Source: an uncultured Alphaproteobacteria bacterium
GTDB lineage: Bacteria; Pseudomonadota; Alphaproteobacteria; Caulobacterales; Caulobacteraceae
Assembly: GCA_903912465.1 (NCBI GenBank)
Contig: CAIWHQ010000023.1
Coordinates: 1 to 37,240 of the forward strand
Direction of reading: 5' to 3'
DNA: 37,240 bases
A program made the position numbers and the translations under genes. This document shows positions 1 through 37,240 of the stretch, piece by piece (the stretch's first letter is position 1; the number at the start of each line of letters is the position of its first letter). A model generated the notes under the pieces. That model made no database searches. It was not told the origin of the DNA and saw only the letters and a program-made list of their open reading frames with translations.

Positions 1-1
1 C

Positions 2-256
2 GCGATGCAGGCGGCGCCGCCCCTGCTCAGGCTGATCCTAGGTTCACCCTATGGCGTGGCGATCCGGGTTTCTCACTACGTCCACCATCAAGACCCTCGG
101 GTGAACTACAACCTGCAGTACCTCGCGGACCTGGTCCGGGGCCGGTGGCGAAGGCCCAGGGCGACTGAATGGGACCAGATGATCGCCCTTGGATTGATTG
201 AACCCCGGCACCGCCAGCGCCTGGAGGGCCGCAGCTTCCTGTTCCATCCGTTCTGA
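2..256 (+). CDS. C-terminal part of a possible membrane desaturase/hydroxylase (5' truncated)
   Basis: The reading frame is open to the left edge of the window and stops at 256, so this is probably the last 84 or so codons of a gene that begins upstream; the ATG at 5 is more likely internal. The peptide has a His-rich HYVHH cluster followed by DPRVNYNL, which resembles the C-terminal histidine box of di-iron membrane desaturases or fatty-acid/sterol hydroxylases, then a basic Trp-rich tail ending FLFHPF. It converges with the acyl-CoA dehydrogenase gene. Family assignment is a guess from one motif, and a competing minus-strand ORF of the same length exists (44-295), which looks less protein-like. 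Confidence 0.42.
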   Translation, partial: AMQAAPPLLRLILGSPYGVAIRVSHYVHHQDPRVNYNLQYLADLVRGRWRRPRATEWDQMIALGLIEPRHRQRLEGRSFLFHPF

Positions 257-418
257 GGTGAGCCCGGAAGGCATGACAGGGCGTGGCCTGTCCACCCCTC
301 ATCAAGGGCCGGGCTCGCCTTTGCGCATTGCGTCCGGGCCCGAATTCCGGGAACCCTGTCGTCTGGATCGAGGGCAGGATCCACTCCATCCCCGAGCCGC
401 ACCGCCGGCCGGCGCGCC

Positions 419-1597
419 CTAGAGGCGCAGGACCTGCTTGGCGATGATGTTGCGCTGGACCTCGTCGGAGCCCCCCGCAATGCTGGCCGCCCGGCCCTCG
501 AGGTAGCGCACGATTTCCGGCCGCGCCCAGGCCGGTCCGATGTCCAGCGGGTCCGCGCCCGAGGCCTCCGGGAACCAGGGCGCGGCGTAGGGCCCGGCGC
601 ACTCGACGAAGAACTCCGTCATGCGCTGGACGATGTCCGTGCCCTTGAGCTTGAGGGTCGACGACTGCGCCCCGGGAGCCCCGCCGGCGGCGACCTCGGA
701 CAGGGTCCGCAACTCGGTGATAGCCAGGGCCTGCAGCTCGATCTCGGCCCAGGCGAGGCGACCGGCAAATCCCGGGTCGTCGAGCAGGCCGGTGCCCTCC
801 GATCCTTCCTGCGCCTGCCCGGCCTCGCGGATCCGGCGCGACAGGTCAGTGGAGAGGGAGACGAAGGCCTGGCCGGTCCGCTCGTGGGTCAGGAGGCCCT
901 TGGCGACCGTCCACCCCTCCCCTTCCCGGCCCACCCGGTTCTCCAGCGGGACCCGGACGCCGTCCAGGGTGACCCGGTTGAACATGTGCCTGCCATCGAT
1001 GGAGATGATCGGGTGGACGGTCACGCCCGTCGCGCGCATGTCGAGCAGCAGGAAGGTTATCCCGGCCTGCCGTTTGGGCTCGTCCGAAGTGCGGGTGAGG
1101 CAGAACATCCAGTCCGCGCGATGGGCGCCGCTGGTCCACACCTTCTCGCCGTCCACGACATAATGATCCCCGTGGAGGACGGCCCGCGTCCGGAGCGAGG
1201 CGAGGTCGGAGCCGGCCTCCGGCTCGGAGTAGCCCTGGCACCACCGGACCCGGTCATGGACGATGTCAGGCAGGAAGCGGGCCTGCTGCTCAGGGGATCC
1301 GTAGGCAAAGAGGATGGGCGCCAGCATGCCCATGCCCATGCCCCCGACCTGGGGCGGCAGGCCGGCGGCGGTGACCTCACGCTCCCAGATGAAGTTCTGC
1401 GTGGGGGTCCATCCGGGGCCGCCGAATTGCGTAGGCCACTTGTTGGCCGCCCAGCCCCTGTCGAGGAGAGCCCTGTGCCAGCGGCGCTCATGGTCCCGGC
1501 CCCCGTCATAGCGCTCCGATGGCAGAAAGGTCGCCCGGACCAGGGCGCGGACCTCATCCCGGAAGCGGATTTCGTCGTCCGACAGGCTGAGATTCAT
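419..1597 (-). CDS. Acyl-CoA dehydrogenase
   Basis: Predicted FAD-dependent acyl-CoA dehydrogenase (392 aa from the chosen start), which oxidises an acyl-CoA to the 2-enoyl-CoA and passes electrons to ETF. Visible family features are the N-terminal helical domain beginning LSLSDDEIRFRDEVRAL, the mid-domain flavin signature YSEPEAGSDLASL followed by GEKVWTSGAHRADW, and the C-terminal helix ending IAGGSDEVQRNIIAKQVLRL. The ORF track starts 21 codons earlier at 1660, but the family normally begins right at MNLSLSDDE. The earlier start would also place the coding region across a TATAAT hexamer and dyad at 1617-1634. It is divergent from a MaoC-like gene, so the pair may perform successive dehydrogenation and hydration of one acyl-CoA. 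The substrate cannot be told from sequence. Confidence 0.93.
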   Translation of the reverse strand: MNLSLSDDEIRFRDEVRALVRATFLPSERYDGGRDHERRWHRALLDRGWAANKWPTQFGGPGWTPTQNFIWEREVTAAGLPPQVGGMGMGMLAPILFAYGSPEQQARFLPDIVHDRVRWCQGYSEPEAGSDLASLRTRAVLHGDHYVVDGEKVWTSGAHRADWMFCLTRTSDEPKRQAGITFLLLDMRATGVTVHPIISIDGRHMFNRVTLDGVRVPLENRVGREGEGWTVAKGLLTHERTGQAFVSLSTDLSRRIREAGQAQEGSEGTGLLDDPGFAGRLAWAEIELQALAITELRTLSEVAAGGAPGAQSSTLKLKGTDIVQRMTEFFVECAGPYAAPWFPEASGADPLDIGPAWARPEIVRYLEGRAASIAGGSDEVQRNIIAKQVLRL

Positions 1598-1616
1598 GGA
1601 CGTGCGCTCATGGAGT

Positions 1617-1634
1617 ATTATATCTTTCGTCAAT
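1617..1634 (-). promoter_or_regulatory. Putative TetR operator copy A with overlapping TATAAT -10 element
   Basis: On the minus strand this reads ATTGACGAAAGATATAAT, an imperfect ATTG-N10-(C/T)AAT dyad. It matches copies B and C in the TBDT/MFS intergenic region over TATTGACG-N5-T-W-Y-AAT. The right end is a perfect TATAAT hexamer pointing toward the acyl-CoA dehydrogenase, although no good -35 is seen 16-18 bp upstream. The site lies 19 bp before the dehydrogenase ATG and 37 bp before the MaoC-like GTG, so one bound repressor could control both genes. That the nearby TetR protein is the ligand is inference. Confidence 0.6.
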
Positions 1635-1671
1635 AAAGTCCGCGTTCGGGCGGTGGTCAAGGGAGGCGGGC

Positions 1672-2553
1672 GTGGAGACTGAGGCCTTTACCTTCGAGGA
1701 GCGGGACGGCGTGCTGGCGGGGCCTGTCCGCCGGCCGGTCAACCTCTCCCGCGACGCCTCAGGGTCCATCCATGACGACGCGACGGCCCAGACCCTCGGG
1801 TTCCGGGGCGGGACCGTGGCGGGAAACATCCACTTCGAGCAGTTCCCCCCCCTGGTGCTGGCGCGGTTCGGTGATGACTGGCGGCGGCGCGGGGGGCTCT
1901 CCCTGCACTTCATCACCGCCACCACGGATGGCGAACCCGTCCAGGCCTTCGTCGGGACGGCCGAGACCCTCGCCACCGGCGTCCGCCGGGCGCCCGCCTG
2001 GATGGAGACCCCTGAAGGCGTCCGCGTCTGCGAGGGCACGGCCTGGGCCGGCGGCGAGGATCTCGACTCCGCCCTTCGGCGGCGGGTCGCCCAGCAGCGG
2101 CCCGCGACGGACCTTCGGATCCTTGGGGCCTCCCGGGTCGGGGATGCGGCTCATGACGTCGCCAGCCGCCTGGACAGCGTGACGGCCCTCAGGCGACTGG
2201 AGGGCGTGACCGAGCCCCTTCCGGAGTATCGCGACCCCGCCCTCTTCGGCGGGCTCGTGGCCGCCCCCGCCGTTGCCATCGACGCGCTGCGCGCCGTCGA
2301 GAAGCCGCTGTTCCCGACCGAAGGCGACTATGTCGGCATGTTCGGTGCGATCGAGCTGGAGTTCCTCGACGGTCCGGTCTTCCTGGATCGCGACTACCGG
2401 GCCGACGGCCGGGTTCTGGCCCTGGGCGATTCCCCCAAGACCGAGGTCGCCTGGTACGAGAGCACGCTCCGGGAGGCTTCGAGCGGTCGCCGGGTAGCCC
2501 GCCTCGTCATGATGAGCCGCCTCCTGAAGGCCTCCTCGCGACTCTGGGCCTAG
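1672..2553 (+). CDS. MaoC-like hotdog-fold protein (putative acyl-CoA hydratase)
   Basis: A 293-aa protein with the segment SIHDDATAQTLGFRGGT, which resembles the MaoC/R-specific enoyl-CoA hydratase motif (IHxDxxxAxxxGFxxPIxHG) in spacing and composition. Length and the second half (ITEP-like VTEPLPEY, IELEFLDGPVFL) suggest a double-hotdog arrangement. The start is a GTG with GGGAGG five bases upstream. It is a clear paralogue of the protein at 17583-18533, sharing SIHDD-TA--LGFRGGT near the N terminus and the DGP and RLLKAS-type C-terminal blocks. Divergent with the acyl-CoA dehydrogenase, it would plausibly hydrate the enoyl-CoA made by that enzyme. Whether the unusual motif still supports hydratase chemistry is not known. 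Confidence 0.72.
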   Translation: METEAFTFEERDGVLAGPVRRPVNLSRDASGSIHDDATAQTLGFRGGTVAGNIHFEQFPPLVLARFGDDWRRRGGLSLHFITATTDGEPVQAFVGTAETLATGVRRAPAWMETPEGVRVCEGTAWAGGEDLDSALRRRVAQQRPATDLRILGASRVGDAAHDVASRLDSVTALRRLEGVTEPLPEYRDPALFGGLVAAPAVAIDALRAVEKPLFPTEGDYVGMFGAIELEFLDGPVFLDRDYRADGRVLALGDSPKTEVAWYESTLREASSGRRVARLVMMSRLLKASSRLWA

Positions 2554-2685
2554 TCCTTCCTCGAGGATCAACGGCTTGGGATTCGGGCGATCTGTGGCAA
2601 TATCCACGTCCTGGCCGGAGGCTCCCTTGCCCAAGACCGTCATCGCCGCGAAAGGCCGCCGGGCCATCGGGACTGTTTCAGCGCC

Positions 2686-3303
2686 ATGAGCGGATTCGCC
2701 TCCACACCTCGCAAGCGCATCCGGCTGACGCCCGAGGTGCGCCGAGAGCAGATCCTGGACGAGGCGGCGCACCTGATCCTGGCCGAGGGCCTCCACGCGG
2801 TCAGCATGGAGCGGCTGGCGCGTGAGATCGGGATCAGCAAGGGCCTAGTCTACAACTACTTTCCCACGCGCGACGCCCTGCTGACGGCGCTCCTGAGCCG
2901 GGAACAGTCGGAGTTGCGCGACCGCGGCATGGCCAGCGCCCTCCAGGCCGAGAGCTTCGCCGACCTGATCCGCCAGACCACCCGCCTCTACCTGGAACAG
3001 ACCCTCGACCGGGGTGCCCTGATCGCCGCCCTCCTCTCCGACCCCTCCGTCGCCCTCCTTATGGAGGCGGACAACCGCGCAGACCGGGATCGGACCGTCC
3101 GGTACTTCGTCCGCGCTGCGAGACGGGAGTATGGCCTACCTCTGCCGGTGGCGATCACCGGTATAGAAATGGTCTCCGCGGTCACCGACCGGGCCGGGCG
3201 CCTGGTGGGCGATGGCCAGCTCGACGTCGAGAGTGCGACCGAGATGTGCGTCGCCCTCATCACCGGCGGCCTGGCGGCCCTGCGGCGGAACCTGGGGTCC
3301 TGA
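2686..3303 (+). CDS. TetR/AcrR-family transcriptional regulator
   Basis: A 205-aa one-component regulator. Residues about 14-60 form the TetR helix-turn-helix: RREQILDEAAHLILAEGL, then MERLAREIGISKGLVYNYF, followed by the usual PTRDALLTALL. The remaining alpha-helical part is the ligand and dimerisation domain. It lies between two divergent gene pairs whose promoters share an 18-bp dyad, and its 3' end abuts the MFS gene tail to tail with a 3-bp gap. No copy of the dyad is evident in its own upstream region (2554-2685), so autoregulation is not supported. The inducer is probably an acyl-CoA or the transported compound, by analogy with FadR/PsrA-like TetR proteins (inference). Confidence 0.93.
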   Translation: MSGFASTPRKRIRLTPEVRREQILDEAAHLILAEGLHAVSMERLAREIGISKGLVYNYFPTRDALLTALLSREQSELRDRGMASALQAESFADLIRQTTRLYLEQTLDRGALIAALLSDPSVALLMEADNRADRDRTVRYFVRAARREYGLPLPVAITGIEMVSAVTDRAGRLVGDGQLDVESATEMCVALITGGLAALRRNLGS

Positions 3304-3306
3304 TCC

Positions 3307-4782
3307 TCAGGCACCGGGACCCGGCCCTGCCCCGGACGTCCGGGCGCGAAGAGAGGCGGCGATGGCCGCATGCCGGGCCCGGGTGATCCCGTAAGAGGCG
3401 AAGATGACCATCGAGGCCACGGCGATCACCGCAGGGATCGGTCCCCAGACCATGACAAGGCGCGCCTGGACCTCGTTCGGAAGCACCGCGCCCGCAGCCT
3501 GGCCGATATCCCTTGGGAAGCGGATCAGATCCAGGGCGACGCCGGCAAGAAGCACCCCGATGCCCACGGCGGCCTTGTTGGCGAAGCCGAGGCCTGCGAA
3601 GTAGATGCCCTCCCGACGTCGCGCGAAGAGGTGTTCGTGCTCGTCGGCGGCGTCCGCCATCATCGAGGGATAGGCGACGCTCACAAGTCCGATTCCTATG
3701 CCGGCGACGAAGGAGTTGAGCTGCATGGGCGCCAGGGCGGCCTGCCCGACGGGCGCGTAGAGGCCCGCCAGCCAGGTGCCCTGCATCACCAGCCAGTTGG
3801 CGATCAGCAGGGAAAGACCGACCAGGACCACGGTCTTCTTCTCCAGCCGGGCCTGGACCCGCGGGGCGGTCCCCACCCCGAGAAGCAGGCCGACGACGAA
3901 GGCGTAGGTGATGAACTGCAGGGACTCGCTCTTCAGCAGCCAGACGAAGAGAAACGAATGGCTGTTCAGCGTCGCGTTCAGGCCCTGGGCCAGGTAGGTG
4001 ACCAGCGCCGAGACGAAGAGCAGCCGGAACGACCGGTTGGCGAAGATCTCCCGCACCTCGGAGGGAAGCCGCCGCCACATGGGCAGGGGCGCCAGGTCAG
4101 GCTGCGGCAGGGCCGCAGCGTACCTGAGAAGGCCCAGGCAGCAGGCCGTCATGCAGGCGAACAGGATGGCGCCGGCCGCCCACCCGAAACCGGGATAACC
4201 CTCGGCGCGCTGCAGTCCCCCGTTCGCAAAGAAGGCGCTGTAGCCCACTGCGGTGATCGCCAGGCCGGCCAGGACCCCGGCGGCGGACCGGTAGACAACG
4301 ACGCTCGTCCTCTCCGCATAGTCCGTCGCCAGTTCCGCCCCGAGGGCCACGTACGGCACATGGAACAGGGAGATGGCGGCGCGCCCCGCCACCGAGAAGA
4401 TGACGAGCCAGGCGAACAGGAGTGGCTGGGACAGGTCCGCGGGCGGCGAGAACAGCAGGCCGACGCTGACCACCGTCGGCAGGATCGCCGCCATCATCAG
4501 CGGAAGGCGGCGACCCAGCCTCGACTTGAGGTTGTCCGACCAGGACCCGATGAAGGGATCCACCACCGCATCAAAGGCCAGCCCGATCGCCAGGGCCGCC
4601 CCCACCAGGGCGCCTGAAAGGCCCAGGACGACGGAGTAGTAGAAAAAGACGAACCCGACGGCCGTGTCGAAGCCGCCGGACTGCGCCGCCTGGCCCAGGC
4701 TGTAGAAGACTTTCTGTCCGATCGTCGGTGACATCGATCCGGCCGCTGCGGCGTCCCTGGCGGGAACATCGGATGAATCCAT
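3307..4782 (-). CDS. MFS transporter, GPH (MelB-like) cation symporter type
   Basis: A 491-aa polytopic membrane protein with about 12 hydrophobic segments. Diagnostic for the glycoside-pentoside-hexuronide:cation symporter branch are DPFIGSWSDNLKSRLGRRLPLM after helix 2 and the later PYVALGAELATDYAERTSVVVYR block. GPH members in Caulobacterales and sphingomonads are often paired with TonB receptors and are not restricted to sugars. It is divergent from a TonB-dependent receptor, so the two probably move the same compound across the inner and outer membranes. Its ATG lies 17 bp downstream of operator copy B, so repression by the convergent TetR gene product is likely. The substrate is unknown. 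Confidence 0.88.
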   Translation of the reverse strand: MDSSDVPARDAAAAGSMSPTIGQKVFYSLGQAAQSGGFDTAVGFVFFYYSVVLGLSGALVGAALAIGLAFDAVVDPFIGSWSDNLKSRLGRRLPLMMAAILPTVVSVGLLFSPPADLSQPLLFAWLVIFSVAGRAAISLFHVPYVALGAELATDYAERTSVVVYRSAAGVLAGLAITAVGYSAFFANGGLQRAEGYPGFGWAAGAILFACMTACCLGLLRYAAALPQPDLAPLPMWRRLPSEVREIFANRSFRLLFVSALVTYLAQGLNATLNSHSFLFVWLLKSESLQFITYAFVVGLLLGVGTAPRVQARLEKKTVVLVGLSLLIANWLVMQGTWLAGLYAPVGQAALAPMQLNSFVAGIGIGLVSVAYPSMMADAADEHEHLFARRREGIYFAGLGFANKAAVGIGVLLAGVALDLIRFPRDIGQAAGAVLPNEVQARLVMVWGPIPAVIAVASMVIFASYGITRARHAAIAASLRARTSGAGPGPGA

Positions 4783-4799
4783 GGCGCATGCCCCTACCT

Positions 4800-4817
4800 A
4801 TTGACGGAGTCTTCAAT
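4800..4817 (-). promoter_or_regulatory. Putative TetR operator copy B
   Basis: The site reads ATTGACGGAGTCTTCAAT, a dyad with 5-bp arms ATTGA/TCAAT and an 8-bp centre. It is the most symmetric of three related sites and lies 17 bp before the MFS start codon, in the 139-bp region shared with the divergent TonB receptor. Size and symmetry are typical for TetR-family operators. Binding is inferred from repetition and position. Confidence 0.62.
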
Positions 4818-4851
4818 TGTGCTTGACGGTCCCCCGCGCCTCCATCTAGCT

Positions 4852-4869
4852 ATTGACGTTCATTACAAT
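4852..4869 (+). promoter_or_regulatory. Putative TetR operator copy C
   Basis: The site reads ATTGACGTTCATTACAAT, with arms ATTG/CAAT, and shares TATTGACG-N5-TWYAAT with copies A and B. Its right end contains TACAAT, which could be the -10 hexamer of the TonB receptor gene 52 bp downstream, as copy A contains TATAAT. Two copies 34 bp apart in one intergenic region suggest cooperative or dual control of the divergent transporter genes. Confidence 0.6.
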
Positions 4870-4921
4870 CAACATGCTGGCGGACAAGGGAGAGCCTCCC
4901 GACGCCGGAGGGGAGTGCGAG

Positions 4922-7264
4922 ATGCGAAGCTACCGGTCCGCCGCCGTCGCTGCGGTGTCAACGATCGCCCTGATGGCCGGCGCGCCCGCCGCAGCCGATT
5001 CCACCAACCAGATCGAAGAGCTGGTTGTCACTGCCCAGAAGCGGGAACAGAATCTTCAGGACGTACCGATCGCCGTGAGCGCATTCTCCGAAGCCGCCCT
5101 GGACCGGGTGCAGATCGAGGACGCCACGGACATCCAGCTTTCGATCCCCAACGCCGTCCTCACCGGCAATGACCGCTTTACGCTACGCGGGGTGGGTAAC
5201 AACGCCCTGGCCGGCGTCGACCCCGGTGTGCCGACCTTCTTCAACGGCGCGGCCGTCGGCTACCCGCCGCAGAACGAGTATTTCGACGTCGCCCGCATCG
5301 AGGTCCTGAGGGGCCCGCAGGGCACCCTCTATGGCCGCAACACCACGGGTGGGGCGATCAACATCATCTCTCGGAAGCCAGGGTCCGAGTTCGGCGGCGA
5401 GGTCAGCCTCCAGGCCGGCAACTACGAGAACATCCGCGTCGGCGGGGCGGTCGACCTGCCGCTCGGCCAGGTCGCAGCCATTCGTCTGGCGGGCTACTCC
5501 CTCGACCGCAGCGGCTATACCCGCAACGAGGCGACTGGCAACGACGTCGACGGCCGGAACCAGTGGGGCGTCCGGGGCTCCCTGGTTCTGGACCTTGGCG
5601 ACCGGACGGATGCGACCCTGGTGCTCAGCCGCTTCGAGGAAGACAGCTCACGCGCGCGGGAAGGCAAGCGCCTGTGCAAGGCCCATCCGGTCCTGGGCTG
5701 CGACCCGACGGTCCTGGGCTTTGACTCTCCTGACGCGAACACCACGATCCTGCAGACCCTGTCGCGCATCTTCACGCCCTTCCCAGCGGGCGGGAACATC
5801 TATGCTGGTGCCCCCAATCCCACGGACCTTCGCCGGATCGCCGCCGACACGGACCCGACCTACACGGCCGAGCAGACCGCCGCCTCGCTCGAGTTCAACC
5901 ACGACTTCGGCCAACTCACCCTGTCGGCCGTCCTGGGCTACTCGGAGTTCTCGACCGAGCAGAATACCGACTGGGACAACGCCGACCTGCCGTTCCGCTT
6001 CACCCAGCCGATCACCTACTTCAAGGATCGCGAGACCCAGGTCACGACCAACCGTCTTCTGACCACCGACAGCTTCACCTCGCGCGGCGACACCAAGACG
6101 GGCGAACTCCGCCTGGCCTCGCAGTTCGAGGGGCCCCTCAACTTCCTCATGGGCTATTTCGGTGCCCAGGGAACCAGCTCCGGCGGCTTCGAGACCTGGC
6201 ACCCGGCGATTGAGTCCTACCAGAAGGCCCTGGGCCGGCCGGCGGAGACCTGGCGGGTGTCGTCCCTCACCCGCAATGGCAAGAACCAGACCTGGGCGCT
6301 TTTCGGCGAAGGCTACTATGAGGTGACGCCGGACATCCGCCTGACGGTGGGCCTCCGGTATACCGAGGAGGAACGCTCAGGCGAGAGCCGCTCCATAGTG
6401 CTGTCCGGGCTGAACCCCTGGGCCTACGCGAAATTCCAGGGCCAGAAGACCACCTACAAGGTCGCGGCGGACTGGTCGCCGGACCTCTCCTTCACGGACA
6501 AGACGCTGGTCTACGGCTCCGTCTCGACCGGCTACAAGGGCGGCGGGCAGAACGCAAACGCCACGGCCCCGACCTTCGGTCCCGAGACCGTGACGGCCTA
6601 TGAGGTGGGAACCAAGAACCTGCTCGCCGACGGTGCCCTGCAGGCCAACCTGACGGCCTTCTTCTACGACTATACGGGGCTGCAGCTGGGCCAGCGGATC
6701 AATGGCGGTGTCGTCACCCGGAACGCCGACGCCGACATCTACGGGATCGAGGGTGAGTTCATCTATTCCCTGGGAGAGAACTGGCTGTTCGACGCCAATC
6801 TCTCGCACCTGCATACCCGGATCGGGACCTTCCTCAGCGAGGACGCCGCCAACCCCGCGCAGAGCCTGACGGCCACCACGCCCACGGTGCGGATCAATCT
6901 CGAGGGCAACGAACTGCCGCACTCGCCGGGCTTCAAGGCCAAGGCGGGGGCCCAGTACCAGGCGGCGCTCGGGACCGGCGACTGGATGGCGACCTTCCGG
7001 GTCGACGCCACCTGGCAGGACGCCTACTACGCCCGGGAGTACAACACCCCCACCGACCGCATCGACGCCTGGGGCGTGATTGACCTGCAGTTCCGCCTCG
7101 AGAACGACCGCATGGGCCTCGGCGCGCGGCTGTTCGTGAAGAACCTCACCGACGATGACAACATCACCAACATCATCATCGAGGACGCCCTGATCGGCCG
7201 CTACCGCAACGTGCGCCTGCTGGAGCCCCGGACCTACGGCGTCATCCTGCAGAAGCGGTTCTAG
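4922..7264 (+). CDS. TonB-dependent outer-membrane receptor
   Basis: A 780-aa receptor for active uptake across the outer membrane. It has a signal peptide (MRSYRSAAVAAVSTIALMAG, cleaved near PAAA-D), a TonB-box-like IEELVVTAQKRE stretch, a plug domain with VEVLRGPQGTLYGRN-type signature (here IEVLRGPQGTLYGRN) and a C-terminal beta-barrel ending in aromatic KRF. The ORF track begins at a TTG at 4853, inside operator copy C. The ATG at 4922 is preferred because of GGAGGGGAG six bases upstream and because the signal peptide begins there. It is divergent from the GPH transporter and belongs with the acyl-CoA module. The ligand is unknown; this SusC-unlike, Caulobacter-type receptor family takes many substrates. 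Confidence 0.93.
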   Translation: MRSYRSAAVAAVSTIALMAGAPAAADSTNQIEELVVTAQKREQNLQDVPIAVSAFSEAALDRVQIEDATDIQLSIPNAVLTGNDRFTLRGVGNNALAGVDPGVPTFFNGAAVGYPPQNEYFDVARIEVLRGPQGTLYGRNTTGGAINIISRKPGSEFGGEVSLQAGNYENIRVGGAVDLPLGQVAAIRLAGYSLDRSGYTRNEATGNDVDGRNQWGVRGSLVLDLGDRTDATLVLSRFEEDSSRAREGKRLCKAHPVLGCDPTVLGFDSPDANTTILQTLSRIFTPFPAGGNIYAGAPNPTDLRRIAADTDPTYTAEQTAASLEFNHDFGQLTLSAVLGYSEFSTEQNTDWDNADLPFRFTQPITYFKDRETQVTTNRLLTTDSFTSRGDTKTGELRLASQFEGPLNFLMGYFGAQGTSSGGFETWHPAIESYQKALGRPAETWRVSSLTRNGKNQTWALFGEGYYEVTPDIRLTVGLRYTEEERSGESRSIVLSGLNPWAYAKFQGQKTTYKVAADWSPDLSFTDKTLVYGSVSTGYKGGGQNANATAPTFGPETVTAYEVGTKNLLADGALQANLTAFFYDYTGLQLGQRINGGVVTRNADADIYGIEGEFIYSLGENWLFDANLSHLHTRIGTFLSEDAANPAQSLTATTPTVRINLEGNELPHSPGFKAKAGAQYQAALGTGDWMATFRVDATWQDAYYAREYNTPTDRIDAWGVIDLQFRLENDRMGLGARLFVKNLTDDDNITNIIIEDALIGRYRNVRLLEPRTYGVILQKRF

Positions 7265-7306
7265 GCGGACGCTGAAACGTCCCGGTGGGCGCCCGTGGAG
7301 CCGTCC

Positions 7307-7617
7307 TCAGGTGCTGGGCTTCCCCGCACCTGCCGGTCCCGCAGGAGCCCAAGAGTCCCTCTCGACCACGAGTCGGTAGCCGTCGGCGTCGACCAAGGTG
7401 CGACCGCGCTGGTCCCAGTAGGGATTGAAGGACGGCGTCACCCGGAACCCCGCCGACAGGAGGGCCGCGCATCTGCGCGCCCAAACCTCCCGATCCGGGA
7501 CGTAGACCACCAGGAGGTCCTCCGGCGTCGGCGTCGGCTGCACGGGATGATGGCGGTGGACCGTGAACCCGAAGGGGTGGCCTGCGCCGGGCGGGCGATC
7601 CTGAGGTGGGTGGGCAT
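7307..7617 (-). pseudogene. VOC (glyoxalase/dioxygenase superfamily) gene, internally deleted and frameshifted
   Basis: A start-like ATG at 7617 opens MPTHLRIARPAQ, the typical first strand of small VOC proteins, but that frame then turns into low-complexity Arg/Ser sequence. In another frame directly after it, HPFGFTVHRHHP-VQPTPTPEDLLVVYVPD and then PSFNPYWDQRGRTLVDADGYRLVV read as the normal C-terminal half of the same family. A complete member is about 125 aa, so about 45 residues between the two parts are missing and the frame is broken. The ORF track shows only the intact tail (7307-7543). Loss of the middle removes part of the metal site. A functional short form starting inside the tail seems unlikely. 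Confidence 0.72.
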
Positions 7618-7813
7618 GGCGGGAGAAGGGCTGCAGGGGCGGGGCGGGCGCGAGTTTCTACGCCCGTCACACCTTAGCCCCGGGAAGGGGGCCGGCCCGG
7701 GTCCTGGCGCGGCGTCTTCCGGGCCCATCGAAGGGCGTTCCCGACATTACGCATTGCATCCGGCGACGACTTCCATGAACCCTGACCCCCGGATCGAGAT
7801 CGGAGGGCGCGAC

Positions 7814-8791
7814 ATGCGGACGGCGAATCTGAACGGCCTTGGGGAGGTCAGCCGCCTGAGCCTGGGTGGCGGGATTGGCCAGATCTGGGGGGAGACCCCG
7901 CGGGAGGAAGCCCTGGCCACCCTTCACGCCGCCGTCGAGGCCGGGATCACCCTTATCGACTGCGCGCCCATGTACAACAACGCCGAACGGTTCATCGGCG
8001 AGGCCTTCGGGGGCCGCCCGCCGCCGGGGGTGAAGTTCACCACCAAGCACCAGCTCGGATCGCCCGGGCCCGGCGCGGCGGCGGCGGCCCTGGAGGCCTC
8101 GGTGGACGCCAGCCTCGCCGCCATGCGCCTTGAGCGCATCGACCTCTTCTTCCTGCATTCCAACCTGCACCGGGACGGGTACGCCTACGCCTTTGGCGAG
8201 AGCGCCAAGGCCCAGTTCTCGACCGCCCTGTCGATCTACGTCGAGGAGGTCATCCCCGCCATGGAGGCGCTGAAGGCCAAGGGCAAGATCGGGCAGTGGG
8301 GGGTCACCGGGATCGGCGTTCCCGACGCCGTGCTGGACGCCGTCGCCCATCCGGTCCGCCCCTCGGTGGTGCAGGTGATCGCCAACCTCCTGGATAGTCC
8401 CGGCGCGCTGAAACGCTATGCCGAGCCCGCCCGCCCGCGGGAGATCGCCCGGACCGCCAAGGCGGCGGGCCTGGGCGTCATGGGCATCCGGGCGGCGCAG
8501 GCCGGTGCCCTGACGGCAGCGGTTGACCGGGAGCTTTCGCCCAACAGCCCCGACCGGCGCGACTATGAGCGGGCCGCCCCCTTCCGGGCCCTGTGCGCCC
8601 GCTGGGGCGTGGACCCCGCCTACGCGGCCCATCGCTACGCCCTCTCCCTGCCCGACTTCGACCTGGTGGTCCTGGGGGTCAAGAACCGTTCGGAACTGTC
8701 CCTCTGCCTGAAGGCGGAGGCCGATGGGCCCTATTCCAACGCGGAGATGGCGGAGATCGACGACCTGGGCCTTCGGCCGACGGGGGCGTGA
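7814..8791 (+). CDS. Aldo/keto reductase
   Basis: A 325-aa NAD(P)H-dependent oxidoreductase of the AKR superfamily. Numbered from the chosen start, the catalytic tetrad is visible: Asp49 (LIDCAPMY), Tyr54, Lys78 (FTTKHQ) and His115 (LFFLHSN). The N terminus MRTANLNGLGEVSRLSLGGG is the usual AKR opening strand. The ORF track extends far upstream through non-protein-like sequence; the ATG at 7814 has GGAGG seven bases before it, while the ATG at 7775 has no comparable site. Active-site residues point to a soluble cytoplasmic reductase or dehydrogenase of aldehydes, ketones or sugars. The substrate is unknown, and no link to the neighbouring TonB receptor is shown beyond orientation. Confidence 0.9.
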   Translation: MRTANLNGLGEVSRLSLGGGIGQIWGETPREEALATLHAAVEAGITLIDCAPMYNNAERFIGEAFGGRPPPGVKFTTKHQLGSPGPGAAAAALEASVDASLAAMRLERIDLFFLHSNLHRDGYAYAFGESAKAQFSTALSIYVEEVIPAMEALKAKGKIGQWGVTGIGVPDAVLDAVAHPVRPSVVQVIANLLDSPGALKRYAEPARPREIARTAKAAGLGVMGIRAAQAGALTAAVDRELSPNSPDRRDYERAAPFRALCARWGVDPAYAAHRYALSLPDFDLVVLGVKNRSELSLCLKAEADGPYSNAEMAEIDDLGLRPTGA

Positions 8792-8815
8792 GGCCCGGTC
8801 GAGAGGGGAAGCCGT

Positions 8816-8844
8816 GCAGGACGGGTGGCGGTGCGGGCAGTCGG
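8816..8844. repeat. Direct repeat copy 1 flanking the helicase-nuclease gene
   Basis: A 29-bp sequence with core GGGTGGCGGTG that matches 26 of 29 positions with 13860-13888 in the same orientation. The two copies bracket a 5-kb segment containing one gene. No integrase or transposase is present. It could be an attachment-site or excision scar, or a dispersed intergenic motif; the third core copy near tRNA-Ser leaves both possible. Confidence 0.6.
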
Positions 8845-8899
8845 TGGCGAAGGGGTCTCGGGTTTGATCCGTCGGACTAGGTATGGAGCACGAGCCTTA

Positions 8900-11800
8900 T
8901 CAGGCTGGCGCTCTCAGCCTCCCAAGATGGTCGCGGGCCAGTTTTGGAAGCAGACGCTCAGCAAGCGCGTCCTCGATTGCCGAGCGAATATCCGGCCCGG
9001 TGCGGGCAAACCCCAGAAGCCGGGCGGTCTCCATGATGAGTTCCGCCTCCGTCATGGAAAGGTTTTCCTGCAGGGCGTGGCGAGCTGCGGCCTCGAATTC
9101 GACGGGCGCGATCATCGCTGGCTTGCGCACCGTGTCCGAGGCGGCCAGTTGCCCACGGTCTCTCCCGAAGATCGTAGCGCCGGGCAGACTCCAGAAATCG
9201 CCTTCAGACGACACTTCACCAGACCGTTCGCAGTTCCGGAGCGCCTGAAGCGCCGTCTGTTGGACGACGTTGCCTGCACGCTGCAGTCCACAAATCGCGG
9301 CGAGCCGGCGACCCGCCTCCTCCGAATGGATGGGGTGTTCCTGCTCCACGATGCGGAGCATCCAGGCCGCGACCTGGGCGAGGCCAAAATCCTGCGGTTT
9401 GGTTGCGCCGTTCGCCACGCGGAACTCGGCCTTCAGGTAAGGATCAAGACGATGAGGTCCGGGAGACGCGTCGAACGTCCCGTCACCGGCATTACCGTCT
9501 ACCTGATTGTGATGATCCTCTTCCGGATCCGACGCCTGTGGATCATCGGATGTCGCCGGCCGTTCACCTGCAAGTGCCGCCTGGATCGCCTCCCGGATTC
9601 TCTCGATCTCGCGCTCGCGCTTGTAGAACCAGTCCGTTGACCAGATGCGATGCAGCCGCCAACCCCGGTTCTCAAGGATCATCTGCCGCAAACGATCCCG
9701 GTCCCGGGCGTAGCGGGAGGAGTGGTAGGCCATCCCATCACACTCGATACCGAGCAGATAGCGACCCTCGTCTCGGGGATCGATGACGGCAAGATCGATG
9801 AAGAAGCCGGCCATGCCAACCTGCGGCCGCACATCAAACCCAAGGCCGCGCACAGCCTGCGCTACGTCTTCCTCGAATGGAGAGTCGAACCCCCGTTCGG
9901 TCTCCATGGCGACAGCCGTGTAACCGTCCTTGGCGAGCTTCAGGAACTCCTTCAGGGCGCGGACGCCCGGCTTGCTGGCACCATCGAGCCGAATGTCCTC
10001 GGCTACGATCGAGGAAAACACCTCGCACCGCTTCCGGGCGCGGGTAATCAACACGTTCAGGCGGCGCTCGCCGCCGTCACGCCCCACCGGTCCGAAGTTC
10101 TGGGTGAGTTTCCCGTTGGCATCCCGTCCGTAACCCACGGAAATGAAGATGACGTCCCGCTCGTCGCCCTGGATATTCTCCAGGTTCTTGATGAAGAGCT
10201 CCTTTCGGTCGCCGGACGGCTTCATCAGAGCCTCAAGATCCGGGTGCTTCCGGGCAAGGTCGTCGATCTGGTCGCGGATGCAGTCACGCTGTGCGACCGA
10301 AAAGGCGCCGATGCCGAGGGACAACTCCGGGTGCCGCCGCGCATGTTCAAGCGCCGCCTTTGCGATCAGACCCGCCTCGACTTCATTTCGCGCTGTCTTG
10401 CCACGCTCATAGCCACCCTCGGGTACAGGCCTGAAGACGAGGCCGGTATCCCCGTCCGTCGTCCCGGCGACGATTGAGGGCGGCAGCATGAGTTCGCCGC
10501 CGTAGAAATTTCTGTTCGAGGTTGCGATCAGTGCCGGATGCTCGCTGCGGTAGTGCCACTTCAGCATCCGCGACGGGAATCGCGGTGCGCAGAGATTCAG
10601 GATGCTCTCAACATCCTTGATGACCGCCTTGCGGGGCGCGCCTGCAGGTGCGTCATCCTCTTCATCATCCGGACCTTCATCATTGATGATGCGGTTGAAG
10701 AAGTTGGTCGGAGGCAACTGACGGTCATCACCCACGACCACGAACTGCCGGCAGCGCGCGATTGCGCCGAGGGCATCCTCGGGACGCACCTGGCTCGCCT
10801 CGTCGATGACGAGGAGATCAAATTCCAAGGACATCGGCTGCAGATACTGGGCAACCGATAGCGGGCTCATCAGGAAAATGGGTTTGATGCGCTGCACCGC
10901 TTCGCCAGCCTTCAGCATCAGCTTCCGCACAGGCATATGATTGCGTTGCTTCCTGAGCTCATCGGCAAGGATACCCATCGCACCCGAAGAACCCGTCGGG
11001 CGCCGGTCGATATGGGCTCGGGAGACCTGGTCCGAAGCCAGCCGAATCCGGTCTTTATCCGCAGTCCTGAAACGCTTGACGAGCCGATCGAGTTCATCCC
11101 CCAGCACTTCGCCAAGCTCCGGATTCTGTGAGCGAAGTCGATTCCACTTCGCCTCGAAGATCGCCAGGGCAAGGATCGGCTCGAGCTGAGCGGGTGTGAC
11201 TTCACCGGCGTAGGCGCCGTCTGCAAGCCTAGGACAACCGAGCTGCCGAACCCAACTCAAGCCGTCCCGCGCCGCAGTCCAGTCAACCAGGAACTCGAAC
11301 TTCTCGGACCACTGAATCGCCGTCGCAAGCAGGAGCTCGCACGGAACCCCCCGCAGGTCGGCCCCCTCGAAGGCAAGATTTAGGTCCAATTTCAAGGCTT
11401 CGACTGCATCGCCGAAGGCGGCCTCCGCAGCCTCGCCTGCATGCCCAAGGCGATCCGCGAGGTCCTGAGCCTCTGAGGAAGGGAGCAACGGAAGGCGGAT
11501 ACCGACGACCTCTTCCGCATGAACCAGTCTCGGCAACCAGGCGGCCAGTTCCGCCAATCGCTCCCAATCCGACTGGAGGCCCCGCCAGTGCGTCCCAAGC
11601 ACCGGTCCTATACTTTCACCAACCGATAGGATCGTGGCGCGGACCTGCTTGAGCTCAATCAGGGCGTCGAGCTTTGCCAGACGGACCCGATTTTGTCCCG
11701 GCCAGGCACCATTCCAGTGTCCGCGGACTTCTGCGATGGCATCTCTGTATGGCTTCGAGAGAAACCTGAGGATTGAGCCGCCGCGGCCCGCGATTTCAAC

Positions 11801-13696
11801 GCGGACCCGCGACCAGTCCCGCTCGAGCGCGCTCGGCCGGAAGGCCTGCGCGACATCCGCCTCAAGAGTGGCGAGACGCAGACCGTTCTGGATCGCAACA
11901 CCAATCTCCGCCAGGACGAGGCGCCAACGACCATCGGCGATGATCTCCTCGAACCCCGTCGGGCGAACCGCGATCAGACCGAGCGCATCCAGCCAATCCG
12001 ATTTTCGGTGGAATGTGAGTTCACCGGGAACTGGAAATCTTTGGCGAACCGCATCGACCTGCTCCACAAGCGCCGTCGCGGTTTCCCGGCACAGTACTAC
12101 CTGCGGTCTCAGACGGTCACGGACCAGCGGGTCTGGCGCTGGAATGCCCACGCCCCGCCAAGGGTGGAGCGCTGGAGTCCCAGAGGTCAGAAGGCGACCG
12201 GCGACCAGCGACATCTCGCGCCGGACCTCATCCACGTGGGCCGGGGTCCATTCCGCGGCGCCTGGGAGTTCAAAGTTCGGCGTTGGCGCCCCGCACCCCT
12301 TCAGGAACGAAATTTCGCCCATGAGCTTGAAGGGGGTGAATCCGGCCGAATCCGACGTGTGAAGCAGGTCTGAATGGCTGCGAAGCCGCTTCTGCGTTTC
12401 CCCGAGTTCGGCGAAAGCGGACTCGGCCCACATCGGCGGCGGTGCGGTGTTCTGCCCCTTCCGAAGCTGTTCGAGCACAGAGGTCTTCGACGACTTGCGA
12501 CTGTGAAGTTCGAGGCAGATGGGTCCCAGCCTCGCCGCCGCCAACCGTTCGTGCACGACGTCCAGCGCCGCCATCTTCTCAGCGACGAACAGAACGGATT
12601 TCCCGCCGGCCACCGCACCGGCGACTATGTTGGTAATGGTCTGCGACTTCCCTGTGCCAGGGGGACCCTGGATCACGAGGTTCTTGCCGGCCAGAACCTC
12701 CTGGATCGCGATTGCCTGGGAACTATCCGCGTCCGTGACATGGATCAGTTCGGCGGGTCTAAAGACCTGATCGAGCCGATCATCCTCGGCGATCAGAGGG
12801 GTGTCTACGATTTCATCGTCACCAAAGTCACGCAGCAATAGCTGCTTGAGGAGGCTGTTTCCCAGCAGGAGCCCATCATCCCAGCTTTCCGGCTTTAGAT
12901 CCCGCCAGAGCAGGAATTTTGAGAAGGAGAAAAAGCCAAGGAGCATTTCATCTGGGTGGACCCGCCAGCCTTTCAGGCCTTCAACGGCCTTTGCAACGTC
13001 TTCGAAGTATTCACTCGGGCTCCACTCATCACGCTCCGGAATTTCGGGAAGCTCGACCCGGAACTCTTCCTTCAGCCAGGCCTGAAGGCTTATGTTGGTG
13101 ATAAGATCCTCATCACGAACCTGAAGTTTAAACCGGTCACGCGCTCCCTCTCGGATCAACTCGACCGGTAGCAGCAGGAGTGGAGCGAACCGCTCGACCT
13201 CAGACTTGGCGTGCTCACGCCACTCAAGGAACCCGAGCGCCAGGAACAGTACATTGACGCCCTGCTCCTCCTCAAGCGTGCGTCCTTCATGGTAGAGGCT
13301 GAGAAGACGCTTCTGCAGCCCATCCAACGTCATCTGTGTTTGAAGCTTTTTATCGGAACGCCGATACGTTTCCGCACCTGCCTCTGCCACCTTGACCTGG
13401 TCTTGATCTTCAGAGCCTTCACCGCGACCATGTATGAAGGTAAACTCGCCTCTATCGCGTAAACGGGCGAAAATCTGATCGCTCAGTTCATCGAATACGC
13501 GGACCTGACGCGCTTTACTCGACTTTAGGGGTGTGTTTATGAGCTTGTTTCGCAGAGACCGGTCGAGCAGGCGGTCTCGTGCGAGCTCCAACGCCGCCTG
13601 CATGGTTCCAGAAAGGAGACTGTTCTCGCCTCGCTTTTCCGGCGAAACTGCCAGCTCCGGCGCATCAAACTGCGAATCCACCGCGTCTTCTGACAT
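8900..13696 (-). CDS. DUF4011/SF1 helicase with PD-(D/E)xK nuclease and DUF3320: putative defence protein
   Basis: A giant single-chain protein (about 1598 aa). In order it has a DUF4011-type N terminus (ARDRLLDRSLRNKLIN), Walker A GPPGTGKS near residue 345, Walker B VIDEASQ near 965, motif III GDDRQLPP, HYRSEHP, NIQGDERDVIF and motif VI NVLITRARKR near 1212. About residues 1270-1365 follow the REase_MTES_1575/Vsr-like nuclease pattern: FEEDV, then IDLAV and ECDG, then RDRDRLRQ and LHRIWSTDWF. The last 150 residues resemble DUF3320. Proteins of this build occur in defence islands; the DUF4011-helicase-Vsr type was tested as an anti-phage system under the name Hhe. A start at 13696 follows a G-rich Shine-Dalgarno-like stretch; the ORF track starts 29 codons earlier. 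By eye its GC content is below that of the flanks. Confidence 0.9.
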   Translation of the reverse strand: MSEDAVDSQFDAPELAVSPEKRGENSLLSGTMQAALELARDRLLDRSLRNKLINTPLKSSKARQVRVFDELSDQIFARLRDRGEFTFIHGRGEGSEDQDQVKVAEAGAETYRRSDKKLQTQMTLDGLQKRLLSLYHEGRTLEEEQGVNVLFLALGFLEWREHAKSEVERFAPLLLLPVELIREGARDRFKLQVRDEDLITNISLQAWLKEEFRVELPEIPERDEWSPSEYFEDVAKAVEGLKGWRVHPDEMLLGFFSFSKFLLWRDLKPESWDDGLLLGNSLLKQLLLRDFGDDEIVDTPLIAEDDRLDQVFRPAELIHVTDADSSQAIAIQEVLAGKNLVIQGPPGTGKSQTITNIVAGAVAGGKSVLFVAEKMAALDVVHERLAAARLGPICLELHSRKSSKTSVLEQLRKGQNTAPPPMWAESAFAELGETQKRLRSHSDLLHTSDSAGFTPFKLMGEISFLKGCGAPTPNFELPGAAEWTPAHVDEVRREMSLVAGRLLTSGTPALHPWRGVGIPAPDPLVRDRLRPQVVLCRETATALVEQVDAVRQRFPVPGELTFHRKSDWLDALGLIAVRPTGFEEIIADGRWRLVLAEIGVAIQNGLRLATLEADVAQAFRPSALERDWSRVRVEIAGRGGSILRFLSKPYRDAIAEVRGHWNGAWPGQNRVRLAKLDALIELKQVRATILSVGESIGPVLGTHWRGLQSDWERLAELAAWLPRLVHAEEVVGIRLPLLPSSEAQDLADRLGHAGEAAEAAFGDAVEALKLDLNLAFEGADLRGVPCELLLATAIQWSEKFEFLVDWTAARDGLSWVRQLGCPRLADGAYAGEVTPAQLEPILALAIFEAKWNRLRSQNPELGEVLGDELDRLVKRFRTADKDRIRLASDQVSRAHIDRRPTGSSGAMGILADELRKQRNHMPVRKLMLKAGEAVQRIKPIFLMSPLSVAQYLQPMSLEFDLLVIDEASQVRPEDALGAIARCRQFVVVGDDRQLPPTNFFNRIINDEGPDDEEDDAPAGAPRKAVIKDVESILNLCAPRFPSRMLKWHYRSEHPALIATSNRNFYGGELMLPPSIVAGTTDGDTGLVFRPVPEGGYERGKTARNEVEAGLIAKAALEHARRHPELSLGIGAFSVAQRDCIRDQIDDLARKHPDLEALMKPSGDRKELFIKNLENIQGDERDVIFISVGYGRDANGKLTQNFGPVGRDGGERRLNVLITRARKRCEVFSSIVAEDIRLDGASKPGVRALKEFLKLAKDGYTAVAMETERGFDSPFEEDVAQAVRGLGFDVRPQVGMAGFFIDLAVIDPRDEGRYLLGIECDGMAYHSSRYARDRDRLRQMILENRGWRLHRIWSTDWFYKREREIERIREAIQAALAGERPATSDDPQASDPEEDHHNQVDGNAGDGTFDASPGPHRLDPYLKAEFRVANGATKPQDFGLAQVAAWMLRIVEQEHPIHSEEAGRRLAAICGLQRAGNVVQQTALQALRNCERSGEVSSEGDFWSLPGATIFGRDRGQLAASDTVRKPAMIAPVEFEAAARHALQENLSMTEAELIMETARLLGFARTGPDIRSAIEDALAERLLPKLARDHLGRLRAPA

Positions 13697-14049
13697 ACCC
13701 ACCCCCAACCCAGAGTGAGACTGGGCGAAAAGCGCTGAGAGCACAATTCTTGCTCGAGATTCACGAAGCAATCCTCGTGACACCCGCAGAACTACGACCG
13801 AGGCTGTAATTCACCACAGACCGAAATATTCCGGCGCTGGCAATAGAGGGAATGTGTCAGCAGGATGGGTGGCGGTGGGGGCAGGCGGCAGACAATTGAT
13901 CTCCGTCAGGCGGAAATAGCTTTTCAGGCAGGTGACCTAGACTTGAAGACCCGCGGGAACTCATCGAGGCGAAATCGATTGGCCTGTCCGGGTCGCCCCG
14001 TTGGCTTACATGTCGCGACCTGATGGCGATTGAGGGTTAGGCGCCCGGA
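13697..14049. other. Intergenic stretch without a gene, holding direct repeat copy 2
   Basis: About 350 bp between the helicase-nuclease start and the end of the nitronate monooxygenase-like gene. It must contain the helicase promoter (not confidently located) and contains the second direct repeat. Short ORFs here are not protein-like, and I see no RNA gene. Confidence 0.6.
13860..13888. repeat. Direct repeat copy 2 flanking the helicase-nuclease gene
   Basis: Matches 8816-8844 at 26 of 29 positions, same orientation, with differences at the 7th, 19th and 26th bases. It lies about 160 bp upstream of the helicase start, whereas copy 1 lies about 55 bp beyond its stop, so the pair tightly frames one gene. 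Confidence 0.6.
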
Positions 14050-15018
14050 TCAACCCGGCCGTTTGGTCAGAGGGCGGTCAGTAATGGAGCGCTCCGGGGC
14101 GTACTCTGAGGAAAGGCGGCTCACGAGTTCCTCGACACTGGGAACGCCCAGGACGCCCGAAACTGAGTGCCCTGCACTCCAGATGTCTCGCCATCGCCTC
14201 GGACCGTCACCCTCAGGGCCGTAGAGGGCGCGGGCGACGTCCGGGTCCGGATTGCGGTCGAGGGCCTCAGGATCAAGTCCCGCCGCCCGGACTGACGGGC
14301 CTAGAATGCTCGTTGGTAGGCCTGTGAAGGCGGGCGTGAGGATCACGTCATCCATGCCGCTCGCGACCAGCATTTGCTTATAGGCCTCCGGCGCGGCGCT
14401 TTCCTGGGTCGCGATGAAGCGCGTTCCCATATAACCGAGATCACACCCCAGGACCTGCGCCGCCTGCAGGGAGGCGCCATCCGACAGGCCACCCGCAAGT
14501 ATCAGTGGGCCATCAAAGAATGTGCGGACAGCTCGGACGAAAGCGAACGGATTGGCCCAACCCGTCTGGCCACCGGCGCCAGCTGTCAGGAGGACAAGTC
14601 CGTCCGCACCCGCCCCAATGGCCCGGCGGGCGTGTTGTACTGAAGCGACGTCCGCGAAAACGAGGCAACCTGCAGCGTGAAGCGGCGCGACGACGGGCTC
14701 TGGCGACCCGACGCTGGTGATCACCATCTCCACGCCATGGGCGATCAGGCGATCGAGATCTGCGCCGAGAGTCGGGCTGCGCATGATCAGGTTCGGGCAG
14801 AAAGGCGCGGCGCGAGGAGACAGTTGGCTTCGGAGCTGGCCCAGCCAGTCGTCCAGCTCGTTCGGCGATCGACAGTTGGCCGTCGGAAAGGCGCCAATCA
14901 CTCCCGCCTTGCAACAGGCCTCGACAAGCGGCAGACCGGAGACCCGAAGCATGGGTGCGGCAATCACCGGCAGCGAAAGCCGGCCCAGGATGTCGGCGAA
15001 AGGGTCCGCTTCGGCCAC
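14050..15018 (-). CDS. Nitronate monooxygenase / 2-nitropropane dioxygenase-family flavoprotein
   Basis: A TIM-barrel FMN protein of about 322 aa. Family marks are LPVIAAPMLRVS at the N terminus, the glycine-rich AGGQTGW with NPFAFVRAV, the phosphate-binding LAGGLSDGASLQAA and GCDLGYMGTRFIATQES. Relatives include nitronate monooxygenases but also enoyl-reductase-like and poorly characterised flavin oxidases, so nitroalkane oxidation should not be assumed. The ORF track uses GTG 15027; I prefer GTG 15018 because the GGAGGTGA site at 15024-15031 overlaps the stop codon of the upstream acyl-CoA synthetase and is then correctly spaced. It is the last gene of the minus-strand sulfatase operon, probably acting on the CoA-activated product. 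Confidence 0.85.
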   Translation of the reverse strand: MAEADPFADILGRLSLPVIAAPMLRVSGLPLVEACCKAGVIGAFPTANCRSPNELDDWLGQLRSQLSPRAAPFCPNLIMRSPTLGADLDRLIAHGVEMVITSVGSPEPVVAPLHAAGCLVFADVASVQHARRAIGAGADGLVLLTAGAGGQTGWANPFAFVRAVRTFFDGPLILAGGLSDGASLQAAQVLGCDLGYMGTRFIATQESAAPEAYKQMLVASGMDDVILTPAFTGLPTSILGPSVRAAGLDPEALDRNPDPDVARALYGPEGDGPRRWRDIWSAGHSVSGVLGVPSVEELVSRLSSEYAPERSITDRPLTKRPG

Positions 15019-15023
15019 GCCAA

Positions 15024-16589
15024 TCACCTCCGGCTTTCGGCAGGAGCGTTCACGGGAACCGCGAGCCTCACCGCCAGTTCCCTGAGCTCACGTTTCAGGA
15101 CCTTGTCCAGAAGCCCCTTTGGCAACTCGTCGACCACATGAAGGCTCCGCGGCCTCTTGAAGTCGGCCAGACGCTCCAGGCACCGAGCCCGGATGGCGGC
15201 GAGCGTCTCGTCGGGTCGTCCCTCGATCACGACGAAGGCGACAGGGACCTCGTCCAGCATTCGATCCGGTAGTCCGACGACTGCGGCTTCCCTGACACCC
15301 GCGACCTCGAGGATGACCTGCTCGATCTCGACGGCGGCGACGTTCTCGGCTCCTACCTTCAGCATGTCCTTGGTGCGCCCCGCGTAGAAGGCGTGACCGT
15401 CGGGGGCGGCGATGACCTTATCGCCCGTGCAGAACCACCCGTCAGAGTCGAAGGCCTCGGAAGTGGCCTGAGGATCGTGGAGATAGCCTTGGAAGATAGT
15501 CACGCCAGGCTGGCCCTTGATCCAGAGGCTGGCCACCTCGCCCGGTGAAGGCGGAAATCCGTCCTCACGCCGCAGGTCCACCCTGTAGCCGGGATTGGCC
15601 CGCCCCATGGCGCCCTCTGGCCCAGGGTGATGCAGATCCGAGCTCAGCGGCTGGCTGATCATCTCCGTCATCCCGAAGGCGCCTAGCGTCCGGACGCCCC
15701 AACGGGAGCTGACCGCCTTCAGGTCTCCCGCGCAGACCCAGGTCCTGAACCGGTGAGAGGGCGGATCCGGCAGCCCAGAGACCGCCTGCAGGGTGAAGCC
15801 GACCATGTTGGCCCACGTGCATCCATGGGCCACCGCTACATCCCAGAACCGGGTCGCGGAGAAGCGCGGCATCAGGACGACGCTCCCTCCCGAATTCAGG
15901 GTCCCGAGGAAGTTCCAGCTCAGGGCAACGGCGTGGAATAGCGGCAGGAAGACGAGGCAGCGGTCCTCCGGCGTGAGGCCGAAGTGCGCGGCGTTGGCCC
16001 TGGCCGCCCACAGCACATTCGCGTGGGTCCAGACCACACCCTTCGGGCGCGCCGTCGTCCCGGAGGTATACATAACGCTGCAAGGCGCCTCTGGCGTCGC
16101 CTCCCAGGTCGGGCAGGCTTCGGGTGGAGCCCTCAGTGTGTCCAGGGGTTGGGCGTCCGGCAGGTCTGTCGGATCGATCGAGACAATCCAGCGACAGTTT
16201 GCCGCCCTCTGCTTGAGCAGGCCGGCATAGGCCGAACTGGTGATCGCACCTACGGCCCGGGAGTGTTCCACAAAATAGACAAGTTCGTCCCGGGTCGCCC
16301 GGGTATTCGTCGTCACCGCGACCGCGCCGATCCGAGCGCAGGCGAACCAGGCCAGCAGCAGGGCTGGATGATTGTCGAGATGGATGATGACGGCGTCGCC
16401 AGGCTTCACGCCCATACCGGCCAGACCTGCGGCGTAGGCGCGGGTCTCGTCTGCGAATCCCGCATAGCTGTAGACCTTGGTCTCACCTTCGGCGGGGCTC
16501 CAGATCAGCAATGGCTTGTCACCGAAGCGCAAGGCCTGCCTGTCGAGAAGGTCCGGCGCATTGCGACCCACAAAGGGACTGAGCTCCAT
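15024..16589 (-). CDS. Acyl-CoA synthetase (AMP-forming, ANL superfamily)
   Basis: A 521-aa adenylate-forming ligase converting a carboxylic acid, ATP and CoA to acyl-CoA. Core motifs are visible in order: VMYTSGTTARPKGVVWTHAN (P-loop), GAFGMTEM, DGWFCTGDK (hinge Asp), YAGRTKDMLKVGAENV, and the C-terminal catalytic-lysine segment PKGLLDKVLKREL. GGAGG lies seven bases before the ATG. The closest general resemblance is to long-chain or aromatic (feruloyl/cinnamoyl-type) CoA ligases, which sequence reading cannot separate. It is in the sulfatase operon and overlaps the Shine-Dalgarno of the following flavoprotein gene. Its presence implies that desulfation or ester cleavage yields a carboxylic acid that enters CoA-linked catabolism. 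Confidence 0.92.
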   Translation of the reverse strand: MELSPFVGRNAPDLLDRQALRFGDKPLLIWSPAEGETKVYSYAGFADETRAYAAGLAGMGVKPGDAVIIHLDNHPALLLAWFACARIGAVAVTTNTRATRDELVYFVEHSRAVGAITSSAYAGLLKQRAANCRWIVSIDPTDLPDAQPLDTLRAPPEACPTWEATPEAPCSVMYTSGTTARPKGVVWTHANVLWAARANAAHFGLTPEDRCLVFLPLFHAVALSWNFLGTLNSGGSVVLMPRFSATRFWDVAVAHGCTWANMVGFTLQAVSGLPDPPSHRFRTWVCAGDLKAVSSRWGVRTLGAFGMTEMISQPLSSDLHHPGPEGAMGRANPGYRVDLRREDGFPPSPGEVASLWIKGQPGVTIFQGYLHDPQATSEAFDSDGWFCTGDKVIAAPDGHAFYAGRTKDMLKVGAENVAAVEIEQVILEVAGVREAAVVGLPDRMLDEVPVAFVVIEGRPDETLAAIRARCLERLADFKRPRSLHVVDELPKGLLDKVLKRELRELAVRLAVPVNAPAESRR

Positions 16590-16746
16590 CCTTCAACCTC
16601 CAATGACGGGCGTTGCACGTCTGCGCGCCCTCACCCTCCAGCGCCCCTCGACCATGGCGGCCCCTATGGGATTTCGGCGGCCAGAGCCGCGGGCGTGTGG
16701 GTGGAGGGAAGCGAAGTCCCACCTGCCGCCCGGATCGGATCCGACC

Positions 16747-17586
16747 TCATCCCAGGCTCTTCGCATACGTGATCACTGTGTCCGCGATCAGCTGGGGCTG
16801 TTCTGGAAGCATGGCGTGACCGGCGTTGGGCGCCTCGATTACGGAGACCTGGGCGCCGAGCTCCTCCTTGAGGATCTGGGCGTTCGCCGGTGGGGCGAGG
16901 ATATCTTCCCGGCCCTGGATGACCAGGATTGGCCGCCCTCCCGCCTTCCACCAGAGCTCGACGGGAGTCTGTTCCGACGCGTGCAGCTGAGCGCGGGCCA
17001 CATCAGGCCACCACCCATCTCTCCAGGGAGACGCATCATTGCCCGGCGCAAAGAACGCCTTGCCGACCGCCTTCATCCGGACCTCGACCGGAAGGGAGAG
17101 GTCAAAGCACTGCAGAAAGATTGGCTCGATTTCCGGCGCCATCCGCACTCGACCTCCCGCAGCAAGGAGGATCACAGCTCGCACGCAGGATGGGTGGAGG
17201 CTTGCAAGGCGACGAGCGACGCGATTGCCGAAGGCGTGTCCGACCACGATTGCCGGCTCGGCGGAGACGTCATTCAGGGCGGCAAGGACGTCCCCCGCGA
17301 GATCATCCAGGCGCAGGGCCTGCATCGGACCCCGACTCTCCCCGATACCCCTAGGCTGGGGAGAGATGGCCCGGAAGCCCGCCCTGGACACCGCCGCAGC
17401 CAACTGGTCGAAATCCTCCGCGCCACGTCCGAGAGAGGGCAGAAAGACAACAGGCGCGCCGCGCCCCGCGACTCGATAATGCAGAATCACCTCTCCCGAA
17501 CGCACCGTTCGGCCCTCCCCTCCCCGGGCGGCGCCAGCGAGGCCGGCGCCTAGGAGCCCGCCATTCAGATCTCTGCGCGACATCAT
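16747..17586 (-). CDS. Alpha/beta-hydrolase-fold protein lacking the Ser nucleophile, Tat-like leader
   Basis: A 279-aa alpha/beta-hydrolase-fold protein. The oxyanion-side strand VVFLPSLGRG, the elbow VVGHAFGNRVAR, an acid-position Asp in QGREDILAPP and the catalytic-position His in NAGHAMLPEQP are visible. The nucleophile position of GHSxG is Ala (GHAFG), so ordinary Ser-hydrolase chemistry is not expected. Some family relatives share this elbow, so it is probably a real branch rather than a mutation. The N terminus SRRDLNGGLLGAGLAGAARG looks like a short twin-arginine signal. The start codon overlaps the stop of the MaoC-like gene (ATGA), indicating translational coupling. Possible roles are C-C or haloperoxidase-like chemistry, a lyase, or binding. 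Confidence 0.82.
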   Translation of the reverse strand: MMSRRDLNGGLLGAGLAGAARGGEGRTVRSGEVILHYRVAGRGAPVVFLPSLGRGAEDFDQLAAAVSRAGFRAISPQPRGIGESRGPMQALRLDDLAGDVLAALNDVSAEPAIVVGHAFGNRVARRLASLHPSCVRAVILLAAGGRVRMAPEIEPIFLQCFDLSLPVEVRMKAVGKAFFAPGNDASPWRDGWWPDVARAQLHASEQTPVELWWKAGGRPILVIQGREDILAPPANAQILKEELGAQVSVIEAPNAGHAMLPEQPQLIADTVITYAKSLG

Positions 17587-18533
17587 CCCGACGCGCCCTC
17601 ATATTCAGGATAGCCGGGGAACGAGGCCTTCAGATAGGCCTGGTTCAATAGCTGGGTCGCCACGAGGTGATCGGTTCCGGCCCTGTACACGGAAGTCTGC
17701 ATCCAGAGGCTCTCCGTCCGGCGGCTGCCGCTCATGGCGATCATTGTCCGCTCGACTTCATATGGTTCCCCGACCAACAGCGGGCCGTCAATGAGACGAA
17801 TCTCCTGGTCGGCGAACAGACCGACAACTGGGTTCCGGACGGGGATCGGTTCGTCGGCGATGGTGTACTGGCACAGGACGCTGATCATCTCGAAGGGAAG
17901 GATCGGACGCCGCCAGGGTGTCTCGGTGGCCGATGCCGGATCGTAGGCGGGAGAAGGTTCCGTTATGCTCTGCAGCTTCTCCCGCAGGCTGAAGGGGTAG
18001 AGTTCGCCCATGTTCTGGTTGAACTCCATCACTACCTGACGACGCGGTGTCTTCGCGCCCACAACAATGTCGGCCAGGATCCTGCGCTCCCGAAGAGGCT
18101 CAAGTTGGCCCAGTCGGAGGTCTAGCGCCGTCTGTCCATGGTCAGGCCCGAGGGAGATCGTCCCGCGAAGCACCTCCACGCCGTCACGCTTGAGGACCTG
18201 AACCTCAGCCCTCCGGGGGTCGCGCTCTAGTCGGATCTGGGCCTGCGTCTCCTCACCCTCGAAGCAGGGAGCCCGGTAGTGGGCGGAGATGCAACCCCGC
18301 GCGAGGAAGTCTTCGCCCCAGATCCGCACACCGAGGGGCGCGAGCAGGCTGAAATGAGTGGGGCCCTCAATCGTTCCGCCGCGAAATCCCAGCTTGCTCG
18401 CTGTGTCGTCGTCGTGGATCGACTTGTGCCCATCGTAGGACTGCGCGGTCAGCATGTTCCGTGGCGACCGCCAGGGGCCGACAAGCAGACCATCGGGCTT
18501 GGCTTCGATCGGCGTGTTGAAGAGGAGAGACAT
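17583..18533 (-). CDS. MaoC-like hotdog-fold protein (paralogue of 1672-2553)
   Basis: A 316-aa protein with SIHDDDTASKLGFRGGTIEG near residue 40, the same MaoC-hydratase-like motif as its paralogue in the acyl-CoA module. A second homologous half carries SITEPSPAYDP, IRLIDGPLL and LNQAYLKAS. ATG 18533 has GGAG five bases upstream and gives a sensible N terminus; the ORF track adds 25 upstream codons. The gene sits between a sulfatase (84-bp gap) and the alpha/beta-fold gene (4-bp overlap), so it is firmly in the operon. The likely role is hydration of an enoyl-CoA or binding of the CoA-linked intermediate. The function is inferred from motif only. Confidence 0.72.
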   Translation of the reverse strand: MSLLFNTPIEAKPDGLLVGPWRSPRNMLTAQSYDGHKSIHDDDTASKLGFRGGTIEGPTHFSLLAPLGVRIWGEDFLARGCISAHYRAPCFEGEETQAQIRLERDPRRAEVQVLKRDGVEVLRGTISLGPDHGQTALDLRLGQLEPLRERRILADIVVGAKTPRRQVVMEFNQNMGELYPFSLREKLQSITEPSPAYDPASATETPWRRPILPFEMISVLCQYTIADEPIPVRNPVVGLFADQEIRLIDGPLLVGEPYEVERTMIAMSGSRRTESLWMQTSVYRAGTDHLVATQLLNQAYLKASFPGYPEYEGASG

Positions 18534-18617
18534 ATCGGCTCCGGCTGGGTTCAAGTTCCGCCTTGGGTCGGAGCCGCGGCGGATCCACTCCACCCAGACC
18601 CCGTCCAAGCCTTTGTA

Positions 18618-20111
18618 TTAATTGAAGAGTTGAACCTTTCGTCCGTTGACTTCGATGCTGAATTGACGGCGACTTGTGTACATCGGTGCGATGTTGGAGG
18701 CGTCCCAGGCCGCAAAGCGCCGCTTCAGGTCTGAGACGACTTCGGGATGGCGGGCCGCGACATCGACGGTCTGCCCAGGGTCGACTCGAATGTCATAAAG
18801 CAGCGTGTATTGGCCGAGCGGTGAGACCGGCGCAGGCACCCCGTCAGGCACAGGTCTTCCGACAAGGCTCTCCGGATCCTCTGCAGTCTCCGACTTGTTG
18901 ACCACAACGAGGCTCCAGCGATCGGTCCTGACGACGTGATTGGGGCCCATGCGCCAGAAAAGGGTTCTTTCGGCTCGGGCCCTCCCCCCGGACCCCATCA
19001 GACGGACGAGGTCGAGCCCCTCTGCGGCCTTCGGCGTCTGAGCACCGGCAACCGCCGCGATGGTCGGCAGGATGTCGAGGGACGAGACAGGACGATCGCT
19101 GACACTGGGCCTCAGCCTGGCCGGCCAGGACATGATGAACGGAACGCGGATTCCACCGTCCCACGGCAGGGCCTTGTGCCCGGAAAGAGGGGCGTTCGAA
19201 CAAGCGCCACGAATGTAGAAGGGACATCCATTGTCGCTCAGGAACACGACAAGGGTGTTATCCCTCTGGCCTGTGGCCTCTAGGGCCTTCAGAAGCCGAC
19301 CGACACCGTCATCCAGTGACGAAACCATCGCCGCGTAGACGCGGTGATGGGTGTCACCAATGTTTCGAAAGCGATCCAGGTAGGCATCCGCCGCCATAAG
19401 CGGCGTATGGGGAGCTGTGTAGGCCAGATAAAGGAAGAAGGGTGCGTTTCGCTTCCGGGAGACAAACTCCACAGCCTCGTCGGTGAACCTTTCTGTCAGG
19501 TAACCCGGCGCCTCGATAACCTCCCGGCCTCGATAGACCGGCATCCGGTTCCGGCTAAAACTCTTTAGGTCAGCGGTCAAAGCGACTTCATCCGCGGGGC
19601 CAGGTCCAGGCTCTGGAAAGTAGGAAGTTCCGCCGTCAAGGACCCCGAAGAAACTCCCGAAGCCCCGGTCCAAGGGATGATATCCGGCCGCCTTTCCGAT
19701 GTGCCACTTCCCGACCATTCCGGTTTCATAGCCTCGGTCGCTGACCAGGGCCGGGATCATCACCTCGTTCCGGGGAGGTCCGACGCTCTCATCTCGCCCG
19801 ACAGGATTGAACTCGAAGCCGAAGCGGGTCTGGGCGCGCCCGGTGAGCAGGCCGGCGCGCGACGGTGCGCATACCGCGGCGGTCACATACCCATTCGTGA
19901 AGCGGACGCCAGACCGAGCCAGGGCGTCAATATTCGGCGTCGGTATACGGCTGCCCTGGGCGCTGATGTCACCATAGCCGAGATCATCCGCAAGGATGAC
20001 CACCACATTGGGTCGCGTCTCAGCCGCCATTGCACCTCCGGTCGCCACCGCTTCAAGGGAGAGGGCGCCAACAATGGCCGCAAAGCTCGCGGCGAGAGGT
20101 CGCATCAGCAT
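18618..20111 (-). CDS. Exported sulfatase (Cys-type, S1 family)
   Basis: A 497-aa arylsulfatase-like enzyme with an N-terminal signal peptide (about residues 1-30, ending AMAA). It has metal ligands in VVVILADDLGYGD and the formylglycine motif CAPSR with Cys81, followed by AGLLTGR. GKWHIG, the paired HTPL histidine segment (APHTPLMAAD) and a DNG metal site (LSDNGCPF) are present. The Cys must be oxidised to formylglycine, presumably by the enzyme encoded at 28656. AAGGTGA lies six bases before the ATG. It follows another sulfatase by 100 bp in the same operon. The aglycone is unknown, and no carbohydrate enzymes accompany it. Confidence 0.94.
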   Translation of the reverse strand: MLMRPLAASFAAIVGALSLEAVATGGAMAAETRPNVVVILADDLGYGDISAQGSRIPTPNIDALARSGVRFTNGYVTAAVCAPSRAGLLTGRAQTRFGFEFNPVGRDESVGPPRNEVMIPALVSDRGYETGMVGKWHIGKAAGYHPLDRGFGSFFGVLDGGTSYFPEPGPGPADEVALTADLKSFSRNRMPVYRGREVIEAPGYLTERFTDEAVEFVSRKRNAPFFLYLAYTAPHTPLMAADAYLDRFRNIGDTHHRVYAAMVSSLDDGVGRLLKALEATGQRDNTLVVFLSDNGCPFYIRGACSNAPLSGHKALPWDGGIRVPFIMSWPARLRPSVSDRPVSSLDILPTIAAVAGAQTPKAAEGLDLVRLMGSGGRARAERTLFWRMGPNHVVRTDRWSLVVVNKSETAEDPESLVGRPVPDGVPAPVSPLGQYTLLYDIRVDPGQTVDVAARHPEVVSDLKRRFAAWDASNIAPMYTSRRQFSIEVNGRKVQLFN

Positions 20112-20211
20112 GAATCACCTTGTTCGACAGAACGGATTGAATGGGGTGGAGTCACCGCCCGCAGATTTCGGCGCACTCGGCTCAGGAGAGTTTGACGGCT
20201 TGAAGACGCCG

Positions 20212-21663
20212 CTACTGGTCGTGGAAGACGACCCTACCGCAATGGAAGACCTGGAACCCCGTTGTCGGCGCCCAGGCAGGCGGCTTCATTTCCGACTGCC
20301 ATGCCTTAAAACGGGCTTGGAGGGCCTTGGTGCGATCGGGGTTTTCGAACATCAAGTTCCTTGTCTCAAGCGGGTCCTGCTTGAGATTGAACGTCCAGGG
20401 AAAGCTATTCGGACGCGTATTCGACATCAGTTTCCAATCGCCCATCAGAACTGCAAACTCGGCTCCGGTCCTCCAGAAGAGAGCGTCGTGGATCGGGCTC
20501 CTGTCACCCTGTACCCGGGGAGTGAGGTCAACTCCGTCCAGGGGCTTGTCCGCCTCCACGCCCGCCGCCTGCAGAATGGTGGGATAGAGATCCAGGTGGG
20601 AGACATTGCGGTCGTCCTGCCGCCCACGGGGCCATTTTCCGGGCCAAGAGATGATGTAGGGCACCCTCGGTCCACCCTCGTTGTAGCTCAGCTTGCCGCC
20701 ACTGAGTCGGGTGCAGTCCGAGATGCCGAAGTAGGTCGCGGCGCCATTGTCGGAGGTAAAAATCACAATCGTATTGTCGGCGATCCCTGCGTCCTCAAGC
20801 GCTTTCATGACTCTTCCGACACCATCGTCGAGGGCGCTGACCATGGCGGCATAGGTCCGCTTGAGCGGATCCTTCTCCCGCTCAAACCGATCATAGTACT
20901 TGCGGGAGGCTTGAAACGGACTGTGAGGCGCCGAGTAGGCGAGATACATGAAGAGGGGCTGGTCCGCCGCCCGCTGCCTGCGGATCTGCCCCACAGCCTC
21001 AGCAGTGAGAGCATCCGTCAAGTACTCGTCCTCGTTGCGGATCGGTTCCCAGCCCGCCGCTCCTTTGCGCCAACGGCCGACTTGGGTGGACTCGGCCTCC
21101 CGTCGGAAACTCCGTTCCCCGACATAGGGTGCCGCCTGATTCACCACATCAGGCGCCTCCGGATTCATGTAGGAAGTCTCACCGCCGAGGAAGCCGAAGA
21201 ACTCGTCAAACCCCCGAGATGTCGGAAGCCGATCGGCCGTGATACCCAGGTGCCACTTGCCGATGCCGACCGTGCGATAGCCAGAGGCCTGCAGCCTTTC
21301 CGAGACCAGGGTCTGTCCGGGCTGCAAACCGCCATCTGGCTGCCGCGGGCTTGAGGGCGCAAGATAATCGAAGCCGAAACGCTGCGGGTACTGGCCTGTC
21401 AGAAGGCCTGCACGCGAGGGGCTGCATACATTCGCTGTGGCGTATCCCCGTGTGAATTTCACCCCCCTGGCGGCAATTCGATCGATGTTGGGGGTCGGGA
21501 TAGCGGACGGATATCGATAGGTGCTGAGGTCGGTCGTGCCGAGGTCATCGGCCACAATCAGGATCACATTGGGCCGGGCAGTGGTCGCTCCCTGCGCTGC
21601 CGCGATCCCCGGTGATAAGCTCATGACAGTCGCCGCCAAGAGAGCGATGGATCCGACCTTCAC
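20212..21663 (-). CDS. Exported sulfatase (Cys-type, S1 family), operon leader
   Basis: A 483-aa sulfatase and the first gene of the minus-strand operon. The start is set to GTG 21663: GGAGGAG lies six bases upstream, and the product then begins VKVGSIALLAATVMSLSPGIAAAQ, a clean signal peptide, whereas the ORF-track start would add a charged 14-residue leader. Motifs are ILIVADDLGTTD (metal), CSPSR with Cys80 followed by AGLLTGQ, GKWHLG, APHSPF and FTSDNGA. The upstream 223 bp are shared with the divergent GntR regulator and hold an 18-bp dyad. It probably acts in the periplasm on a sulfate ester imported by the neighbouring TonB receptor. Confidence 0.93.
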   Translation of the reverse strand: MKVGSIALLAATVMSLSPGIAAAQGATTARPNVILIVADDLGTTDLSTYRYPSAIPTPNIDRIAARGVKFTRGYATANVCSPSRAGLLTGQYPQRFGFDYLAPSSPRQPDGGLQPGQTLVSERLQASGYRTVGIGKWHLGITADRLPTSRGFDEFFGFLGGETSYMNPEAPDVVNQAAPYVGERSFRREAESTQVGRWRKGAAGWEPIRNEDEYLTDALTAEAVGQIRRQRAADQPLFMYLAYSAPHSPFQASRKYYDRFEREKDPLKRTYAAMVSALDDGVGRVMKALEDAGIADNTIVIFTSDNGAATYFGISDCTRLSGGKLSYNEGGPRVPYIISWPGKWPRGRQDDRNVSHLDLYPTILQAAGVEADKPLDGVDLTPRVQGDRSPIHDALFWRTGAEFAVLMGDWKLMSNTRPNSFPWTFNLKQDPLETRNLMFENPDRTKALQARFKAWQSEMKPPAWAPTTGFQVFHCGRVVFHDQ

Positions 21664-21702
21664 CTCAATCTCCTCCCTGTCATGACGCCGTTTATGTGTC
21701 TG

Positions 21703-21720
21703 CACTAATCAATCATAGTG
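21703..21720. promoter_or_regulatory. Candidate GntR operator, CACTA-N8-TAGTG dyad
   Basis: CACTAATCAATCATAGTG has perfect 5-bp arms and an 8-bp centre, and lies 40 bp upstream of the sulfatase start in the region shared with the GntR regulator. On the minus strand it contains TATGAT, a -10-like hexamer for the sulfatase operon. No second copy was noticed upstream of the TonB receptor, which weakens the case. Confidence 0.35.
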
Positions 21721-21886
21721 TCTCCGGTTTTGACAAGTTCAGGTTTTGTGGTTTGTTGCCAGAGGGGATCACGCTTGCCCGAACCGGGAAGTCCGGGTCA
21801 GAGACGTGGACGAGCAGCGAATTTACAAAGCGCCCTTGCTCGATAGGCTCAAACCGGACCAGGAGCACTGAGGCTTGCAGGCAGAC

Positions 21887-22621
21887 ATGGTGAAGCTGGA
21901 ACGGTTTACCCCCCCTGACATCGCCCGGGCGGTTAGGGGCATGATCGTCAACGGCGAACTTCGCCCGGGCGATCATTTGAGCACCATCGAGCTAGCCGCA
22001 CGGTTCAGTGTCAGTCGAGGGCCTGTCAGGGAAGCCCTGCGCCTCCTAGAGTCCCGCGCCCTCGTCCGGATACTTCCCGGAAAGGGCGCATTCGTGAATT
22101 CCCTTCAGGACGACGAGGTGGGCGTGACCCTGGAGGCGCGCGAGTTCATCTTCGCCGCCCTCGCGGAACTGGCCGCAGAAAAGGCCAATAGAAGCGAGAT
22201 TCATCAGCTCCGTAGAGAGCTACAGACGCTGGGGCGCCTCGCAGGGTCGCCATCGACCCTGCCCAATGACTTCAAGCTGGCCACCTATCGGTATGTTTCA
22301 GTCCTCTACGGCGCTGCCCGCAATCCCCGCCTCCAGCAGATCATGCGCGATCTGTCTGAGGGGGTTGGACACGCCTTCGGCCACCTGAGCATGGCGACAC
22401 AGGAAATGCGTCAGGCTGAGTATGCAGCCTATGCGAAACTCACTGAGGCGATCGCTGCGAGGAACAAGGCGCAGGCCCAAACGCAGGCGCGGACCATGCA
22501 TGCGGCTGGAGTGACACGAGCTCAACAACTTCAGGCGGCTCTGCCGCAAGCAACGATTGAGTTCCGGGGGCGTCGTCGCCGGGCCTCGACGGACGCTTCA
22601 GGCTCCAAAATCCCGGCCTAG
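21887..22621 (+). CDS. GntR-family transcriptional regulator (FadR/FCD branch)
   Basis: A 244-aa regulator in the middle of the sulfatase locus. Residues about 5-70 are the winged helix: GELRPGDHLSTIELAARFSVSRGPVREALRLLESRALV, then the wing LPGKGAFVNS. The rest is helical and matches the FCD-type effector domain in layout. The ORF track begins at a TTG four codons earlier; ATG 21887 is the conventional choice, though the Shine-Dalgarno is weak. It is divergent from the minus-strand sulfatase operon and codirectional with the TonB receptor operon, so it can control both arms. FCD regulators often sense carboxylic acids, which would fit a desulfated acid as inducer (inference). Confidence 0.92.
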   Translation: MVKLERFTPPDIARAVRGMIVNGELRPGDHLSTIELAARFSVSRGPVREALRLLESRALVRILPGKGAFVNSLQDDEVGVTLEAREFIFAALAELAAEKANRSEIHQLRRELQTLGRLAGSPSTLPNDFKLATYRYVSVLYGAARNPRLQQIMRDLSEGVGHAFGHLSMATQEMRQAEYAAYAKLTEAIAARNKAQAQTQARTMHAAGVTRAQQLQAALPQATIEFRGRRRRASTDASGSKIPA

Positions 22622-22641
22622 GTTTCCTCGCCCAAGACCAC

Positions 22642-22688
22642 GGCTCCGAGTGAACCACCCCAAGACCTGAGCGGTCTTGGGCGGAGCC
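22642..22688 (+). terminator. Nested hairpin after the GntR gene (terminator-like)
   Basis: A perfect 9-bp stem, CCCAAGACC/GGTCTTGGG with loop TGAGC (22659-22681), is immediately enclosed on its 3' side by CGGAGCC, which pairs with GGCTCCG at 22642-22648. A second CCCAAGACC at 22631-22639 could compete for the same GGTCTTGGG. There is no T-run, so it is a weak intrinsic terminator at best. It separates the regulator from the TonB receptor operon. Confidence 0.5.
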
Positions 22689-22810
22689 TCCTCGCGGCCA
22701 TCTCGAGGTATGATCCCCTCACATTCCTGATCACACCAAGGCGATAAAGTGTTGACAGTTTGGAGTGCGACGCCACTCATACAATGGAATTGCGACTCCT
22801 GGAGGACTCC

Positions 22811-25024
22811 ATGCGACGGCCATTCCAACGCCACCTGCTGCTGACCAGCGCAGGCTTGGCTTCCGTTCTGACCGCGATGCCCGCGCTTGCCTGGGCTCAG
22901 ACCCCGGGCACAGGTGAGGCCGTATCCGTCGGGGAGGTCGTCGTCACGGCGCGCAGGCGTGAGGAACGTCTTCGCGACGTCCCGGTTTCGGCTTCGGTCA
23001 TCGACATCAATCAACTCAACGAGAGAGGGGACATCGTTGACCCCCAGACGGTCCTTAACAGCGTGCCAGGTGTCAAATTCCTGGACACGTCTTCGCCGTC
23101 AAACTCGGAAATCACGCTCCGCGGGTCCGGCCAGGGTCGCGGCACTTCCACGGAGGCGGCCGTCGGCCTCTACCGAAACAACATGTATGTCGGAGGCGGC
23201 GTAATCGGTGGCCGCAGCCTAAGTCGCTTGGATCTGCTCGACCTTGAACAGTTTCAGGTGCTCAGGGGTCCGCAGGGCGCCCTCTATGGCCGCAATGCTA
23301 TCGGCGGGGCCGTCGCCGTCACATCAGCAAGACCGAAGTGGGACACATCTGGGTACGTCAACCTCAACTATCAGTTCGAGACCGAACTGAAGCAGGTCCA
23401 GGCCGCCATGAACCAGGCCCTTTCAGATGAGGTCGCTGTCCGGTTGACCGGGGAATGGTTTGATCAGCCCAAGGGTTTCTTCTTCAATGCTTCACAGCGA
23501 AACTTCATCGACAGACAGGAAGGTTATGCCGCCCGCGGACAAATCCGGTTCACTCGCGGGGAGGTGGACGCCAACCTGCTAATCGAAGACGGCTTGTACT
23601 TCCTTCCAGGATTGCGATCGGCCTTCGTGATCAATCCCGGCACGACCGGTTTTCCCCTCGGCTATTACACCCCGAAGTATACCTCGTATGCGAATGACGG
23701 TGTGCCCGCTAAGCAAAGGCTCCAGTCTATAATTGGGCAGTTTTCTTGGGAGGCCAGTCTTGGCACCCTCTCGGGAACGGCGGGATTCAGGCGAAGGGTC
23801 TCAACGACCGAGAATGATACGGACCAGTTCGATCCTGCAACCCTGGCGAAAGAGAAGGCCCGCGGTAACGCAACAACCGTCACCGATGCGAACGCAGCGA
23901 CCAACAACAACGACGATTTCGAGTCGCTCTACGCTGACTTCCATTTCGCAGGTGCGCAGGTAGGCCGGTTTAACTGGCTCGTAGGACTTGAATTTCTTGC
24001 AAGCGATGATCAGTTCACCACCGTCAGTGGTCGCACGCCAACCCCCACAAACACCTCCCTGGGCAACTTCCTGCCCGGTCGCACCCGTTACAAGTCCTGG
24101 GCGCCCTATGGCTCTGTTGGCTTCGAAGTCACCCAGGCCCTGAATCTTGAGGGTGAGATCCGCTACTCAAGCGATGAGAAAAACCGCCAAAACTACGGCT
24201 TCACCCGTCCGACCAACACACCGATCGCAGCCCAGACCAGCGAGGATTCAGAGGATTTCTCGAACCTGGATTATGCAATCTCCCTGACCTATCGACTGCC
24301 AGCGGACTGGATCGCCTACGGACGGGTTGCGACAGGATATCGGGCCGGTGGCTTCAACGCGACGGTAGGGGATCCCCGGGCCCCCAACCCTGTGATCCCA
24401 AGTTACCAACCTGAAAAGGGCACTTCCTACGAGGTTGGCGCGAAGGGCGATATCAGCAGGAACGTCTTCGTGACCGTCGCGGCATACCAGAACCAGGTGG
24501 AGGATTTCCAGGGTCAGGTCGACAACGGGTGTGCGATCACGAATCCGGTTTGCCCGGTTCTCTCCACCGCCTTCATCAAGAATGTCGGAAAAGCGGAAGT
24601 CTGGGGTGTCGAGTTGACGGCCAATGGTCGCTGGGAGGTCCTGGGAGGGCGCCTAAGGGTTGACGCGAGCGCCTCGAGGCAAGGCGGAAAACTCAAGTCG
24701 ACTGGAAGGCCGATCCAGCAGAACCCGGAATGGACCAGAGCCGCAGAGGTGAACTTCCGTCGCCCGGTCTCTGAAAACATACAGGGCTTCGTGAACCTTT
24801 CGTACTCCGGCCAGACAGGAGGATTCCAGGAAATCGACTCCACGTATCCGCTGGATGATCGCGATCTGCTCGACGTCCGTCTTGGCCTAACATTCCCAAG
24901 GGTAGAGGTTTCGGCCTATGCCAACAACGCTGGACAGGAGTCCTATATCGTCTTCGGCAGCACCACTCAGGTCCGTTACAGCGATCCAAGGCGCTTCGGG
25001 CTTCAAGTCCGTTACCGTTGGTAA
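22811..25024 (+). CDS. TonB-dependent outer-membrane receptor of the sulfatase locus
   Basis: A 737-aa receptor. The signal peptide runs MRRPFQRHLLLTSAG to about ALAWAQ, then VGEVVVTARRREERLRDVPV (TonB-box region), a plug domain with FQVLRGPQGALYGRNAIGG, and a beta-barrel ending QVRYRW with terminal aromatic Trp. The ORF track starts 17 codons upstream at a TTG; ATG 22811 is chosen for GGAGG five bases before it and for the signal peptide. It is first in a plus-strand operon with an esterase, a sulfatase, a second hydrolase and the formylglycine-generating enzyme, at gaps of 44-81 bp. It presumably imports the sulfated substrate. No SusD partner is present, unlike Bacteroidota polysaccharide loci. 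Confidence 0.94.
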   Translation: MRRPFQRHLLLTSAGLASVLTAMPALAWAQTPGTGEAVSVGEVVVTARRREERLRDVPVSASVIDINQLNERGDIVDPQTVLNSVPGVKFLDTSSPSNSEITLRGSGQGRGTSTEAAVGLYRNNMYVGGGVIGGRSLSRLDLLDLEQFQVLRGPQGALYGRNAIGGAVAVTSARPKWDTSGYVNLNYQFETELKQVQAAMNQALSDEVAVRLTGEWFDQPKGFFFNASQRNFIDRQEGYAARGQIRFTRGEVDANLLIEDGLYFLPGLRSAFVINPGTTGFPLGYYTPKYTSYANDGVPAKQRLQSIIGQFSWEASLGTLSGTAGFRRRVSTTENDTDQFDPATLAKEKARGNATTVTDANAATNNNDDFESLYADFHFAGAQVGRFNWLVGLEFLASDDQFTTVSGRTPTPTNTSLGNFLPGRTRYKSWAPYGSVGFEVTQALNLEGEIRYSSDEKNRQNYGFTRPTNTPIAAQTSEDSEDFSNLDYAISLTYRLPADWIAYGRVATGYRAGGFNATVGDPRAPNPVIPSYQPEKGTSYEVGAKGDISRNVFVTVAAYQNQVEDFQGQVDNGCAITNPVCPVLSTAFIKNVGKAEVWGVELTANGRWEVLGGRLRVDASASRQGGKLKSTGRPIQQNPEWTRAAEVNFRRPVSENIQGFVNLSYSGQTGGFQEIDSTYPLDDRDLLDVRLGLTFPRVEVSAYANNAGQESYIVFGSTTQVRYSDPRRFGLQVRYRW

Positions 25025-25088
25025 TCGAAATGTCCTTCCGGTCTTGCGAGACCTTTGGCGTCGGTCTTTGGACTACAGGTTTAGCCGA

Positions 25089-26108
25089 ATGAGCCACCAT
25101 CCTGACCCACGAACGTTCGGGGCGCTCGTTACGGTGCTTGCCCTGTTTCTAATCGGCGCGAAGAGTGTAACGGCCGAGAACCGAGCCGTCCTGCCCCGGC
25201 CATCTCTCAGCGATGACGTCGCGAACCCGGCGCTGATGCAGGGACTCATCCAGCGGAGCTTGCAGTCGGGGGGGCGCGAACGCACCTACTTCATCCACTT
25301 CCCCGCAGGTGACGCCGCAGCGCGGCCGGTGGTCATCGCCCTCCACGGCGGAAACGGCACCGCGCCCCGGAGGGCGCGACAAATGGGGTTCAACGCCATC
25401 GGTGAACGTGAGGGCTTCATCGCAGTCTATCCACAAGGGGTGAACTACGGCTGGAATGACGGTCGCGGGACACCCGATATGTTGAAACGCCAGGAGAGTG
25501 TCGACGACGTCGCCTTCTTCCGCGCCCTCATTGGAGAGTTAAGATCCCTCCCGCAGGTTGATCCTCGCCGAATTTACCTCGTCGGCGGCTCCAACGGCGG
25601 CATGATGATCCAGCGTCTTGCCTGCGAAGCTCCGCAGTTGATTGCGGCATCGGTCACCATGGTGGCGAGTCTGCCCGAGCCCCTCAGGGATACTTGCCGG
25701 CCAGACGTCCCCATGCCGATCTTGATGATGAACGGCACTGCGGACCCGCTTGTGCCCTACGGGGGTGGGGCCGTGGGCGGAGCTCGGGGAATGGACCAGG
25801 GTCGGGTCATTCCGGCAGAAGAGACGCTGGCGTTGTGGGTCAGGAACAACGGCTGCGCGGGTCCGCCCGAGCTCGGAACCCTGCCGGACCAGGATCCGGC
25901 GGACGGGATGACGACCGAGACCCGAACCTGGACCAAATGCAGGGACGGCGTGCAGGTCGTCTTCTTCCGCATGAATGGTGCGGGACATGGCCTGCCGGGG
26001 CGCTCCAGGACCAAGGCGGCGCTCGCGGAAGAGCTTGGCGGCCGGTCCACCAATGATTTCGACAGTAGCGAAGCGGCGTGGGATTTCCTCAAGCGCTTCC
26101 GTCGCTGA
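25089..26108 (+). CDS. Secreted esterase, LpqC / PHB-depolymerase type
   Basis: A 339-aa exported serine esterase. After a leader (FGALVTVLALFLIGAKSVTAE), it has VVIALHGGNG (oxyanion), the nucleophile elbow VGGSNGGMM, the acid in NGTADPLVPY and the His in GAGHGLPG, an intact triad arranged as in the COG3509 LpqC family. That family includes feruloyl and acetyl-xylan esterases and short-chain polyester hydrolases. ATG 25089 lies 64 bp after the TonB receptor stop; the ORF track begins inside that gene and is not credible. In the operon it may cleave an ester of the imported sulfated compound before or after desulfation. The ester type is not predictable here. Confidence 0.88.
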   Translation: MSHHPDPRTFGALVTVLALFLIGAKSVTAENRAVLPRPSLSDDVANPALMQGLIQRSLQSGGRERTYFIHFPAGDAAARPVVIALHGGNGTAPRRARQMGFNAIGEREGFIAVYPQGVNYGWNDGRGTPDMLKRQESVDDVAFFRALIGELRSLPQVDPRRIYLVGGSNGGMMIQRLACEAPQLIAASVTMVASLPEPLRDTCRPDVPMPILMMNGTADPLVPYGGGAVGGARGMDQGRVIPAEETLALWVRNNGCAGPPELGTLPDQDPADGMTTETRTWTKCRDGVQVVFFRMNGAGHGLPGRSRTKAALAEELGGRSTNDFDSSEAAWDFLKRFRR

Positions 26109-26160
26109 GTTCCAGGTTCCAAATTCGCGACCATGAGGGGAAGGCAGAAGGAAGCCGAAG

Positions 26161-27582
26161 ATGCGGATTCAGACACTCCTGGCGAGCCTCGCCGCCACAG
26201 CGGCTCTGAACCTAGGGGCCACGCCATCGGAAGCCGAGCAGAAGCCCCCGAACGTGGTGTTGATCGTCGCCGACGACCTGGGCGTCGGAGACCTTCGGTA
26301 TCTCCAACCTGGGCAATTCCCAACGCCGAACCTGGACCGCCTGGCGCGGGAGAGCACGGTCTTCAGCAACGGCTACATTACTGCCGCTGTCTGTAGCCCT
26401 TCGCGTGCAGGCCTTCAGACCGGCCGTTACCAGGCGAGGTTCGGGCATGACTTCAATCCGGGAAATGCTCGTGACCAGGTCGAGATGTCCCTGCCCGCAG
26501 ATGTTCCGACGATTGCCGAACGGTTGCAGCGCGCGGGTTACTTCACGGGCTTGGTCGGAAAGTGGCATCTCCAGGGACGTAGGCCGGGCGCCTCGCCACT
26601 CAAGCGGGGTTTTGACGAGTACTTCGGCTTTGCAAGCGGCGGTTCATACATTCTCCATCCGCGGGAAGGCGACCTGTTGCTTCGGACGGAAGGAGAGCCC
26701 CTGGAGCGTGTGCGTTCGCCGGGTTACACCCGGATGGGCGCCCCGGTAGAGATCGACGACTACCTCACGGATGTCCTCTCAGACGAAGCCCTTTCGTTCC
26801 TTGACAGAGCGGGCGGCCGGCAAAAGCCCTTCTTCCTGGTGCTGGCGCATCATGCGCCGCACGTGCCGCTTGAAGCCACCAAGGCCTATGTCGACAGAGT
26901 GGCGGGGATAAAGGATCCCAGGAAACGGGCCTACGCCGCCATGGTGACCGCCCTCGACGACAGCGTCGGGACCGTCCTCCGGGATCTTGATCGCCGGGGT
27001 TTGCGGGATGACACACTCGTCCTCTTCGTGAGCGACAACGGATGTCCGCCCTACATTGCCGAGGTCTGTTCCAATGCGCCGTTCAATGGACACAAGCGTG
27101 ATCTTGGGGAGGGAGGCATAAGGACCCCCTTCCTGATTCGCTGGCCGAAGGGCTGGAAGGCTCCTCGAACCTACTCACAGCCGGTGATTTCCCTAGATCT
27201 GGGGGCCACCATCCTTGGCGCCGCTGGTCTCGAAGACCAGGTGAAGGATATCGACGGGGTGAACCTGCGCGCGCCTGTCAGGAACCCTTCGACGCCCGCA
27301 CATGACGCCCTCTACTGGCGGGCCGGAACGGACTTCGCGATCCGGAAGGGAGACTGGAAGCTCATCGAAGTCGATCTCCCCGCCGGCGGACGGAAGACGT
27401 TTCTCTTCAACCTTCGGCGCGATCCCTCCGAGACAAGGGACCTTGCAGGATCCAACCCGGGCAAGGCGGAGGAGCTCAAGGCGCAATGGGACCGTTGGAA
27501 CGCAGGGAATACGCCCTCGCGAATGACCGGTCGGGTGACCACGACACGGATCGCCGGAGTCGAGGTCCTGGCCAGATACTGA
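26161..27582 (+). CDS. Exported sulfatase (Cys-type, S1 family)
   Basis: A 473-aa sulfatase, third of the locus. The signal peptide covers about residues 1-25 (MRIQTLLASLAATAALNLGA). It has metal-binding VVLIVADDLGVGD, the formylglycine motif CSPSR at Cys78 followed by AGLQTGR, GKWHLQG, the APHVPL His segment and FVSDNGCPP. It is more like the sulfatase at 18618 than the operon-leading one at 20212 (shared ITAAVC/VTAAVC, CSNAPFNGHK/CSNAPLSGHK blocks). It lies 52 bp after the esterase gene and 44 bp before the next hydrolase. Three sulfatases may act on different sulfate positions or on a family of related esters. Confidence 0.94.
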   Translation: MRIQTLLASLAATAALNLGATPSEAEQKPPNVVLIVADDLGVGDLRYLQPGQFPTPNLDRLARESTVFSNGYITAAVCSPSRAGLQTGRYQARFGHDFNPGNARDQVEMSLPADVPTIAERLQRAGYFTGLVGKWHLQGRRPGASPLKRGFDEYFGFASGGSYILHPREGDLLLRTEGEPLERVRSPGYTRMGAPVEIDDYLTDVLSDEALSFLDRAGGRQKPFFLVLAHHAPHVPLEATKAYVDRVAGIKDPRKRAYAAMVTALDDSVGTVLRDLDRRGLRDDTLVLFVSDNGCPPYIAEVCSNAPFNGHKRDLGEGGIRTPFLIRWPKGWKAPRTYSQPVISLDLGATILGAAGLEDQVKDIDGVNLRAPVRNPSTPAHDALYWRAGTDFAIRKGDWKLIEVDLPAGGRKTFLFNLRRDPSETRDLAGSNPGKAEELKAQWDRWNAGNTPSRMTGRVTTTRIAGVEVLARY

Positions 27583-27626
27583 GGCTTGAGGCGCGCCCGT
27601 CCGGGTGCAGGATAAGGAGCTGTACG

Positions 27627-28574
27627 ATGAAGCTATTGGCCGGTTTGGCGCTTGCAGTTGCACTTGTCTCACAGGCGGCATGGGCGGCCCCTGGCAGAAC
27701 GGTGACGGAAATCCAGATTCCGTCCGGGGATGGCCTCCAACTCAAGGCCGTTCTGAACCAGCCCCCGGGACCGGGCCCGTTCCCGACCGTCATTACCGTC
27801 CACGGCGGCAAGGGCGGAAGAGACTTCGCCTTCATCCGGACGCTTGCGACCCCTGAGGGGCCCAGCCCGTCGCCAACCGTCGAGATGCTGGATCGTAGCA
27901 ACTGGGCCATCCTCTCCATCGGCTATCGCGATGGTGCGATCCTCGGCGACGAGGAGGAAGATGTTATCGCGGCGCTTCGCTACGTGAAGCGGAACCCTTC
28001 CCTGGACAGGAGCCGCGTCGCCCTTCTCGGCGGCAGCCATGGCGGCAACCTCGTTCTTCGGACGGCGATCCGGACGGGGGATGAGGCGGCCTGCGTCGTC
28101 GCCGGTGCGCCTTGGATGACCAATCCGGATCTCTACCTCCGGGGCGATTTCGCCCGCCCGCCCCTCTCGGATATCCGTCCGGCAAGTGTCCAGTTCATGT
28201 CTTCGACCCGCAATGCGCTCTTGGCAGGCCTGACCGGCCGCGGCCTCGCTGGGGCCAAGCTCGACGAAGTCATCCGGGAAAAGAGCATAGAGCGGAACGC
28301 TGCGGACATCCGCATTCCCGCGCTATTCCTGATCAGCGAAGGCGACATCCAGGTCCCCGCCCGCCTGGTCGAGCCGACAATTGCCGTAATGCGCGCCGCC
28401 GGCGGTAAGGTGGAAGTTCTCAAGGTCAAGGAGAGTGGACACGGATACTACTGGGGCAGGCCAGGCGATGGCCTTCGAATCGAAGCGGCCCCCAAGACGC
28501 CGGAGCAACTGGCGGAAGAGGAACAGGGGCGGGCCGTTATCCAGGCCTTTCTGTCCAAGTGTCTGTCGCGCTAA
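27627..28574 (+). CDS. Secreted alpha/beta hydrolase (dienelactone-hydrolase/peptidase S9-like)
   Basis: A 315-aa exported hydrolase with signal peptide MKLLAGLALAVALVSQAAWA. The fold is marked by VITVHGGKGG (oxyanion), the nucleophile elbow LLGGSHGGNL, the acid in SEGDIQVPARL and the His in ESGHGYYW, so the triad is complete, in contrast to the minus-arm protein at 16747. ATG 27627 is chosen for AAGGAGC six bases upstream and because it opens the signal peptide; the ORF-track start lies inside the sulfatase gene. Likely an esterase or lactonase working with the LpqC-type enzyme in the periplasm. The substrate is unknown. Confidence 0.85.
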   Translation: MKLLAGLALAVALVSQAAWAAPGRTVTEIQIPSGDGLQLKAVLNQPPGPGPFPTVITVHGGKGGRDFAFIRTLATPEGPSPSPTVEMLDRSNWAILSIGYRDGAILGDEEEDVIAALRYVKRNPSLDRSRVALLGGSHGGNLVLRTAIRTGDEAACVVAGAPWMTNPDLYLRGDFARPPLSDIRPASVQFMSSTRNALLAGLTGRGLAGAKLDEVIREKSIERNAADIRIPALFLISEGDIQVPARLVEPTIAVMRAAGGKVEVLKVKESGHGYYWGRPGDGLRIEAAPKTPEQLAEEEQGRAVIQAFLSKCLSR

Positions 28575-28655
28575 AATCCCGGCGTCGGGTTCCGAGGCCG
28601 TTTGCGGCTTGGGCATCCACGGCGTCGTGATGCGCCCACCTGCCGGAAGCCTCTC

Positions 28656-29582
28656 ATGAGTTGCTGCGCCCCTCATTCGCCTCGCCCGGAAGCGGGGATG
28701 AAGGACCACAACCTTCGAAGAGAGCAAGGCGTCGGTTTCGACTGGCTCCCGATCCCTGGAGGCTCCTACCTGCTGGGTGGCGAGGATGCAGACGCCAACC
28801 CAGAGGACGGCGAAGGACCACCGCGGCGGGTCACCCTGTCTGGCTTCAGCATTTCGGCGACCACAGTGACGAACGCCCAGTTCGCCGAGTTTGTGAAGGC
28901 GACCGGGTACCGGACGGAAGCGGAGCGGTTCGGGTCTTCCCTCGTCTTTCACACCCTGGTTTCGCGCCGGGTGACCAAGAGCGTACGGCGGCGCATCGAC
29001 GGCTCGCCCTGGTGGTGGGAGGTCCCGGACGCCTGCTGGCGCTGGCCGGCTGGGAGGGGAAGCCATGTCCTGCTCAAGACTGAACACCCCGTTGTCCACG
29101 TCTCTTGGAATGACGCCTGCGCCTATTGCGAATGGGCAGGCGTCCGGCTGCCCACGGAGGCGCAGTGGGAGGCGGCGGCGAGGGGCGGTCTCGTCGGCGC
29201 CCGGTATCCCTGGGGCGATGATCTAACCCCCGGCGGCACCCACATGTGCAACATCTGGCAGGGTGCCTTTCCGCAGGCAGACACCGCAGAAGACGGTCAT
29301 CATGGCACCTGCCCCGTGAAGAGTTTCCCGCCGAACGGATTTGGGCTCTTCGAGGTCGCGGGCAATGTCTGGGAGTGGTGCAGAGATGTCTGGACGGCTC
29401 AACCGGACCCAAGGCGGGCCGGCCTAGACCCTGTCGGCCCCCCGGATGGATCGCACCGCGTCATTCGTGGCGGCTCATTCCTTTGTCACGCCAGCCACTG
29501 CAACCGCTACCGGGTAGCGGCCCGCTCGGCCAATACGCCCGAAAGCGCCACATCGAACACCGGTTTCCGGGTCGTCGGCTAG
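28656..29582 (+). CDS. Formylglycine-generating enzyme (sulfatase-activating)
   Basis: A 308-aa copper-dependent oxidase that converts the Cys of CxPSR motifs to formylglycine. The FGE/SUMF1 fold is shown by FDWLPIPGGSYLLGG, HPVVHVSWNDACAYCEWAG, RLPTEAQWEAAARGG, GNVWEWC and the C-terminal RVIRGGSFLCHASHC-NRYR block. The two active-site cysteines (C277 and C282) keep the C-x4-C spacing of human FGE, which separates it from sulfur-amino-acid EgtB relatives and from FGE-like proteins without copper. ATG 28656 opens MSCCAPHSPRPEAG, a start common in this family. It is the last gene of the plus operon, and its targets are most likely the three sulfatases nearby. No signal peptide is seen, so modification probably precedes export. 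Confidence 0.95.
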   Translation: MSCCAPHSPRPEAGMKDHNLRREQGVGFDWLPIPGGSYLLGGEDADANPEDGEGPPRRVTLSGFSISATTVTNAQFAEFVKATGYRTEAERFGSSLVFHTLVSRRVTKSVRRRIDGSPWWWEVPDACWRWPAGRGSHVLLKTEHPVVHVSWNDACAYCEWAGVRLPTEAQWEAAARGGLVGARYPWGDDLTPGGTHMCNIWQGAFPQADTAEDGHHGTCPVKSFPPNGFGLFEVAGNVWEWCRDVWTAQPDPRRAGLDPVGPPDGSHRVIRGGSFLCHASHCNRYRVAARSANTPESATSNTGFRVVG

Positions 29583-29931
29583 CTGCCTGTACCCGGCGTT
29601 CGACGCCTTGCTGGCGGCCCGGCAGCACCCGGGCTCCGAAGGAAATCGCGTTTCGGCCCATCCTCGTCTAACTTCCGTTCCGGACTGGGCCCGACCCGAA
29701 GACAACGCGGCGGATATCGCGGTGCCTCGTCAGGTTTCTGAGCTTCCGCGCCTGCACCTGATCCCAGCCTTTCAGGCAGCCCCCGGAGACGCGCCCCCTT
29801 TCCGGGACCAAACCGCCCCTCGAACCCCGCGCCCAGGGGCGTCTCCACAGACGGTTCGGGCGCGAATAGGCCCGCAGGTTCCGCGACATGTCCGAACCCA
29901 TCTGCACAGGCAGGGATGTCGGAAGGGTGGG
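29583..29931. other. Intergenic stretch without a gene, left of the tRNA-Ser 3' end
   Basis: About 350 bp with no protein-like ORF; the ORFs listed here on both strands are Pro/Arg/Gly-rich shadows. Near the tRNA, TTCC(GC)GACAT at about 29878 and ATGTCGGAA at about 29917 form an interrupted inverted repeat that may end tRNA transcription. The GGGTGGCGGTG core of the direct repeats overlaps the tRNA 3' end. Confidence 0.5.
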
Positions 29932-30021
29932 TGGCGGTGACGCAGGGATTCGAACCCTGGATACCCTTTCGGGTATGACGATTTAGCAAACCGTTGCCTT
30001 CAGCCACTCGGCCACGTCACC
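29932..30021 (-). tRNA. tRNA-Ser (anticodon GCU)
   Basis: The minus strand folds into a class II tRNA of 90 nt. It has a 7-bp acceptor stem GGTGACG/CGTCACC, a D arm around TGGCCGAGTGG, the anticodon loop TTGCTAA with GCT, a long variable arm TACCC-GAAA-GGGTA, a T arm containing GGTTCGAATCC, discriminator G and an encoded CCA. It reads AGC/AGU codons. Its 3' end faces the accessory region, the orientation used by tRNA-targeting integrases. Confidence 0.97.
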
Positions 30022-30076
30022 AGTCCCCGGCGGGGAGCGCCTCTCTTAGCCGAAGGCGGCGGCGCGGCGCAACGTC

Positions 30077-30931
30077 CTACATGCCCCGCCGGACGGGGCG
30101 CAGGTCGGGGAAGTCGGGCTCGCGCCCATCCTGACGGGCCTTGAAAGTCTCGGCCATGTCGGCCGACGGGAACATGCCCGTCTGCCAGACCCGCAGGTAC
30201 TCCAGGGCGGTCTCGGTGTCGTGCTCGCGGGCGTAGTTGATCATCACCTTGGAGCCGGCCACCGCCAGGGGCGACTTGGACGCGATCTCCCGGGCGGTTG
30301 ACAGGGCATGGGCCAGGAGGGTCTCCGGGTCCGGCAGGACCGTGTTGACGAGGCCGATCTCCTGGGCCTGCCCGGCCGATAGGCGTCGACCGGTGTAGGC
30401 CAGCTCGCGCACCCAGCCCTGGGGGATGAGGCGGCAGAGCCGGGGGAAGGTACCGGCATCGGCGGTCATGCCGATGTTGATCTCCTGGATGCAGAAGAAG
30501 GCGTCGGCACTGGCATACCGGATGTCGCAGGCCGAGGTCAGGTCGACGCCGCCGCCGACGCAGGCGCCCTGCACCGCGACGATGACCGGCATCCGGGCCC
30601 GGTCGAGGCAGGAAAACGTATCCTGCAGCGACTCCAGGTGGGCCCTGGAGGCCTCTCCGGCGATGTCAGCGCGAACCGGGCCGGAGCCACCGCCGACCCC
30701 GTCGAAGTTCTGGAGGTCCATGCCGGCCGAGAAATGGCGGCCGGCGGCAGAGATCACGATCACCCGGGCCCGGGCGTTGTCGCTGATGTCGTCCACGATG
30801 GCCGGCAGTTCATTCCAGAACGCCCGGTTCATGGCGTTGAAGGCCTCGGGCCGGTTGAGGCGGATGTGCGCCACCCGGTCCTGGAGGGTCACCTCGAAGC
30901 AGGTCCAGGCCGTCTCGAACGCCGATGCCAT
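30077..30931 (-). CDS. Enoyl-CoA hydratase/isomerase (dienoyl-CoA isomerase-like)
   Basis: A 284-aa crotonase-fold enzyme. The oxyanion-hole segments are AAGRHFSAGMDL and VQGACVGGGVDLTSACDIRYAS. The active-site region CIQEINIGMTADAGTFPRL keeps the Glu and Asp arrangement of delta3,5-delta2,4-dienoyl-CoA isomerase (rat E196 and D204), and GGGVD provides the third acid. Isomerase function is therefore more likely than hydratase. It would process dienoyl-CoA intermediates in unsaturated fatty-acid beta-oxidation. It lies 23 bp after gatB on the same strand, possibly cotranscribed by position only. Confidence 0.92.
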   Translation of the reverse strand: MASAFETAWTCFEVTLQDRVAHIRLNRPEAFNAMNRAFWNELPAIVDDISDNARARVIVISAAGRHFSAGMDLQNFDGVGGGSGPVRADIAGEASRAHLESLQDTFSCLDRARMPVIVAVQGACVGGGVDLTSACDIRYASADAFFCIQEINIGMTADAGTFPRLCRLIPQGWVRELAYTGRRLSAGQAQEIGLVNTVLPDPETLLAHALSTAREIASKSPLAVAGSKVMINYAREHDTETALEYLRVWQTGMFPSADMAETFKARQDGREPDFPDLRPVRRGM

Positions 30932-30954
30932 GTCGCGTCTCCCTGTCGGTGGCT

Positions 30955-32415
30955 TCAGGCGCCGAGCTTGGACCTGAGGATCTGGTTCACCGCCCCGGGG
31001 TTGGCCTTGCCACCGGTCGCCTTCATGACCTGGCCGACGAACCAGCCGATGGCCTGGGGCTTCTCGCGGACCGCAGCCGCCTGATCAGGGTTCTCTGCGA
31101 TGAGTTGCTCGACCAGGGCCTCCAGGGCACCGGTGTCCGAAACCTGCTGCAGGCCCTGGGCCTCGACGACCGCGCGGGGACGTCCGTCGCCAGCCCACAT
31201 CCGCTCGAAGACGTCCTTGGCGATCTTGGAGGAGATCACGCCCTCCTCGATCAGGGCGACAAGCTCGGAGATCTCGTCCGGCGCAATCGGGCTCTCGGAG
31301 ATGGGTGTTCCGGCGGCCGTGAGGCGGGCAGCCAGGTCATTGGTGACCCAGTTGGCCACCAGCTTGGCGTCCCGGCCCGCTGCAGCGGCCTCGTAAAAGT
31401 CGGCCCGGGCCTGCTCGCTGATCAGCACGCCGGCATCATAGGCAGTGAGCCCATACTGCTCCTGGAAGCGGGCCTTCTTGGCGTCGGGCAGTTCGGGCAG
31501 GCTGGCCTCGATCGCCTTTACCCAGGCCGGGTCCAGAACCAGGGGAAGAAGGTCGGGATCCGGGAAGTAGCGATAGTCGTGGGCGTCTTCCTTGGACCGC
31601 ATGGAGCGGGTCTCGCCCTTCACTGGGTCAAAGAGACGGGTTTCCTGGTGGATGTGGCCGCCGTCCTCGAGGATCTCGATCTGGCGACGGGCCTCGTACT
31701 CGATGGCCTGCTGGATGAAGCGGTAGGAGTTGACGTTCTTGATCTCGCAGCGGGTTCCCAGGCCCTCGCCCGGCCTGCGGACCGAGACGTTGACGTCGGC
31801 GCGCAGGTTGCCCTTCTCCATGTCGCCGTCGCAGGTCCCGAGATAGACCAGGATGGTACGGAGCTTCTTGACGTAGGCCGCCGCCTCTTCCGACGAGCGC
31901 ATATCCGGCCGGGAGACGATCTCCATCAGGGCCGTGCCGGACCTGTTGAGATCCACAAAGGTCGAATCGGGATCCTGGTCGTGGAGGCTCTTGCCGGCAT
32001 CCTGCTCGAGATGCAGGCGCTCGATCCCCACGGTGAAGCTGGTGCCGTCATCACGTTCGACCAGGACCTCGCCCTCGCCGACAATGGGATCCTTGAACTG
32101 GCTGATCTGGTAGCCCTGGGGCAGGTCGGGATAGAAATAGTTCTTCCGGTCGAACCGGCTGGTCAGATTGATCTGAGCCCTCAGGCCCAACCCGGTGCGG
32201 ACGGCCTGCTCGACGCAGAATCCGTTCAGGACCGGCAGCATGCCCGGCATGGCTGCGTCCACCAGGCTGACCTGCGCATTTGGGCCGGCCCCAAAGCCGA
32301 CGGCTGCGCCGGAGAAGAGCTTGGCCTGGGAGGCCACCTGGGCGTGGACCTCAAGTCCCAGGACGATTTCCCACGGCCCGGTCCGGCCCTCGATCAATTT
32401 GGATGCTTCGCTCAT
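30955..32415 (-). CDS. gatB: Asp-tRNA(Asn)/Glu-tRNA(Gln) amidotransferase subunit B
   Basis: The 486-aa GatB subunit phosphorylates and positions misacylated Glu-tRNA(Gln) or Asp-tRNA(Asn) for amidation with ammonia from GatA. Recognisable are the N-terminal [13 protein letters not shown], the [16 protein letters not shown] kinase-like motif, [17 protein letters not shown]-type text ([10 protein letters not shown]) and CEIKNVNS, followed by the helical and YqeY-like tail ([19 protein letters not shown]). Length is normal. It is separated from gatA-gatC by a small gene on the opposite strand, so it has its own promoter in the 116-bp divergent region. Confidence 0.98.
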
Positions 32416-32531
32416 GCTCCCTGTTTAGATCGGGCGAGTTCCCTGCGAAAGCCTCTTGCGCTCCCGACCAGTCTGTCTTCAACCTCCGGCCCCAGAGCCC
32501 GGGAAGGACCCCGCGCGCCTGGAGACCAAAA

Positions 32532-32861
32532 ATGAAGAAGACCCTGATCGCCGGCCTGGCCGGCCTGTCCCTCGCCTTCGCCGCCATGCCCGCCCTTGCG
32601 GATGGCAAGAAGTCCGTGGACGCAACGCCGATCGCAGAGCTTGCGGCGGATCCGACCTCCAAGGCCATCCTGGTCAAGGAACTGGGGGATGTGACCCAGC
32701 ATCCGGCCTATGACCAGTTCAAGGGCATGACCCTGCGCCAGCTGCAGCCGATGGCCAGCAACATGCTGACGGAAGAAAAGCTCGTGGCCATCCAGGCCGC
32801 CCTGAATGCAGCCCCCCAGGGCTCGGCCCCGGCCCCGGCTGGCAAGACTTCGTCGAAGTAA
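32532..32861 (+). CDS. Small secreted protein of unknown function
   Basis: A 109-aa product with a clear Sec signal peptide (MKKTLIAGLAGLSLAFAAMPALA, cleaved before DGKK). The mature part is mostly helical and charged, with HPAYDQFKGMTLRQL and MLTEEKLVAIQAAL, and a Pro/Ala/Gly/Ser-rich tail. GGAG lies seven bases before ATG 32532; the ORF-track start upstream overlaps gatB and is not credible. I do not recognise a family. It stands between gatB and gatA in the opposite orientation. Confidence 0.78.
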   Translation: MKKTLIAGLAGLSLAFAAMPALADGKKSVDATPIAELAADPTSKAILVKELGDVTQHPAYDQFKGMTLRQLQPMASNMLTEEKLVAIQAALNAAPQGSAPAPAGKTSSK

Positions 32862-32877
32862 GCCCCTAAGGGGTTAC
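32858..32877. terminator. Compact near-palindrome between converging stop codons
   Basis: GTAAGCCCCTAAGGGGTTAC folds on itself (GTAA/TTAC and CCC/GGG with two mismatches) and contains the TAA stops of both the small secreted protein and gatA. It may act as a short bidirectional terminator; the lack of T-runs keeps confidence low. Confidence 0.35.
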
Positions 32878-34346
32878 CACCAGCGCGCGGGCTTCGACGA
32901 GAAGCCCGCCGCTTTCTCGATGGCGCCGCCCAGCGAGAACAGCAGGCCCTCATCAAGGGGGCGACCGATCAGCTGCAGGCCGAGGGGCAAGCCCTGGGCG
33001 TCCAGCCCCGCGGGAACGCTCATCCCCGGCAGGCCGGCCAGGTTCACCGTCACCGTAAAGATGTCGTTCAGGTACATGGCGACCGGATCGTCCGCATTCT
33101 CGCCCAGGGCGAAGGCGGCGGAGGGTGCCGTGGGCGTCAGCAGGGCGTCGACCTTGCCAAAGGCCTCCGTGAAGTCGTCCGCAATACGCCGGCGTACCTT
33201 GAGCGCGCGCAGGTAGTAGGCGTCGTAGTAGCCGGCTGACAACACGTAGGTGCCGATCAGGATCCGACGCTTGACCTCTTCCCCGAAACCGGCGGCCCGG
33301 GACTTCTCGTAGGTTTCCGTCAGGTTCCCGCCTTCGACCCTGAGGCCGTAGCGCATGCCGTCATAGCGGGCGAGGTTGGAGGACGCCTCAGCGGGGGCGA
33401 CGATGTAATAGGCCGGCAGGGCATAGCGGGTATGCGGCAGGGAGACCTCGACGATCTCGCACCCGGCGTCACGCAGCCAGGCGATCCCCTGCTCCCACAG
33501 CGCGTCGATCTCAGGGGACATGCCGTCGACCCGGTACTCCTTGGGCACGCCGATCCGGAGCCCCTTGACCGACTTTCCAACGAAGGCCGGGAAGTCAGGA
33601 ACCTCGGTGTTCAGGCTGGTGGAGTCCTTGGGGTCATGCCCGGACATGGACTGCAGGAGGATGGCCGCGTCCTCTACCGTCCGGGCGATGGGTCCGGCCT
33701 GGTCGAGCGAGGAGGCGAAGGCGACCACGCCCCAGCGGGAACAACGTCCGTAGGTGGGCTTGATCCCCACTGTGCCCGTGAAGGCCGCAGGCTGGCGGAT
33801 CGAGCCGCCGGTGTCGGTGGCCGTCGCCCCAAGGCAGAGGCCCGCCGCGACGGCGGCCGCGGAGCCGCCCGAGGACCCGCCGGGCGTAAGGGGCGCGTCG
33901 TCGCCCTGGCGTCGCCAGGGGCTGACCACGGGCCCGAAGGCCGAGGTTTCGTTGGACGAGCCCATGGCGAACTCATCCAGGTTCAGCTTGCCCAGCATGA
34001 CCGCGCCGTCGCGCCAGAGCTGGGAGGTTACAGTGGACTCATAGGTCGGCGTGAAGCCGCCCAGGATCCGGCTGCCGGCGGTGGTCCGCACACCCTCGGT
34101 GCAGAACAGGTCCTTGATCCCGAGAGGAACGCCATCAAGCGGGCCAGCCTCGGCTGAGGCGCGGCGATGGTCCGAGGCGCGCGCCATTTCGAGCGCCTTC
34201 TCGGGGGTCTCGAGGACGAAGGCGTTCAGGGGCCGGGCGGCCTCAACGGCGGCGATGTACTCGCCTGTGAGTTCCTCGGACGAAATCTTCCGGGTCCCGA
34301 GGGCGTCGAGGGCCTGGCGCAGGGTCAGGTCGGTAAGTCCGGACAT
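32874..34346 (-). CDS. gatA: Asp-tRNA(Asn)/Glu-tRNA(Gln) amidotransferase subunit A
   Basis: The 490-aa GatA glutaminase/amidase subunit. The Ser-cisSer-Lys amidase signature is present: Lys in [29 protein letters not shown], and the nucleophile region [15 protein letters not shown] followed by [13 protein letters not shown]. It releases ammonia from glutamine and channels it to GatB. The start is ATG 34346, overlapping the gatC stop (TGATG); the ORF track uses a GTG one codon earlier. It is translationally coupled to gatC. Confidence 0.98.
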
Positions 34347-34633
34347 CACTCGACCACCTTGGGAACGACGAAGAAGTCGCCAGCCCGGCGAGGGGCGTTT
34401 GAGAGGACGCGTTCAGGGTCACCGCCTTCGGTGACTACGTCTTCGCGGAGGGGCGCAGTCATGGAAACCGCAGAGGTCATGGGCTCCACGCCCTCGACAT
34501 CGACCTCGGCCAGTTGTTCGATCCAGGCCATGATTCCGGTCAGTTCCCGGGCGAGCGGGTCGATCCGGGCTTCAGGTTCGGCGATCCGGGCCAGTCTGGC
34601 GACCTTGCGGACGGTCGCCGCATCAATGGCCAT
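34346..34633 (-). CDS. gatC: Asp-tRNA(Asn)/Glu-tRNA(Gln) amidotransferase subunit C
   Basis: The 95-aa GatC scaffold subunit that wraps around GatA and stabilises the GatCAB complex. It shows the typical opening [15 protein letters not shown], the helix [22 protein letters not shown] and the end [34 protein letters not shown]. It is the first gene of the gatCA pair. Confidence 0.97.
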
Positions 34634-34730
34634 GGGGAGTCTCCGTTGAACTTCACGCTTCGATGCAGCCGGGGGACCGGCGAGGCCTAGGCTCTAGCCG
34701 TGGCAAGCCGTCCTTGACAAGCTTTGCCGC

Positions 34731-35984
34731 TCACGCACGGACCAGCCCGGTGAATACTGCGGCCCCAAAGGCGCTGGCCGCGAGCAGCACAGCACCCAGG
34801 CTCACCCGAAGGCCATAGTCGCGGCCTCCGAGGATCCAGGCCGTAGGCGCCTTGACCAGCATGTTGGCGACCAGGGCGATCAGCACCCCGAGGGCGGCGG
34901 TACGGTCCGAAAGCGCCCCAGCTGCCGCCATGTTTGCCATGGACAAGGCTGCCGCGTGGGCATCGGCAAGCCCGGTCGCGGCGGAACCGGCAAGGACCCC
35001 GGCGTCGCCCAGCCAGTGCTCCAGCCCTTGGCTGATCAGGGTAAAGCCTGCCACCAGGCCGACGAAGAGGGCGACGGCGCGCGGGTCAAAGGCACGCCCC
35101 GCCGGCGCAGGTGCATCCGGGGGGGCGTCACGCCGGACTCCGGCCATCGCATAGGTCAGGAGGCAGGCGGCCGAGACCGCCAGCGGAACGCCAACCAGGA
35201 GCAGGACCTGCGGCCTCAGGGCCGCCAGCAGCAAACACAGGTAGAGGATCGAGGTCAGCATGGACGCCACCCCTGCCGAGGCGGCCTGTCCGGCGACCTC
35301 AGGCGTCTCACGGGCCCGGCGTCCCATGGCTGCAATGGTGGCTGTAGAGGAGACAAACCCCCCGGCAAGGCCAGCGAGGATCAGGCCCCTGCGTGAGCCC
35401 GCGAGGCGCTGGGCCATGTAGCCGGCGGCGCTGAGCCCCATCATCACGACCGCCAGCCGCCAGAGGGCAGAGGGATTGAGCACGCCAAGGGGGTCCACGG
35501 CCCGGTCCGGGAGCAGGGGCAGGACCACAAGGGCGGCAATGGCGAAGGCCAGGCCGTCCCTGAGCTCACGTTCGCTCAGGACCTCTTTGACGAGCCGCTG
35601 CAGCGGGGTGCGGGCCGCCAGCAGAACCGCCATGACCACACCCGCCGCCACAGCCCCCTGCGGCCGGGTGGCCGTTATGACACCGAGGAGGAAGGTGGCG
35701 AACATGGCGACCTCGGTCGTCAGTCCGGGGTCGGAAACGCGGGTCCGCATGTAGGAGGCCACAGCGGCGGCGGCTACGAAGAGCCCCGAAACGGCGACCA
35801 GAAGCGGCTGGCCTGACAGGCCCGCACCGCCGCCGACAAGACCCAGCAGGGCGAAGGTCCGAAGGCCGGCGGCCCCACGGCTGGGTCCCTCGCCCTTGCT
35901 GCGCTCTCGCTCGACACCAACCAGGAGGCCGATGCCCAGGGCGAGGAAGAGACGGAGCTCAGGACGATCGACCAGGTCGGTCAC
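34731..35984 (-). CDS. MgtC/SapB-DUF4010 family membrane protein
   Basis: A 417-aa protein of about 12 hydrophobic segments. The N-terminal LALGIGLLVGVERERSKGEG with GLRTFALLGLVGG is the MgtC/SapB-like segment, and the C-terminal half (LAGLAGGFVSSTATIAAMGRRAR, LADAHAAALSMANMAA) matches DUF4010. Function is unclear; members are proposed to be ion- or metal-related transporters. GTG 35984 overlaps the stop of the methyltransferase gene (GTGA), so the two are cotranslated. Confidence 0.9.
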   Translation of the reverse strand: MTDLVDRPELRLFLALGIGLLVGVERERSKGEGPSRGAAGLRTFALLGLVGGGAGLSGQPLLVAVSGLFVAAAAVASYMRTRVSDPGLTTEVAMFATFLLGVITATRPQGAVAAGVVMAVLLAARTPLQRLVKEVLSERELRDGLAFAIAALVVLPLLPDRAVDPLGVLNPSALWRLAVVMMGLSAAGYMAQRLAGSRRGLILAGLAGGFVSSTATIAAMGRRARETPEVAGQAASAGVASMLTSILYLCLLLAALRPQVLLLVGVPLAVSAACLLTYAMAGVRRDAPPDAPAPAGRAFDPRAVALFVGLVAGFTLISQGLEHWLGDAGVLAGSAATGLADAHAAALSMANMAAAGALSDRTAALGVLIALVANMLVKAPTAWILGGRDYGLRVSLGAVLLAASAFGAAVFTGLVRA

Positions 35985-36799
35985 GACAGGGGCTCCTGAA
36001 GCCGGCGCGCGGCTGAGAGGTGATGCAGGACGATGCCCGAAGTCGTCGCAACGTTCAGGGAATCAAACCCCTCGGCCATGGGGATTCGGACGGTTTCACA
36101 CCGCGCCATGAGTTCGGGGGAGAGGCCGGGCCCCTCGGCGCCGAAGAGGGCTGCCATGCGCCCGGCGACCCTGACATCCCCAAGGGCGTGGTCGCCCGCC
36201 GGGCTGAGGGCCAGGCGTCGGACGCCTGAGGCTTCAAGGCAGGCGGCAAGATCGTCGCCGGACTCCAGCCGGGCGAAGGGAACCCGCAGGACGGCACCCA
36301 CCGACACCCTGAGCGCCTTCCGGTAGAGGGGATCGCAGCAGCCAGCGTCGAGCAGGACCGCTGAGACGCCGAATGCAGCGGCATTGCGGAACAGGCCGCC
36401 CATGTTGTCGTGGTTGGAAATCCCGGAGAGGGCCAGGATCAGGGCGTCCCTGGGGACGCCGGCGAGCAGGCTGGAGGGCTCGGGCGGCGCAGGCCTCTCC
36501 CCCACGGCGAGGATGCCCCTGTGGATGGGAAACCCGACGATGGCGTCCATCACGGCCTGAGACGCGGCGAAGACAGGCGTTTCACCGGGAAGTTCCGATA
36601 TCAGGGGTTCCAGCCGTACCCGCTGACGATCAGCGACCAGGAGAGAGACGGGGCGCGTCTGGGAACTCCCGAGGAGCGCACGAAGCACAACCTCACCCTC
36701 TGCGATGAAGCGCCCTCGCCGGCCCACGAGGTCGCGTTCGCGGACCTCCTGGTAGTCGGCGATGCGGGGATCCTTGGGGTCTGTGATCTGCTCGATCAT
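35981..36799 (-). CDS. SpoU/TrmH-family RNA 2'-O-methyltransferase
   Basis: A 272-aa SPOUT methyltransferase using SAM to methylate a ribose in rRNA or tRNA. The N terminus (DPRIADYQEVRERDLVGRRGRFIAEGEVVLRALL) is the substrate-binding extension. The three SpoU motifs are SGISNHDNMGGLFRNAAAFG, LFGAEGPGLSPEL and IPMAEGFDSLNVATTSGIVLHHL, the last forming the trefoil knot. ATG 36799 is chosen over the ORF-track start because the 32 extra codons are Arg/Gly-rich and lie in the promoter shared with the divergent MFS gene. The target RNA is unknown. Confidence 0.94.
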   Translation of the reverse strand: MIEQITDPKDPRIADYQEVRERDLVGRRGRFIAEGEVVLRALLGSSQTRPVSLLVADRQRVRLEPLISELPGETPVFAASQAVMDAIVGFPIHRGILAVGERPAPPEPSSLLAGVPRDALILALSGISNHDNMGGLFRNAAAFGVSAVLLDAGCCDPLYRKALRVSVGAVLRVPFARLESGDDLAACLEASGVRRLALSPAGDHALGDVRVAGRMAALFGAEGPGLSPELMARCETVRIPMAEGFDSLNVATTSGIVLHHLSAARRLQEPLS

Positions 36800-36911
36800 T
36801 CCGCCTTCTAGCCGATCCCGGCCCGCAGGCCCATGACAGCCCCTTCCCCTGCCCCGCCGAACCGTGACAATCTTGATCACGGCGGTCGCCGCCAAGGGGG
36901 GAAGAAGGCCT

Positions 36912-37240
36912 ATGTCTGCGCGTGAAGTCGATCTGCCGTCAGCGGATCGCCCCGTTTATTCGAACAACTACAAGTCCGTGGTCCTGACCCTCCTGGTCAC
37001 GGCCTACACCTTCAACTTCATCGACCGCACGATCATTTCCACGATCGGCCAGGCCATCAAGGTCGATCTGAAGATCACGGACACCCAGCTCGGCCTCCTC
37101 GGCGGGCTCTATTTCGCCCTGCTCTATACCACTCTCGGGATCCCGATCGCGCGCCTCGCAGAGCGGTTCTCCAGGGTCAACATCATCACCGCGGCCATCG
37201 TCATCTGGTCGGGATTCACCGCCCTCTGCGGCACGGCGAC
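36912..37240 (+). CDS. MFS transporter, spinster-like (3' truncated by window)
   Basis: An ATG at 36912 opens about 109 codons that run off the window; the ORF track omits it because no stop is reached. The protein begins MSAREVDLPSADRPVYSNN, then a first membrane segment with TAYTFNFIDRTIIS, then TDTQLGLLGGLYFALLYTTLGIPIARLAERFSR, the MFS A-like motif region of spinster-type (SPNS) carriers. These are common in Caulobacterales and sphingomonads. It is divergent from the SpoU gene. The substrate is unknown. Confidence 0.88.
   Translation, partial: MSAREVDLPSADRPVYSNNYKSVVLTLLVTAYTFNFIDRTIISTIGQAIKVDLKITDTQLGLLGGLYFALLYTTLGIPIARLAERFSRVNIITAAIVIWSGFTALCGTA

Follow-up and report, generated by a model that had tools for sequence, protein, structure and literature searches.

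TetR-family repressors and the locus compared with them

Regulators of the KstR, FadR and FasR type are TetR proteins that control acyl-CoA enzymes and lipid catabolism, and their operators have sequences other than the motif described here. In Escherichia coli, GusR/UidR is a TetR-family repressor of gusABC, with two operators at the main promoter and release by a glycoside (PMC9881133). The TetR family also includes BetI repressors, of which BetI1 of Ruegeria pomeroyi binds a box, ATTGACG*CGTCAAT, defined by DNase footprinting and EMSA (PMC12442346). The window analysed here, i.e. the whole stretch of 37,240 nucleotides, carries a tetR gene of this family among the following features.

419..1597, minus strand: acyl-CoA dehydrogenase, gene of the predicted regulon (Pfam Acyl-CoA_dh N, M and C domains)
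1616..1635, minus strand: predicted operator A, TATTGACGAAAGATATAATA, between the divergent acyl-CoA dehydrogenase and MaoC-like genes; exact match
1672..2553, plus strand: MaoC-like double-hotdog protein, gene of the predicted regulon (AlphaFold model, pLDDT 89.9)
2565..2647, plus strand: putative decayed GH42 beta-galactosidase remnant, residues ~556-590, frameshifted, directly before tetR
2686..3303, plus strand: TetR-family regulator, proposed operator binder (TetR_N, Pfam E 3e-14)
3307..4782, minus strand: MFS_2/GPH-type (sugar:cation symporter) transporter (Pfam MFS_2, E 1e-65)
4799..4818, plus strand: predicted operator B, TATTGACGGAGTCTTCAATT, upstream member of the pair at the MFS/TonB-receptor promoter; exact match
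4823..4828, plus strand: TTGACG, -35-like, between B and C, 24 bp past the start of B (alignment of relatives)
4851..4870, plus strand: predicted operator C, TATTGACGTTCATTACAATC, downstream member of the pair; exact match, conserved in relatives
4922..7264, plus strand: TonB-dependent outer-membrane receptor (Pfam TonB barrel and plug)

The helix-turn-helix of the regulator (PF00440, residues 23-69) scored 53 bits against a cut-off of 24. The matches of this HTH to profiles of the KstR/FadR/FasR type are weak and all under their curated cut-offs, and the locus further differs from those systems in its sugar-type transporter and, in relatives, its glycosidases. BetI identity was rejected, since the match to the BetI profile TIGR03384 (E 5e-10, 39.2 bits) is far under the cut-off of 201.3 and no bet (choline) genes are present among the annotated regulon genes. 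The BetI1 half-site ATTGACG is identical to the present one (PMC12442346), but the BetI1 arms are 6 bp apart instead of 10, and the genes (for choline/choline-O-sulfate) and the ligand are others. Like GusR/UidR, the regulator would be a TetR-family repressor whose regulon unites a glycoside hydrolase with a glycoside transporter and has two operators at the main promoter (PMC9881133); the GPH-like symporter and the paired operators are in the window, the hydrolases GH36 and GH42 in relatives only. On the other hand, the GusR system has no TonB receptor and no acyl-CoA enzymes, and it deals with glucuronate where galactose is proposed here. The TetR protein has UidR as a weak sequence relative in PDB (E 2e-6), a kinship limited to the general TetR family. 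The two systems would work alike, with no claim of membership. Among the proposed target genes, the acyl-CoA dehydrogenase has pimC_large as its top NCBIfam profile, well under the cut-off, and the transporter matches TIGR00792 (gph) at E 2.5e-38, also under the cut-off. The MaoC-like protein has no sequence match in Pfam, NCBIfam or PDB; the top PDB folds for its model are mesaconyl-CoA hydratase and MaoC-like dehydratases (E 6e-11).

The dyad in the window and in the genome

The earlier note had described three copies of a dyad in the window, and this is borne out. TATTGACG-N5-TWYAAT occurs three times, against a chance expectation of 0.05 with up to two mismatches allowed; none of 100 shuffled windows attains three copies, and the sites at 1617-1635 (minus strand), 4799-4817 and 4851-4869 (both plus strand) have zero mismatches to TATTGACGNNNNNTWYAAT. 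Among all 391 contigs of the genome (2,697,523 bases), only these three sites carry the exact pattern, i.e. the genome scan proposed as a check gave no further exact copy in 2.7 Mb, and a reversed control pattern has no match anywhere in the same contigs. An octamer noted inside a sulfatase gene is real, its position being one base off from that given (19925-19932, minus strand). Symmetric extension to 20-mers gives sites at 1616-1635, 4799-4818 and 4851-4870, and the full element is a 20-bp imperfect palindrome, TATTG-N10-YAATA, to which operator A matches and operators B and C have one mismatch each. This palindrome occurs at only two places in the genome, operator A and C288:4429-4448; the latter is a fourth site, obtained from a looser genome scan, that lies ~92 bp before the PhyH gene of a PhyH-AKR-hydrolase operon; in relatives, this PhyH gene is part of the same predicted regulon. 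The dyads had been placed in divergent promoters flanking tetR: the promoters are indeed divergent, but the word flanking is loose, as operator A is 1.05 kb upstream of tetR and precedes the MaoC-like gene, with B and C beyond the MFS gene.

Paired sites with a spacing of 52 bp are found at the TonB-receptor promoter in 12 of 14 loci, including one from another family (L090). TTGACG between B and C is also present in the alignment in L088 and L090, another family, and is followed after 17-18 bp by a TAnYTA-like hexamer. TTGACG at 4823..4828 is a putative promoter element, in which case the predicted transcription start would fall inside operator C. The repeat itself could also be read as a sigma-factor promoter element (-35 TTGACG, -10 TATAAT/TACAAT) rather than an operator, given that TTGACG resembles the -35 consensus of sigma-70 and that operator A has TATAAT as its right half. 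However, the hexamers within the repeat are 5 bp apart where ~17 would be needed, the element is palindromic, the TonB promoter has a further conserved TTGACG located between its two copies, and a promoter scan predicts no promoter there. The orientation of the site relative to the PhyH gene also varies between clades, which speaks for an operator rather than a promoter element. The -10 boxes that had been claimed, TATAAT in copy A and TACAAT in copy C, are not supported, as no -35 lies at the proper distance and the letters T-W-Y-AAT belong to the dyad and are kept in all of its copies. The clade-varying orientation and the negative promoter scan led us to reject sigma promoters in the right halves, and for the repeat as a whole we consider such a reading very improbable.

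Conservation with the regulator

The motif was scanned for in 149 relatives, with 44 matches across the genus as compared with 1 for the reversed control. All but one of the 44 Phenylobacterium matches precede genes of one set, the exception being in G058. Base counts over the 43 sites were not used as evidence because their information content is inflated, the sites having been gathered with the pattern itself. Operator A is kept in the same intergenic region of relatives that have both genes and an N10-type tetR, and the alignment shows site letters that persist amid diverging flanking intergenic DNA, as far as another family. The closest genomes are similar throughout, as would be seen if the sites reflected only chance or the common ancestry of unconstrained intergenic DNA; this reading is refuted at the sequence level by the persistence of the sites and the reversed control, and we give it virtually no weight.

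This tetR is the regulator common to the motif-bearing loci. A tetR orthologue and the motif occur together in 18 genomes, tetR only in 9, the motif only in 1 and neither in 62 (Fisher p = 2e-11, which is overstated, as related genomes are not independent). The PhyH-operon site is present alongside most N10-type tetRs, for example in G055, where the site and tetR are on unlinked contigs (C16 and C6). Where tetR is missing, the motif is lost or decayed: in the three PhyH-positive genomes that have no tetR orthologue, the site is absent in two and present as a decayed copy in one. G064, which lacks tetR, retains a site with one mismatch; in G011 there is no site before PhyH. The dyads might instead be bound by another regulator encoded elsewhere, for example a BetI-type TetR protein, in line with the half-site shared with BetI1 (PMC12442346) and the many TetR paralogues in these genomes; however, the ATTG and CAAT of the BetI box are 6 bp apart, the motif tracks this tetR across genomes, and the site is absent or decayed in the three tetR-free, PhyH-positive ones, so that we regard another binder as improbable. 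The comparison of orthologous promoters, likewise proposed as a check, thus finds the motif strongly conserved beside tetR orthologues, and together with its uniqueness in the genome this strongly supports a probable TetR regulon, as the earlier note had suggested, with the dyads as predicted operators.

The 9 tetR-positive genomes without an exact motif include more distant tetRs (50-62%), which have instead a palindrome with 11-bp spacing at the acyl-CoA dehydrogenase/MaoC-like genes. The N10/N11 split is consistent with one change on the tetR tree, on a weakly supported branch (34/71), and in G014, an N11 genome, the recognition helix is identical.

Galactose genes and the proposed circuit

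In relatives, the same sites also precede tetR itself, the genes for GH36 and GH42, and an operon for the complete oxidation of galactose. GH36 and GH42 sit between the MaoC-like gene and tetR inside the operon in several genomes; in G024 and G050, for example, operator A precedes a MaoC-like-GH36-GH42-tetR operon with tetR last. As in De Ley-Doudoroff operons, genes for an SDR, an SMP-30 lactonase, an IlvD/Edd dehydratase, DgoK and a KDPGal aldolase are consecutive in relatives; here, on the other hand, they lie behind predicted TetR operators, are linked to GH36/GH42 and acyl-CoA genes, and are absent from the window. What the window retains of GH42 is a profile match in sense frames, which covers the same residues in sister genomes; shuffled sequences matched as well in 0, 2, 3 and 6 of 600 cases for four genomes, and in L064 the match is not significant (238/600). 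No GH42 gene was found in the window's genome, and the remnant points to its loss. The locus in the window lacks the sugar branch, so its substrate may not be the one used in relatives. The claim that an acyl-CoA/TonB module forms one pathway is too narrow, as the regulon of relatives adds glycoside hydrolases and the galactose-oxidation operon; by this comparison, the module is only the part of the regulon surviving in this small genome.

From the observed sites, their conservation, the gene set and the co-occurrence with tetR, we infer the following circuit. A TetR dimer would bind the 20-bp imperfect palindrome, with arms TATTG and CAATA 10 bp apart, and repress the divergent units acyl-CoA dehydrogenase/MaoC-like(-tetR) and MFS/TonB receptor, as well as the PhyH-AKR-hydrolase operon behind the fourth site. 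The core promoter of the TonB receptor would be flanked by two dimers, 52 bp (~five helical turns) apart, of which the first would sit immediately before the -35-like TTGACG and the second would cover the predicted transcription start. Autoregulation of tetR is probable, given its place at the end of the operon behind operator A. A galactoside is the probable inducer, or else its aglycone or a product of its breakdown. In the fuller regulon of relatives, the substrate would be imported by the TonB receptor and the GPH symporter, galactose would be released by GH36 and GH42 and oxidized by the enzymes of the operon above, and the remainder would be handled by PhyH, AKR, hydrolase and acyl-CoA enzymes. 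The proposal as a whole, i.e. that the dyads are operators of the TetR protein at 2686-3303, which represses these units and the PhyH operon and responds to a galactoside-type inducer, is in our view highly likely.

Alternatively, the TetR operators could govern a lipid, steroid or terpenoid acyl-CoA regulon, to which relatives have only secondarily added sugar genes: the remaining enzymes in the window are only an acyl-CoA dehydrogenase, MaoC-like, PhyH, AKR and hydrolase proteins, and loci with 60-65% tetRs have in common a narrow acyl-CoA dehydrogenase/MaoC-like/tetR core. Set against this, the transporter is from a sugar-symporter family, GH36/GH42 lie within the operon in several genomes, and the GH42 remnant in the window's group points to loss; we hold this alternative to be unlikely, with appreciable weight nonetheless. 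Taken together, the comparisons are best read as pointing to a repressor, comparable to GusR/UidR, that controls galactoside uptake and catabolism and has an acyl-CoA side branch. More tentatively, and with well under even confidence, we suggest that TetR couples the uptake and hydrolysis of a galactose-bearing conjugate and the full oxidation of galactose to PhyH/AKR/acyl-CoA breakdown of the non-sugar part, i.e. an undescribed pathway of Caulobacterales for a glycosylated lipid- or terpenoid-like natural product, partly dismantled in the Phenylobacterium lineage of the window.

In the literature searched, mostly open-access papers, no earlier account was found either of a TetR/GH42/TonB regulon or, for Caulobacterales, of the present one; the regulon itself is new, and the regulatory circuit is of a well-known type. 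An anonymous TetR protein and its "acyl-CoA" genes become a defined regulon with a precise predicted operator. From it, the functions of genes can be predicted in a few dozen genomes from the environment, and a catabolic pathway yet unnamed becomes directly accessible through its growth substrate, its inducer and an EMSA probe. The N10 and N11 clades may also provide a natural example of operator half-site spacing that shifted from 10 bp in one clade of a regulator to 11 bp in another.

Putative operator sites in the genome

The earlier note proposed an 18-bp dyad in three copies, and a pattern scan of the window found exact matches at all three places; even with up to two mismatches allowed, chance would yield 0.05 matches to TATTGACGNNNNNTWYAAT in the window.

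1617-1635, minus strand: exact dyad TATTGACGNNNNNTWYAAT (site A, acyl-CoA dehydrogenase (ACAD)/MaoC-like promoter)
4799-4817, plus strand: exact dyad TATTGACGNNNNNTWYAAT (site B, MFS/TonB-receptor promoter)
4851-4869, plus strand: exact dyad TATTGACGNNNNNTWYAAT (site C, same promoter)

The dyad is real, and the whole-genome scan that the note had called for returned no further exact copies. At three mismatches, the genome gave 70 matches, a count that takes in sites A, B, and C, versus 24 for the reversed control. The octamer TATTGACG does recur within a sulfatase gene without its second half, as had been reported, although this fourth occurrence lies one base away, at 19925-19932 (minus strand). 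The region 17583-29582 carries three or more sulfatase-like genes together with a sulfatase-maturing (FGE) enzyme, a second TonB receptor, a GntR/FCD regulator, and hydrolase-like genes; it probably forms a catabolic island of its own, directed at a sulfated compound, and no full dyad copy was found within it.

The fully symmetric form TATTG-N10-YAATA has two genomic matches, site A and 4429-4448 of another contig (C288), and sites B and C each differ from it at one position. The C288 site, TATTGATTGTTGTTTCAATA, lies ~92 bp upstream of a PhyH gene and, with its flanks, forms seven-base matching arms (TTATTGA...TCAATAA). Because the PhyH-AKR-hydrolase operon of relatives bears the same site, the strict consensus of the earlier note missed a regulon member.

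Conservation and the candidate regulator

The closest records belong to Phenylobacterium, mostly as metagenome assemblies. Footprinting of 4-17 kb around each of 26 tetR orthologues (50-99% identity) showed the site kept at the ACAD/MaoC-like promoter, the MFS/TonB promoter, and the PhyH operon, with adjoining bases drifting. Across 149 genomes, a slightly relaxed pattern gave, with counts totalled manually, 44 matches within the genus versus 1 for the reversed control, and 43 of the 44 stand upstream of genes from one set. Together with conservation of the site alongside tetR orthologues, this strongly supports the proposed reading of the dyads as putative operators of a TetR regulon. Genomes with a tetR orthologue tend to be those with the motif (18 with both, 9 with tetR only, 1 with the motif only, 62 with neither), the p value of 2e-11 being only indicative because the genomes are related. 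PhyH, being sometimes unlinked to tetR, offers a better test: in G055 it is on a different contig from tetR and the site is still present, and among the PhyH-positive genomes for which no tetR orthologue turned up (G047, G062, G064), the site is absent from two and decayed in the third. In Phenylobacterium sp. J367 (L086, genome G011; 866-9238), tetR, GH42, ACAD, MaoC-like, and MFS genes all appear frameshift-split, which may reflect long-read assembly errors, not decay.

The regulator common to motif-bearing loci is tetR. By alignment, orthologues with N10 sites carry the recognition helix ISKGLVYNYF or VSKGLVYNYF, and with more distant tetRs (50-62%) the palindrome is one base longer in the middle, e.g. 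TATTGTA-N7-TACAATA in L080 and L085; at their ACAD/MaoC-like intergenic operators (L079-L080, L082-L085, L091), the arms are 11 bp apart versus 10. One change on the tetR tree, on a weakly supported branch, separates the two site types, and G014 has the same helix despite its longer-spaced palindrome; a change of operator spacing within one regulator family is possible. Reading of this half-site by a TetR-type protein has a precedent: BetI1 of Ruegeria pomeroyi footprints on ATTGACG*CGTCAAT (PMC12442346), sharing ATTGACG, but with arms 6 bp apart instead of 10. BetI identity for the window TetR was ruled out (39 bits versus a cut-off of 201). In other families of the order (L088 = G146, L097, L117 = G141), 37-38% TetR relatives occur and the same motif is seen also outside regulon genes; the half-site may be common to a wider TetR subfamily.

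Paired sites and the proposed TonB-receptor core promoter

The spacing of sites B and C is 52 bp in 12 of 14 loci, and 51 and 53 bp in the remaining two; L090 (52 bp) and L088 (53 bp) come from a different family of the order. Between sites B and C, CTTGACG is conserved, its TTGACG starting 24 bp after the B start, with a TAnYTA-like hexamer 17-18 bp further on; we infer from the sequence that these would form the TonB receptor's core promoter. Site B would then sit directly upstream of the -35, and site C over the start site. The -10 boxes that had been placed in the right halves lack support: there is no -35 at proper distance, and a promoter scan calls none there.

Proposed regulon genes and probable lineage loss

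In G024 and G050, operator A precedes a close-packed MaoC-like, GH36, GH42, and tetR array (GH36/GH42 and GH42/tetR each overlap by four bases in G024), and tetR would therefore be autoregulated. No sequence family matched the MaoC-like protein (1672-2553); its model (pLDDT 89.9) resembles mesaconyl-CoA hydratase and MaoC-like dehydratases, so the label is supported by predicted fold only. A second MaoC-like paralogue (17583-18533, minus strand; 30% identical), likewise with no Pfam match, sits near an AMP-binding (acyl-CoA ligase type) gene. Relatives carry in a row an SMP-30 lactonase, IlvD/Edd dehydratase, SDR dehydrogenase, DgoK, and KDPGal aldolase (PRK09140, 268 bits versus 207), placed after the TonB receptor or, in loci that have lost the receptor, immediately after the B/C pair; together they make up the complete oxidative galactose route as commonly described. 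The window MFS protein resembles the MFS_2/GPH family of sugar symporters. No GH42 match was found in the window's genome by direct search, and the 132-bp gap before tetR holds a remnant.

2565-2647, between the MaoC-like gene and tetR: frameshifted GH42 beta-galactosidase remnant (residues about 556-590)

Its position corresponds to the intact GH42 gene of relatives, and sister genomes have the remnant at the same place; in four genomes 0-6 of 600 shuffles reached its score, and in L064 the score was not significant against shuffles. Given the relatives' sugar genes, the GPH-like MFS protein, and this remnant, the regulon appears to serve the uptake and catabolism of a galactoside.

Its closest working analogue is GusR/UidR of E. 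coli, a TetR-family repressor with a glycoside transporter, a glycosidase, two operators, and release by glycoside (PMC9881133). The regulon is assigned to neither the GusR nor the BetI family, and no earlier description of it was found in the literature searched. The regulon is new but its type is familiar, and the window lineage looks to have lost its hydrolases while keeping uptake and the acyl-CoA/PhyH branch.
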